A stretch of 64,000 nucleotides of DNA from Cloeon dipterum. Its lineage: Eukaryota > Arthropoda > Insecta > Ephemeroptera > Baetidae. The position numbers and the translations under genes were made by a program. The stretch lies in assembly GCF_949628265.1 (NCBI RefSeq), contig NC_088790.1, positions 32,492,545 to 32,556,544 of the forward strand. The letters run 5' to 3'. Shown here in pieces: positions 1 through 64,000 of the stretch (positions within the stretch are counted from its first letter, which is position 1; the number at the start of each line of letters is the position of its first letter). Under the pieces are notes generated by a model, which saw nothing but the letters and a program-made list of their open reading frames with translations, had not been told where the DNA came from and made no database searches.

Positions 1-362
1 TTTGTTTTTGAGAAATTCAATTTTGAATTTTGAAAAAAATATTGAAATTTTTAATTTTTTTAAATGTTCTGAGCGCCAAATCTCGAGTTATAATTGTCAG
101 AAATGCAAAAACTGCCCACCATTCGACTTGGCTTGACCTCCCCTAGCGAGCTGAATGGTTTTTGGGGTGCTCATCCCCAACCCCTATTCATACCTCGAGT
201 CAAAAAGTGAATATTTCAAATCATCGTGATTTTATATCTCGAATTTAAAAATTTGGCTCTTCACAGAGTATAGAAATTGATTTTATTTTATTTTACAAAT
301 CAAGAATAATCTCATTTTTAACGATTTAAATAAATTTTTCTCTTTGATATTTAATTTTTTAG
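1..362. other. Non-coding DNA upstream of the first visible prominin exon
   Basis: I see no coding signal here. The stretch ends in a T-rich tract and AG acceptor at 361-362, so its right part is intron of the prominin gene whose 5' exons lie outside the window. Around 65-200 is a diverged dispersed repeat: the same word order (NNTCTCGAGTT..., ACCATTCGACT, CTCCCCTAG, AGCTGAA) recurs near 10765-10880 and, more weakly, near 37060-37160 and 39690-39790. Confidence 0.6.
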
Positions 363-2699
363 TGCTTTGTTGCTGTTGGCGGTGCTGTCGGTGGCGTTGT
401 GGGCCGTGCTTTTGGCCGCTCTGGTGGTCGGCGGCCACGGCCAGCTGTTCGTGTGCCGGCCGCTGTACGAGGAGCCCGACTTCTCGGTGCTCACCGCGCT
501 CTTCGACCGGCCAAACATGTACTACGGCTCCGGCAAACCGGGTCTCTTCTCCAACGTCGGATTCAAGAATGAAACGCTCGACGTCCCGATCCGCACTGTT
601 CTTGCGTGAGTTTTTTTCTTTAATAAATTATTTAAATTTATTTACTGGTATTTTTAAATATATTGTTTTAATTTTTATTTGAAGGAAATTTTAAAGAAAA
701 AACTAAATAAATTATGTTTCGGCTATCTAAAATTAGAAAATTTAAATGGTAAAAACATGCTTGGGAACTAAGGTCTTTAGTTAATTTTAAAACAAATTAT
801 TAATTTTTGTCTGAATTGTCAGTGAGTGCCGGGACAACCGTCCAGCGTACGAGACGTTCAAGCTGTCGAAAGTGTTCGACGCGGAGGGGGCGACGGCGTT
901 CAAGACGTGGCACGGACTGCACGCCGAGCTGGACCGGATGAGCGTGGACCAGAGCTTCCGCAATTTGCAGCTCCTCACGCCGAGTCTGCAGAAGACGCTG
1001 CAGGGTCTGCTGGACACCACGTCCGTCGACCTGTCAAGCCTCCGGTCGGGGGTGAGTTCAAATTTTAAAAATAGATCATTTTTTTTAATTCTGGTTCAGT
1101 TAAGTGGCAGTGTGACCGCGAAAGACCTGACCTCGTTCGCCAAGCAGATGGAAAATGTCGCTAACCAGATTAAAGATGGAGCCACGGCTGGAAGGCTCGG
1201 CTCTCTCGTGACTAAAACTCGCAGACTCATCAGCACCAATATTTTACCGCTCGAAACCAGAAGAGTGATTAATTGTTGATTAAATATCATTTCAAATAGA
1301 TCTCTGACGAAGATTCTGAGCCCACTAATTGATTCCTGAGGGTCGAATTAGGTTAAATGGACGTTTTTTCCGTTAAAAACAGTGCAGCGCGACGCAAGAA
1401 TTTTTTTCCCGCCAAAACGAAATGAAAGCGAGAAGTGCGCATGCGTCACAGCTGGTTTGAGCACTACCTGTACAAATGACATATTTTTGTCAGATCCAGC
1501 CAACTCTGACGCATGCGCTGTTCTCGCAAATACGTTCAATAAGTTTTGGCGGGAAAAAAGTTCGCACGTCGCGCTACACTGATTTTAACGGAAAAAACGT
1601 CCATTCAACCTAATTCGACCCTCAGGAATCGATTGGTCGGCTCAGAATCTTCGTCAAAGACAGCCTTAAACATTTTTTATCGATTCAGGACGAGTTGGTG
1701 TACCAGCTGACGGCGCTGGAGGTGCAGTTGATGCCGATCGAGAAGCAAATAACGCAGAGCATGTCGCATTTGAAGACGATTCAATACTTCGTCGGCAACC
1801 AAGGCACCGCCATTGCGCAAGAAGTACGGATTTCACCCAATTTTTTCCTTTTTTAACAGATTATTGGTTCGCAGAAAATGCGGCAGTTTGTGGAGCGCAT
1901 CCTCAACTACGTGGCGCAGTTCCAAGAGTACGTGCTCGACTCGGTGCACAACACGGTGGCGCCCTGTCGACCGGTGTGGAACGTCTTTCAGGGCGTCCGG
2001 CAGCTCCTCTGCCGCCACCTCGTCGATCCGCTCGTAAGAATTAATTTATATGGTGTAAAAAAACGAATAAATAGTTTATATTTTATTTTTTATTTTGCTC
2101 TGTTTAAAAAATTAAAATTCTTGTTTTAAATTAAATATTTTTTTATTAAACTAATTCTTTGCTTAATTTTATTTATAATTAGCAAGGAGAGCAGTCAACA
2201 ATTATTATGTGTAGACACTAATAAGAAGACTTGTCGTTCGCACCTGAAATTTAAAAATTAAATTCCATCGATTTATTTGAAAAAAAAAAAAACATTAAAA
2301 TTAATTTTCTTTTCAGAACGGGTTGTGGTTCTGCACGATGTGGTGCATGGTGCTGTTCCTGCTCGCCACGCCGACCAGCATAAAACTGATCGGCTACTTT
2401 GACAAACTGCGCAAGTCCAGCCTGCTGGCCAGAACTCAAATTGGGTGAGCCGCCGTTTTTTTTAAAAAATAAATAAAATCAATGTTGAAAAAAACTAATT
2501 TTCGGAGCAGGAGCCAAGAGTCGCCGCCCGGCCCGAACTGGACGTCGCCAGAGTACGTAGCAAAAGATGAAGTGAAAACCGTTTGACCGCTAATATCTTT
2601 TCCCCTTCTTTTCTCTTTTTGGTTTTTCTGTTTTCCCTTTTTTCGTTTCGATCATTCTGATGTTTCAGCAGCGAGCCAGTTCAGGTGGATATCTGGTAG
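363..2699 (+). CDS. prom: Prominin-like pentaspan membrane protein, 3' part of gene
   Basis: Prominins are five-pass membrane glycoproteins of plasma-membrane protrusions; insect prominin organises photoreceptor microvilli. Visible exons: 363-605, 833-1051, 1100-1264, 1689-1823, 1875-2033, 2317-2444, 2511-2552, 2669-2699, all with matching phases. The first holds a hydrophobic segment (fourth TM) followed by GGHGQLFVCRPLYE, the family signature at the start of the second large extracellular loop. Next come ECRDNRPAYETFKL and helical loop sequence with paired cysteines (APCRPVW, QLLCRHL). The exon at 2317 carries the last TM (WCMVLFLLATPTSIKLIGYF) and a short cytosolic tail. The N-terminal half is outside the window. 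The terminal donor at 2553 is optional: reading through gives a stop at 2584-2586 and the tail YVAKDEVKTV; splicing gives DSEPVQVDIW. The intron 1265-1688 contains a palindromic repeat. The 3' end converges on the next gene, about 200 bp away. Confidence 0.9.
1300..1667. repeat. R1 palindromic repeat, copy 1 (in prominin intron)
   Basis: Near-perfect inverted repeat. The left end (CTCTGACGAAGATTCTGAG then CCTGAGGGTCGAATTAGG) is mirrored at the right end (CCTAATTCGACCCTCAGG then CTCAGAATCTTCGTCAAAGA). Each arm contains TTTCCCGCCAAA or its complement (1405-1416 and about 1545-1556) and a TGCGCATGCGT-type word (1436-1446, 1509-1518). There is no ORF, so it is a MITE or foldback-type non-autonomous element. 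Confidence 0.85.
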
Positions 2700-2896
2700 A
2701 GAAAAGCAATCAGGGACACAGCACGCGCGTTATTTTAAACTTTCTTTTCTACTTTTATTGTCTATGTTTGCAGCACATAAATCTAAGCCATTGTTATTAT
2801 ATATTGTAATTCTTAAGTGGAAAAATACAAAAATCTTACACACGCACGCACATCTGTTATTTCTTTAAAAGCGGTTAGTTAATACATTTATTTAAT

Positions 2897-5800
2897 TCAG
2901 TGCAAGTAGACGCCGATGTGCGCTTCCGCCCTGGAAGCGCCCAGCTCGTTGGTCGCCACGCAGGTGTAGGTGCCGGTGTAGTTGACCTGAAGGTTCATTA
3001 TCTGCACCCACGACGTCACCATGTACGCGTCAGGACCGCCGCGGACTTGCACAGACACTGACTGGTCGTCACCTGAAATTTTTTTAAATAAAATATAATT
3101 TTAAAAAAAAGATCACCTTTGACGAAGTTTCTGAGCCCACCAATCGATTCCTGAGGGTCGAATTAGGTTTAGAGGACGTTTTTTCCGTTAAAAAAGAGCA
3201 GTGCGACGAAAGAATTTTTTTCCCGCCAAAACTATATCAACGTAAATGCGGGAACTGCGCATGCGTGAGAGCTGGTTTGAGCACTTGCAGAGAGACCGCC
3301 TGTACGAGTGACTTCTTTATCACATCCAGCCAACTCTCACGCATGCGCAGTTCTCGCATTTACGTTGATATAGTTTTGGCGGGAAAAGAATTCTTACGTC
3401 GCACTGCTCTTTTTTAACGGAAAAAACGTCCATTTAACCTAATTCGAACCTTAGGAATCGATTGGTGGGCTCAGAAACCTAAAATTGAATCTTACTGGGC
3501 AAGTTCCTCCTGTCGCCGTTGTCCCCGCGGAACTCCCAGTGGATGTCCGGAATGGGATTTCCCTTGGCCTCGCAGCCGAGCGCCACTTCGCTGTGCAGCG
3601 GTCCAGACGTGTCGTCTGGAGGACCCGTGATGTCGGGAACTGCGAATTCAAAATCATCGAATTGATCTAACAAATTAGAAAGGGAAGCAATAAACTTACC
3701 TGACATGCAGGGGCCCCAGTTCTTCATGGTGAGAGGGCCGGAGCGGTGGTTGTCCCGCACGGCGGCCTCGCGCAGCTGGCACATGTTCTCGTAGGTCTGG
3801 TCGTCGCTGCCGCAAACTGATTCCGACTGCTTGCACGTACACAACGCCTCAGGGACGTCCTAAATTTAAATAAAAAAAAATATATAAATGTTTTTAGCAT
3901 TTTGTGATATAGGATCGAGCCGTATTTGAATAAATGGCTCATTAGTCGATAGAAAATTTATCTGGGATCATTTTAAGACCAAATACGAGAAAATCCGGTC
4001 AAAATCCTAAGAGGAGATAAAATTTGAAGTTTGAAAAACGTAAATTTTGCACTTCCCCCATAAGGATTACATGGGAAATTGAAAATTCGCCATATTTACC
4101 AAAAAAAGGAAAATTGAAGGGTTTTTCGGACTCCATCGCACGCGCAGAACCACTGCCGACCTGGAAACCGATTTTCAGGTTTTTCGCGCCCATAGAAAAA
4201 TTAAAATGAATTTTTTCCGATTTTTTGGCCTTACGACGCGCAAAGATCTCCAGCGAAAATAGGTTTTATTTTTCTTAAAATTCGTCTGTTTGTCCGATCA
4301 TCGACCACGACCCCTCATCAGACAGGTCTTGAACGGGGCTTCGACCTGAAGTACCCTAGCGACCTTTTTCAGGGTGCCCCGCGACCTGAGATCCGATTTT
4401 AATGCTTTTTCAGTAATTTCGAGCACTATATAGGTGACGATTTTTCATCCTTGCCTGTCATCGACCTTCCTCAGGTCGCACGATCAATATTCACAGATTT
4501 TCCAATTGGTTAAATTTAATTAATTTGAAATGCATCTCGAGCAGGCTCGATTTTTTCCTCCGTTTCTTTGAAATGCGTCTGTTTAATCATTGGCACTCGT
4601 ACACAGACAATTACTTCCTTTCAACGTTCGGAAATCTGTTGCACATGCACGCCGGGCGGCAGTCGATCCCAACTGCGCCGCAAACGCATCTCTCTCCTTT
4701 TTGACCTTCGAAGACAAGTGTTTCCGACTCGATTCCACCCGTCCGTCAGAAAAGAAGTTCGCCGGCTCGTTATTGAGCTCAATAAAAAAGCCCTCAAGTC
4801 GCGTAATTGCATCCATAAACGGGTGACGTCACTCTGCCCTTTTTAATAATCGCCGACGAGCAATAGAAAATAGAAGGCAGAGGAAATTTTAGAACGAAAA
4901 TAAGTTAAAAATAGGCCGAGTTTTCTCGAGTCCTGTCATAAAATGGGGAGATGAAGTGATTGATGAGCGCGACGGGTGTGCCAGACCTGCACTAAGGCGG
5001 AAAGATGCGCGTTGGCCTCTTTTCTCGCGCCAGAAATAAAAATTTAAAGCTCCCGAGGGTCCTTGCAATTTTAAAAAAAGCCATCGGGGGTAAACAAATC
5101 AAATCCAAGGTGAAAACACTTCAAATTCGACGCAAAAACAAGAAAATAATAATTTTAAATCGCATCAAATTGTAATTTTATTTTTCGTTTTCAGATTTTT
5201 GGCAATTATTCGAAAAAAAAATAAAATCACAAATTTGATGCAATTAAAATTAATTTAATCCACAAAATATTGATCAAGATCTCAGGTCGTGCGACCTGAG
5301 GAGGGTCGTTGACAGCCATGGATGAAAAATCGTCACCAAGTGACGCTAAATGTGCTCGAAATTACTGAAAAAGCATTAAAAGCGTTTCTCAGGTCGCGGC
5401 GTACCCTGAAAAAGGTCGTTAGGGTACTTGAGGTTAAAGCCCCATTCAATACCTGTCCGATGAGGGTTCATGGGCGATAATTCGACAAACAGCCGAATTT
5501 TAACAAAAATAAAACCATTTTCGCATCGTAAAGCCGAAAAAACCGAACAAAATTCATTTTAATATTTCTATGGGCGCGAAAAACCTGAAAATCGGTTTCC
5601 AGGTCGGCAGTGGTCCTGCGCGTGCGATGGATACCGAAAAACCCTTCAATTTTGCTGGGTTTGGGAAAAAATTAATTAATTATCATTTAAATTTTATATA
5701 AAAAAAAATCGATTTTAATCAAACCCTGGGTGCGAGGTCCTTCCTGAGGAGGCACTCGAGGTTCTCGCCGCAGGGCAGGAAGGGTCGTCCTGAGAGCGGG

Positions 5801-6054
5801 GGCGGCAGGCCCCTGATGGACCTGTTGAAGCACGTCTGGCCCTCCTCCAGGGCGCACACGTGGCAGCAGAAGCACGGCCCCGCCAGCACCCGTCCCGCCG
5901 GACACGTGGCCGACGGACACGCCGTCCGGTCGCACGGCGGACATCCCTCGGCGTCGAAACCGTCGTCAAAGTCGGCGCCGCCACGCAGCGGCGCCCGCTG
6001 GGCCCGCGCGGCCGACGCCGCCAGCAGCAGTAACAGAACGCTCGCTCGCTCCAT
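2897..6054 (-). CDS. Secreted IGFBP-Kazal-Ig protein (IGFBP7 / IGFBP-related protein 1-like)
   Basis: Secreted binding protein of the IGFBP-rP1 class, which in animals binds insulin/IGF-like or other growth factors outside the cell. Exons on the minus strand: 5725-6054, 3700-3859, 3496-3639, 2897-3072; spliced 269 aa, phases consistent. Exon 1 encodes a signal peptide (MERASVLLLLLAASAARA) and a cysteine-rich IGFBP domain with GPCFCCHVC, a variant of the GCGCCxxC motif. Exon 2 is a Kazal domain (CTCKQSESVCGSDDQTYENM). Exons 3-4 form one I-set Ig domain with the Cys pair GCEAKGNP and YTGTYTCVA; the stop is at 2897-2899. I chose the start at 6054 because TATA and Inr signals lie just upstream; an in-frame ATG at 6118-6120 lies upstream of the TATA box and cannot be transcribed from it. 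Intron 1 (1.9 kb) holds an inverted pair of R3 repeats. Ligand and physiological role are inference from the family. Confidence 0.9.
3109..3482. repeat. R1 palindromic repeat, copy 2 (IGFBP-like gene, last intron)
   Basis: Same palindrome as 1300-1667, here between exons 3 and 4 of the IGFBP-like gene. Both mirrored GGCGGGAAA / TTCCCGCC words and both GCGCATGCGT words are present. The loop contains TTTGAGCACTTGCAGAGAGA, also seen in the copies near 15.9 and 53.3 kb. Confidence 0.85.
3995..4495. repeat. R3 repeat, left arm of a 1.65-kb foldback pair
   Basis: Recognisable blocks are CCACGACCCCTCATCAGACA, GACCTTTTTCAGGGT, GCTTTTTCAGTAATTTCGAG and CGACCTTCCTCAGGTCGC. The same blocks occur in reverse complement at 5278-5662, so the two arms face each other across about 780 bp of unrelated DNA. 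The pair lies in intron 1 of the IGFBP-like gene. No transposase ORF is visible. Confidence 0.75.
5278..5662. repeat. R3 repeat, right arm (inverted)
   Basis: Reverse complement of the block series in 3995-4495: GCGACCTGAGGAGGGTCG, CTCGAAATTACTGAAAAAGC, ACCCTGAAAAAGGTCG, then CCTGAAAATCGGTTTCCAGG. Further diverged copies lie in introns at about 16641-17180, 19727-20214 and 20876-21405. Confidence 0.75.
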
Positions 6055-6062
6055 CGATCGCA

Positions 6063-6100
6063 GAATGAGCCGCGGCCTGGACACTTGCGGCCTTTTATAG
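6063..6100 (-). promoter_or_regulatory. Core promoter of the IGFBP-like gene: TATA box and initiator
   Basis: On the minus strand CTATAAAAGG (6091-6100) is followed by TCATTC (6063-6068), an exact match to the arthropod Inr consensus TCAKTY with A+1 at 6066. The spacing, about 33 bp from the first T of TATA to A+1, fits a functional core promoter. Transcription from 6066 gives only a 12-nt leader before the ATG at 6054. Confidence 0.75.
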
Positions 6101-8260
6101 CCGGACGGGGCCCTCTCCAACGCGGGCCGTGACCGATTCTACACCAGTGACAGTTTTTGGTTTTATTCGAAAAATATGAAGAAAAATAATTGTATTTTAT
6201 GGAAAATGTGATTAAATTATTTTTTTTAATTTTTAATTTATGATTTTAATTTTGAATTTATCTGGGCATATTTTTATTAATGATTTTAATTTTGTTTTAA
6301 AACTATTTAAATTACCGGCGTTGCCCAGAGACTTCATAAGTCGTAAATTATTAAATGGTAAATTTTTTCGAAGTTTTTTCAATCATTGTAAAAAATGTAA
6401 TCATTTTATTTTAGCATTACAAGAACCTTAAAGACCGTCTTTGACAACGTTTCTGAGCACACCAGTTGATTCCTGAGGGTCGAATTAGGTAAAATGGATG
6501 TTTTTCCGTTAAAAAAGTTAAAAGCGACGCGTGAACTTTTTTTCCCGCCAAAACAAATGAATATGTGAGAAGTACGCATGCGTCACAGCTGGCTGGAATT
6601 GACAAGGAATTCATTCGTACAGGCAGTGCTCAAACCAGCTCTCACGCATGCGCACTTCTCGCATATTCATTTGTTTTGGCGGGAAAAAAATTCTTACGTC
6701 GCGCTGGACTTTTTTAACGGATAAAACGTCCATTTTACCTAATTCGGTCCTCAGGAATCGATTGGTTGGCTCAGAATCTTCGTCAAAGACGATCTTTTTG
6801 GTGATTTATAGAGATTTTGCTATTGTTCCTTTATTATATTAAAGTGATAAAAAATTATAATTGATGAAAAATCAGACCAATAACATAATGAGAATATTAG
6901 AAAATTTTCCTAATGAAGGTTCAGGTATATTTATTTAAAAAAGGTTCTATAATATAGTGAGAAAATCGCCGTTCGTTTTATTTGTTCACTGTATTTTCTG
7001 TTAAACAATAACGAATTTGTTGATATTTGAGCCAAAACGGAAAATTTTTCAACAATATTTTTACAGAGTCACGTGTTGATAGAGCTGAATTTTATATTCA
7101 CACCTCTTTTAAGGTAGTTTTAATTTTAAATATTTCCTCTTTAGAACTGACTTCAAATCAAACGTGAGCGAATGGATAAAACTTTAAAACGGCATTATTT
7201 TTAACGTTGAATGCTTTAAAAAACACACAAGAGAATTTTATTTTTTATATATTCTGTTGCTTTTTTTGAAACAGTTCAAAACTTTTAATTTTTTTCGGGA
7301 AAATCCATTGGAATAAGCCTTCGAATACGTTTCCTTCTCATAATTTTCATTCAAATTTAAACAAAACGTTGGGAAATTCCCTAAAAAATTATTATAAATT
7401 GCAAGAAATATTAAAAAAGAAACATATTTTAGTTAATTTATTTAAAAAATATCACGTGAATTAGTGCAAAAACATTTTTAATTATATTTTCTTTTCATAA
7501 AAAATGAGTAAATTTTTTCAAAGCCATTTTTAGAGCATTTTATTTTTATTTAATTTTTGCAATCAGGAAAAAAACAGTTGGAATTAGAATTGGGGAGATG
7601 CATACGAATATGATCAACCCCGAGAGGGTTCAAAGACTTCCGAACTAAAAATATTGATGCCACGCGCGAGTGTTTACGTTGACGTCGGGTCAAAATAAAA
7701 GCCGAAGCGCAAATGCGCGCACGTCTGATTATTTGTAAATGCATTCGTTTGTTTGTTTACAACCGCGCGCAGGCCTGAATGAATAAGAGAGCATTTTTAA
7801 CAGTTCCCTCATCAGTCTTCTCCGCGATTTGTTCCAGGCGCGCGAGCAAAAAGAAAAGCGCAGCCCGTATTTTGGCTGCCAAACCCAAATTATTTAAATT
7901 GCAGTTGGTTTGCCCTTGACGCGAGACCGCGCACAGAGCACAGCACAGGCGGCAGCTCTCAGTTTGCTCTCTCGAGCGCGTCCCAAGCCGAAACACTCCT
8001 TCCTCCGCCAAGATCAAATAATAAAAAAAGAATCAAAACACCGCAGCCTTTTCGTGCGTGTAAAAATATAATTTTCATTTATTTATTTTCAGCCACAACC
8101 GACGAGAATTGTTTCAATTGCATTGAATTTATACAATAATAATAAAAATAGAGGTAACATATTGAGAAATAAGAGGTAAACTTTAACAAGCTTTTTGTAA
8201 ATCAAGTAGAATTTGGTTTTTTACTCGTTTCAATTTTTTTAAGTCGAATATATCACAACT
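6101..8260. other. Intergenic region between the IGFBP-like gene and sulfite oxidase
   Basis: No gene seen. It holds an R1 palindrome (6427-6800), AT-rich DNA (6800-7560) and a GC-richer unique block (about 7590-8030). That block has two forkhead-type words (TGTTTAC at 7671-7677, GTTTGTTTAC at 7751-7760) and a CRE-like TGACGTCG near 7680. TTTATT words near 8080-8090 are AATAAA on the minus strand and could end the sulfite oxidase transcript. Confidence 0.6.
6427..6800. repeat. R1 palindromic repeat, copy 3
   Basis: Palindrome with left terminus TTAAAGACCGTCTTTGACAA and mirrored right terminus CTTCGTCAAAGACGATC. It carries mirrored TTTCCCGCCAAA and TTTTGGCGGGAAA words. The TTAA at the left edge is shared by several other copies and may be the insertion target. 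Confidence 0.85.
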
Positions 8261-11200
8261 CTATTTTTTTCCAGTGTTGATGTCAATTGTGACTCGGTGG
8301 TAGGCGTTGCTGAGCACGCCCCGCAGGTTCCAGATGTTGGCAAAACCCTCCGGTTGCGTGTTGTAGGTCGAGTCGACCGCTTTCACCCACACTTCCAACT
8401 GCGAACAAAATTTTTAAACCAAAATTTAAAAAAATTCGATTTTTCAATTTCGAGTCATTTTTTTAATTACGATATTTTTCAAATTTAATTTTTCTCGAGA
8501 CGAATCATTCAAATCTGTCAGTTTCAGCCGATAAAATATGCATTGCTTCACCCTTGAGGTCTCAAAAAACCCTGAAAACAAATAAAAAATCAGGGTAGCA
8601 CTTGAGCCACCAAAATCCTTCAAATCCCATTTTCTAGCCACTTTATCGACACCTGACGGGTTCTGTAATTGTTCCAATTACAAAATCTGCCCACCGTTGC
8701 AAAGACCAAGTCAAGACCTTTCAGAATATATTCAATTCGACCCTTTTGGAACCTCAGGAAGCGCCCTGACGAGCCCGTAAGATGCTCAAAATCCTACCTT
8801 TTTGGCATTTGGCGGAACAGGCACCTCCAAGGTCCACAGTGTCCACCCCCAGTGGTAGGGGTGCTTGTTGGACTCCTGCTCCAGCTTGGCCACGCCCCAG
8901 GTCTTACCCTGATCCCAGGTCACGTCCACGCGCACGATTTTTCTTCCGCCGCCGGACCACGCATAGCCTTAAAAATTAATTAATTTAATTTTATATAAAT
9001 TTTAAAGAGAAAACCAACCTCTGAGGGGGATTTTTCCATCCACTGGCTTGACCTTGTCGCCCTGGACAGGGTCGCAGATGGCCGAGATGACCGGCAGCTC
9101 CTGAATTGCGGGCGCCGAGCTGAAGTCGACCGTGTCCCAGTCGGTGCTCGGAGAAAAGCCTTTGTAGTCGTTCTGCTGCCAGTGCGAGTCGCTTTCCTTT
9201 CCAGACACGATCACCTTGCCTGAAAAATTCGTTAAAAGGAAGTTAAAAAAATGGGACGAACCGAAAGACATGTTTTCTAAGCAAATTTAATTTATTTTAT
9301 GCTTGGTTTTGCTTTTATTTTGATTCTAACCAGCGCAGAATTTTACAGGACACATTTTGAATTTTCTACAGCGCTGTAGGGCCAATAGGAGCCGAGTAAA
9401 TTGAGAAACCGCCATTTTGGACATTTAGGAACTTGGTTTTCGAGCCCTGGGACGGATTCTACGGACCCGGCGGGGCTTCACTTGGTCTCAAACGATGCCC
9501 CTAAATGAGTTCTATTAGGCTGTGTTTGGTTTTTAAAAATCAGACAATAATTCGATTTTTTAGGATTTTTAAAAAAAAATATTCGAGTTCGATCTGAAAA
9601 GATGGACTGTAACTTACGTTCAGGTTGAGATATCAACTTGAAAATTTCACCATCCACCTTTAATTTTGATCCTGAACAACCTTTCTATTTAGAAAAAAGT
9701 TGCAGGTCAAGGTCACCTTTTTCGACCTTTTTCCGAAATTCCGATTTTTCAGGGTCATAGCGCATTCCAATTTTTTCGAGTTCATGGGCAAAAATGTAGC
9801 CCGTGAAATTCTTCACAAACTCACCTATTTAAATTAATTGAATCGCAGTAGTTCCGCTTCACTTCCGGTTTGAAATTTAAATTCTGGCTCTGAGCCGCTT
9901 AACCTTTCATTTTTCTTTGTTTTAACACGATTTATTTAATTTCTTGGTTTTTAAATTACTTTGGAACACTAACAGGACCTAAATCGAACCTTTTCATGTC
10001 AGGTAGCACCTTCAGGGCCTTACCCTGACAGTCTTTCAGGCGAAATTAAATTATTCCGCTCACCTAGCCATTTGACATTTCGAGCTCCGGTGACGCCAGG
10101 TACGATCACCCTGACAGGATAGCCGTGGTCTCTTGTCAGCGGCTCTCCGTTCATCTCAAAGGCGAGCAAGACGTCGCCCTTGGGGTCCATGGCCTTTTCA
10201 ATGGGAATCGAAGCCCCGTACGGATGCATCGACGGATCGGTGTCCAGGCCCTCAAACTGACCAAATTTTATTAGTTTTAATTAATTATATTTTTTTTAAT
10301 CTCAACCTGAACGTGCTCGACACCTGGCTGGTCATCTTTCAGCCCGGCGGCGAGCAGCACGTCTCGGAGACGCACGCCTGTCCACGTCGCGTTCCCGATG
10401 GCCGCCTGGCCCCAGTCCAAACCCTTCACAGGTTTTACCTGAAAATGGATTCCATTTTTTCCTATAAATCGGTTCAAATTGATCGCAGAACAAAATTTTT
10501 GACACCGTTGAACTCGTCTCGTCAATTGGAATAGCTTTTCTTTTGACCTCGAACAAGTAGGTCAAAGGTAAAGGTTACTAAAATCGAATTTTTTATTTAA
10601 AATTAAAATTTGAAAATTAGTAAATTTATAATTTATAATTTTGATATAGCCGTTTTGAAGAGCGCTAAAAATTAGGTCAGAAAAGTCAAAATTTAGAATG
10701 GCATTTTGGCTTAATTTTTTATTAAAAAATAAAAATAAAATAAATTGGTGATTTTTCGGGTGTTCAAAAAATGTTTGAACGCCTAATCTCAGCTTCTAAT
10801 AATCAGATTTTCAAAAACTGCACACCATTCGACTCTTTAATGATCTCCCCTAGATAGCTAAAGGTGTTTTGGCCGCCCTGTTTAATTTAAAAAAAAAATT
10901 ATAAATTGTTTTTTTTAGTACCTTGGTCATTTCGCTGCGTCGGTTTCCCGAGCACTGGACGGTGGACGTGACGGTATACTTTGGAAACTTCTTGAGCTGC
11001 TCCAAATTCAGCTTCATGCTCTTCACGCCGACGCCTTCAATTTCTATTTCGTAACTAGCAAGGTCGATTTCAGGTACAGGCAGGTGATTCCGAACAAAGA
11101 ACAAATCGCTAGAAAAATTAAAAATTTGAATTTCAGCGATTAATTAGTATAATTTCAATTACTTTGGCGTGAAAAAGTTATCAGCCAGGATTTTGAGCGG

Positions 11201-12337
11201 CGTCTCTGCGTTGTAGGGTTTGAGAGAGCGAGGCTGCAGGGCCGGATGTCTTCGAGGGTCCGAGTCGTAAGGATCGACCACGTTGTGCAACGACACCTTC
11301 GAATCCTCCTCGGACAAATTGCCTATTCTGTACGTTTCCAGCATTTTGAGGATATCGGCGTTTTTGTGCACGCCGTACGAGGCCCAGAAAGGGTCCACCG
11401 ACGCTCCGGCCGCCATCAGGATTTTTTCGCCACCGCCAGGGTGTTTTGGGATGAAATCGGTGATGTCGTACACGCCCTGAATGACAATTTTTAACTTTAT
11501 AAAAAGATGAAAAAATACAAAAATATCCAAATTAAAGTCTTTTCGATCCAATTGGAATAAAAAACACGTGAAAATTACAGCTTTTAGAAGTGTTTGGTAC
11601 AGGTTTCCATGGCAAAATAGGTGCCGTGAATAATTAATGATGAGAATTACACATACGTTTAATTTACAGCAAAATAAAACCTGTTCGACTCCTTTGAAAT
11701 TTTATATTTAATTTATTTTAATCATTAAAAATTTTCTGTACCTGTTTGTAAGTAACCCAAATTCTTTTCTCGTTGTCATCATGCGCGCGGACCTCGTCCA
11801 ACGAGTAGAAAGGAAGTCCCTCTTTGACCTCACCCGCCTGAAGCGTTGTTTCTTCCTTCGTCGCTGCCGACACGGCCGGCTCTGCGATTTATGACCATTA
11901 TTTTTAATTCAATTTTAGCATTCTGTAATTGGCATACCGTTGAGGTAACTGTAAAGACAGAATCCAGCCACTCCGGCGACGGCAGCGCCGGCCACCTGCG
12001 TGAAGTTGCCACTGCTTTTGGTCCTGGTCCGGTTCCAACCGCCTTCGTCCTGGTCGTGCGTGGAGAAACTCTGTGTGGTCCGCGCCAGCGACTGATATCG
12101 AAAGCCGCGGCTGCTAAGTAAATAAAATAATAGACTCATGTGTTGTTTTAACCTGCTGAGCAAGATAAGCGGCCCAAAATAGATTCTCAACGGTTTACGT
12201 CACAAATTAATTAATTTAAACGATTTTTTAAATTAAAAATCAATGTCAATCAATTTAGATAAATTTTAATTTTTGTATTTTGTACTGTAAAACAAGTTTT
12301 GTTCCACTTACAATTTCAGCATCGTTTTAAGAGCCAT
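8261..12337 (-). CDS. SUOX: Sulfite oxidase, mitochondrial
   Basis: Oxidises sulfite to sulfate in the mitochondrial intermembrane space, passing electrons from a molybdenum cofactor via a b5-type heme to cytochrome c; last step of sulfur amino-acid breakdown. Minus-strand exons: 12312-12337, 11938-12113, 11742-11881, 11163-11476, 10922-11108, 10307-10438, 10064-10256, 9019-9219, 8798-8967, 8261-8398; spliced 558 aa, close to the usual size, with all phases consistent. The N-terminus is a basic targeting sequence plus hydrophobic segment ([18 protein letters not shown]). The cytochrome b5 domain has heme ligands His126 ([10 protein letters not shown]) and about His151 (ASYGVHKN). The Mo domain starts at [15 protein letters not shown], with the Mo-binding cysteine about Cys271 in [12 protein letters not shown] dimerisation domain follows ([19 protein letters not shown]), ending DINTGKK. 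The acceptor of exon 2 is a TAGCAG (NAGNAG) pair, so one residue may vary. Confidence 0.97.
9370..10055. repeat. Repeat-derived sequence in a sulfite oxidase intron
   Basis: The intron 9220-10063 contains blocks that resemble the R3 family (CCATTTTGGACATTTAGG, ACGATGCCCCTAAATGAG, GTGTTTGGTTTTTAAAAATC). They are followed by AGGTCAAGGTCACCTTTTTC-type sequence that recurs weakly near 50.6 kb. It is too diverged to delimit precisely. Confidence 0.4.
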
Positions 12338-13214
12338 TTTAAGTTTTCAAACGTGGACGGAGGTGACCTTCTCGCGTTGTGACATCGGCCTGAAAACGAA
12401 AACTGCACACCGCACAGATCCAACTCGAACGCCGGACTCTAGACTGCAGAATTTAGCCTGCCAGTCCAACCACTCCCCCCTCCTCTCGATGCTGATTGTG
12501 AGAGTTACGCCCACTTCTGGAGAACGAGCGAGAGGCGAACAGCTGCGCCGGTGTGCGCATCCAACTCCCAGAACCCTGCGAATTTTTGGTGCTGTCTTAT
12601 CTCATGTTAAAAATGAGTTTTCGCCGGCAGATCGTGGAAAAAATCACTCTCTGTGAAGCCGCCCGCACAAACGAGCGAGCGCGAGTAGATTATTTTACAA
12701 AATGAGTCAGAAAAATGACCGCAAAAAATTTGAACAGAAAAATTCGCGATGGAAAAGCCTTTTTATGTAGGAGAAAGCGAGGCAAAAACTGCCTGGCGAC
12801 AGTAGAGACATCTGTTCTATTATTACCCATAGAAAGCTAGTTAGTACTAAGTCACGTGACTCAATCGCGTGATGCCATTGGCTGGGACTCACTGCTTGCC
12901 TGTTCTCGACCAATGGAATTACAGGATTGAGTCACGTGCTTCTCCGCTCTCGCCGGGTCTAAGCAGATGTCTCTACTGTCGCCTGTTGCTCCAGCAACCA
13001 GCAGCGTTCTTTCCTTCACAAAAAAGACGTTTTGGTGTGTCTGCGAATTCATGATGTGTCTGCGCAAAAAAAAACGAGCCCACTATGGCTTTAAAACTGT
13101 TTTTTTTTAATTTTTTGGAAATAAAAAATTGACAAGAATGTGCGAAATGGACACCATCTCGCAGTTTTTCACTGAAATTTCAATCATTCATCGCAGTCTG
13201 TTTGTTTTTTTTTA
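12338..13214. other. Intergenic region upstream of sulfite oxidase, downstream of TM2D2
   Basis: No gene found. The GC-richer stretch 12360-12560 is the presumed sulfite oxidase promoter and leader. The R5 palindrome occupies 12785-13000. Right of it is the expected 3' end of the minus-strand TM2D2 transcript. Confidence 0.55.
12785..13000. repeat. R5 palindromic repeat with E-box and CCAAT words, copy 1
   Basis: Inverted repeat. CGACAGTAGAGACATCTG at the left is mirrored by CAGATGTCTCTACTGTCG at the right. Inside are GTCACGTGAC (12851-12860), CCATTGG (12875-12881), CCAATGG (12910-12916) and GTCACGTG (12931-12938) in mirror order. A relative lies at about 22935-23175. Confidence 0.75.
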
Positions 13215-13934
13215 TCACACGTAAGGGTTCCAGTTGCTCATGTCCTCGGGCATGAGTCCGTTTGTCACGAGCAGAATGATGTCGACGATCCACCAGACGC
13301 CGAGGCCGCCCAGCGTGAGCAGTTTTCCGACGGCGGTGCCCGTTTGGCCCAGGCAGAAGCGGTCCATGCCCAGAAAACCGAGCAGGATCGAATACAACAG
13401 CGTCGTGGCGAAAAAGTGGCCGCTGTATCTGTACAAAAATTATTTATTGGTGAAAAAAACCCTTTTAATTTAAATTAAAATTATTTACCTGATGCATGGC
13501 ACTCCGTCCCTGAAAAAGGTGCGGTTTCCAAAGCACTCGATGTCCGGCAACACCTTGCAGCTGACGTTGGTCTTCTCCACGTCCTCCCACTTGTATCCGC
13601 CGAACTGGCATCAGAATTTTTTGGTTTATAAAATAATACAATAAAATTTGAAAAAAAAAATTCACCTTGACGCAGCCATAGCCGAGCTTCTGCTTGGCCG
13701 TTTTGTTGAATTTGTGGTCGATCGGATCGTCACAGTCGACAAACTCCCGCGGCCTGCGTAAAACATATTGTGTAATGAATTTAATTTGATTTAATGAAAA
13801 ATAATTATTCACAAAAAGGAGCAGTTGACGAGTGGACTCCACGGCTCGAACGGGTTGTCCTCTTTTTCCGCGGAATCTTGGGCCGCGCACAACGCGAGCA
13901 GCGCCAAGAGGATTAAAATTTCCTTGCCTCCCAT
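13215..13934 (-). CDS. TM2D2: TM2 domain-containing protein 2
   Basis: Conserved two-pass membrane protein; in flies the three TM2D genes act together in Notch signalling. Minus-strand exons: 13813-13934, 13666-13753, 13489-13604, 13215-13428; 179 aa with consistent phases. It begins with a signal peptide ([18 protein letters not shown]), then a cysteine-rich lumenal segment ([51 protein letters not shown]). Two helices are joined by the DRF-type turn ([19 protein letters not shown]), then [15 protein letters not shown] and the tail [14 protein letters not shown]. These are the TM2D2-specific features, as opposed to TM2D1 or TM2D3. An in-frame ATG six codons upstream (13952) is an alternative start; I prefer 13934 because it begins directly with the signal peptide. 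Confidence 0.96.
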
Positions 13935-13952
13935 CCTCTCACTCTTTTCCAT

Positions 13953-14922
13953 CACATCTTGTGGGCAAAAAACACGGCGGAACACTAGAATTCACAATTG
14001 ACCAGAATCGCGGGGTGCGAGCAAAATGTAAACACACGGACCAGCAGGTGTCAGGGGCACCAACCTAACCAAAGTGCTGCCAACCAAATTATGCGAATTG
14101 ATTGTTTTTTCCCTCCAAAATTGATTTCGGACTGAATTTTCTTTCGAAATTAATTATTTCATGCGTGGGGAATTAAGTGGAAGGATGAATTTTAATTAAA
14201 AAATTCAGTTTTTAATTTTAAATTAAAATTTATGCAACCGGCTGGTCTTCCGTGTTATTCGTGGTTGCCTATTTACACGATCTGCAGGCGTTACATTCAC
14301 GCATTAATTTTACAACTTTTAGAAATGGAAATATTTTTTTTAATTTATGAATAATTTTTATTTGCAGATTAACTGGCAAAAATATATAGACGAAACAGTC
14401 TAAAATTGGCTTAAAAGTCAAAATAAAGCTTTAGAGTTATCTCCTATTTACCGAGGATCAATCAATCAAGGTGCAATCTATTTTCTTCTCAATTTCAAAT
14501 AAAACACACACGTTTCAAGGCCACGTGCGTGGGGACGAGGAGCGCAGCGTAAAATCAGCTGATCATCAGAGATAAGGGTCGAACGTTCTTATCTGTTGGC
14601 ACACGAAAAATGAAAACATTATTAACAAACACTTTATTAATCACTAATCAGTTTAGTAATAGAGAGCGATTGACGCTGCAAAACATTTTTACAGTAAGCA
14701 AAATTTTCTTATTTTGACTTTGACTTTTCAATTCCAGTGTGTAAGTAAAATTTTAAATTTAAATATTTTACGTTTCATTAATAAAAACACTGAATTAATT
14801 GCATATCAACACACGCTTATGTAACGTTCAAAATTTAAAGAAATTAAAGTGCTATTAAAATTCCTTCCAAGAAAAATAAATTGAATCTATAATCAAATTC
14901 AATTAATATTTTTTTAATTAAG
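13953..14922. promoter_or_regulatory. Shared upstream region between TM2D2 (-) and the ankyrin gene (+)
   Basis: A 970-bp divergent intergenic region with no ORF of note. AGATAAG (14570-14576) and CTTATCT (14588-14594) form an inverted pair of GATA-type sites separated by 11 bp, about 330 bp before the ankyrin ATG, next to a CAGCTG E-box (about 14557). The remainder is AT-rich and shows no repeat that I recognise. Confidence 0.5.
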
Positions 14923-17723
14923 ATGGCGTCGAGCGAAAGCAAAAGGTTGAAGCAGGAGAAAATGGCCTCATTTTCTCGCCTGAAGGAGACTTACTTCGCG
15001 CACAAAGTTCACTTCCTGAACACGGCGAAGGGCGGCGCCACGGCTCTGCAGGTGGCGGCGTCGATCGCCGACCTGGACTTGTGTCGGCGCCTCGTGGAGG
15101 ACGGCCACGACGTGGGCGCCGCGTGCCGGGACTTTGGCGCCACGGCGCTGCACTACGCGGCCCTCAACAAGGAGCACGGCAAGCAATTGGTTGCCTACTT
15201 CGTCTCTCTCGGCCTCAGGGTCGACGAGAAGGACAACGAGGCCGAGGAACCTATTCACTATGCCCTCAGGGTCGACAATTTTCAGGTGAATTTAGTTTAA
15301 TTTGTGTTAGCAGCATTTTATTTCATGAAAAAATTAATTTAAATATTTTTAACTTCAGGTGGCGCAGGAGTTGCTGGAATTCCGTCACGACGACGGGGAG
15401 AAGGGTGGAAAAAACCTGCTGCACTTCTTCGTGGTGGAAAACAATTTGGCGTTCGCCAAAGCCGTGCACGAGAACGACGGGTATTTGATCAAAGAGCTGA
15501 AGAGGAATGGAAAAAGTGCTCTCCACCTGGCAGCAGAGCACGCCGACCTGGAAATGTGCGAGTGGCTCGTCGAGCAGGGCGTCGACCTGCACGCTCGCTG
15601 CCAGAGTTTCTGGTGCAACAAAAACGCTCTGCACTACGCTGCAGTCAACAAAATGCACGGAAAAGAGGTGTGAAAATCGAAGCTCGCGGGAATTTAAAAA
15701 GGGGGCGTGTCATATCCCCGGGTAATCTGTAATAATTCTTAAAGACCACCATTGAGGAAGTTTCTGAGCCCACCAATCGATTCCTGAGGGTCGAATTGGG
15801 TAAAATGGATGGTTTTTCCGTTAAATAATGTCCAGCGCGACATGCGAACTTTTTTCCCGCCTAAACATTATGAATGCGAGAAGTGCGCATGCGTGAGAGC
15901 TGGTTTGAGCACTTGCAGAGATCGCCTTGACAAATGACTTCTTTGTCACATCCAGCCAGCTCTCACGCATGCGCACTTCTCGCATTCATTGTTTTGGCGG
16001 GAAAAAAGTTCGCACGTTGCGTGTTGCACTATTTTAACGGAAAAAACATCTACCTTACCTAATTCGACCCTCAGGAATCGATTGGTGGGCTCAGAAACTT
16101 TGTAAAAGACGGTTGTAATCGGTTAAAAATTTTACTAAATATTTTTAAAATTAATTTTTGTCTGAATTAATAAATTTTCTTTGGCCAGGTAGTGCGTTAT
16201 CTAGCGTCATTGGGTCTGGGCGTGAACCAAAGGGCCAAATCCGAGGAGACGCCCCTTCACTGCGCCCTGCGAGAAGGAAACGTGGAGGTGGCGCGCCAGC
16301 TTTTGGACCTGGGGGCCGACCTGAAGGTGAAAATGTGCGAGGACAACCTTATACAGCACTGCGTCACGCACAACAGGCTGGAAAGCGTCCGCTTTGTCCA
16401 CGAGAACGATCCAAATTTGATCTTCGAGCTGGGAAAAAACGGGAAAAATGCTCTGCACCAGGCAGCGGCGCGTGCAGACCTCGAAATGTGTCAGTGGCTC
16501 GTCGCGCAGGGCCTCGATCCACTTCCCTCCTGCCTCGGCTGGCGCTCCAACGTCCTCCACTTTGCAGCTTTTAATAAGCTTCATGGCAGGGAAATCATCA
16601 GGTAATCTAAATGTGGTCAAAATTGGTGTAAAAAACATTAAAGACCTGATCTCAGGCTGGAGTAACCTGAGAAAGGTCGTTAGGGTATCCTAAGTTAAAG
16701 TTCAATCAAAGACCTGTCTGATGAGGGGTCTTGATCGACGATCGGGTAGACAGTCGAATTTTAATAAAAATATTAAATTTCGACGTTTTTGAAAATTATA
16801 CAGGAAAAAATTCCTAAAAATTCGATATGTGGTCAGATTTTGAAAAAACGCAAATGGGCGGATGCGTCTTACCAAGGGGCATCGATTGGTATCCAAATCG
16901 ACCACGTCCGGCCCATAGGGCCCCGCCTGGGCCCCAAAAACTAATATTTTGAAATGTCACAAATCGCGATTTCCCGAATTTAAAAATTAATAGCTTGGCT
17001 CCTGTGGGCCGTAGAGTCAAAAACCAAAGTTTATTAGTCTCGCCGTGATATTCTGCGTTATTTAAGTCTGATTACTGCCCCCTAAATCTGCGCCATTTTT
17101 GGTGTTTTGAATTTTTAAATTCGCCTTCCAGCCAGATTCGGTCCAAGACTGAAAAATACGCTTTCCGCAGCAAAACGCGACGATTGGTCAAGTTTTGCGT
17201 TAAAATTCGCCAATTTTAAACACTGAAATATATTTTGCATTGTCTTTACTGTAGAAAAACAGCATTTTTAACTAAGAAAATTAATTTAAATGACAGATTC
17301 TTCGTTCCTCTCGGCGTGGACCTGAACCAGAAGACGAAATACGAGGTGACACCCCTAAACTTCGCCCTGATCGTGCAAAACATGCCCGTCGTGGAGGAGC
17401 TGCTCAAGCACGGCGCGGACCTGAAGGCGCGCCGAGGAGATAAAAACCTGCTGCACTACTTCGTGTCGCAAAACAGGCTGGACATCGCCAAATTCGTGCA
17501 CGCAAAAGACAAGTCGCTCATCGGCGAGCGTGGCGAGAGAGGGAGAACGGCGCTGCACCTCGCCGCAATGCACTCGGACGCGAAAACGTGCAGCTGGCTC
17601 ATCGAACAGGGAGTCGACCCCCACGCTCTCACCGAAGACGGGAAGTCTGCAATTGACCTGGTTGCCGGGCCCAATAGCCACGAAATGAGAAGATTTTTAT
17701 TATCGCTTGGAACTAAAAGATGA
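14923..17723 (+). CDS. Ankyrin-repeat protein made of a repeated four-ankyrin block
   Basis: Soluble, 503 aa, no TM or signal peptide; specific orthologue not recognised. Exons: 14923-15285, 15359-15667, 16189-16601, 17297-17723, with matching phases (0, 0, 2). Essentially the whole protein after a basic N-terminus (MASSESKRLKQEKM) is ankyrin repeats. They fall into a block of about 136 residues that occurs three times plus a partial fourth. Landmarks recur in the same order: ALHxAA..ADLxMCxWLVxQGxD, then NxLHxAAxNKxHGxE, SLGLxV, PLHxALR, GADLK, NLLHxFVxxN, FVHxxDxxLI, then NGK. Two introns split the block at nearly the same point (just after HGKE / HGREIIR), consistent with growth by exon duplication. 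Intron 2 carries an R1 palindrome and intron 3 an R3 repeat. AATAAA at 17864-17869 is the likely poly(A) signal. The function is probably protein binding; the partner is unknown. Confidence 0.9.
15738..16116. repeat. R1 palindromic repeat, copy 4 (ankyrin gene intron 2)
   Basis: Left end TTAAAGACCACCATTGAGGA and right end CTTTGTAAAAGACGGTTG. Mirrored TTTTTCCCGCC and TTTTGGCGGGAAAA words plus mirrored GCGCATGCG words. Just before it (about 15680-15730) is the word CGCGGGAATTTAAAAAGGGG, also found near 29432 and 51935. Confidence 0.85.
16641..17180. repeat. R3 repeat in ankyrin gene intron 3
   Basis: Contains GAGAAAGGTCGTTAGGGTA, GACCTGTCTGATGAGGGGTC, CAAGGGGCATCGATTGGTA and CCATAGGGCCCCGCCTGGG. 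This is the same series as at 19727-20214 and 20876-21405 but in the opposite orientation. Non-coding. Confidence 0.7.
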
Positions 17724-18262
17724 ATGTGGAAATTTTAATAATCGTTATACGGGTTCTTTGAGGTATCAGTGGTCAGGATATTTGCATGTTTTGACTGAAG
17801 AATTGCATTTTTATAATTTATAATTAATTTAATTCAATACGTTTATGCAAAATTAAATGAAAAAATAAATTACATTGTATATCAGTTAATAATTATGGCA
17901 TCTTGCTTAGTATAAAAAAATCACAGCGAATTTGTTACGGTTATACAAGTACATATTTCTGACGTTTCTACAAATTAAATGTTTCGTTAAATTGCAAGCG
18001 GCGGAAATCAGGCTGATGTACGAACAAAAACTGCCAATTTCATTCAGCCCGGCGGCAGTAGCAGCGAAATTAATTATTTTGGGAGTCCGCACCGCTTTAA
18101 TCAAACGAAATTTAGAGTAAAATTCTTTCACCTGCGAAGTGCGAACTTATGTATCCCGACGCGCCAGAAGCATTTGAACGGCTCGGTGGCGCTCGAGCCG
18201 CGCCCCCCCGGACAGAGCCTGCCGGGCCACTCCCCCTCCTTTTCACTCGCAGAGCTCTAAAC
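17724..18262. other. Intergenic region between the ankyrin gene and HADHA
   Basis: The 3' UTR of the ankyrin gene (AATAAA at 17864-17869) is followed by AT-rich DNA and then a GC-rich, TATA-less stretch (18125-18262, with CGCGCCCCCCC) that should hold the HADHA promoter. No repeat or ORF that I would call. Confidence 0.55.
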
Positions 18263-21200
18263 ATGGCGAGCAACAGAATTTTCGGCGCTCTGGCCAGGGC
18301 GAAAAACACCGGATTCCTCCTGTCCAGGGGCAATGGTGAGTCGAATTCGGCGCCGCGGACGACGCCTCCGCCTCGGCGGCGCCCGGCGAGGGGCTCGGGG
18401 CGCCGATTTGCGCTGTAAAGCGTTGGGCGAGTGGCCGGCCGTGTGTCACTGGCCAGCTGATTACGAGAGAGCAAAGACGGCAGTCGAAAGTTCAGTTCAT
18501 TTCGTTCATCTCTGACATTTAATTGGGCTGAATTAATCGCTGGCCTGCTTTTAAATTATGTTCTCACCGTCGTGAATGGGGGTTTGGACCGGAATGGAGT
18601 GCTAAAAATGAATTGGATGGATCGGTGGCATTAATATTTCAAAAGAATGTTGCTCGAGAGTTCGGATATTTCGATGTTGTGATGAAATAATTGGGAGAAT
18701 TTTCAGATTTAGGCTTGTTAAACGTTTTAAATTTAATTTTCTTCAAGTTTAAACTTGAAAATTAAGGTTTTGGTCTTGTTTAATTTGATTTTTGATGTTT
18801 ATTTATTTTCACCTGGTCAATGATTAAGCACTTTTGGATTTTTACCTGTTTGGATTATAGTTTTAAACATGTTCTCATGAGTGGCGGCAAAGCAAAAGGG
18901 TCCAAAGTCGAGTCCAAAGAGCTCCCCTCTTTATCTTTCAGATTTATCGATAGTTAGATAGGCAATAATTGTTTTGCTAGTAAATCAAAACACCATGGAA
19001 TCATTAGCCGAAGACGAAGGTCTAGTTAAAATCCTTCAACTGCATCAAATTTAACGGAGAAATCTTAAAATTTCAGTGGCTCAGCGGTTTATCAGTCCGG
19101 CCGTCAGCTCGGCGTCCTTGCACACAAGACTGGAAATTAAAAACAACGTGGCAGTGATCACGCTAGATTCACCAAATGTCAAGGTAATGAAATTCCCCAT
19201 CAAATTTCTCATAAATTAATTTTATTTAAAAATTCAGGTGAACTCGCTGAACGATGAGGTGATGTCGGAGGTGCAGGGCGTGCTGCAGAAAATCGAGAAC
19301 GACCCGAGCGTGCAGGCGGCCGTGCTGATTTCCGGAAAGCCGGGATGCTTCATCGCCGGCGCCGACATCAAGATGCTGGAGAAGTGCAAGACCGTGGAGG
19401 AGGCGACCACCATTTCACAGAATGGACAGCGCATCCTTGCCCAGGTCGAGAACAGCAAGAAGCCCGTCGTCGCCGCCATCATGGGCTCCTGCCTCGGCGG
19501 CGGACTCGAGGTACTCATTTTTAATCGCTATTTTGCTTTTGAATAGGAAACCATAAATATTAAAGAAACTTGTTATTACGTAATGGGCATAATATTATTT
19601 TATTTATTAAAAATATATTTTTGAGTGAAATTTTGCCAAAACAATCTGTTTATTTCTTGACAAGGCCATTTTCCGAGTAAAAAATTGGCAAAGCTGCAAA
19701 TTTGGCGTAAAATCATAACTGAAATTTCACGGCGAGTCTAACCAACTTTGGTTTTTTACTCTGCGATTGATAGGAGACGAGTTATAAATTTTTAAAGTAA
19801 AAAACGCCATTTGTGACATTTTTAATTTTTGTTTTCGGGGCCCTATGGGCCGGATGGCTCTGGTTTTGGTACCAATCGAAGCCCCTAGGTAAGGCGCGTC
19901 CATTCGTGTTTGGTTTTTTAAAATCGGACTATTTTTCGAATTTTTAAGAATTTTTTTCCGCCAATTTTTCGGAAAGCCGAAATTCAAAAAATGGTTTTAT
20001 TTTTTTAAAATTCGGCTGCTTGTCCGATCTTTGCCCACAACACCTCATCAGACACGTCTCGGATAGGGCTCTGACCTGCGGTACCCAAACGACCTTTTTC
20101 AGGGTACACCAACCTGAGATGCCGGTTTTTTATGCTTTTTTACTAATTACGAGCACATTAGGCATCAAAATTTCACACTTTCCTGTCTCCGACCTTCCTC
20201 TAAGGAATTAACCACTCAAATTTTTTTGTCTCAGGTGGCGTTGGCTTGTCACTACCGCATTGCCGTGAAGGACAAGAAGACGGCTTTGGCTGTGCCGGAG
20301 GTGATGCTGGGTCTGCTGCCCGGCGGCGGCGGCACCCAGCGCCTGCCCAGCCTCATTTCCCTCCCAAAGGCCATGGACATGGCCCTGACCGGCAGGAACA
20401 TCAGGGCCGATGCCGCCAAGAAGCTCGGCCTTGTCGATAGAACTATCGAGCCGCTCGGCGTCGGCATCAAGGACGGAAACGAAAGGTGCCATTTTTTGTT
20501 TATTTTGAGAGGGTAGATTTACAATTCATCTTGTGGACAGGACGATGGAGTACCTTGAGGAGGTTGCGGTGAACGCCGCCCGGCAGCTGGCCACCGGAGA
20601 GCTCAAGATCAACCGCGAAAAGGGCTTGGTCGACAAGGCGCTCAAGTTTGCCTTGAACTACGAATTCGTGAGGAACCAGATCTTTGGAAAGGCCAAGCAG
20701 GCCATCATGAAGCAGACTGGTGGACTCTACCCCGCCCCACTCAAGGTACACAGTCCCAAAACTTAATTTGCTATATCATTTTTCGTTCCAAGAAATAATT
20801 AAAATGCCTAGAAACGCAGGGAGGCGTGTCTGCGAGTCGGAATTCAGTCAGGCGGGGGCGGAATTTTAGTCCATTTAACGCAAAATTTTGCGGCGAGTCT
20901 AAAAATCTTTAGTTTTTTACTCTACGATGTATTGAACCCGAGTTATTAATTTTTAAAGTTGAAAAAACGCGATTTGTGACATTTCTAATTTTTGTTTTCG
21001 GGGCCCAGGCGGGGTCCCATGTGCTCGACGGCGCCGATTTTGGTACCAATCGATGCCCCTTGGTGCGGCGCGTTCGCCCGTGTTTGGTTTTCTTAAATTG
21101 GACCATTTTTCGAATTTTAACGAATTTTTTTCTGATTTTTTTCCAAAAAGCCGACATTTTTAAAAATGGTATTTTTTATTTAAATTCTGCTGCTCATCCG

Positions 21201-23491
21201 ATCTTTGCCCACGACCCCTTATCGGACAGGCCTTGGAAAGGGCTTTGACCTGCGGTACTCAAACGACCTTTTTCAGGGTACCCCGACCTGAGATCCGGTT
21301 TTAAATGCTTTTTCTTTAATTTTGAACTCATTTGTCGATACTCTATGACGATTTTCCCCCTCGCCTGTCACTGACCTTCCTCTGGTCACGCAACCTGAGG
21401 TTTATCTGGTGCAAGGCACTTATTTTAATATTAAAATCATTACAGATTCTTGAGTGCATCAGGACAGGCGTGGAGAAGGGTCCAGTAGCTGGCTACGAGG
21501 CGGAGAGCAGAGGCTTCGGCGAGTTGGCCGTGACGCCCGAGTGCAAGGGACTGATCAGCCTGTTCTACGGACAGACCGAGTGCAAGAAAAACCGCTTCGG
21601 CGCCCACCAGCATCCGATCAAGACGGTGGCCGTGCTCGGCGCCGGCCTCATGGGCGCCGGCATTGCCCACGTCTCCGTCGACAAGGGCTACCACGTCATC
21701 CTGAAGGACACCAGCCAGGCCGGTCTTGGCAGGGGACAGTCCCAGATCCAGTCTGGATTCGACAGGATGGTCAAGAGGAGGAGGATTTCCGCGTAAGTTT
21801 CTGAAATCACTGAAAATATTCAATTTATCGCTAAATTTTTCATTCAGGTTCGATCGTGACGTGATTTTGAACAACCTGGAGCCTACCCTGAGCTACGAAG
21901 GCCTGAGGAAGGCGGACATCGTGATCGAGGCCGTGTTCGAGGACATCAACCTGAAGCACAAGGTGATCAAGGAGGTGGAGCAGTACATTCCGGAGCATTG
22001 CATCTTCGCGTCCAACACGAGCGCCCTGCCCATCTCGGACATCGCCAAGGCCAGCAAGCGCCCTGACAAGGTGATCGGCATGCACTATTTCTCGCCCGTG
22101 GACAAAATGCAGCTGCTCGAGATCATCACAACGGACAAGACCTCCAAGGACACGACCGCCGCTGCCGTTGCCTGCGGCCTCAAGCAGGGAAAGGTCGTCA
22201 TCACCGTCAAGGACGGCCCTGGATTCTACACCACCAGAATCTTGTCCGCCATGTTGGCTGAGGCCATCAGACTGCTTCAGGAGGGAGTCGACCCGAAAAC
22301 GCTTGACAATTTGACCAAGAAGTACGGTTTCCCGGTCGGTGGCGCCACCCTGAGCGATGAAGTCGGCCTCGACGTCGCTGCCCACATCGCCGATTACCTT
22401 GGCAAGACCTTCGGCGAACGTTTCGCCGGAGGAGACCCCAACATGCTCAAGGACATGGTTTCCAACGGATTCCTCGGTCGCAAGAGCGGCAAGGGATGCT
22501 TCATCTACGAGAAGAACTCGAAGAGCAGGGAGATCAACACCGACGCCGTGGCTATCATGCAAAAGTACAAACAGGAGCCACGCGGCTCAACCGCCCCCGA
22601 AGACCAGCAGCTGAGGATGGTCAGCCGATTCGTCAACGAAGCCGTCATGTGCCTGCAGGAGGGCATTCTCGCCAGTCCCGTGAGTACAATTTTTAAAATT
22701 ATCGCTTGGAATCTTCAATTAATTTATATAGAGTGCTGGAATATCATTTTTAACACTGCCAATCGATTCCTGAGGGTTTAATTAGGTCAGATAGCCGATT
22801 CACTCTGTAAAGCACTTGATTTTTCGTGCAGAAAACCGTCAAGAACGTAAAAACCGTTACTTTGGCGGTTTAATTGGTTTAAAGAACGCTACTGACCAAT
22901 CAGAGAAGGAAGCGGAATTCTGATTGGGCTATGACGTAGTGACGAAAGCGCCACAGCGGCATCAACGAATATAAGAACGCGATAACAGATGGGAAAGCAA
23001 AGAATCTTACGCAGATTGAGCAGTCACGTGACTCAATTCCACCATCTCATTGGCCAATAGGAGGCATTCGCTCCCTTCCCTTTTCTTGCGTTACCCCCTC
23101 CACTGTAAGGCGTGAAGTCATGCGCAGTAGAGTCACGTGACTGCTGGAACTGCGTTAAATTCTTTGCCGCGTTCTCAAACTTCGTCAGCCAATAAGAATC
23201 GGTATTTTCATCATTTCTGCATGTTCTGCCGAATTTTCGATCTGCTCACCTTCAGAAATCAGATTGGTGACGAGAATTTTTGTCCCGCAGCTTGAAGGAG
23301 ACATCGGTGCCGTGTTCGGTCTGGGCTTCCCGCCCTTCACCGGCGGCCCATTCCGGTTCGTGGACCGCTTCGGCGCCGACAAGCTGGTGGCCAAGATGGA
23401 AGAGTACAAGCAGCACTACGGCGTCGCCTTCGACGCCTGCCAGCTGCTCAAGGACCACGCCAAGGATTCCAGCAAGAAGTTCTACAAATAA
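18263..23491 (+). CDS. HADHA: Mitochondrial trifunctional protein subunit alpha (enoyl-CoA hydratase / 3-hydroxyacyl-CoA dehydrogenase)
   Basis: Catalyses the hydration and NAD-dependent dehydrogenation steps of long-chain fatty-acid beta-oxidation on the mitochondrial inner membrane, in complex with the beta (thiolase) subunit. Exons: 18263-18335, 19077-19183, 19238-19510, 20235-20485, 20541-20745, 21446-21792, 21848-22679, 23291-23491; spliced 762 aa, essentially the vertebrate length. The N-terminus is a basic targeting peptide ([20 protein letters not shown]). The crotonase domain has [21 protein letters not shown] ending in Glu151, and [17 protein letters not shown] with Glu173, both catalytic. 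The dehydrogenase domain has the Rossmann motif [17 protein letters not shown] and the catalytic His498 in [13 protein letters not shown], whose last residue is the conserved Glu510. It ends KDSSKKFYK. Introns 3 and 5 hold R3 repeats and intron 7 an R5-type palindrome. Poly(A) signals: AATAAA at 23842 and 23966. Confidence 0.98.
19727..20214. repeat. R3 repeat in HADHA intron 3
   Basis: Blocks in order: GGCGAGTCTAACCAACTTTG, TTTTCGGGGCCCTATGGGCC, TTGGTACCAATCGAAGCCCC, ACCTCATCAGACACGTCTC, GACCTTTTTCAGGGTA. The same order recurs at 20876-21405, one intron downstream. Non-coding. Confidence 0.75.
20876..21405. repeat. R3 repeat in HADHA intron 5
   Basis: Second direct copy of the 19727-20214 repeat in the same gene: GGCGAGTCTAAAAATCTTTA, TTTTCGGGGCCCAGGCGGGG, TTGGTACCAATCGATGCCCC, GACCTTTTTCAGGGTACCCC, CTGACCTTCCTCTGGTC. 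Confidence 0.75.
22935..23175. repeat. R5-type palindromic repeat, copy 2 (HADHA intron 7)
   Basis: Inverted repeat with AAAGAATCTTACGCAG / CTGCGTTAAATTCTTTG ends, GTCACGTGAC twice (23023-23032 and 23132-23141) and a central TTGGCCAAT. Nearby to the left (about 22755) is a lone R1-like terminus (CCAATCGATTCCTGAGGGT). Confidence 0.7.
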
Positions 23492-24369
23492 TTATGCGAT
23501 TATTTTAACCAACTCGATTTTTCAAGAACGTAAGGCTGCCTTTGTAAAGTTAATAGCGCTATTTTTGTACCCCTTGGCGCAGTCCGTACCATTCATTATT
23601 TCGCATACGACAAAGTCTGATCAATATTTCCGTGTTGATTGAAGGTTAAACTGCTCTGTTACTTTTTGTTGTCACTTCGGATGGAAAAGAATGATGTGTG
23701 TAAATGCGCGGACGTCGAACCTGTACTACTTCTTTTCAAATCTATTGATCACAGAAAGGACTACTCCCACTAAACTTGTTCTTTATTAGACATGTACATT
23801 TTAAAAAAAGAGAAGCTTTCTGAAATCAGTTTGTTGTTGATAATAAAAAATACAAAATTAGTACCTTGCCTCTTATTGTTGCATTTTCATCCCATCAGAA
23901 GAAATCATTTTATTAATTAGTGTGTAGTGCACAGTCTTTGAAACTCTTACATAGGATTTTTTCGGAATAAACCCACATTTTTGTCAGTTTTAAGAAAATT
24001 TGACAAGTTCCTCCGCGTCTCTCCTTACCTGACTCCCATCTCTGTGAATTCACGCAAGAATTTTGCTTTCATAGTAGAATTCGGACATCTTGTACATCAA
24101 AACTGTAAATTTAATATGTTAAAACTCGTTAACGAATCCAAATTCTGAAAAATTCTTACGAAAAGTGGCAAATTTCCGTAAATTCTTGCATGATGGTGCA
24201 ATAGCTCATTGAACTCTTCAACTCTTGGCGCGCTCATCATCCGTATGCGGTGGGCGCACCACGCCCCCTTCTGCTCTGTTGACAATCAGGTGAGAGCGAG
24301 CAATGGCGGCCATCCGGGCAGCGAGATACGTGTGCCGTGGCCGAGAATGATAAGCGCAAACCGGCCACA
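23492..24369. other. HADHA 3' UTR and golgin-97 upstream region
   Basis: HADHA 3' UTR with poly(A) signals AATAAA at 23842-23847 and 23966-23971. The golgin-97 promoter and leader should lie in the GC-richer 24220-24369. No ORF of note. A GTG-initiated extension of the golgin frame from 24337 is not credible as a start. Confidence 0.55.
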
Positions 24370-27300
24370 ATGTTCGCGAATTTGAAAAACAAAATCAGAG
24401 AAGAGACGGGCGGCGACCTGCCGCAGCTCGGGCCCAAACACCTCGGCCATGGCCGCCTCAGCAGGGGCAGCAAGGGCGGCTCCACCTCCAGCATGTGTTC
24501 AGAACAGGACAATTCCATGCTCAAGGTACGCAAAATAGCCGGATTAATCAATTTAGTCAATTTAGTTGGGCATTTCTTTCATTTTGATAGGCCGGCATGA
24601 ATTAATTTGTATTTTAATTGGGTTTAATGACTGATTTTTGGGCCTGCTTGTCCGTGTCTTCACCTGTCAAAAAAATTCTCGACTCTCGACACGCCCAATT
24701 TGCTCTCAAATCTTATCTTTTGAACTGCTTCAAATGCTTTCCCTTCAATTTGTTTCAACCGCCTTGTTGGCGTAACGTTTAAATTGAATTAAAGTCTTTA
24801 GTTGAGAAAGCCAGAGAAAAGCTTTTATAAATGTTGACATTCGGTTTTTCAGCCCAAGGTAGACTGGCAGCTGCAGGCGGAGACCCTGCTCTGCGAAAAG
24901 GCTGTGCTGGAGGAGGAGAAGTCGGACCTGGTCAAGAAAAACCTCGAGTTGGCTGAGCAGCTCAAGGGGGCCACTGGTAATTAATTCAATAATTTTATTT
25001 TTTTAAATAATTTAACTCGATTAATTGCAGCTTACAGGCAAAAGGCCATTCAGTACCAGGAGGATTTGGACCAACTGGAAGGCTTCCAGACTCAGGAAAT
25101 AGCCAAAGTCAAGCATTTGGTAAATTTAATTGTCTCCTTTTTGTAATTTATTACTTTATTGATGTTTCCCGGCAGCTACTTGAAAGAGAACAGCAGTTGA
25201 GCGAGGCCCAAACGTCTCTGGGCAAAGCGCAAACGGAGATTTCCAGACTGAGATCGATTCAGGACCAGTTGGCGCATCTGCAGGTAAGCTTTTTCATCTT
25301 GGCACTGTTGTGAATGGGTTCCCCAAGCTTATTTCGCAAAATTTGATAAAATTCGATAATCGCACAGCTTCGTTTATTTTGTAAATTGTCAAAAAGGCTT
25401 TTGCTAAAACGTGATAAAAAGATGGTTAGTAAATAATGAAATAATATTATTCCGCACTTGTGAGATTCACGCCTTTGCTTTGCAGCAGAATTGTGTAAAT
25501 AAAAAAACCCTGTAATGTATGGTTGCCAGATTATTTGATTGTAAAAAGCGCATTGGATGGCAACCATAATAATTGTGTCACCGGCTTGCATGCTTCTCTG
25601 TGGTGAAACAAACGCACGCTGCACCTGATTGTGTGTCTGTGTGATTCGAAAAACCTGTGCGCGCGTTTCCACTCTCGACGAACAACCATGGTATGGCTAG
25701 TCGTCACCAAAAAAAAATCAAACATTTCAATCCAGACCGCATACATCCTCTGCGTGGTTTTTGCGTTTTGAAGTTAATTTTTTAATTGTGGTTGATAAGA
25801 TGTTATAATTATTTCCTCTGCATTGACACAAAATTGTTAATTTTATTTAAAATTTCTTACTGCGTGTGGTGAAAAAATTTTTGATTCTGTTTCCAGATAG
25901 AAAAATTATTATTTTCTATTTGGTGAGTCATTTAAAATGAAAACTATCGTTCCAAAATTTCTTAACTCTTGCGCATTTGTTGATAAATTTGGTGTTTCTG
26001 TTGAAAGAATCGGAGGAAATAACCTCTGTTTGAACGATTGGAATTCAAAAAATAAAATACCGGAAATACAAAATAAAATAAATAATAAATAATTTTTCTT
26101 GGCGTATTAATTAAAAATAAAAATTATATTTGCGTTCGTTCCAATCGATTCCTGAGGGTCGAAATAATTTTTCCGGTCCAGAGGGGAGACGCATGCGCAA
26201 AAGATTCAAGCGTTTTGCGCGCGAAAGCAACGTGCGTTTTGCTTTTTGTTCCTCTACTTTACATTTTTCGACCCTCAGGAATCAAAATGGCGTCAAATTG
26301 ATATAGAAAAAGAATCAAAAATTCATTCCCGGGCAAATTAAAAACGCAAAAGCCGCAAAAATCCATGTTCGAGTGAAGCCGAATAAAATTTTTGGATCGG
26401 CAAGCAAGGCGAGGAGTGCGGAATGGTCGATTTCGTTGAGAGCTTCAAGCGCAAGGTCAGGTTTTTTGAGCAGAACGAGTGGGCGTCGGCGGCGGCTGCG
26501 GGAGTGCGCGTGCGCCGCAGCGGCAAGATGGCTGACGCGAGTGCGGCGTTTGCGCAGGACTCGCTGGACGCGGAGCGGCACAGCGGCGAGCAGGCGCGCC
26601 AGCGGCTGACGATGCGGCTGGAGGAGAGCGAGCAGGAGCGGCTGGTGCTGGCCGAGAAGCTGGCCAAGGTGAGCTCGCTGGTGGAGGCGAGCAGGAGCGG
26701 CCAGGACCAGGTGGCCGCCGCCCTCGAGCAGGCCTCGCGGCTCGCCGAGCAGCGCCTCGAGGAGGCCAGGCTCGAACTGGCCGACGTCAAGGCCAAGTGG
26801 TGCCAGCAGGTGACCGCGCTCGAGACGCAGGTGGCGCGGCTCTCGGTGCAGGCCGGCGAGGAGGGCGTCGAGCGGCGCGCCGCCGAAGAACGCCTCCGAC
26901 TCGCCGAGAAGAGCCTCGCCACCCTCGCCGCGCAGCTCGAGCAAAAGGTTAGCCTCGACGATCCCGACGACGAAGACGAAATCCTCTTTGACCACGCCTG
27001 ACCCTCCACCCCTCACCTAACTTTCACCCGCTGCTTTTTTATTTAAATAGTAGAACAGGGTTGCATAATTTTATTAATAACTGGTTTTCCCGCTCAACTT
27101 TTGCCATGGTTTGTGGAATTTGGAAAATTAATCACCCTGGAAATGTTCGAGACAAAAACCATGACTGACTTTAAGGATTGGATGTTTTAGCTTTTGGTGA
27201 AATCATTCAAACAGATGTGCATTTACAGCAAATTAGGTGTAAATCGCTGTAAGAACGGTACATTTTACTGTTTTCCGCGCGACAAGTGCTCCTCCTGTAG

Positions 27301-30300
27301 CTAAAGAGTTGAATTAGCGATTCATAATCGCAGAATCACGTCAAAACTAGATTTAATTGCTAAAAATCACGAAAATCGGATAAAAACAGCAAGAATTCTT
27401 TGCTAGAAAAATCCTCGACGCTGATTGGTTGGCGCTAAACAGCTGCTGCGGTTGCCTGGCAACAGCTTTCATGTCAAGTGAACTGCGCGGGAGAATCTGA
27501 CTTGCGAGTTGTCAGCCAATCAGCGTCGAGGATTCTTCTAGCACAGAATTCTTGCTGATTTTTCCGATTCATTCGGAATTAAATCAACTTTTGATGTGTT
27601 TCTGCGAATATACATTGATAGAAAGAGTTGATTTATCGATTTGTAAACGCAGAAATCAATTAAAAGTCGATTAAAAACACGAAAATCGGAGAAAGCAGCA
27701 ATAATTCTTTGCTCAGAGAATCCTCGACGCTGATTGGCCGACGCAAAACGTTTGTCAACTGCTGCCGCGGTTGCTTAGCAACAAATCACGTGCATTGAGA
27801 ATTGCGCGGGAGTTGTTGACATGCGAATTGTCAGCCAATCAGCTTCGAGGATTCTTGGATCTAAGAATTCTTGCGGATTTACGCCCATATTTGTGATTTT
27901 ATCCTGAATTAAATCAAATTTTAATGCGATTCTGCGCATATAAATCTATAGACCAACTCTTTAGCTGTGGTTTTCGAGAATTTTCCCGCTTATTGATTAT
28001 CACACGATTTTTTGCAAAGATTTCTCCAAAATATTACCGTCGAATCCTAAGAGTATCATTATCAGGACAAATTTAAAGAAATTGCAGGAAAAAAGGCAAG
28101 ATTTGTGAGAGTGACAAAATCAGTGTATTTATTAGCCCTGAATAATTAAAACCGATTAAATGAATTTATTTTAAAATTATACCTTCAATTTTTTAAAAAT
28201 ATTTAATTATTTACTAATATTAAATTGACGAAAGAACCAAAACAATTTTAAAATTATGCTGATTGTCTTTTTATATAAATAGTTAATCTAGTTGGTTGAT
28301 TAGGGCGCACGAATTTTAATTTAATATGTAATTTATAAAGTTCTTATTTACTTCAAGCTGCGCACAATCTAGTTGAAATTGTGATAAAAGTCCGCTATAA
28401 CACGTCACTAAAATTCGAATGCATTAAAATGACAAAAGACTCACCTTTCTAATTAAAATTGCCTCTTTTGTCCCCTATATTCTGCTTCGTATTGACATTT
28501 TTAAATAGTTTTAGAATTGTTTAACCTGTATAAAAAGATTAGTGCTTTGTTTTCGTTCCTAAATCGCACTCGAAACCCTCATCCTCGTATTTTAGGCTAA
28601 TTTATTTTTACAACTCGTGCAATAAACACTCTGTGATGTCTTATAATTTGTTGCGCAATCGATTATTCCTATTTTTCTTGCGTTCATTTGATAATACTGC
28701 AAAGCACAGGATTATTACTACTTGGTTTCTCTCCATGTGTGGTTTAAAAAAATAAATTAAACATTTTTCGTTCCGACTAACCATCCTTTTTGTGTTTTGA
28801 CACCCCTGAATTAATTAATTTAATTAATTAAAATAAATTGAGCCCGGCATGCGGTTGCTGGATGGCGAGTGAAACGCACGTGTGTCCTTGCAGGAGGAAA
28901 AGTGTAGCGTGTCTAGTCTGGAGGCGGCCAACGCGCGGCTCGAGCTGCTGCTGGCCGACGCCAAGGCCGAGGCCCAAGCGGCGGCCGCCGACGGCGCCAA
29001 CGCGGCCGCCGAGCTCGAGCAGAGCCGCGCGGCCGAGCGGTGGGCGGCGGCCGCGCTCGCCCAGGCGCAGCAGGCCCACCAGCGGCTTCTCGGGGACAAG
29101 GAGGACGCCGGCAAGCGGATGGAAGAGCTCGAGGCCGAGAAAAAGGCGCTCGACACGGAGAAAAAGGGGCTTCAAGCCGAGACGAAGGCGCTGCAGGCGG
29201 AAAACTTGGCTCTCAAACTGTGCAGCCAGCACCTGGAAAGCGTCGAGGCGGAGAAAAAGGCGCTCGAGGCCAAATGTGCGCAGCTCGAGGCCAACCAACG
29301 CAACCTGCAGCTCGAGGAAACCATGCAGAGCACGGTAAATCCACTTTTTATTAATTCAATCCATATATTATTGCTTTAAAAATCAGTTTTTTATTTTCTC
29401 TGAACAGCCACGGCTGAAAGAGGGCGTAACTCGCGGGAATTGTGAAAAGGGGGCGTGGTTCCACGGGAAATAATCAATAATGGGGCGTGGCGCGTGCTGG
29501 AATGCATGAAAAATTCGTACAAATCAACGGTTTTCGATCAGAATTCGCGGGAATTTTGTAAAAGGGGCGTGGTCCCTATGAAAATTTAAAAATAGGCGTG
29601 GCGTGTGTTGCCAAGCACTGGAAAATCGTTAAATTTGATGTTTTTACTGAGAACACCAACGAATTCAACAAAAGGTGCGTGGCTCCTTGGAAAAACTAAA
29701 CACGAATTTTATGTTTTTTTAATCCAGGGATTTATTATGATTGCAGATATCGCGTTTGGAGGGAGAGTGTTCGTTGCTGGGCGAGAGGACGCGTGAGATG
29801 GAAAAGCAGATGGCCGAGGCAAACGCGGAAAAGGACGAGTTGCAGTTGAGAAACGCCAGCCTGTCGCAGCAAAGCGAACTCCACTGCAAGGAGTTGCAGG
29901 AGGAAATCTCGGAGCTTAAGGCCAGCCTAGCCAAACAGGTATTTCAATTTTTTTTTTTTTTTTTAATTTAAAACAGGGCTTAGCCAAGAGTTGAATTATC
30001 GGTTCAAAATCGAAGAATCGCGTCAAAAGTTGATTTAATTGCGAATGAAATCACGAAAAACGGATAAAAACAGCAAGAATTCTTAGTTTAAAAAAAATCA
30101 ACGACGCTGATTGGTTGACGCAAAACGCGTGTCAACAGCTCCCTAGGTTGCCTAGCAACAGCTTTCATTTGTAGTGAATTGCGCGGGAGAATCTGACTTG
30201 CGCGTTGTCAGCCAATCAGCATCGAGGATTCTTCCAGTAAAGAATTCTTGCTGTTTTCTCCGATTTATCACGTTTTTATTTCCAATTAAATCGTTTTAAA

Positions 30301-31637
30301 TCAACTTTTAATGTGTTTCTGCGATTATTCAATAATGGATTGCGCGGGAGAATCTGACTTTGCGAGTTGTCAGCCAATCAGCGCCGAAGATTCTTCCAGT
30401 AAAGAATCCTTGTTGATTTCTCTGATTTTCGTGTTTTCATTCGCAATTAAACCGGTTTAATTCCACGTTTTGTGTGTTTTAACGATTGTAATTCGATAGG
30501 AAAACAGTAACACTGCTTGTAGACACGAAACAAACGGTTTATAGCAGAATTAATAGCAGCAAAATCCCAATGAAATAATTATTCTTTCTGCTGAATTGCT
30601 GATTCGACTAATAAAAAATAAAAATGAATGGTTGCAGGCGCCAAAGTCACAAATTGACGAGCTTAACAACAAGATAAGTGATCTTGAGGCGCAGATCGCC
30701 GAGAAGAATAAAGTGAGCCACCTCATTACTGCTTTTTTATTCTCGACTTGACTCTCCTTTCTTTTGTCCGACCAGAATAACAAAGTGTTAACCCAAAGAC
30801 TGGCAGACATGAAGAAAACTCTGCAGAAGGAGATGAAGAGCACGGACGCGGTAATGCCGCCCCAGCAGCTGCAGCAGCAACAACAACAACTGCCGTCCGC
30901 CGACAAGATGGAAAACAACGTCGACGTCAACCACGAATACTTGAAACACGTAGTCTTGAAATTCTTCACGAGCAAAGAATACGAAGTGGTATGTCAGCTC
31001 GATTTTTATAAATTTTGGTTTAAAGACCGTCTTTGACGAGGTTTCTGAGCCCACCAATCGTTTCTTGAGGATCGAATTATGTGAAATTGATATTTTTCCC
31101 GTTAAAAAAGTGCAGCGTCACGTGCGAACTTTTTTCCCGCCAAAACAAATTAATGCGATAAGTGCGCACGCGTCACAGCTGGTTTGAGCAACAATGACTT
31201 CTTTGTCAGATCCAGCTAGCTCTGACGCATGCGCAATTCTCGCATTTATTTGTTTTGGCGGGAAAAAAATTCTTACGTCGCGCTGCACTTTTTTAACGGA
31301 ATAAACATCAATTTTACATAATTCGACCCTCAGGAATCGATTTCAGGGCCCAGAAACCTCGTCAAAGGCCGTCTTAAATTATTATGAGCCATATTCTATC
31401 GATTTTTGGTGTTAAAATCTCTTTTCTTCCATCGATCTCTTGAAAAATGCCTAATTTGTCCCTTTTTTTTATGTTTTTCAGGCTCAGCACCTAATAAAAG
31501 CCGTGGCGACGTTGTTGCACTTCACGCCGGAGGAGGAGCGCCTTTTGCGAGAAACCCTGGACTGGAAGATGTCCTGGTTCGGCAGCAAACCCAAGCTGGC
31601 GGGAAACAACTCGCCTCGCAGCTTTCCGCCCAGCTAA
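24370..31637 (+). CDS. GOLGA1: Golgin-97, GRIP-domain trans-Golgi tether
   Basis: Coiled-coil tether of the trans-Golgi, recruited by Arl1 through its GRIP domain, that captures endosome-derived vesicles. Exons: 24370-24525, 24853-24976, 25031-25119, 25176-25283, about 26474-26947, 28894-29334, 29747-29938, 30638-30712, 30776-30988, 31482-31637; spliced 675 aa, with all phases consistent. The N-terminus [15 protein letters not shown] matches the golgin family start. The middle is Glu/Gln/Ala/Leu-rich coiled coil. The C-terminus is a GRIP domain (about 605-660: [43 protein letters not shown]) with the Arl1-contacting Tyr in EYLKHVV; a short Gln run precedes it. The left edge of exon 5 (acceptor TTTTTTGAGCAG) is the least certain boundary. 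Reading through the donor at 26948 adds an acidic tail ([16 protein letters not shown]) and a stop, a possible GRIP-less isoform. Poly(A) signal AATAAA at 31881. Confidence 0.93.
26141..26288. repeat. Short R1-terminus palindrome (golgin intron 4)
   Basis: CCAATCGATTCCTGAGGGTCGAAA at the left is mirrored by TTTCGACCCTCAGGAATC at the right. The interior differs from other R1 copies and lacks the CCCGCC words, though ACGCATGCGC is present. It is a short subfamily or internally rearranged copy. Confidence 0.6.
27298..27968. repeat. R2 repeat, double unit (golgin intron 5)
   Basis: Outer ends GTAGCTAAAGAGTTGAA and CCAACTCTTTAGCTG are inverted. Inside are two consecutive units, each a palindrome with GATTGGTTGGCG or GATTGGCCGACG on the left and GTCAGCCAATCAGCGTCGAG (or a variant) on the right, around GCGGTTGCCTGGCAACAGC-like loops. 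Mirrored CCAAT words are prominent. Other copies: 29977-30505, 43664-44013, 55699-56037, 57541-57883. Confidence 0.8.
29400..29725. repeat. Degenerate tandem repeat in golgin intron 6
   Basis: The word series TCGCGGGAATT(GT)...AAAAGGGGGCGTGG recurs near 29432, 29548 and, more weakly, near 29660, at a spacing of about 115 bp. Each is followed by a GGGCGTGGC-like word. Related words occur near 15685 and 51930. Confidence 0.45.
29977..30505. repeat. R2 repeat (golgin intron 7)
   Basis: Begins CCAAGAGTTGAATTATCGG and contains GACGCTGATTGGTTGACGC, GTTGCCTAGCAACAGC, GCGTTGTCAGCCAATCAGC and a second, partial right arm (GAGTTGTCAGCCAATCAGCG near 30365). This suggests an imperfect duplication of one arm. 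Confidence 0.7.
31020..31377. repeat. R1 palindromic repeat, copy 5 (last golgin intron)
   Basis: TTTAAAGACCGTCTTTGACG at the left and CGTCAAAGGCCGTCTTAAAT at the right. Mirrored CCCGCC and GGCGGG words and mirrored GCGCACGCG / GACGCATGCGC words. It lies between the two exons that encode the GRIP domain. Confidence 0.85.
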
Positions 31638-32341
31638 CAATCATTTGCCAGCTTCTTGGACATTCCTTTGTAAATAAATTGGTTGGTGCGAACCTACCCT
31701 TCACCCACGAGAACACACGATTAATTTATTGTTGTTGCGTTAACAAACACTATTCAACTTTCTATTTCTTAGAGAAATATTTGTTAAATATTATACGAAA
31801 AACATTTTGTCATAAATAAGTGCTTGGATGATGATTGCTGTTGAAAGAAAGAAAGTGAAACTTTTAAGACTCTAGAGCTAAATAAAAAGTGAAATTGGAT
31901 ATCTAAATTTTGGTTTTTATTTCTGCGAATTGGAGGTGTTAGAAATTAGGGAAATTAGCTTAAAGGGGAGTGATTTTAAAAATGATATTACATTTAAATT
32001 CGGAGCATCAGTGCGCCAAAATTATATTTTTCGAATATTACTGCGGTTACTCGTCTCAAACTGGTCTAGATAATCAAAGTGGTCTAAGGGTGCTAATAAT
32101 TCAACCCCTTTTTGCACCCTGAATACTATTTTGATAAATTTTAAACGTTTTTCTTTCACGGGTTGCGTAAAAAAGCGATAAAACCATTTTAAAACACAAC
32201 GATAAGGAGCGAGCAACAACAGAAAACAAATGCGTGGCCGAAATAAATCATAAAAAATATAATTTGAATCTCTTTATTGAATTAATCACATGCCGAAATA
32301 AATGCAATTAGTGATCCTCGTCCGGAACTTGAAGATGTTTG
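31638..32341. other. Convergent 3' region between golgin-97 (+) and the Kazal protein (-)
   Basis: Golgin 3' UTR with AATAAA at 31881-31886. AATAAA on the minus strand (TTTATT at 32273-32278) suits the Kazal gene, about 65 bp past its stop. The AT-rich remainder (31930-32220) shows nothing I recognise. Confidence 0.55.
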
Positions 32342-33680
32342 TTAACATTCGCCCATTTTCAGTTTGACGAAATCTGAAAAATAAATTGAAATGTGGTTAC
32401 AGGCCAACAGTTTTCTCTAGTATGTGCAATTTTGAAATTAGGAACAGTTTGACAAATTGCACGATATTTTCGCTTGATATCGATCTATCCAACAGTGTGC
32501 AAATTTTGAGGAATAATTCCCGAAATTATAAAATTAATTACTCGTCATTTTACAATTGGAAAAATAGTCGACTTTCTCAACATTCTGGATATTTATTTTG
32601 AATGGTTTCACAATTTTTGTGTATAGTATTTTAAGTGAAGCTTAAATTAAATAAGATTTTAATCCCAAAGTTTGTGCAAAGCTTTACCATAATTTTTGCA
32701 GTTTACGACCTTCATATCGCACTCGTTGGAAAAGGTGCGCATTTCGCCCTTGCCGTTCTTGCCGCAAACTGGATCGTAATTAAAAATGCACAAAATCGGC
32801 TCGGAGCAACCTGCTTTGGTCGTCGCTTCCGTAGGTTTGGTCTTCGCTTCCGTAGGTTTGGTCTTCGCTCCCGTTGCTTTGGTCTTCGCTCCCGCCGCTT
32901 TGGTCATCGCTCCCGCCGCTTTGGTCATCGCTCCCGCCGCTCCCGTTGCTTTGGTCGTCGCTCCTGGTTGGTTTGGTCGTCGCTCCCGTTGCTTTGGCCG
33001 TCGCTCCCGTTGCTTTGGTCGTCGCTCCCGTTGGTTTAGTCGTCGCTCCCGATTGCTTTGGTCGTCGCTCCCGTCGCTCCCGTTGCTTTGGTCTTCGCTC
33101 TCGGTTGCTTTGGTCGTCGCTCCCGTCGCTCCCGTTGCTTTGGTCGTCGCTCCCGCCGCTCCCGTTGCTTTGGTCGTCGCTCCCGCCGCTCCCGTTGCTT
33201 TGGTCGTCGCTCCCGTCGCTCCCGTTGGTTTGGTCTTCGCTCTTGTTGGTTTGGTCGTCGCTCCGACCAGCAGCATGCAAGCTGAAAATCAACATTTGTT
33301 CATCGCCAATGGCACCATGGATTTTCAAAAACACAACTAAATGGCAATAAGATTGCCATTTTAATGATCACGCAGAAATGTTTCTCGTCGTAAATAAAAT
33401 TTTGTAAATTTAAATTGTGAAAAATTTATTATAGGATCATTTTTGCGAGAGTATTATTAAGGGTATTTGTCAATTTTACCGCATTTATTTGCCCATCCTC
33501 TCTCGCGAAATTAGTCATTTGAAAAACTTATTTCGTCGTTTATTTTACAGTAAATTCGTGAATGAAAATGAAGATTTTAAAATATTATTTAAACTATTTT
33601 TCTTTTTTCGAGTCGCCGCGCGGCGCAGTTAGGAATATAAAAAAATACTCACCAACAAAGCAGACGAGCACGTATTTCAT
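32342..33680 (-). CDS. Secreted Thr/Ala-rich repeat protein with one C-terminal Kazal domain
   Basis: Minus-strand exons: 33653-33680, 32688-33281, 32342-32373; spliced 217 aa. Exon 1 plus the start of exon 2 gives a signal peptide (MKYVLVCFVACMLLVGA). Residues 17 to about 166 are a low-complexity repeat: 21- and 30-bp units encode GATTKAT/GAAGATTKAT, then an acidic Ser-Asp-Gln block (about 70-86), then an Arg/Gln/Pro block (about 87-113), then Thr/Ala/Lys again. A Kazal domain follows (168-217) with spacing C-x5-C-x7-C-x14-C-x6-C-x12-C; P1 would be Phe (CIFNYDPVC), suggesting chymotrypsin- or elastase-like targets. The sixth Cys comes only from the 32-nt last exon (VKLKMGEC, stop); reading through the donor instead gives GKALHKLWD, lacking it. 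AATAAA on the minus strand lies at 32273-32278. Probably an O-glycosylated secreted or salivary/cuticular-type inhibitor; that role is inference. Confidence 0.8.
32818..33262. repeat. Coding minisatellite, 21/30-bp units
   Basis: Units of the form GGTCGTCGCTCCCGTTGCTTT (21 bp), often lengthened by a CGCTCCCGC-type 9-bp insert to 30 bp. Three units are 22 bp long (near 33100, 33052 and 32968), each shifting the frame by one base, so the sum restores the frame. The tract also leaves other frames open on both strands, which is a repeat artefact. Confidence 0.85.
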
Positions 33681-35184
33681 GTTTTCAGTTTGTTGAAATC
33701 GGATGCAAATGCGACAGTGTGTGTTGTAGCGCGTATTTGCGTCCTCGTTTATGCATATTTTGCAATAGTTGTCGCCGCGCGTGCCACGTGACCGAGAAGC
33801 TGGCCAATAAAAAGCAGTGCGGTGGCTGTCAACCTTGAGACTCAGGCTTCCCAGGTTCCCACCGATGCGCGATAGCAGGAAAGGTTCGCGTGTACCTTTC
33901 CTGTCATACGAGAGCGATAGATAGATAGATAACAAAACGGGCTATTTACTCTCCCATCATGAAAAGTGCTGGAAAATTTCACTGCGCAATATGTAGCAAA
34001 ACATCTTTTTTGCACTCTGTCTAAATAAACAGAAAAGCGGCAGAGAAGTGTTTTAAAAGTGCAAAAAGCTGTATTTTCTAAGAAAACGAAATTAACACGC
34101 AGGTTTTAATCTTTAAATTGAATTTGACATGAGATGTTCTTCTACTCCGCACGGAAAATTGATTCACGAAAGGTTAGCTAGTTTCCGGCCAAGAAAATTG
34201 TCACATTTCCGGCAATATTTCGCGAGTTTTTCGTCTCATTTTAACGCGACCAACGGAGTGGCCGACTCGCCGGCCGAATTCGGGCCGACGGCCAGCCAAC
34301 GGATTCGCGAATTTGTCAGAATTTTGCAATTAATTAACTCGGAACTCTCATACTGAACGCAAAACAGAAAATTCCTGAGGTTTTTGGCTGGTTCTTCCGT
34401 GTGAATTAGTCGTCGTCAGAGAAAATAAAGATTTTTTTAATAATTGTTGACAGTTTTCTAAAATTGTAAAATAGTTTTTTTTTATTTCTGCAAAAAAATG
34501 TTTCTTCAAAATAGCACCTTAATATATATTAATTGCAGTAGGCGGTATTTTCCACGATCTTTTCAACTTATTAGAAAAAGAGAAGAGAAAAACTGTGTCG
34601 CGCCAGTTCCGGTCCATTCCGGCGCATAGAAAAATTAAAAGAAAAAGCCAAATATGGTTTGCTTAATCACGATTTTTAAAAAACGTGGATGTAGTAAGAT
34701 TTGGCAAATACACTCCTTTTATTGAAAAAATTGCATACAATTTGGGTCAAAAGGAGCGTTCTAATAATTGTTTAAAAATCAAAAATATTTTGTTACAAAT
34801 AAAAAAAATGTTTTTATTAAAAAGCGAACCGCGTCTAAAACAATTTTCTGATACGTACTCTATAATATTATAAATTGTTCGTTGTGGCAAGCGAAAAAAT
34901 TCAGATAATGTGAGAAGCCGATGGCTGGAAAGTTATTTAGGCAGAGGTTTCAAATTCCAACAATTCTGTTTTTGACACGCAAAATGCGATGAATTCTAGA
35001 GACATTTCGAGAAAGGCAGCTGTCGGCAACGCACTGATGTAGAAACGTGTTCTTTAAGGTAAAGTCATATAATTAATTCATCTCGATTTATCCATGATAT
35101 AAATGTTTTATATATATTTTACGAATAACATAAATATTTCTGGACACTTTTAGGGACAATAATCACCCATACAGGAGAAAAAAA
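33681..35184. other. Intergenic region before the zinc-module gene pair
   Basis: Contains a small GATA tetranucleotide run (33917-33930). An ATG-initiated 75-codon ORF (34129-34356) has no recognisable domain and I do not call it a gene. From about 34640 it is homologous to the DNA before the second paralogue (about 37290-37812). It includes shared words such as GACACGCAAAATGCGATGAA and GTCGGCAACGCACT and a probable 5' UTR intron (donor GTAAAG at 35059, acceptor TAG at 35151-35153). Confidence 0.5.
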
Positions 35185-36838
35185 ATGAACGGTAGAACTT
35201 GTCCTCAGTGCAATAATGTATATCTTGATTCCATTGGCTGTTGTAAGAACGCAAACTGCCCATATTTTCTTGGAAACGGAGTTCAAAGTGTGGAGCCGTC
35301 GAATTTTGACGACCCTTCACACCACTCCGATGGGCAAGAATTTTCTAGTGAAGATCTAACGGGATTTGACCATAACGATATCGCCACTGTTTGCGATATT
35401 ATTATAGCTTCAATGCAAGGAAAAAACTCGACTGAACAATCGCCATCTCCAAACCAAGCAGGATGTGGCGGTACATAAACAAACTAATTCAATTTTTCAT
35501 ATTCATAATTTTGATGAATTTTTCTGTTCAGGCCAACCTGCACTTCCGGACAATAATGAGCTATATCGAAATTTCGAGAATACGACAAATCAGGTAGAAA
35601 GTAACGTTCAGGAGAATTCTTGGAATTCGTCAGGAGAGCCTATGCCACAGGGGGCCCCTGCATGCCAATGGACTAACCAAGGACAAAACTGGAACTGTTA
35701 TGCACCATCAACAAGTCAAGGAAACTCCGTTTCCCACCCTACTTTTGGAAATATTTCGCAGGCTCGTCAGATTAACCCTTCACAGCAACAACCTGTCGCT
35801 GCTCCTAATCACTCACCGATCGCAGCAACCTCCAGTAAAGGTTTCAAACTTGCTGCTCACTCGACAGGATATTATGGCCCTGGAAATCAATCAGGTAGAT
35901 TTGTTATTAAAGAGTTTATGATGCAACTTTTACGCTGTTCCTTAGGGCAAATTGCACAGAGGGAAGATGCTCAACATTCTCAAAGAAACACTCGAGATTC
36001 GGCGACAATTCAGGCTGCCAATCTGACGCAACAGCCACTTGCAGCGTACGTGCCAATTAGGACTTTGGAAATTGGCGCGTCTGGCCCTCTAAGTTCTCTT
36101 GAAAGCATTGCTCAAAACCAGAAATCTCATTCGCTGCAAGAACCTGAGGCTGGTGCATCCGACTCTGGACAAAATCCAATAGGAAATTCAACTAGGATTG
36201 TCTCAGGTACAAACGGATATTTTTAAAAATAATTTTGAAGCTAATAAATCAAACTTTTTGCAGAGCCTAGTGGATCTAACAATCCAGGATTTTGCGTAAT
36301 GTGTGAAGAGGATTTTAAAGACATTCACGCTCATTGGAGAGAATGGCACTACATTCAATTAGGCGTTCAAAATCCTTGCTATCAAGTGTACGAACACTTT
36401 GGTGCAACATTTTTAATACCGCATTTCACACACGATGATGAATTACAAAAATGCCCCACATGTAAGTTCATGTTCTTCAAACTTCGTAGCGACGACCATG
36501 GCTGTCCCGTTTCATCAAGCCGCTCAGCCGAACCAATTGCCAACTTTGCTCCAGTCCTTCCTTCAGGACTTGTTAAACTAGAAGGATATTGCTTGATGTG
36601 CCAATTCACCTTTCCTGATGTGTGGAGCCATAGGTTCCAATTTCACAAGGGAAACGCAAAATACACGTTCAAAAATGTTTATGGAATAATGGCACTCCTA
36701 CCTGATGAAACTAGTGTGAGAAATGAACTGGGTCAATGCACGCCTTGCTGGAAGATTAAGTACAAGAAGAAACTGTCTTATGATAGGATTAATCATACCT
36801 TCTACTGTCCACCTTGCTTCCTTATTTGGAAGAAGTAG
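35185..36838 (+). CDS. Multi-zinc-module protein, paralogue A (family not recognised)
   Basis: Unknown family. Exons: 35185-35470, 35532-35894, 35946-36206, 36264-36838; spliced 494 aa. Residues 5-25 form a compact Cys motif, CPQC-x9-CC-x4-CPYFLGN. The middle (about 40-300) is low-complexity, rich in Ser, Gln, Asn and Pro. The C-terminus holds two similar zinc modules: C-x2-C-x9-H-x4-H (314-332; 413-431), each followed after 30-34 residues by a CxxC-based knuckle (CPTC...HGC 367-384; CTPC...YCPPC 462-488). No signal peptide or TM. The ATG follows an A-rich leader and the 5' UTR looks spliced. The third intron is conserved, with nearly the same sequence, in the paralogue. The 51-nt second intron is divisible by three and open, so retention would add 17 residues. 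Poly(A) signals AATAAA at 36852 and 36909. Nucleic-acid or protein binding is plausible from the zinc modules but unproven. Confidence 0.85.
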
Positions 36839-37812
36839 AAAAAAATTGAAGAATAAATCGGCGTAGAGAACGATTTGTGATCTTATTTGGAGAATGCAAA
36901 TAAGTTTGAATAAATTTCTCGATTCGCTAGAAATTATTTTGTGTTTTCTCTTCCTCTTGATACCTGAACCTTTTCGTAATCCAATTGGTGTTTTTTAATG
37001 TTCACGAGAAATTCCGCTCGAAAAAATCAGTCTTTCTGTGTTCTTGCAAATAATGACAACTCTTAAATCTCGGATTCCGACAATCAGAATTGGAAAAACC
37101 ACTCAACGTTAGACTTCCCCTGACAAGCTGAAGGGTTTAGGGGATGCTAACTCCACCCTTCTATCAATGAACGCTGCTGGCTACAGAGATTTAAATGTCT
37201 GGTTCATTTATTTAAGTAATTTTAAAAGAAGACAGCTCCTCTTAAATATTTACGGCAGTTTCAAAGTTCCATAAACACATATCGTTTTTTAAAAAACGAA
37301 GCGAACAATTTATTATAAAGGCCAATTTTAAAAATATGGTTTCCTTGCATTAAAAAATTCCATGAAATTCGGATTAAAAGGTGAGCTAAACTAATTGATA
37401 AAATAGCAAAAATTCATTATTCTATTTGGAATAAAAAATTTATTTATTAAAAAAGCGAACCGTGTCTAAAAAATTACCTGATAATGCGTATTCAAATTTT
37501 ATAAATTGTTCATTGTGAGATGCGTAAAAATGTAGACTATGTGATCGCATCCAATGGCTTAAAAGTTATTTGGGTGAAGGTTTCAAATTCCACTCATTCT
37601 GTTTTTGACAAGCAAAATGCGATGAATTCTGGTCATTTCCTGTGAAACAGCGGTCGGCAACGCACTCAATTACAAACAAGTTTTGCAGTAAGGCTAAAGT
37701 ATTAATTCTTTGTTGTGTTTAATCTCTATTTATCCATATATTTAATTCATGATATAAATGTTTATTATTTCCGGCTACTTTTAGGAACAATAGTCGCCCG
37801 CCATAGAAGAAA
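36839..37812. other. Spacer between the tandem zinc-module genes
   Basis: 3' flank of paralogue A (36839 to about 37150), which has a close match after paralogue B (39478 to about 39790: GTTCACGAGAAATTCCGCTC, AATCAGTCTTTCTGTGTTC). The promoter and leader of paralogue B follow (about 37290-37812), matching the region before A, with a 5' UTR intron (donor GTAAGG at 37688, acceptor TAG at 37782-37784). The join of the duplication therefore lies near 37150-37290. Confidence 0.65.
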
Positions 37813-39477
37813 ATGAGTGAAAGAAATTGTCCTCATTGCAATCTTGATTTATATTGCTGTTTTAAAAATCCAAACTGCCCATATTATCTTGGAAACAAAA
37901 TTCAAAGTGCGGAGCCGTCGAATTGTGACGACTCTTCACACCACTCCAACGGGCTAGGAACAGGGAAACAATTTTCCAGTCGAAAAATAACAGCAGAATT
38001 GGACGATAATGATATCGCCGCTGTTCTCGATGATTTAATTTCCACCGGAGGAAAAAACTCGACTGGACAATTGCCATTTCCAAACCAAACAGGATATGGC
38101 GGTAGATAAACAAATTCTAGTTCTTATATTCATAATTTTGATGAATTTTTCTGTTCAGGCCAACCTGCACTTTCAGACAGTAATGAGCAAAATCGAAATT
38201 TCGAGAAGGTGACAAATCAGGTAGAAAGTAACGGCCAGGAGAATTCTTGGAATTGGTCAGGAGAGCCTATGCAACAGGACCAATGGACAAACCAAGGACT
38301 AGACTGGATATGTTATGGACCAACCAGAAGTCGAGAAACGTCCGTGTCTCACCCTGAGTCTACATTTAGAACTAATTCGCAGGCTCATCAGATTAATCCT
38401 TCACAGCAACAACCTGTCGCTGCTCCTAATCCTGCACCGCTTGCAGCAACCTCCAGTGAAGATTATCAACTTCCTGACTTGACAGGATATTATGGCCCTG
38501 GAAATCAATCAGGTAGATTAGTTAATGAACGGTTTATAATGCAAAATTTGACACTGTTGTTTAGGACAAATTGTACTAAGAGAAGGTGCTCAGCATTTTC
38601 AAAACAACACTCGAGATTCGGCGACAATTCAGGATGGCAATCTGACGCAACAGCCACTTGCAGCTTGCGTGCCAATTAGGACTTTGGAAATTGGCGCATC
38701 TGGCCCTCTAAGTGCTCTTGAAAGCATTATTGCTGAAAACCAGAAATCTCATTCGCTGCAAGAACCAGAGGCTGGTGCATCCGACTCTGGACAAAATCCA
38801 ATAGGAAATTCAACTAGGATTGTCTCAGGTACAAACGGATATTTTTAAAAATAATTTTGAAGCTAAAATCAAACTTTTTGGCAGAGCCTAGTCGATTTAA
38901 CAATCCAGGATTTTGCGTGATGTGTGAAGAGTATTGTAAAAACATTTACACTCATTGGAGTGATTGGCACTACATTAAACGCGGCGATAAAAATCCTTGC
39001 TATCAAGTGTACGATCAATTTGATGCAAAATTTTTAATACCGCATTTCACACACCATGATGAATTAAAACAATGCCCCACATGTAAGAACGTGTTCTTCA
39101 AACTTCGTTGCGACAAACACGGCTGTCCCGTTCAAGAATCCAGCTCATTGTCAGCCCAATCAAATGTGAACTTCGACCCAGTTGTTGCTTCTGAATATTT
39201 TAAACTAAAAGGGCATTGCCTGATGTGCAAATTCACCTTTTCTGATGTGTGGCGCCACAGGTTCGAATTTCACAAGGGCAACCCAAAATACATCTTCAGA
39301 TATGTTCGTGGACAATTGACACTGATACCTGATGAAATTAGTATTGTTAATGAACTGGGTCAATGCTCGACTTGCTTAAAGATCATGTACAAGATTGAAC
39401 TGTGTCATTATATAAAAAATGATTCCTTCTACTGTCCAGCTTGCTTCCCTAATTTAATAACTAGAAAAGAATTGTAG
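37813..39477 (+). CDS. Multi-zinc-module protein, paralogue B (family not recognised)
   Basis: Tandem paralogue of 35185-36838. Exons: 37813-38101, 38159-38512, 38565-38828, 38885-39477; spliced 499 aa. The N-terminal motif is CPHC-x5-CC-x4-CPYYLGN, shorter between the Cys pairs than in A. Both C-terminal zinc modules are kept (CVMC...THWSDWH then CPTC...HGC; CLMC...HRFEFH then CSTC...YCPAC). Intron positions match A; the second intron is 52 nt, so it must be removed to keep the frame, which confirms the gene model. B has extra cysteines (EEYCKN, KLRCDKHGC, LCHY) and a longer C-terminal tail (TRKEL). Ligand positions are conserved, while the other residues of this exon differ heavily from A. 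The AATAAA words of A are changed here (AATGAA, AATAAG). Probably functional, but expression is unknown. Confidence 0.84.
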
Positions 39478-41220
39478 AATGAATCAGCGCAGAGAGCAAT
39501 TTGTGATCTTACTCGGAGAGGGCAAATAAGATGCTAGAATATATTTTTCGATATGGTAGAAATTATTTTGTGTTTTCTCTGCCTCTTTATACCTCAACAT
39601 TTTCCTAATCAGATCGCTTTTTTAATGTTCACGAGAAATTCCGCTCGAAAAAATCAGTCTTTCTGTGTTCTTGCAAATAATGACAACTCTTAAATCTCAG
39701 ATTCCAACAATCAGAAGTAGAAAAACCACTCAACGAACGTTAGACTTCCCCTGACTAGCTGAAGGGTTTAGGGGGGATGCTAACCCTTTCAACCCGCTGC
39801 TGGTTATTAAATGGGTCAAATTTCATCAGAGGCCTTCGAATAATATACTTTAATTTATCCTAAAACTTCTTTGTTGGCACAACATGCATTTCTATAAATG
39901 AAAACAATTAGTTTTCGGTCCTTTTTGCGTTACCGAGTATGTTAAAAAATCCTGAGAGACAAAAGTGATGTTAAGCGAAAAATTCTATAAATAATTTAGA
40001 AAACTTTTCCGTTGAAGAACGATAGCAAATTAAAATCGCAAAACCCTAACTTTGAGACAGAAATTTGGAAGTACGTCTCGATATATGAGTCGTGACCAAA
40101 TAACGAATTCTAGTTCCTCGAATACGAGGTCGACGGTGTGTTGGCGAACCGCAGTGTATGGGTGGCAGCGACGGCGGCGGCTTCAATTAGGCCGTGCATA
40201 TTATGCGCGAGTGCGACGAAAAGCTCATCAAAGTTTGCTTATTATACGCGCGCGCGGCGAGTGGCGAGACTGGCGAGTGGCAAAGGGAGGAAATGCGCCA
40301 GTGTGCGTGTGCGGTATACATATATTCCTCCCCGCAAACAGGCAGGAAATCCGACTGCTGGATGGGGACACACTCCATCCATCCCTCCACCACCGCACCA
40401 CCTGCCTCTCGTTTTTGACGTCTCGCAAAACCAAGACAGCGCCCGGACGCTGCGTCTGGAACTGACATTGAATTATAATTATTATTGGAAACTGTCGCTG
40501 CAGGAATGATCCAGGGAATTTTCAAGCAAAATCGAATAATGAATTTACAGATTAGGTCCTGAGGATCATGTCCAGTTAAAAAAAGATTGCTATTTTTAAA
40601 AATAATTAATTTCCTTTGCTAAAAAGAGAGGTAAATTCGAAAAAATCATTTTAGTAGGGCACTTTTGGTCATAAGGAAATGAAAAAATGGATGGCCTTTT
40701 CCTGAAATATCTTTTTTTTAAATTAAAAAGCGCTTTATACATTTGATATTTATTAAAGATTTTTTTATTTTAATCATTTTTCCATTTAATTTCAATCATA
40801 ATAAACAGGTTCGATCGGAGAAGTGCAGATGTGACAGGGCCAAAAGTGAGCGCGGGGGCGAGGTGTCAAGTGAGCCGGGGGGTGGAGGGTGGAGGGTGGG
40901 TGCGGTATCGGGTTTTGCCGGCCACGCACTAATTAGACACCCGAAACTGCCGACCAACAGGCCTTCACATCTCTGCGGCTTCTGTGTCGCCGGCCGGCAA
41001 CCCGCTTTTCACGACGCGCGCGCGTTAAGCCAACGCAAACTTTCTTCGGGCAGCATTAAAAATTCAAAAGGCCAAAGCAGAAAGCCAAAACACGCCGCAC
41101 AAACAACACGAACCCACACAATTTCCCGGCCGGTGTGGACTATGCAACGTGCGCCTCACTTCTGCCAACACCGTTGCATACCTTTACAAAAAATGGCTTA
41201 AATATACAGACAAATACTGT
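39478..41220. other. Non-coding DNA after the zinc pair; start of the GC-island region
   Basis: The first 310 bp are the 3' flank of the duplication unit. GC-rich islands follow at about 40050-40510 and 40810-41200. Several overlapping ORFs there are open on both strands, as expected from GC content, and none shows a domain. Between them (40540-40740) is AT-rich DNA that contains AGATTAGGTCCTGAGGATCATG, mirrored near 60655-60685. Confidence 0.45.
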
Positions 41221-41480
41221 TTTTTAGGGAGTCGTTAGTTAGAGTAGACATAAATTGATAAATGAGGTGTCTGAAATTATTTAAATTAAACGCTTAATAG
41301 CTTTGCCAAGCTGACAAACTTAATAGGTCAAAGGTAAAGGTCAATAAATTTTGATTTAACATTTTAAAACATTCCTGCATGTCAAAGGGAACAAAATTTT
41401 TATTTTTGAGATAGCCAAAATGTGCCTAATTTAATAACAAATAAGATATAAAAAAGGTATGCTGCAATTGTTATGTTTTT
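41221..41480. repeat. R8 dispersed repeat, copy 1
   Basis: GTTAGAGTAGACATAAATTG, CTTTGCCAAGCTGACAAAC, TAGGTCAAAGGTAAAGGTCA and TTGAGATAGCCAAAATGTGC occur in the same order and spacing at about 56982-57215. A weaker match to AGGTCAAAGGTAAAGGTTAC lies in the sulfite oxidase intron near 10557. Non-coding. Confidence 0.7.
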
Positions 41481-41594
41481 TCACTCCAAAATTAAACTCT
41501 AAATTGAAATTCCGCTAATTTCACGCCTTTTTCGGTCAAAATTGGTGTTTTTTAGGGGTTTAAGAGCAACCCTGACCTTTATTTTTTATTAAAC

Positions 41595-41930
41595 ACCATC
41601 TTTGACAAAGATTCTGAGCCCACCAATCGATTCCTGAGGCTCAAATTAGGTAAAATGGACGTTTTTTCCGTTAAAAAAAGTGCAAAGGGACGCCAAAACA
41701 AATGAATTCGAGAAGTGCGCATGCGTCACAGCTGGTTGGAGCACTGCCTGTACGAATGACTTCTTTGTCAGCTCTGACGCATGCGCAGTTCTCGCATTCA
41801 TATTGTTTTGGCGGGAAAAAAGGTTCGCGCATCCCTTTCCACTTTTTTAACGGTAAAACGTCCATTTTATCTAATTCGACCCTCAGGAATCGATTGGTGG
41901 GCTCAGAATTTTCGTCAAATACAGTTCAAT
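41595..41930. repeat. R1 palindromic repeat, copy 6
   Basis: ACCATCTTTGACAAAGATTC at the left, mirrored by GAATTTTCGTCAAATACAG at the right. The left arm has lost the TTTCCCGCC word (a deletion near 41690), while TTTTGGCGGGAAAAA remains on the right. Both GCGCATGCG words are present. Confidence 0.85.
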
Positions 41931-42534
41931 CCTGAAAACAAGGATTCAATTACCATTTACAGATTAAATAAAAAATAAATCCTGTTAATTAGTAGCTCTA
42001 CGGAGAGGTGATCAGAGTGCTCGTTAAAACAGAAACTAATTAAAAATAAAAAATATTGCTTGTTTGCGTGAGCGGAGTGGCGAAGTTGGTTGATCAAAGT
42101 TGGCGTTGCGCTGAAATATTGTTTGCAGAGTGCAGCGAGTGGAGGTATGTCGTCGTCGGATAATGAGTGGAACGCGCGCCGCGTACGCCGAGCACAGCTT
42201 TTAATTAGCGGGTGCGCGCGGCATTGTTGCAAAGACAAAGCGCGAGAGAGACCGAGAGCAGAGACAAGAGTTTGTGCGCCGCTCGTCATTTGGTTGCCGT
42301 TCGCAGCGGACCGCCGCACACGCTGCCGATGCGGCGATATTAAATTTCGACTTGCTTGCTACCCGTGGGTTGTCAAAGCCGCGCGCACTTCGCCCTGCTT
42401 CCCAAGTATGCAACCGCACCGGCATAATTCTCGCGTGCACACACTTGATGGTTTATACATATTATGTACATTACATATTGCGCTTGGCCTTTAGCCTATA
42501 AACTCTAGCCAAGCGTTCAGGTGAAACTGACGAG

Positions 42535-42960
42535 AATTTTGAAGGGATATTTTTCCTCTAAAAAGTAGCATTTTCATGAAAAGACCAATTTTTTCACATG
42601 CTTCCAACCAAAAGTGAACCAAAATCAAATTTTTCAAATTTTATCGGTTGCGGTTACGCCCTCTTTTTTGAGCAAAGGAAATTAATTGCTTCTAGAGTGA
42701 GAAAAATTATGAAATTTAATTGTGAGAAGACAAAAAATAGTTATTTTTAGTCTTGAAATTTATTTTTTATTTTTTCAAAAATTGCAGCTTTTCGAAAGGG
42801 GTGTGTTAAAATTCAGCAGTTGATAGCAGCGCCAAAAACTGCCTTAATTCAGATACCTGGTAAAATTTCCAGTATTTTTTTTCTCAAATTTACAGTTTTC
42901 GCCCAAAATTCGTCTCAAAATTTCAACTGTTAAACGAAATTCACTATCATTCCTGTTTCA
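42535..42960. repeat. R7 dispersed repeat, copy 1
   Basis: AGCAAAGGAAATTAATTGCT, TGAGAAAAATTATGAAATTT, TTTTTTATTTTTTCAAAAAT, GGGGTGTGTTAAAATTCAGC and GCGCCAAAAACTGCCTTAAT recur in the same order at about 59930-60200. Non-coding. Confidence 0.65.
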
Positions 42961-43540
42961 TTTTTATTTTGTGATGGATTGATATTTTAAAAGAGGTTCT
43001 TGCATTTATTTTCTAGATGTTAAAACAAAGTGAGATTCATTGACCACTATTTAATTAATCGAGCAGTCTATTTTTGGAGGCAGACGTCTGTGAAAAAATG
43101 CTCGAGGAAAACTAAGCGCGCAGCCACATTGAATAATCAATTAATTTCAACATAAGCAGGATATTCATCGAGGAGAGAGCTTTCAAGGAAACTCTCGAGA
43201 TTATACTGCGCGGCATATCTACTAATAAGGCAAACTTGTGACTAGTGCTCTCGTCGAAAAGCCATTTCTAAAATGGCACGCGGAAACAAAGCAAAGCAAA
43301 ACAAAGCAAAAAGCGGCCGCAATTGCCGCAAGAGCGAGTTTATGGGTTAATTCATCCCCCTCGACGCACCTAATTACGCCGCTCCATCATGCAAAAAGAT
43401 GTAAAACCACTTTTCGTATCTCATCACGATGCAAATGTAAATAAAACTTTTGTGTAGCTAACTTCAGGTTTTTTTTTAAAAGTAGAAATTTCCACCCCAG
43501 TTTTTGATGCAAATAGAGAATGAAAATGATAAAAATTCAA
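42961..43540. other. Unique non-coding DNA between repeats, with a GC-richer island
   Basis: An island at about 43040-43440 contains short homeodomain-type TTAATTAAT/TAATTACG words. An open reading frame of 68 codons (43238-43444) has no recognisable feature. I see no gene. Confidence 0.4.
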
Positions 43541-44300
43541 GTAAGGAGACACTCCTCACCATTTGCAGCCACTTTTCTAAAATAATTACGCTGCTACTTA
43601 GGTAATTTTGGCTTCAAATGAGTCCAAAAGGATAAATTCACGCATTGTTTGCTGTCTAATTGCAGCTAAAGAGTTGGAATATCGATTCATTACCACAGAA
43701 ACAATGAAAAGTTGCATTAAACCGATTTAATTGCGAAAGAAAAGACGGAAATCATCAAGAATTCTTTGCTGGAAGAATTCTTGACGCTGATTGGCTGACG
43801 ACGCGCATGTCAGCATCTCCCGCGCAACTCACAACGCATGTTAACTGTTGCTAGGCAACCGTGGGAGCTGTTGACGAGCGTCTCGCGTCGGCCAATCAGC
43901 GTCGAGGATTCTTCCAGCAAAGAATTTTCTGATTTCCGTCTTGTAAATCGTTCTTAATCGACTTTTGATGAATTTCTGCGATTACAAATCGATGAATTAA
44001 CTCTTTAGCTGCAAAATTAGGCACCAAACATCGGTAGCAGAATATCAAGCGTATTAAAAGAGGCGTTTAACACGAGATTCTTTTGGCGGGAAAAGGCGTT
44101 TGCATCGCTTGAGCACATTTTCTTGGCAGATTTCGGTTCCACTCGTTGAGAACTGTGCAACAACCTTTTAAAGGAACTCTTTTTTAGTAAAATAAAATAG
44201 AATTTAAAGTAAGGAGACACTCCTCGCCATTTGCAGCCACTTTTCTTAAAAATTTACACTGCTTCTTAGGTAATTTTGGCTTCAAAAAATCCTAAGGGAT
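43541..44300. repeat. Composite repeat: outer element carrying an R2 palindrome, plus a partial tandem copy
   Basis: GTAAGGAGACACTCCTCACC (43541) starts an element that runs through GGTAATTTTGGCTTCAAATG into an R2 palindrome (43664-44013, ends GCAGCTAAAGAGTTG / AACTCTTTAGCTGC, with inverted CCAAT words). It continues as TTAGGCACCAAACATCGGTAG and TTTTGGCGGGAAAAGGCG. A partial second copy starts at about 44208. Related composites lie at about 55490-56115 and 57400-57895. Confidence 0.75.
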
Positions 44301-44834
44301 GATTTCATGCATTTCCAACAAGAATTTGGCAAAATCAATCCTGTTTAAACATAAAATTGTTTTTTTTTTCATTTTACAAAAACGTTCCGTATTTTAAAAT
44401 GCAAGAAAAACAATTCTTAGTTCAATTTCCTTTAACGCAGCAGCTTTTCAATCCGAATTCGTGGCGATATGCAGTAAAAACCCCATCTGAAAGAAACGAA
44501 ATGCAGAGTTATTCAGGCAGAAAGCGCAGTATTTGCGGGACGTGCGCGTTTGAAAAGTCACGCGGCGGCGGCGTCGTGTCGTAACAGTAAGACGTCAAAT
44601 TAATTTGGCGCGCGCGTGAGTCTCGTAGTCTTTTAGTGCCGGCTCGGGCGGCGGGGGTGCATGCGACGGGGTGGCTGGCTGGCCGGCTGGCGGGGGTGGG
44701 TGGGTGGCGCGCAGACTCGGTGGCGGAGACGCACGCGGCCGTGTGTCGCGCGCGTCTCGCGCGTCTCAGTGCCGGTTCAGCGGCTCAATTGTCGAGGTGG
44801 GTGGCGCGCAGGGCATGTCACAGTAGTTAGCGAC

Positions 44835-44877
44835 ATGCCGCTCTTCCCGTCGCTGCTCTTCCTCCTCCTCTTTCAAG
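44835..44877 (+). CDS. Candidate signal-peptide first exon of a gene extending beyond the window
   Basis: ATG at 44835 opens MPLFPSLLFLLLFQ, a compact secretory signal core. It is followed immediately by a good splice donor (CAAG at 44874-44877, then GTAAAC). It sits at the downstream end of a GC-rich, CpG-rich stretch (about 44560-44880) that would suit a promoter and leader. No compatible second exon is identifiable in the remaining 19 kb. If real, this is exon 1 of a secreted or membrane protein whose first intron exceeds 19 kb, far longer than any other intron here. The frame is also open upstream to 44661, so I rely on the signal core and donor rather than ORF length. The product is not recognisable. 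Confidence 0.4.
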
Positions 44878-47427
44878 GTAAACCACGTTTCGCAATTGCT
44901 CGTTCACGTTTTAAATTAATTTTGACTCGGGAAAATGGATTTTTGAGGGGTTGACTGTCAGTTTTAGACCGAGAAAAGTGAAAAAATTTATTATTTAAAT
45001 TAAAACCGCCTTTTTCTAACTTGGGGGTGTTTCCAGAAGACTTGAAAATTTAAAAATATTGGAAGTCGATTTTTCTGAATATTTGCTGTGCTTAAATATC
45101 CTAGAAGCTTCCCCGGAAAATCTGTGGTAATAGCTAAAACAAATCATATAGGTAAAATTGTTGTCTCAAAGTGTTTGCAATATGCCTAGAAACTTTTTAA
45201 AATGCAGCACAATTTTGTCTTCGTATTTTAAATAAGTGCAGAACATTTCAGTTTAGTATTTTATTATTTTAGTCAAGTTAAAAGAAATATTTAATTAAAT
45301 TTTCTTTAAATTTAAGAAGGCTAATAATTTATTTAATTTTACTTTTTTTACAATTTTAATTTGCTGTTTTTCAAACTTTAGAATAGAAATGAAAAAATTA
45401 ATTAAATAATCCCGAGCTCTGTGTGATCTTTTGGTGCCAATAACATAAATTACAATCATACAGTCTGTGACACTTGTTTTTTTAATATTTACTTCAAAAT
45501 TAAAGACATAATTATGCAACATTTTTAAGTAAAATCACGATTTATTTCACAAATTGGAAAAGTTTTCTTCATAATTTGCACAGCGCTTAAAAATAATTCA
45601 TTTTTCGAGAAATTCAGCAAAATCTGAAATTTATCAACTGTTCCTCGGTCCTGATTTAATTTTTGCGCATTTATAGAAGCAAATTGTTTCGTTTTTTCAA
45701 GACGCGGATGCTCAGAGTTTGAAAAATCGGCATTTTTTGCGTGCAGTGAACAGTTAGAAATTAGAAATCGGATTATTTTGACTGCTAGGAATCGTCCCTG
45801 AGGTCACACAAGTCCATTCAAACAGATTGAAATTCTAGTCCTTTTATAAATAATAATTTTCTCATGTATTTTAAATTGCTGGAACTTTCCTGAGGTCAGG
45901 ATTTAAATGGTCCTAATTAATTAATTTATATTAAATGCCCACTGAAAAAATATACTGGAACTTCTTTACAGAGAAAAGACAAAAGAATTCTTTCAATCAA
46001 TTCTGGATTTTAGTTTAAACTAAATTTATTAAAACAAAATCATGAATATTAATCTATTAAAAATGATTTGGCAAAATTCGCGTTCATAGAAAAAATATAA
46101 TAATTCTAATTGTTAAGAAAAAAAAGAATTTAAATTAATCAATGCAGAAACAGTCGTTAAATTTCAGATTTTGACGAATTTCCCAAAAAATTAAACGTTT
46201 TTCGCTTGTTTTATTCAACGGTGTGTGAATTATGAACAAAACTTTCCAAAATTGTGAAATAAATCGTGATTTTGCAATGAGGAGAGTGGAGACCATTATT
46301 GTTGCTCGCGCCGCTTAATTTGAATGAACTGTGAAGCCGATCTTCTTTGAAAGGAAGTTTTCAATTTTTAAGGATTGATTTTCACTTAATTTTGAGGTAA
46401 ATAAATATTAAATAATCAAACATATGGAGACATTAATAAAATTATAATTTAAGTTATCTCAAACACGTAAAGCTCGGGATTATTTATTTATTAATTTAAA
46501 CAGCTTCAAAAAATAAAAATATTGAATAAAATATAATTAGAATTAAATAAATTATATTAAATTGTTTTATATTTAAAGATAATTGTATTTTAAAATTCCG
46601 TTTTGAATATACAGAAAGATTTTCTAGAATTTATGGTTACAAAATTAGTTTTATTCTTGATAATAAAACTGTTTATAATCTTTAAGCAATTTTCAAACTG
46701 CAGCAATTGAGCTAGTGGCCATGGGCGTGCACCCCAAGTATGCCAACCCCTATTCTCATAGATAGATAGGGTGAAAAAATGTGTGTTTGCGAAAGAAAGG
46801 TTGGTTGGCTACGAGAGCTTTTCGGTGTTATTCAAAGGCCAGCAAAATCAATTTGGGCAAAAAACTTTTTTTCTTCTCCTGGTGAGCGGCGCGCGAATAG
46901 AATTTCACAGGCGGACGCACAGAAATCACACAGAGCAGAGCAAACGAAACTCGAGCCGCCGATACGACGACGACGACGGCGACGGCGACGGGCGACTGCT
47001 GTTCTCCGCCGAACAGAATTTTATTTGCCTTGCGGCATCGCATATCCGTGCATGCATGCCGCCCGCATTTGTTTGCTTGGATTGACTCCCTAGTCCCGAC
47101 TGACGTCTCCCTGCACGCGCAAAAAGTGACAAAAATAGCGCGGATCGCATTCATACTCGCCTCTCAAATCTAGACGTTTTATTCAAATCGAATTTAAAAT
47201 TGCATAAAAAAGGGGTTGGTTTAGAAAAATTGACGTACTTGCAATTTAAATTGATTTATTCAGTTTTAAATGTCAGTTAAGAATTCTCCTTTTAAATAAA
47301 ATATATTTTTTAAATATTTTGTTAAACAAATAATGAAATAATCGCTTAACAGATAGGAGAGGCAGTTTTTCAAGGCCAGAAAAAGTTTATTTCGGGCTTT
47401 TCGGTTTTAATTGTGGCTCAAAAAGTC
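44878..47427. other. AT-rich non-coding stretch with one GC-rich island
   Basis: 44880-46740 is long AT-rich DNA without ORFs, recognised repeats or RNA genes. At 46740-47160 is a GC-rich island containing a short CGACGACGACGG(C) run; overlapping ORFs on both strands there look compositional. Confidence 0.4.
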
Positions 47428-47880
47428 ACTAATACACCAGTTTTATAAAAGCCTTTGGTGTTTGAAGCCGCCAACAGATGGCGCCGCCGTATACTTTCAA
47501 AATAAATTTAACTTTAAATTACTTCCGCTGCGATTTCAGACTAAATCCTGCTAATTACGCATTCTTCACTTGATTTCCTTTCTTTTGACGTGCTGATAAC
47601 CAAAATCAGTGCAGCCATTCGCCGTAGAAACGTTTTAAAATGTTTTTTATATTTCTAAAAATAGTTCTTCACGATTCTACGGTGATTGGCTCAACCGATT
47701 TTGGTTTTCAGCACGTCAAAAGAAAGCAAATCAAGTGAAGAATGGGTAATTAGCAAGATTTAGTCTGAAATCGCAGCGTAAGTGCCTTAAAAATTAAATT
47801 TATTACTTAAGTATACGGTGGCGCCATCTGTTGGCGGCTTCAAACACCAAGGGCTTATGCAACTTGTGTATTTTAATGTC
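47428..47880. repeat. R6 palindromic repeat with mirrored CTCF-like sites
   Basis: Large inverted repeat: TTTGGTGTTTGAAGCCGCCA at the left, TGGCGGCTTCAAACACCAAG at the right; GATTTCAGACTAAATC / GATTTAGTCTGAAATC and CTTTCTTTTGACGTGCTGA / TCAGCACGTCAAAAGAAAG further in. Each outer arm contains CCAACAGATGGCGC (47471-47484 forward; 47821-47834 reverse). It is the only copy seen in this window. Confidence 0.8.
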
Positions 47881-50800
47881 CCCGTTTTTCTTAAAAAAAC
47901 ATTTTTTTCTAAATTTTAATTCGTTTCCCGCCCAACTTTAATGATGCAACCTTTTTTCTAACATTTTTTACAATTTAATAATTAAATCATTAATCCGTCC
48001 TTTCAACAGAGCAGTTAAAAAAGCTATTGATTTACTGGCCGGTGTATTAAAATATTTTTTGCTCTTTTGAAGTTGCAGTCTGAACTTGACAGACTTCAAA
48101 CATTTTGTATACATGCAGCGGGTAAAAAGCCGGCGACGCGGAGCCAAATGGCAAAAACCGCACTGAGCAGGTGCGAAAAACAAACACGTGCTCGTGACAT
48201 GTTTGTTAATCGATGAAACATATTTCTGTCAGCCAAATAAACGCATAGCGACACAGGATTTACGCTCGGAAATCAGGCTTCGCCAGTTTCTAATAACAAA
48301 AGAACAAAAAAAATGGCGAAATTGACTTGTGGCCGAACTCTGCTCAAATATTTATCCTTCGAGTCGTAAAGGAAATTTTATTGGTTCCGCTTCGCAGCCA
48401 TATTAAAAATTGGATTGTGGGCATAGGTAAAGGTGGTGGTTGCTTATAAATGTAAATAAGTGTGTGTGTACGCAGTGGTTTTATCTTGTCATTGCGGTGT
48501 TTATTAGAAAAGTTGGCGCGCGCGGAAGGCAAAGATTATGCCGATGGGAAAAACGCGGCACAAAGTTTCTCCTCCGGTGTGCCGACCGGCCGGAGGAAAA
48601 GAGAAAAAGCAGAAGCGGGCGTCCGGGCAGAAAGAAAACTCACTCGAGGCTTTGTTTTTATCTATTTCGGGAAAGTCTCCTTTCTTTCCGCTTTACTCCA
48701 GTCGGAAAACGAGCCTCGCGCACATTGAAATGCCATCTCGAAAAGTCGGCTTTCGTGCAAGGGCGAAATCTAATTTTTTACCCCTTTTGGATTATCATCT
48801 TAAACAGTAAAATAAAATGATCTCTAATGACCACGTATATTTGATTTAAAAATTTTGGAACAATAATCATAATAAAGATTTCCGGGAAAGCTTAAAAATA
48901 ATATAAAATGCCATGAATAAAAAGCACAACATATTTATTCGATATAATATTATTGTGGTCAATTTCCGAGTTTTTAATCTGTGGCAGCGTCCGCTAAACC
49001 GCTTTGCACTGCGACTCTAGATCTCTTCTCAAAGTTATTTCCGACCGCGTAATTCTACGGCGGTTCTCGTTATTTGCATTGAATTTCATCGGGATTAGAG
49101 AGTCGGAATAATTTCTTGGCTGCGAATGCCAGCGGAATTATCATTACCATGCACAGACGTGATTTTATATTAATTTCATAGCGTGCCATTTGCATGCGCG
49201 CGGACGGGATGCACAATTCACCTGCACAGCCGAGTGGACGCGCGCGGACACACGTGCCATGTGTGCATTTTGTGCTCCAGTTTGCACCAAAATGAGAATA
49301 TGCTCTCTGCAGTCGGCGCGAATAATGCACTCTCTTTATTTTCAGCTGTAATTTTTATTTTATTTTATTTTTAGACGCCAAAAAAGCAAAATATTACATT
49401 TTATTTAAAAAATTGTAATCCTTGAAATTGGCCGCATCACTGACCCATTTCCGGCTTGTTCAGTTGGTCAGCAAAGCTTCCATGCGCAGACAAAGGCGTA
49501 AGTTCGGACCCGTAATTAAAGCAGGAGGGTTGATGCGGACCAAATTGATGGGGGAGAGGATTCAAAGGGGAGCATGTTTCGAGGGAAGTCTAAAACGCTG
49601 TTCAAATTAAATTCTAGCGAGTTTTCCGAGAAGAGACTTTTACACCACAAATTTTATTTATTTGGTTTTTAATTTGAATCCAGTTTTTAAATGTAAAAGG
49701 GAGCGCGCGGGGTTCTGGGTTTTATCGATTGAGCATTGCGACACACATTGGAATGCGCGGCGGCGGCACCGGCGGCGCTAATTAAATGCATTTATGCCGG
49801 ACCGGCCATGCGCACGCCAATTATGCAAAAATGTGCAGCCTTTGATGTGCCGTCCGTCCGTCCGTCCGTTTGTCCGTCGGCGGCCATTTGCAGCGCAAAA
49901 CGAGACACCGCCGGCCGGCCGCTCTTAATTAGGGTGAATTCAGCCCTTTTCTCGTTCTCTCTCTCCCTCTCTCTCTCTCTCCAGCTCCCCTGCGCTGCTA
50001 ATTGTCGGCCATTAATTTAAAGAGTGGCAATTCATATCGCGTTGCAAACGCGATGGGTCTTTGTTATTGCTCTTTGTCGCGCCGGCCTCTCCATCTCCAC
50101 TCTCCGCCCGCTTATTCTATTCTCACGCTTGATCAAGCCGCCACCCGCCACGCCACCTTCCATTCCATTCCGCTTAATTAATTTGCTCGGTTTCAGCACA
50201 ATCGGATTTGAGCAAATCGTTTGATCCTAAATGTGAGGTTTTTTCCATCAATTAAATCCTCAGGGTGTTTCCTGGTACCTTCCAAAGGGTTAAATTGCAC
50301 ATATTCTGAAAGCTCTCAACCTGGCCTTTCAAACGGTGTGCGGATTTTGCGAATCGAGCCATTACAGAGCCCGTCAGGTGTCGTTAAAGGGGATAAAAAA
50401 TTGGATGTAAATGAAATGGATCATTTCAGGGCTACCCTGAGGCCAGGATTCGGTTTCTGACCTGATCTTATGGTCTTGTCTGACCTCAGGAGTGACCCCT
50501 CGCATTTTTAGAGGGTAAAAATCCACTAATTGTGCAAATTGGATTTTTTTCACTTTTCACGAAGTCGAAAAAACGCCTATTTTTAACCTTTGACCCTTTG
50601 TTACTCGAAAACTGAAAGTGTCACCATCTTGAAAATTTGTGAGAATGTGACATACACTCAGGGCAACATCCTTTACCCTGAAAAAGATTAATCAAGCTAT
50701 TTTTTCGATTTTTAAAATTTAATTATAAAAAATACCCAAATTTTAAAAACTATTTTTTTACAAATATGTTCCAATCATAGTTAAACCTTTTTTAAATTGG

Positions 50801-51954
50801 TTAAAATAACCGGAAAATAATATAATAAATTTCCAACTGTGTAAAATTGCGTCTCATGAATCAAACAGCTATCTAGAAAAATAACGAGCAAAATTTCCGC
50901 TGAGAATAAGACGAATTAGAGGAAAAGTGGGCATTTAGATAATTGATTGCAAGCAAATTTAGTTTTTGCGGCTGTCCGAGCGGAGATAATGCGCGCGCGA
51001 GATTTATTGCGTCGCGGGAGCACGCAGTCAGAAATGAGCCGCGCACGCAGCCAATTTGTCACTCTGCTTTCCGCCATAAACTTGCATGGAAAAATTGCGT
51101 CTGCGAGAATATGTATCGCAGCTTTTTATAAATATATATCACTGCGGTTTTGTGACAAATCCATCCGCGACGAATTGATGGCCCATTCTCGCGTCACTGT
51201 CAAAACACTTTTGATTCATGCTCCGCTCCGCACGCACCCACTTTTCCATTTTCCCCGCATCTTGCTCTGTTTTTTCGCTCTCGAGATCGGAAATGTCGAG
51301 GCGTCGCGCGGCGTTTCATTTTGCCCTAATCAACGGCCGCGATTGGGCAAAAGCTGATTTTTCTGACAACCAATCCGCATAGAAATCGGGATTTATTTTT
51401 TTCCGAGAAGGAAACGCTTCAGATTCAACGATTTAGTAATTTGCTGGGCTAAAAATACAGTTTGTTGCTCGGAAATTTGGTTCAAGGAGAGTTTTAGGAG
51501 AGACAAATCGATCTCAGTAAGTATTTCCTTTCAATTTTCAGTAAATTTTTAATGGATCACTGAAGAAACACTAGAAATTTTTTGTAAAGTTATATTTTTA
51601 TCTCACCAATTCAGATTTTTTTAAATTAACCATTTCAATTCCTATTTAATAGGCTTAAATATAAAATTTATTTAAATTGGGATAAATGCGCAGAGCAATA
51701 TTCTCCAATAATATTAAACAAATACGTAAATAATTGATTTAGAATTAAAAAGAAAATTTTTCCAAATTAAAAAAAATAATTTGGTACAAAAAAATCATGT
51801 ATTTTATCCTTATTTTAATTAATTGCTGGGGTTTAATTGTCTCTCTGAGCGTGTTTTGATTTTCTTTTCGCTTCTGAAATTTACATCCACGCTGAATTCG
51901 CTCTAAAGCGATATTTTTTAGGGGGCGTAACCCACGGAAATTTAAAAAGGGGCA
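47881..51954. other. Non-coding DNA with GC-rich islands
   Basis: Islands at about 48100-48780, 48990-49340, 49690-50220 and 50940-51350 are separated by AT-rich DNA. They contain TAATTA/TTAATTA homeodomain-type words, TTATGC/GCATGC words, a GTCC tetranucleotide run (49852-49870) and a CT-rich microsatellite (49952-49982). No convincing exon. Near 50550-50720 is a diverged repeat that resembles part of the sulfite oxidase intron at 9620-9800. Confidence 0.45.
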
Positions 51955-52165
51955 CTGGGGGCCGGGTTGCGATCTGTGTTGGTTTTCCCGCCGGTCAGAA
52001 GTCAAAATGGCGTTGAAATTAAAGGAGACAGTCCAGCGGCCAATCAGAAGCGTCGAAAAATGGGCGTGCCGACCTAATAATTTCATTCCCGCGCATTTTG
52101 TTGCATTTTAAATCAGCCTGATGTGCCATCTAACGGTCGATTCACCAATTACCGGGCTAATCGGC
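51955..52165. repeat. R4 repeat, copy 1 (short form)
   Basis: GGGTTGCGATCTGTGTTGG, TTTTCCCGCCGGTCAGAAG, GCGGCCAATCAGAAGCGTC, GGGCGTGCCGACCTAATAAT, then TGTGCCATCTAACGGTCGAT. The same series occurs at 54342-54722, 58960-59310 and, reversed, at 61722-62135. Confidence 0.8.
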
Positions 52166-53149
52166 TGTTTGTATAGAAAAAACAACAAAAATATTCATCC
52201 TGCTGAAGCTATTTTCATGATTTTACCCATTTTACCACCGCATCTGCGGTGAAAAGGGGGCGTGGCAGGTTCCAAAAACAGCTTTTATTGCGATTTTCAG
52301 TCAAATTCTTAAAAATTAACGATTATAATCGGGTTTGAAATAAACATTCTGTTTGGAAATTGAGTAAGAATGCTCTAAAACACACGATTTGATGGTACAA
52401 AATAATATTTCGCAAATCCCTGTGAAATGAAAGAAATATCTCTTTTTCTCACGACTGCGACAACGAAAACGAGCTAATTCTGCGATGATGAGACCGATTA
52501 TCGTTGAATTAGGCGAGAGAGGGCTGATTTGGGGCTGAATAATGGAGCGAGGTCGGTCAGATGGTCCGGCGCGCCGCGCCGCCGCGTGTATTATTCAGGA
52601 ATCGTGCTTGTTGTTCTGTCCGCCGGACCGCCGCCGCAGCCTTTTGACTCTCCTGCCTGCTCGCGTTTTAAAAATTCAGCTGCATGGCCACCGCAGTCGA
52701 CAAAACGCGAATAATTCACAAAGGCAGCGAGCCGCAGTGTTTTCGCCGGCACCGCCGCCGCGACAAATGGCCCGAAAATTCAAATTTACGGCCTTTTTCA
52801 AACATTCAGCAGGGGCCGGGGCCAGGGGCGGCCTTTTCGTCACGCCTGCCTGCCCAAGCCTCAAATTCATCCAATGTTTATTTTTTTCTCCCTTTGCTTT
52901 GTTCCGGAAAAGGTTGCCTGCCTTTAATATTCACGCAGGGTGCGTCAGACCGATTGGTTCCTTCAAAATATGTGAAATGCCAAATGAAAAACGGCATTTC
53001 TTTTTGTTTACCGCACCAAACGCGTTGACACAATGTTTCGAGGGAAGATAAGAGGGTTTTGGCAAACGGAAAATATTTTTTTACTTCAAAGTTGCGTCTG
53101 TCTAATTTAATTTTCAACTCAAAAGGAGATAAATTCGATTTTTTTATTC
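52166..53149. other. Non-coding DNA with a GC-rich island
   Basis: The island 52430-53040 is GC-rich, with overlapping open frames on both strands but no recognisable domain or splice pattern. I treat it as regulatory-type unique DNA. Confidence 0.4.
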
Positions 53150-53540
53150 TGCGACCGTCTTTGACGAAGATTCTGAGCACACCAATCGATTCCTGAGGGT
53201 CGAATTAGTTGGAATTGATGTTTTTCCGACCAAAACATGCAGCGCAAACGTAAGAATTTTTTTTCCCGCCAAAACAATATTAACGTATTTGCGGGAAATG
53301 CGCATGCGTGAGAGCTGGTTTGAGCACTTGCAGAGAGACCGCCTGTACGAATGTCTTCTTTGGCAGATCCAGCCAGCTCTCACGCATGCGCAGTCCTCGC
53401 AAATTCGTTAAAATTGTTTTGGCGGGAAACGAGTTCGCACGTCGCGCTGGACTTTTTTAACGGTAAAAACATCCATTTTAACTAATTCCATTCTCAAGAA
53501 TCGATTGGTGAGCTCAGAAATTTCGTCCAAGACGATCTTT
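53150..53540. repeat. R1 palindromic repeat, copy 7
   Basis: GACCGTCTTTGACGAAGATT at the left, mirrored by GAAATTTCGTCCAAGACGAT at the right. Mirrored TTTCCCGCCAAAAC / GTTTTGGCGGGAAA and mirrored GCGCATGCGTGAGAGC / GCTCTCACGCATGCGC words. Confidence 0.88.
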
Positions 53541-54341
53541 TAATTAAAATGATTAATTTGTGGAAGGAAATTTTTGTTCTCCGTATGGTAAAGGACAAAA
53601 AAGACGTCCATCTTGGGTGTTAGTGGTGCAATCAGTGGGCGTGGGCGTGTTTATATTAATTATGCTGGGTCTTGCTTCGCTTTTGCGAAACGTGCACTCT
53701 AACAATAAATATGGCGGGCTGCCGGGCCGGTGGGGTAATTTATTCGGGCGGACGATAAGGAGGGTTATTGTAATCATGCCGAGTGCTGGCTGGCTGGCAA
53801 AGTGGGCACAATAACTCATCGCTGCCATGTCGCGCTAATGCATCACGCGGACGCACCTGCGATCCGGCGGCTTGTTTTCGGCCTGCGCGCCGCGTCTCAA
53901 TTTCGTACGTCGTTCGCCGCCACCGCAGCTGCGAGCCGAATTCGCTAATTAGCTCGAAAACCGATATACCAAACTTTTCAGGGACTAAATATATATTAAG
54001 AATTCTTGAGAGAAAATCACTACAAAATTCTTAGCGTCGTTTTTATTGATAACTTCAAACTGGCAATTTGTTTTCTAATTAATTTTCATGACTGAGCATT
54101 TTTTTACTCAAAATTTAATTGTAACTAATTATTTTACCAAGATGAAGGATGACTCAGCATTTAGGTCAGTTTTTGCGCAGCTGCTGATTAATCGGTGAGG
54201 CTCTCTCTGCAACCGGTCGGACAAAAAAGAGAAGCCAGTTGCATACCCTTACATACCGCAAATCGATCCATCTGGGTGTTACACAAGGTTTTGAAGCATC
54301 CATCGGAAGAAAATAATAATTAATTCGATATTTTAAGGAAT
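53541..54341. other. Non-coding DNA with a GC-rich island
   Basis: Island at about 53590-53960. An 84-codon ORF (53560-53814) has a hydrophobic stretch, but the opposite strand is equally open and nothing is recognised. The rest is AT-rich. Confidence 0.4.
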
Positions 54342-54722
54342 TTGGTCTGGGTTGCGATCTGTGTAGAAGCTGCGCAGTAAACTTGTGCGCATCTTAAGCA
54401 TGCGCAGTATGTTCAAATCGCTACTTAATATCACAGGGAGGCGAAAACTCATCATTGCGCATGCGTGACCCAAATCAAAACCTTCTGCGCAGTCGCAATT
54501 TCCACCGGGGTCCGGGTAGCGATCTGTGTTGGTTTCCCGCCGGTCAGAATTCAAAATGGCGTTGAAATTAAAGGAGACACAGCCGAGCGGCCAATCAGAA
54601 GCGTTGGAAAATGGGCGTGCCGACCTAATAATTTCATTCCCGCGTATTTTATTGCATTTCCATCAGTCTGACGTGCCATCTAACGGTCGATTCGCCAATT
54701 ACCAGCGTAATCAGCTGCAAGA
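54342..54722. repeat. R4 repeat, copy 2 (long form)
   Basis: As at 51955 but preceded by a second GGGTTGCGATCTGTGT and an inner palindrome: GAAGCTGCGCAGTAAAC, GCATCTTAAGCATGCGCAGT, then CATTGCGCATGCGTGACCC and TCTGCGCAGTCGCAATT. The NRF-1-like words occur only in the long form. Confidence 0.8.
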
Positions 54723-55489
54723 GAATGAATTGCAATTTAATTTCTAAAATAATGTTATTGATTTATAAAAAACTATCTTTCGAGATCATCCGGAGCATTT
54801 TTTCCTGTAATGCCAGCGGAACAAAATAAAAATTCCTGTGTCCTTTGTGATCGACACGAGTTGCTATTTGTGGCGGAAAAATTGCCGAAATGGCGAGGCG
54901 GGAAAAAAAGAGGAAATTCCATTTGCAGAGAGGAATTTGGCGTGGGATAAAAAGCGGCAGCTAAACAATTTTACACGAGCCAATTTCGGCGTGCGAGCAG
55001 ACGAACGGGCAAAAAGTTTTGGGCATGCAACGACGAGCGGGGCGTGGCCACGCGGCGTCGGCGTCGGCGGCGTGACGGCCCGAAAATCAAGCGAAAATTT
55101 CGGGTCGGCCGTATATACGAAAGGGTTAATGAAAATTTAGCACCGACGCCGGTTTATCGGCGGGCGAATTAGTGCATGCGGTCTTGTTTTCACGACTGCG
55201 TCCGGCGCGCGTATTTCGTGTGTGTCTAGTTATTATACGCTTTCATGGGTGCTTAACGCCAACCCGTCTTCACCTTCTACTACGCTGCTTTGTCCACCCC
55301 GCCGATGCATATGTGTGCGGCACATGTGTAGTTAAATTTTATGCAAGCCAAACGCTCGTTCGTTTAATCTGGCTCGACCATTACCGCTTTTATTACTACA
55401 GAGATAAAATGTTTCTAATTTGTTTATCACTATAAATAAACACAAAAGGCCTGGAACTTCAAACTAAATTTTAGTTAAAGAACAAAATC
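54723..55489. other. Non-coding DNA with a GC-rich island
   Basis: Island at about 54840-55400 with TTATACG- and CATGCG-type words. ORFs (for example 54838-55140) show no domain. No gene called. Confidence 0.4.
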
Positions 55490-56115
55490 CTGGAAAATGA
55501 TTCAGTTGAAGCCAAAATTGAGCTAAGAAGCAGCGTAAATTTCGCAGTGTGCAATTTTTTACTGCATCAAACAATTCAAATAATCATCAATTGACGACCT
55601 GTACACCAAACGCCTTTTCCCGCCAAAAGAATCTCATGTTAAATGCCTTTTTTAAGACGCTATAGCATTCTGCTACCGATGTTTGGTGCCTAATTTTGCA
55701 GCTAAAGAGTTGATTCATCGATTTGTAATCGCAGAAATTCATCAAAAGTAGATTAAAAGCGATTAAAAAGATGGAAATCAGAAAATTCTTTGCTTGAAGA
55801 ATCGTCGACGCTGATTAGCTGACGCTACACGCTTGGTGGTTGCCAAGCAACAGCTTTCGTGTGTTGTGAATTGCGCGGGAGATGTTGACACGCGCGTTGT
55901 CAGCCAATCAGCGTCGAGGATTCTTCTAGCAAAGAATTCTTGACGACTTCCGTCTTTTTTCTCGCAATTAAATCGGTTTAATGCAACTTTTCATTGTTTC
56001 AGTGGTTATAAATCAATATACCAACTCTTTAGCTGCAATTAGACAGCAAACAATGCATGAATTCATCCCTTAGGATTCATTTGAAGCCAAAATTACCTAA
56101 GAAGCGGTGATTACT
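55490..56115. repeat. Composite repeat with R2 palindrome, copy 2
   Basis: GAAGCCAAAATTGAGCTAAG, CCTTTTCCCGCCAAAAGAAT and CTACCGATGTTTGGTGCCTA lead into an R2 palindrome (55699-56037) ending CCAACTCTTTAGCTGC. Then TTGAAGCCAAAATTACCTAA closes the outer element. It matches 43541-44120 in inverted order. Confidence 0.75.
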
Positions 56116-56130
56116 GAATTTTTACTGTAG

Positions 56131-56402
56131 TAAAAGGTCGTCTTTTAAAAAAGTGCAACGCAAACGTGCGAACTCTTTTTCCCACCAAAACAAATGAATG
56201 CGAGAGACCGTCAGTACAAATGTCTTCTTTGACAGATCCAGCCATCTCTGAGGCATGCGCACTTCTCGCATTCATTTGTTTTGGCGGGAAAAAAAGTTCG
56301 CACGTCACGCTGCTCTTTTTTAACGGAAAAACGTCCATTATACCTAACTCGACCCTCAGGAATCGATTGGTGAGCTCAGAATCTTCGTCAAAGACAATCT
56401 TT
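56131..56402. repeat. R1 palindromic repeat, copy 8 (5' truncated)
   Basis: The left terminus is missing; the copy starts at the CGTCTTTTAAAAAAGTGCA region, directly abutting the composite repeat before it. The right arm is complete (TTTTGGCGGGAAAAAAAG, CCTAACTCGACCCTCAGG, CTTCGTCAAAGACAATC). Confidence 0.8.
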
Positions 56403-56981
56403 AAATTAATTATCAATATTTCCACTGACATCGATTTTCTGACTCTATTCAAACTGGCAGAGTGTTGAGAATAAAAGCTCTTTGAGTTGCGTTGAATTTG
56501 TTCGCATGCATATATTTATATTTTATCATTTAAATGAAGCAGAAGGAGATTGCCGGCCATCAATTTGGGCCAATTTCTTGCGGCGCAGCTTTTTATTTTC
56601 GCTTTAATGTGCGCGAGTGCGGCCTTTCGCGTGTTTGATGCTTTCCCTCCAGAGCAGAGGCCCGCCATTTCTCCCCTGCATTTGCATATTTCGGCAGTTA
56701 AAAAAGCCGTCGCGTATAAAGAGAGCGCGCGTTAATTACTTTCGCGGCGCAGCAAGAAAACGACGGCCGCCGCGACGACTCGCGCGCGTTTTGTGCAAAC
56801 TTTTCGCAATCGATAGCCCATGCATAATGGAACAAAGTGGCCTATTCAATTCGGGCCAGCGTGTGAATCTCCTCAATTTTCGTTTCTTTCCGTCCGCACG
56901 GTGTTATTAGCAACGAAATGTTCAACTACAGGCGCAGCTGTCTCGTTTTTATAAAATTTAGGTCAGAATTAAAAAAATATT
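56403..56981. other. GC-rich non-coding island
   Basis: Unique GC-rich DNA (about 56470-56930) without a recognisable exon; ORFs here are short and overlapping. Confidence 0.4.
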
Positions 56982-57215
56982 TTTAGTTAGAGTGAACATA
57001 AATTAATGAACAAGGTGTCTAAAATGATCTACATTAAACGACCAACAACTTTGCCATGTTAACAAACTTCCTAGGTCAAAGGTCAAGGTCACTAAAATGT
57101 GGTAAAATATTTTAAGAAATTTCTGCACGTCGAAGGAAACAAAAATATCTATTTTTGAGATAGCCAAATTGTGCCTTATTTAATAAAAAATTACATGATG
57201 AAAAATGGTGTTGCA
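56982..57215. repeat. R8 dispersed repeat, copy 2
   Basis: GTTAGAGTGAACATAAATTA, ACTTTGCCATGTTAACAAAC, TAGGTCAAAGGTCAAGGTCA, TTGAGATAGCCAAATTGTGC, colinear with 41221-41480. Confidence 0.7.
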
Positions 57216-57399
57216 GTTTTTCCAGTATTTTGAAAAATTCGAAGTAGAAATTGGAAAAACGTGTTTTTTCGCCCGTAATTTATAATTTAATTGCATTTAA
57301 ACATTTTAGAATATTGTTAATGCATTATTAAGAGGGTTGGAATCATCCCTCAACCGCAGGGGATGATTTTTTCTTAATCAATTAAACAGATAATTTTTT

Positions 57400-57895
57400 A
57401 TTGCATCCAAAAATTAAAATAATCATCAATTATTGTCGTCCTGTACACCAAACGCCTTTTCCCGCCAAAAAGAATATCACGTTAAATGCGTCTTGTAAGA
57501 CGCTTGTCATTATTCTACCGATGTTTGGTGCCTAATTTTGAAGCTAAAGAGTTGATTCCTCGGTTTATAGTCACAGAAATTCTTTAAAAGTCGTTTAAAA
57601 CCGGGAAATAATCAAGAATTCTTTGCTGGAAGAATCCTGGACACTGATTGGCTGACGCAACACGCTCGTCAACAGCTGCCGCGGTTGCCTAACAACAGCT
57701 TGCGTGTGTTTTGAATTGCGCGGGTGATGTTGACATGCGCCTCGTCAGCCAATCAGCGTCAAGGATTCTTCCAGCAAAGAATTCTCGATGATTTCCGTCT
57801 TTTCTTTGGCAATTAAATCGGTTTAATGCAACTTTTCATTGTTTCTGTGGTTAAAAATCAATATAAAATCTCTTTAGCTGAAATTAGACAGTTTT
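57400..57895. repeat. Composite repeat with R2 palindrome, copy 3
   Basis: GTACACCAAACGCCTTTTCC, CTACCGATGTTTGGTGCCTA, then an R2 palindrome (57541-57883): GAAGCTAAAGAGTTGATTC, GACACTGATTGGCTGACGC, CGTCAGCCAATCAGCGTCAA, ATCTCTTTAGCTGAAATT. Confidence 0.75.
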
Positions 57896-58959
57896 ATTAA
57901 TTTTACGGTCGAAAATTTCCTCATCACAGATGTTGCGAAACAAATTTAAATTTTGCTCGTGCGGCGAGAAGAAAGGTCTTTGCTTTGCTTTGCGGATTCA
58001 TGAATAATTTGCTTGGTGTGTCGAGCGGCTGGAGTGTCGTTTGTTTTGGCCGGTGACACCGCAGCATTACGCTTTAATTAAGGCTTAATTAAGCGGCAAT
58101 CTTGAGATGCGCGCAGCTCATTTTGCTGCGTCGCCGTTGTCGTCGTCGTCGTTGCATAATGCATCACGTGCGGTTAATTAAAACGAGATAATTAAGCGCG
58201 CAGACATTAGGCCGGCTAGCGAAATATTATACATGCGGCATATTTTCTGCTCGTTATTACGTGCGAGGAAATTAACGCGCGTCGATTCGAATAAATTTGG
58301 CCAAAACCTCGAGGCGCCGAATTCCGGGAAAGTAGAGCCGAAAGGGGAGAAGAAAAACTGATTTTAATTCATAGTTTTGCTGAATCGATTGGTGTGCTCA
58401 AAACGTGGTCAAATTATACTGTCTGTTTAAATTAAATTAAATTCACTTTATTATTTTTCTTTATTTCACAACTAGGAAAAAACTCGAAACAATTCAAAAG
58501 TTCAAGAATTAATAAAATCCGTAATTGCAGGTAGTTAATATTTTTAAAAGAAGATTCCGTTCTAAAAGCGACCACTGAGTGGAAGGTGCGTTCATCATTC
58601 CTAGTAGAACACCAGATTCGTATGAGACCGAACACTGTTGATATATATGGTCTGGAATATGCTAAAGTCACCGGAAGAACTAGTGAAAAAGGCCCGAGTT
58701 GTCATTCATTAGCTTGTACATATAGATGTAATTCTTCCGGCGACACACTGTCTATTCATGCGACTAATCAACTTTTTGAAATTTCTCAACTACATTCTAA
58801 CTCCAAGGGAGAATAAATAGCAGTTTAAAAATTCTTTAAACATTAAAAACTGCGTCTGGATTATTTATTTTTTTTCTGCACAAATATCGAGTGTTTAATT
58901 TAATTTAATATTGTTTCTTAAGCCAAAATTACGATCTGTTTTGGCTCCCTCAGGCTAAA
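57896..58959. other. Non-coding DNA: GC-rich island and a lone R1 terminus
   Basis: The island 57950-58330 has TTAATTAA and TAATTAAG words and a CGTCGTCGTCGT run. At about 58381-58415 is an isolated R1-type right terminus (GAATCGATTGGTGTGCTC). The ORFs at 58432-58671 (-) and 58586-58816 (+) overlap and I could not match either to a known protein. Confidence 0.4.
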
Positions 58960-59310
58960 TTATCTTTTTTACAGTTTATTCCGTCAGTTTTGAAGCTGCG
59001 CAGTACATTTTTGCGCATCTTAAGCATGCGCAGTGTGTTCAAATCGCTTCCTCATCTCATTGAAAAGGCAAAACGCATCACTGCGCATGCGTGACCTAAA
59101 TTAAAACCTTGTGCGCAGTCGTAATTCTCACCGGGGGGCCAGATTGCGATCTGTGTTGGTTCCCGCCGGCTAAGAAGTCAAATTGGCATCGAAAAAGTAG
59201 AGACCAATCCTGTCGGCCAATCAGAAGCGTCAAAAAAGAGGCGTGCCGAGCTAATAATGTCAATCCCGCGTATTTCGTTACATTTCCATTAACAGATTTT
59301 ACACCTATCG
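58960..59310. repeat. R4 repeat, copy 3 (long form)
   Basis: GAAGCTGCGCAGTACATTT, CATCTTAAGCATGCGCAGTG, CACTGCGCATGCGTGACC, ATTGCGATCTGTGTTGGTTC, CGGCCAATCAGAAGCGTCAA, then GGCGTGCCGAGCTAATAAT. Confidence 0.78.
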
Positions 59311-61721
59311 TGACGACTGTTGAAGAAAAAACTCTTCGGTTCCAATTGGTATAACGAATATGCGTCTTTTTCGCGCCGCGAATATCTCATTTCGACTTTT
59401 CTTCAGCCTCATTTGGCAGCAAATCGGATGGCGCGGCGGCGTGAAATTAGGAAATAATTTATTCCGCTGGCGTTGCAATATTTTCGCGCGCTCTCTTAGG
59501 ACGCCGCCGGCTTCTTTTTACGTCGCGTGCGCGCTTCGGGGTCGATTTTTAGGAGGTTCTCTCTCGGAATAATTAATTCGCAGCCGGCTCGAATCATCAG
59601 ATTGGATTAAATGACCCACGTGAAGGGCCCGCCAGATTAATTCCAAAGGAACACAACTTTCTCTCTTTCTTACTTTCTTTCTTTGGGCGCGATTTATTTC
59701 TCTGGAAAAAGTCGCGACAAGTGCGGAATTACCAGGCTAAAATTACGTTGTTAACTTTTAATGTCGCCGTGTTTCCTCACAAAACGGATTTATCTTCCTG
59801 CTCCCTCCTTTTCCTGCCAAGCCTCATGGACACGTTTCCAGTTCCGGTTCTGAAAAGACGCAAGCTAGAGTTTCTTTTTAAAGTGGAATGATATTGCATG
59901 AAAAGTTTTAAGCCTAACCGACCAATTTTTTAGCAAAGGAAATTAATAATTACTCTCGGGTTGAGAAAAATTAAGAAAATTTAATTTTGAGAAGATAAAA
60001 AATAGCTCTTTTGAGTTTTGAAAGTTATTTTTTATTTTTTCAAAAGTTGCAGATTTTTTACAGGGGTGTGTGTTTGGCCTGATTTAAATTCAGCGGCTGA
60101 AAGTAGCGTCAAAAACTGCCTATTTTCAGAAAGCTGATTAAATTTCCAGTTTTTTCTATTTAGAAAATTTTTCTCATTTTTGCCCTTTTCGCACAAAATT
60201 GGTCTGAAAATTTCAAGTGGCCGTTGGAGAACTTTAAATTATTTTGGGAAAGAATAAAAATACCTAAACTCAAGTTAATTTATTTGAGAATCACATCAGA
60301 TAATTATTTTTCTGATAATGGAAACGAAATTAAAATGAGAATGGAGTGAAATCAAGGCCGCCATTTGTAACAAATGAGAATCGCCAGAAGAAAGTGCGTG
60401 CCACGCCCCCCTCTGTAGGTTTTTGCCAATTTTCTCCGAAATTTCCAGTGCTAGATTGTGTTTTCTCACGTGATTTGGAATCCTCTGATCGAGATCTATC
60501 TGACAGCATGAGTCTTTCTCTGTGGAAATGCAAAAATTGAGAAAAAATCACGATTACCAAATTCCGTTGCGAATTCTCCATTTAAAACAATGGTAACTTT
60601 GAGGCCGAATTTCTTCAAATTTCCACGGCTACCTATGAATTTTTTTAACTGTCCATGATCCTTAGGACCTAATCTGTGTGTGGGAGAGAATTTTGAGCGG
60701 AAATTCACTATCATATTCCTTTTTTATTTAATAAAACATATTTTTCTACGCGTGTCAATTCAATTTGGAATTTATTCATAACACTATTTACATTGGATTA
60801 ATGAAATTGGCTACATTGTCACCGCAGAGAGGAGCACGCGAACATTCGCAAATAAGCTAGGAAAAGTTTATCGCGGCGCAGTTGGACGTACGGCAAAGTT
60901 GCGTGCGCTCTCTTTCCTCTCTATATACATATACTCTGTGCTGCCATATTTTGCCGTCGGTGCGGAAATTTGCTTTGTTTGCAAGCGGCGGCGGCGGCGC
61001 TCGCTCGCTCGCTTTTTCCTTCCTTTGCACCTCGGCCGCATTTTTCATTATGTCTGCATGAATATTTCATCGTTTGCCGCTCATCACTATGTAAAAATGC
61101 TGCGCAGCAGCAATTTCGCCGCGGCGCTCGCGCGCGAATACACGACGAGCAGCTTTTTCTTTCCAAATATTGTGTGCGTTCGGCGCAAAACTTTTTAATA
61201 TTATTAAAAGTACTTAAATAAATTATGTCTTGGCGTTTTATTTTTACGCAGCTGCCTGGCGCGAGGCGAGGTGCAATTCCTGCCTGGCGGAAACAAAGTT
61301 TTCGTATAAAAAGAGCGCGCGCTTTTTATGGAAATGAAAGAGAGCCAGCAGAGCGGCGTGCGTGCAGTGCTAAAAACTCGTTACATTAATAGATTAAAAA
61401 GTGACGGCCGCATAAACACACACACCAGCCAGCCAGCCGTACTTTTAATACGTTTCAAGACCGAATTTGAATTATGACTCGCTGATAAGAGAGATTGCGA
61501 GGCAATAAAATATGCGAATAAATCCTGTTGGATGAGAAAAGCGTAAAAATAACGTGTTATCTGCAAACTCTGAAGTTCTGAACACGCAAAATGGATAGCT
61601 GCTTGAATTTGAAGCATTTTTTGGCAGTTTTTTATTTGGAAAACGATCCAACCTCTTAAATTATTTATTCTGTTTGTTCACGCAAAATGGCTTCAGCAGG
61701 ATGAATATTTTTGCTGTTACT
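59311..61721. other. Non-coding DNA: GC-rich islands and an R7 copy
   Basis: Islands at about 59340-59800 and 60760-61600. Between them an R7 repeat (about 59930-60200) and the mirrored GATCCTTAGGACCTAATCTG near 60657. ORFs near 60899-61221 are GC-driven (runs of CGGCGG) and lack domains. Confidence 0.42.
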
Positions 61722-62135
61722 TCTTACTAACAGCTGATTAGAGTGGTAATTGGCGAATGGACCGTTAGATGGCACGTCAGGCCAATGGAAATGTAAAAAA
61801 ATGCGTGGGAATTAAATTAATAGGCAGGCACGCCTCTTTTTCAACGCTTCTGATTGGTCGACTGGATTGGCCTCCATTATTTGGACGCTATTTTGAATTC
61901 TGACCGGCGGGAAAACCAACACAGATCGCAACCCGGACCCCCGGTGGGAATTACGGCTGCGCAGAAGGTTTTGATTTGGGTCACGCATGCGCAAGGATCA
62001 CTTTCAGCATTCCTGTTAGATTAAGAAGCGATTTGAACATGCTGCGCATGCTTAAGATGCTCATACGTTTACTGCGCAGCTTCAAATGGGCGAGCAACCA
62101 ACACAGATCGCAACCCGGAACCCGTTGCCCTTACA
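61722..62135. repeat. R4 repeat, copy 4 (reverse orientation, long form)
   Basis: Reverse-complement series: CCGTTAGATGGCACGTCAGG, GCACGCCTCTTTTTCAACGC, CTTCTGATTGGTCGACTGG, CGGCGGGAAAACCAACACAG, GGGTCACGCATGCGCAAGG, CTGCGCATGCTTAAGATGCT, then CAACACAGATCGCAACCCGG. Confidence 0.8.
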
Positions 62136-63842
62136 TACAACTAAATTCATCTGAATATTTTCAATCTTTAGAAATTTGGCGATGCCAGAAGCGATTATTC
62201 ACGTTTTATTATTCGTCGATTTCGTTGGCGGCGTCATTCGTCGCGAGTGACGGTACTAATAATAATAATAATCAGTCTCTCCTTGGCGAAAGCAGCTTTC
62301 GGATTTTCATAACGCGACGCTGACAAGACGCCACTTGAAAAGCAATTAGTGTGGCAATAATGTTTCATCCGCGCGCGCGGCACCACTCGTCGGAATCAAA
62401 CTCTCTCTCGAACCAACGAGCGATTCGTTTCACGCCCCGGAGGGCTGGAAAAATGCTCGAACGCGCGTCTCGGTGGCGGCTCGAGAGGCTAATTTCAAGC
62501 TGGAGAGCGGCATAAATTTGGGCCAAAATTTAATTAGATTATCAACGTCGTCGTTGTCGTCGCTCAGGTGCTGGCTCTGCGCGCCGAGCACCAACTTGCT
62601 CTCTCTCTCCGCGTGTTCAATTAATTTCGGCGACCGTGCGGCCACGAAGACGACGACGACGACGACACACTCGCCTCCCTAAGCCACCCGCTGGATCAAC
62701 CCAAAGACTTAAAGTCTCTTCTTGCACTAGAAAAGGGTAATTTAATTTAATTATTCTGGACTACATGGAAATTTTAAATTGATTTTTCCAGTATAAATGG
62801 TCAAAATAATTTCTTTTGATTTAATGCGTTATCAACAAATAATTTAACTAACATGAAATTATTTATTAGACAGAATCCAGACTTAAAATATTAAAAATCA
62901 GTGTCTAAAAATGAATCTCTATTTTTATCGATTTAATTCCCACCAATCATCGAATTTTTTCGATTTGAAAGAGGGTCAAGATCGAGATATTTGTCCGAAA
63001 CGAAAGAGAAAGGGCGGCGGCGGTGGCGGTGGCGGCGGGCAGCAAATTACGTGAGAGTGTTCGGGGGCGGCAGGAAGTGGGCGTCGGAGGCCGGAACAGC
63101 GCTGTGCCGGAGCAGAAAGGGCGAATTTGGCCGCTCTCCGAATCGACGCTGCGATCAAATCCGATTCCGCGCCGACTTTTGACGTTGCGATGCGATGAAT
63201 GAACGCGATGACGGACCACCGGCCCGCAGGAAAAGAAGCAGTCTTTTTGTCTTATTGATTCGCCCACTGCCGCCGCCGCCTCCGCCGCCGCCGCCCCCGG
63301 CACACTCTCATTATTTCCGTTTCGTGCTCTGCTCATCGTTGATCAAACACGCGTGCGCTGAAATTAATGTTGGAGCTCATTTTTTATTTGATTAAACAAG
63401 ACTGATTACATCCCCGAGTGCGGTAACCACCCTTTAAAGCCGGTTTTCATCCCCTAATCGCATGAAATCACAAAATGCAAGCAAGTTAAATTTCTACCTG
63501 GTTTGGTACGTTTGTTTAAGGGTTTAAAAGGGGTGGAAAAGCCGGAATTAGAACAACCCCTAAAGAAAATTAAACTGGGAAACGTGAAGGAATTAATTTC
63601 ATGTTTCTCGAGTAGGCGAAATATCGAAAAAATTACATTTTATGGGGTGTAAAATTCGTAGGGGTGAGTTAGGGGTTGGTTATGTGTTGCACTTTAACTA
63701 AAATACCTTCATACACATCCCCTGAAAATTTCGTAAGGATGTGACAACCCTTAAAGTTGCAGTGAGAAAGCAACCATACTGCCAAGAGGGCATATTTTCG
63801 AAAAATTTAATATATAATTTATTTAAATTAAATTTTAACCTT
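62136..63842. other. Non-coding DNA with GC-rich islands and triplet runs
   Basis: Islands at about 62190-62700 and 62960-63400. They carry triplet runs: TAA (62253-62270), ACG (62646-62665), GGCGGT (63015-63038) and CCGCCG (63269-63298). These runs create spurious long ORFs on both strands. After 63410 the DNA is AT-rich with GGGGT words. No gene called. Confidence 0.42.
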
Positions 63843-64000
63843 TAAACCATCTTTGACGAAGTTTTTGAGCACACCAATCGATTTCTGAGGCTTAAATTAG
63901 GTAAAATTGATGTTTTTCCCTCCAAAAAGTCCATCACAAACGTGCTGACTTTTTTCCCGCCTAAACAATTTGAACGTATTTACGAGAAGTGCGCATGCGT
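63843..64000. repeat. R1 palindromic repeat, copy 9 (cut by window end)
   Basis: TTTAAACCATCTTTGACGAA, ACACCAATCGATTTCTGAGG, TTTTTTCCCGCC and GTGCGCATGCGT: the left arm of an R1 palindrome that continues past the window edge. Confidence 0.85.

Follow-up and report, generated by a model that had tools for sequence, protein, structure and literature searches.

A tandem gene pair of Cloeon dipterum and a very large, locally duplicating family of probable zinc-binding proteins

Judged by sequence comparison, the two neighboring genes described here appear to be functional and to belong to a very large, locally duplicating family of probable zinc-binding proteins. They lie within a 64,000-nucleotide stretch of DNA, analyzed as a whole and called the window, in a genome in which we found at least 135 loci of the family.

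The gene pair and its relatives

A first, sequence-only reading of this DNA described two adjacent genes encoding 494 and 499 amino acids. We recovered both by splice modeling as intact genes with four coding exons each and the same intron phase: all six introns run GT...AG in phase 1, and there are no internal stops. The gene 1 stop codon is TAG (36836-36838). The features of the pair, in window coordinates, are as follows.

34803-37150, + strand: tandem duplication unit 1, flanks and gene 1 (blastn against unit 2)
35185-35470, + strand: gene 1 coding exon 1 (splice model)
35185-35277, + strand: gene 1 N-terminal zinc-ribbon-like motif, MNGRTCPQC...CKNANCPYFLGN (family profile)
35532-35894, + strand: gene 1 exon 2, Ser/Gln/Asn/Pro-rich linker (splice model, composition)
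35946-36206, + strand: gene 1 exon 3, linker (splice model)
36264-36838, + strand: gene 1 exon 4, both zinc modules and stop codon (splice model, family matches)
36284-36514, + strand: gene 1 zinc module A, with finger a, predicted hairpin and finger b (alignment, module model)
36581-36820, + strand: gene 1 zinc module B (alignment)
37018-37160, + strand: dispersed repeat in the 3' flank of gene 1, with a counterpart behind gene 2 (genome matches)
37433-39783, + strand: tandem duplication unit 2, flanks and gene 2 (blastn against unit 1)
37813-38101, + strand: gene 2 coding exon 1 (splice model)
37813-37896, + strand: gene 2 N-terminal zinc-ribbon-like motif, MSERNCPHC...CPYYLGN (family profile)
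38159-38512, + strand: gene 2 exon 2, linker (splice model)
38565-38828, + strand: gene 2 exon 3, linker (splice model)
38885-39477, + strand: gene 2 exon 4, both zinc modules and stop codon (splice model)
38905-39135, + strand: gene 2 zinc module A (alignment)
39208-39447, + strand: gene 2 zinc module B (alignment)

The architecture proposed for the pair stood in most respects: the N-terminal motifs end in CPYFLGN or CPYYLGN, the linker is rich in Ser, Gln, Asn and Pro (together 42% in gene 1 and 37% in gene 2), and two modules lie at the C-terminus. Its adjacent cysteines ('CC'), however, are specific to the window pair; relatives listed by the N-terminal profile have a single Cys at this point. 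The two duplication units are 81% identical over 2413 alignment columns (blastn), and identity shifts sharply along the pair, from 100% in intron 3 to 81% in exon 4.

Searching the window's own 190-Mb genome with the last exon gave 149 matches at E ≤ 0.001. These merged into 135 loci, 72 on C5, 62 on C3 and 1 on C2. The description of a tandem pair was therefore correct about the adjoining duplicates and understated the extent of the family. In 40 of 45 sequences the closest relative was no more than 60 kb away, compared to a mean of 13.3 and a maximum of 23 after shuffling, which indicates tandem duplication rather than dispersal.

The high copy number, a reverse-transcriptase ORF inside the C5 cluster and a weak match of one N-terminal piece to Zn_Tnp_IS91 (E 0.0081; 16.6 versus 26.3 bits) are the kind of evidence expected if these were transposable-element proteins, or a domesticated transposon family, rather than host genes. 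We consider this very improbable. Many copies retain the multi-exon, phase-1 structure, all but one of the loci are clustered on two chromosomes with near relatives adjoining, and no transposase or reverse-transcriptase match was listed for the two full proteins. The repeat at 37018-37160 is separate from the family: it has at least 46 matches on C1-C5, including the two in the window (40 of 180 candidates scored), and is genome-wide rather than specific to the zinc-module family.

In members on C5, a ribbon-like motif with four Cys at the N-terminus is followed by a low-complexity linker rich in Ser, Gln, Asn and Pro and, in most cases, by two modules of ~77 amino acids, each consisting of a C-x2-C-x9-H-x4-H finger, a predicted hairpin and a second Cys/His site. 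A C3 branch has three modules, mostly preceded by a basic AT-hook-like start (of the GRKRK, GRTK or GGRPK type in most of the C3 clade read). The finger spacing was found in 111 of the 122 module stretches that start with the CxxC motif searched for, a count that leaves out the 15 of 137 stretches without that motif. An N-terminal profile started from both window copies detected 37 ORFs in the fetched loci; the motif has the form C-x2-C...C-x4-C, with CPKC...CPTC in some members.

A single-module structure model, built from an alignment of the four window modules, had a pLDDT of 63 overall and of about 80 over residues 1-20, where the finger region is predicted to fold as strand-strand-helix. 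Foldseek with this model gave no match at E ≤ 0.001, a result that is uninformative on fold. A structure of the 186-amino-acid exon from a two-row alignment was discarded (pLDDT 30).

Comparison with known families

The zinc-module family is absent from the protein-family libraries searched, at the level of sequence similarity. Among the Pfam-A matches listed for the two full proteins and 26 C-terminal exons, none scored high enough to pass its cut-off; the nearest was Ephrin_rec_like in one member (21.8 bits versus a cut-off of 23.1). A search of PDB sequences found nothing convincing (best E 0.045). The pair had been proposed to represent an unrecognized family, and both searches agree with that proposal. 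Viral, prokaryotic-genome and phage collections contained no relative that could be detected with our queries, which reach close relatives only. In the portions consulted of the literature on mayfly or lineage-specific zinc-finger expansions, we found no description of the family.

Canonical C2H2 fingers (PF00096 type) have the spacing C-x2-4-C-x12-H-x3-5-H, whereas the spacing in the zinc-module family is mostly C-x2-C-x9-H-x4-H. Neither full protein had PF00096 among its listed matches, and 25 additional C-terminal exons had no PF00096 match listed at E ≤ 0.05. The N-terminal motif resembles zinc ribbons (DZR, Zn_ribbon_3), and the three ORFs with such matches scored below the cut-off (12.9 to 14.4 bits versus 27.0-27.3).

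ZAD-ZNF proteins have an N-terminal zinc domain and fingers further on. The zinc-module family is similar to them in being an insect zinc-finger family with an N-terminal zinc motif and fingers downstream. In contrast to ZAD-ZNF proteins, the window proteins have no array of canonical C2H2 fingers; zf-AD (PF07776) was not listed for either of them, and of 16 zf-AD matches in the genome, none was at a family locus. Insect ZAD-ZNF genes include young, fast-evolving members (PMC7655104).

Vertebrate KRAB-ZNF and zebrafish FiNZ-ZNF genes form large families with rapid lineage-specific expansion, and many FiNZ-ZNF genes are reported to be under positive selection (PMC10547256). The zinc-module family is likewise large and probably lineage-expanded. 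It differs in its finger loop, which is x9 rather than x12 and alternates with the second Cys/His site, and in its fast-evolving positions (see below), which overlap only in part with the canonical DNA-contact positions. In addition, KRAB was not among the matches listed for the window proteins.

In separate observations on the genome, 7tm_6 had five matches over the cut-off, which is the basis for calling it an insect genome, and COX1 had none. OBP had one match, compared with 191 OBP genes reported for Cloeon dipterum (PMC10924456, PMC7250882), although small exons may escape an exon-wise search of this kind. A search for TTAGG arrays matched none.

Constraint and variation in the zinc modules

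The putative zinc ligands are strongly conserved. When 15 disjoint sister pairs from C5 were compared, the 14 ligand codons had no nonsynonymous (N) and 7 synonymous (S) changes, with 57 N changes expected. The Cys/His columns were invariant across 26 sequences, and across 45 sequences 13 of the 14 ligand columns were invariant where present, with one sequence having Tyr at H19. Both genes had been suggested to encode functional proteins; the intact frames, together with the ligand constraint in the C5 pairs, argue that they do. The C3 clade does have amino-acid changes at ligand positions (N 3 in finger 1 and N 9 in finger 2).

In contrast to the ligands, helix positions 17, 18, 21 and 22 of finger 1 had N 43.5 and S 4.5 in the 15 disjoint C5 pairs. 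Two of these residues directly precede the finger's first His, and the other two are among the four that separate its His residues. Their pN/pS was 3.13 relative to the exon pS (95% interval, 2.15-4.63), and 2.69 as a local ratio. Because the positions were chosen after viewing finger 1, only the other fingers serve as a test. In the second C5 finger, module B finger a, the same positions ranked 0.031 among four-position sets, with a rate that equaled the exon pS (1.08; 0.64-1.67). In three fingers of the C3 clade they gave 2.67, 2.21 and 1.11 times the exon pS, with ranks of 0.080, 0.015 and 0.074. Two of these three ranks exceed 0.05, which counts against a recognition repertoire, and in C3 finger 1 other non-ligand positions were also fast (1.62 times the exon pS).

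Positive selection across the whole exon was rejected on a pN/pS of 0.96 (0.84-1.14), with values above 1 in only 7 of the 15 disjoint pairs. The local pS of C5 finger 1 was raised (0.179), so gene-conversion mosaics may contribute to its signal. Thirteen pairs with dS < 0.1 had a median ratio of 1.77; they are not independent and were not used as proof.

Relaxed evolution of redundant duplicates could produce this pattern, if the family grew and decayed through local duplication and gene conversion, only the zinc fold was kept, and the fast positions were the least constrained. A pN/pS of 1.03 outside the ligands fits such relaxation, as do the abrupt identity changes along the window pair, the stop codons spanned by some last-exon matches and one close copy without the zinc modules. 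We nonetheless judge this explanation improbable: ligand codons are preserved in the C5 pairs, and relaxation alone is insufficient to account for a ratio of 3.1 at four positions of C5 finger 1 (2.15-4.63), or for ratios at these positions that exceed 2 in two of the three C3 fingers.

Possible roles of the family

We weigh about evenly, for and against, the proposal that the family is a diversifying recognition repertoire, made up of intracellular proteins with zinc modules and linked most probably to chromatin or nucleic acid. In this proposal the Cys/His sites would bind zinc, and the variable residues would lie on the exposed side of the finger helix, contacting a target that is not the same for all paralogues or that shifts with time. 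The ribbon and linker might recruit partners common to the family. By analogy, its role may be comparable to that of zinc-finger families which have expanded in particular lineages and track transposons or heterochromatin. Chromatin or nucleic acid seems the most likely tie because most C3 members read start with an AT-hook-like stretch. The x9 spacing, and fast positions outside the canonical DNA-reading set, count against recognition of nucleic acid.

Those fast positions would also suit protein-protein adaptors, in which the short-loop finger binds proteins and its variable face tracks a changing viral or microbial protein, with no nucleic acid involved. The zf-DBF finger of Dbf4 binds proteins, and among weak finger matches of the family zf-DBF (PF07535) recurs most often, in 8 of 26 members at E ≤ 1, with a best E of 0.0032. 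The two window proteins and 31 of 33 C5 models also have no simple nuclear signal of the basic type, which fits adaptors and counts against the main proposal. We regard adaptors as somewhat unlikely, given the basic start of most C3-clade members read and zf-DBF scores (16.1 bits in the window-protein search and at best 17.9 among 26 members) that miss the cut-off of 24.8 bits in every member with a bit score listed. The only zf-DBF match in the genome is a separate locus, C3:9938528.

Returning to the recognition repertoire, we tentatively raise a broader proposal, which we think rather less likely to be right than wrong: that these genes form an undescribed zinc-module superfamily, the insect lineage's own diversifying recognition repertoire. 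With more than 130 loci, it would stand outside ZAD and canonical C2H2 proteins, and would combine a scaffold of ribbon, linker and modules that stays fixed with a helix face that is hypervariable and co-evolves with transposons, heterochromatin or pathogens. The genome holds at least 135 loci of this differently built module, in an insect with only 16 zf-AD matches detected. If the proposal is true, the family would be an independent example of such a repertoire, and one whose target could be looked for directly.

The tandem gene pair

Two adjacent genes, predicted by the sequence-only reading to encode proteins of 494 and 499 aa in intact frames, were borne out at their expected positions, among otherwise ordinary neighbors and a Kazal-domain ORF:

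11162-11701: cytochrome b5 domain
14893-16602: ankyrin-repeat ORFs
20118-22778: enoyl-CoA hydratase and 3-hydroxyacyl-CoA dehydrogenase exons
32812-33264, minus strand: Kazal domain (ORF 32662-33288), overlapping a long tandem-repeat stretch (9/21/30-base units) that is open in several frames on both strands
35185-36838: gene 1, ATG to stop, four coding exons
37813-39477: gene 2, four coding exons

In our splice model, neither gene has an internal stop, and every intron has GT-AG borders and lies in phase 1. Both genes are carried by a tandem duplication (34803-37150 and 37433-39783) whose units are 81% identical. Identity along the unit is uneven (intron 3, 100%; exon 3, 93%; exon 4, the C-terminal exon with the zinc modules, 81%), and these differences suggest gene conversion. 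The N-terminal 'CC' motif noted earlier is present in both genes but is peculiar to them and is not a family trait.

A possible 5' UTR intron, with its donor and TTTTAG acceptor identified by eye, lies right upstream of each start codon (35059-35153 and 37688-37784). The repeat in the 3' flank (37018-37160, with a counterpart behind gene 2) is dispersed over all five large contigs, with at least 46 matches, including the two in the window, when 40 of 180 candidates were scored. The same genome has a third copy closely related to the window genes, on the minus strand (G000 C5:32800001-32805000; L029:2607-3641), which retains exons 1 to most of 3 at ~85% DNA identity. The module exon of either window protein was not found in this 5-kb piece.

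A clustered family and its relation to known zinc fingers

Using the last exon of gene 1 in a six-frame search of the 190-Mb genome (10 contigs; the window is at C5:32492545-32556544), we found at least 149 matches, a lower bound because 150 of 189 candidates were scored. Merging matches within 900 bases gave at least 135 loci: 72 on contig C5, 62 on C3 and one on C2. The loci are clustered: for example, one 123-kb stretch of C5 contains 33 of them and a 96-kb stretch 21, and 95 kb of C3 contains 22. When a three-module ORF from C3 served as the second query, the search gave 195 matches, many of those listed being several per protein, and added places absent from the first list (e.g., C3:5374016). 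The nearest relative was within 60 kb for 40 of the 45 C-terminal sequences of C5, far above the number for shuffled positions (mean 13.3, maximum 23), which points to local duplication as the way the family grows. A reverse-transcriptase ORF (L016:5620-6501; RVT_1, E 1.1e-23) is located within the C5 family cluster.

The earlier interpretation, an unrecognised multi-zinc-module family to be checked by sensitive profile searches, holds: no listed Pfam match reaches its cut-off. The Pfam matches of gene 1 were all sub-threshold, the best being zf-DBF (16.1 bits, cut-off 24.8), and none was listed for gene 2. The commonest weak matches in 26 C-terminal exons were zf-DBF and Ephrin_rec_like (8/26 each); the closest of those listed to its cut-off was Ephrin_rec_like in one member (21.8 vs 23.1 bits). 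Among the NCBIfam matches listed, nothing was common to more than one member. PDB sequences gave no match to one protein and a best E of 0.045 with the family profile. The sole zf-DBF match in the genome was a separate locus, none of the 16 zf-AD matches was at a family locus, and the viral, prokaryotic and phage collections yielded no close relative. With respect to the libraries searched, these predicted proteins form a large undescribed family, one that belongs with the lineage-expanded zinc-finger families. The 7tm_6 receptors of this genome indicate an insect host. Its zf-AD matches were few and there was one to OBP; these low counts may reflect either true scarcity or the limits of searching exon by exon.

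Anatomy of the predicted proteins

Iterative profile searching with the N-terminal motif found 37 ORFs among the fetched loci, 28 with C-x2-C-x(9-10)-C-x4-C, five with other spacings and four that did not fit the pattern; some members have an alternative ribbon-like start, CPKC...CPTC. When exons were joined across phase-1 introns, 33 of the 67 C-terminal ORFs tried yielded a continuous model, some reusing one N-terminal exon. For the remainder, either no N-terminal exon was found in the fetched sequence or no model was intact.

Related modules, each about 77 aa long with finger a, a predicted hairpin and finger b, make up the C-terminal exon. In gene 1, module A shares 28% identity with module B of the same gene and 35% with that of gene 2. 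Among 76 module-bearing ORFs, 55 have two modules, 18 have one and three, all from L031 on C3, have three. Finger a fits C-x2-C-x9-H-x4-H in 111 of the 122 stretches starting with the searched motif, a count that leaves out 15 further stretches lacking it. The invariant columns of 26 aligned exons are mostly Cys/His (H19, H24, C59, C62, H74, C76, C105, C108, H118, C154 and C157), together with E55, L56 and L140; H123 falls just short of invariance, and C6 and C9 do not appear in this list. In 45 aligned sequences, Cys is present at C6 and C9 in all 44 that cover them, and H19 is Tyr in one. A low-depth structure model gives the finger as strand-strand-helix and places the helix at exon positions 16-23; therefore, positions 17, 18, 21 and 22 should share one face, with 16 and ligand 19 towards the core.

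Three modules were aligned in the C3 clade (20 sequences: the three L031 ORFs and L037-L053), most of which have a basic N-terminal stretch (e.g., KRGGRKRKYTEEK or GGRPKIFTDEK). Neither L031 nor L032 gave a match to the ribbon profile.

Selection on the modules and a possible recognition role

Across the whole coding sequence, the window pair has dN 0.176 and dS 0.198. From 45 C5 sequences, 15 disjoint sister pairs were picked on the basis of total divergence; in these, exon 4 had N 652, S 179 and pN/pS 0.96 (bootstrap 0.84-1.14), with seven pairs above 1. Ligand codons had N 0 against 57 expected (S 7), and all non-ligand codons had pN/pS 1.03. Relative to the pS of the whole exon, module A finger a (1.65; 1.12-2.43) and the tail (1.58) were high, and module A finger b (0.32; 0.11-0.60) and module B finger a (0.56) were low. 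Because local pS was also raised in module A finger a (0.179; local ratio 0.99), its regional figure, taken alone, does not show selection.

Change within that finger concentrates at positions 17, 18, 21 and 22. These positions, chosen after inspection of the data, had N 43.5, S 4.5 (N 39.5, S 4.5 without the window pair) and pN/pS 3.13 (2.15-4.63) against exon pS or 2.69 locally; the other non-ligand positions had 1.08 and 0.53, respectively. The matching positions in module B were in the top 3.1% of 4-position sets, yet at 1.08 were about equal to exon pS. In ten disjoint pairs from the C3 clade (overall pN 0.119, pS 0.140), the matching positions of fingers 1, 2 and 3 were at 2.67, 2.21 and 1.11 times exon pS (ranks 0.080, 0.015 and 0.074). 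The remaining positions of finger 1 were fast as well (1.62), and ligand positions were less strict (N 3 in finger 1, N 9 in finger 2); finger 2 of the C3 reference sequence is without its last His at the expected spacing.

Judged from sequence, a constant zinc scaffold that carries a variable helix face looks like a recognition repertoire, and we propose that the predicted zinc-module proteins may constitute one. Recognition of a protein partner is close behind our preferred version: it would fit the weak likeness to zf-DBF, the absence of a simple basic nuclear signal from 31 of the 33 C5 models, and the fast positions, which presumably differ from the canonical DNA-contact set. We prefer chromatin or nucleic acid as the target, because sequences of the C3 branch start with a basic, AT-hook-like stretch and by analogy with other expanded zinc-finger families (PMC10547256, PMC7655104); the variable helix face would then serve to recognize chromatin or nucleic acid.
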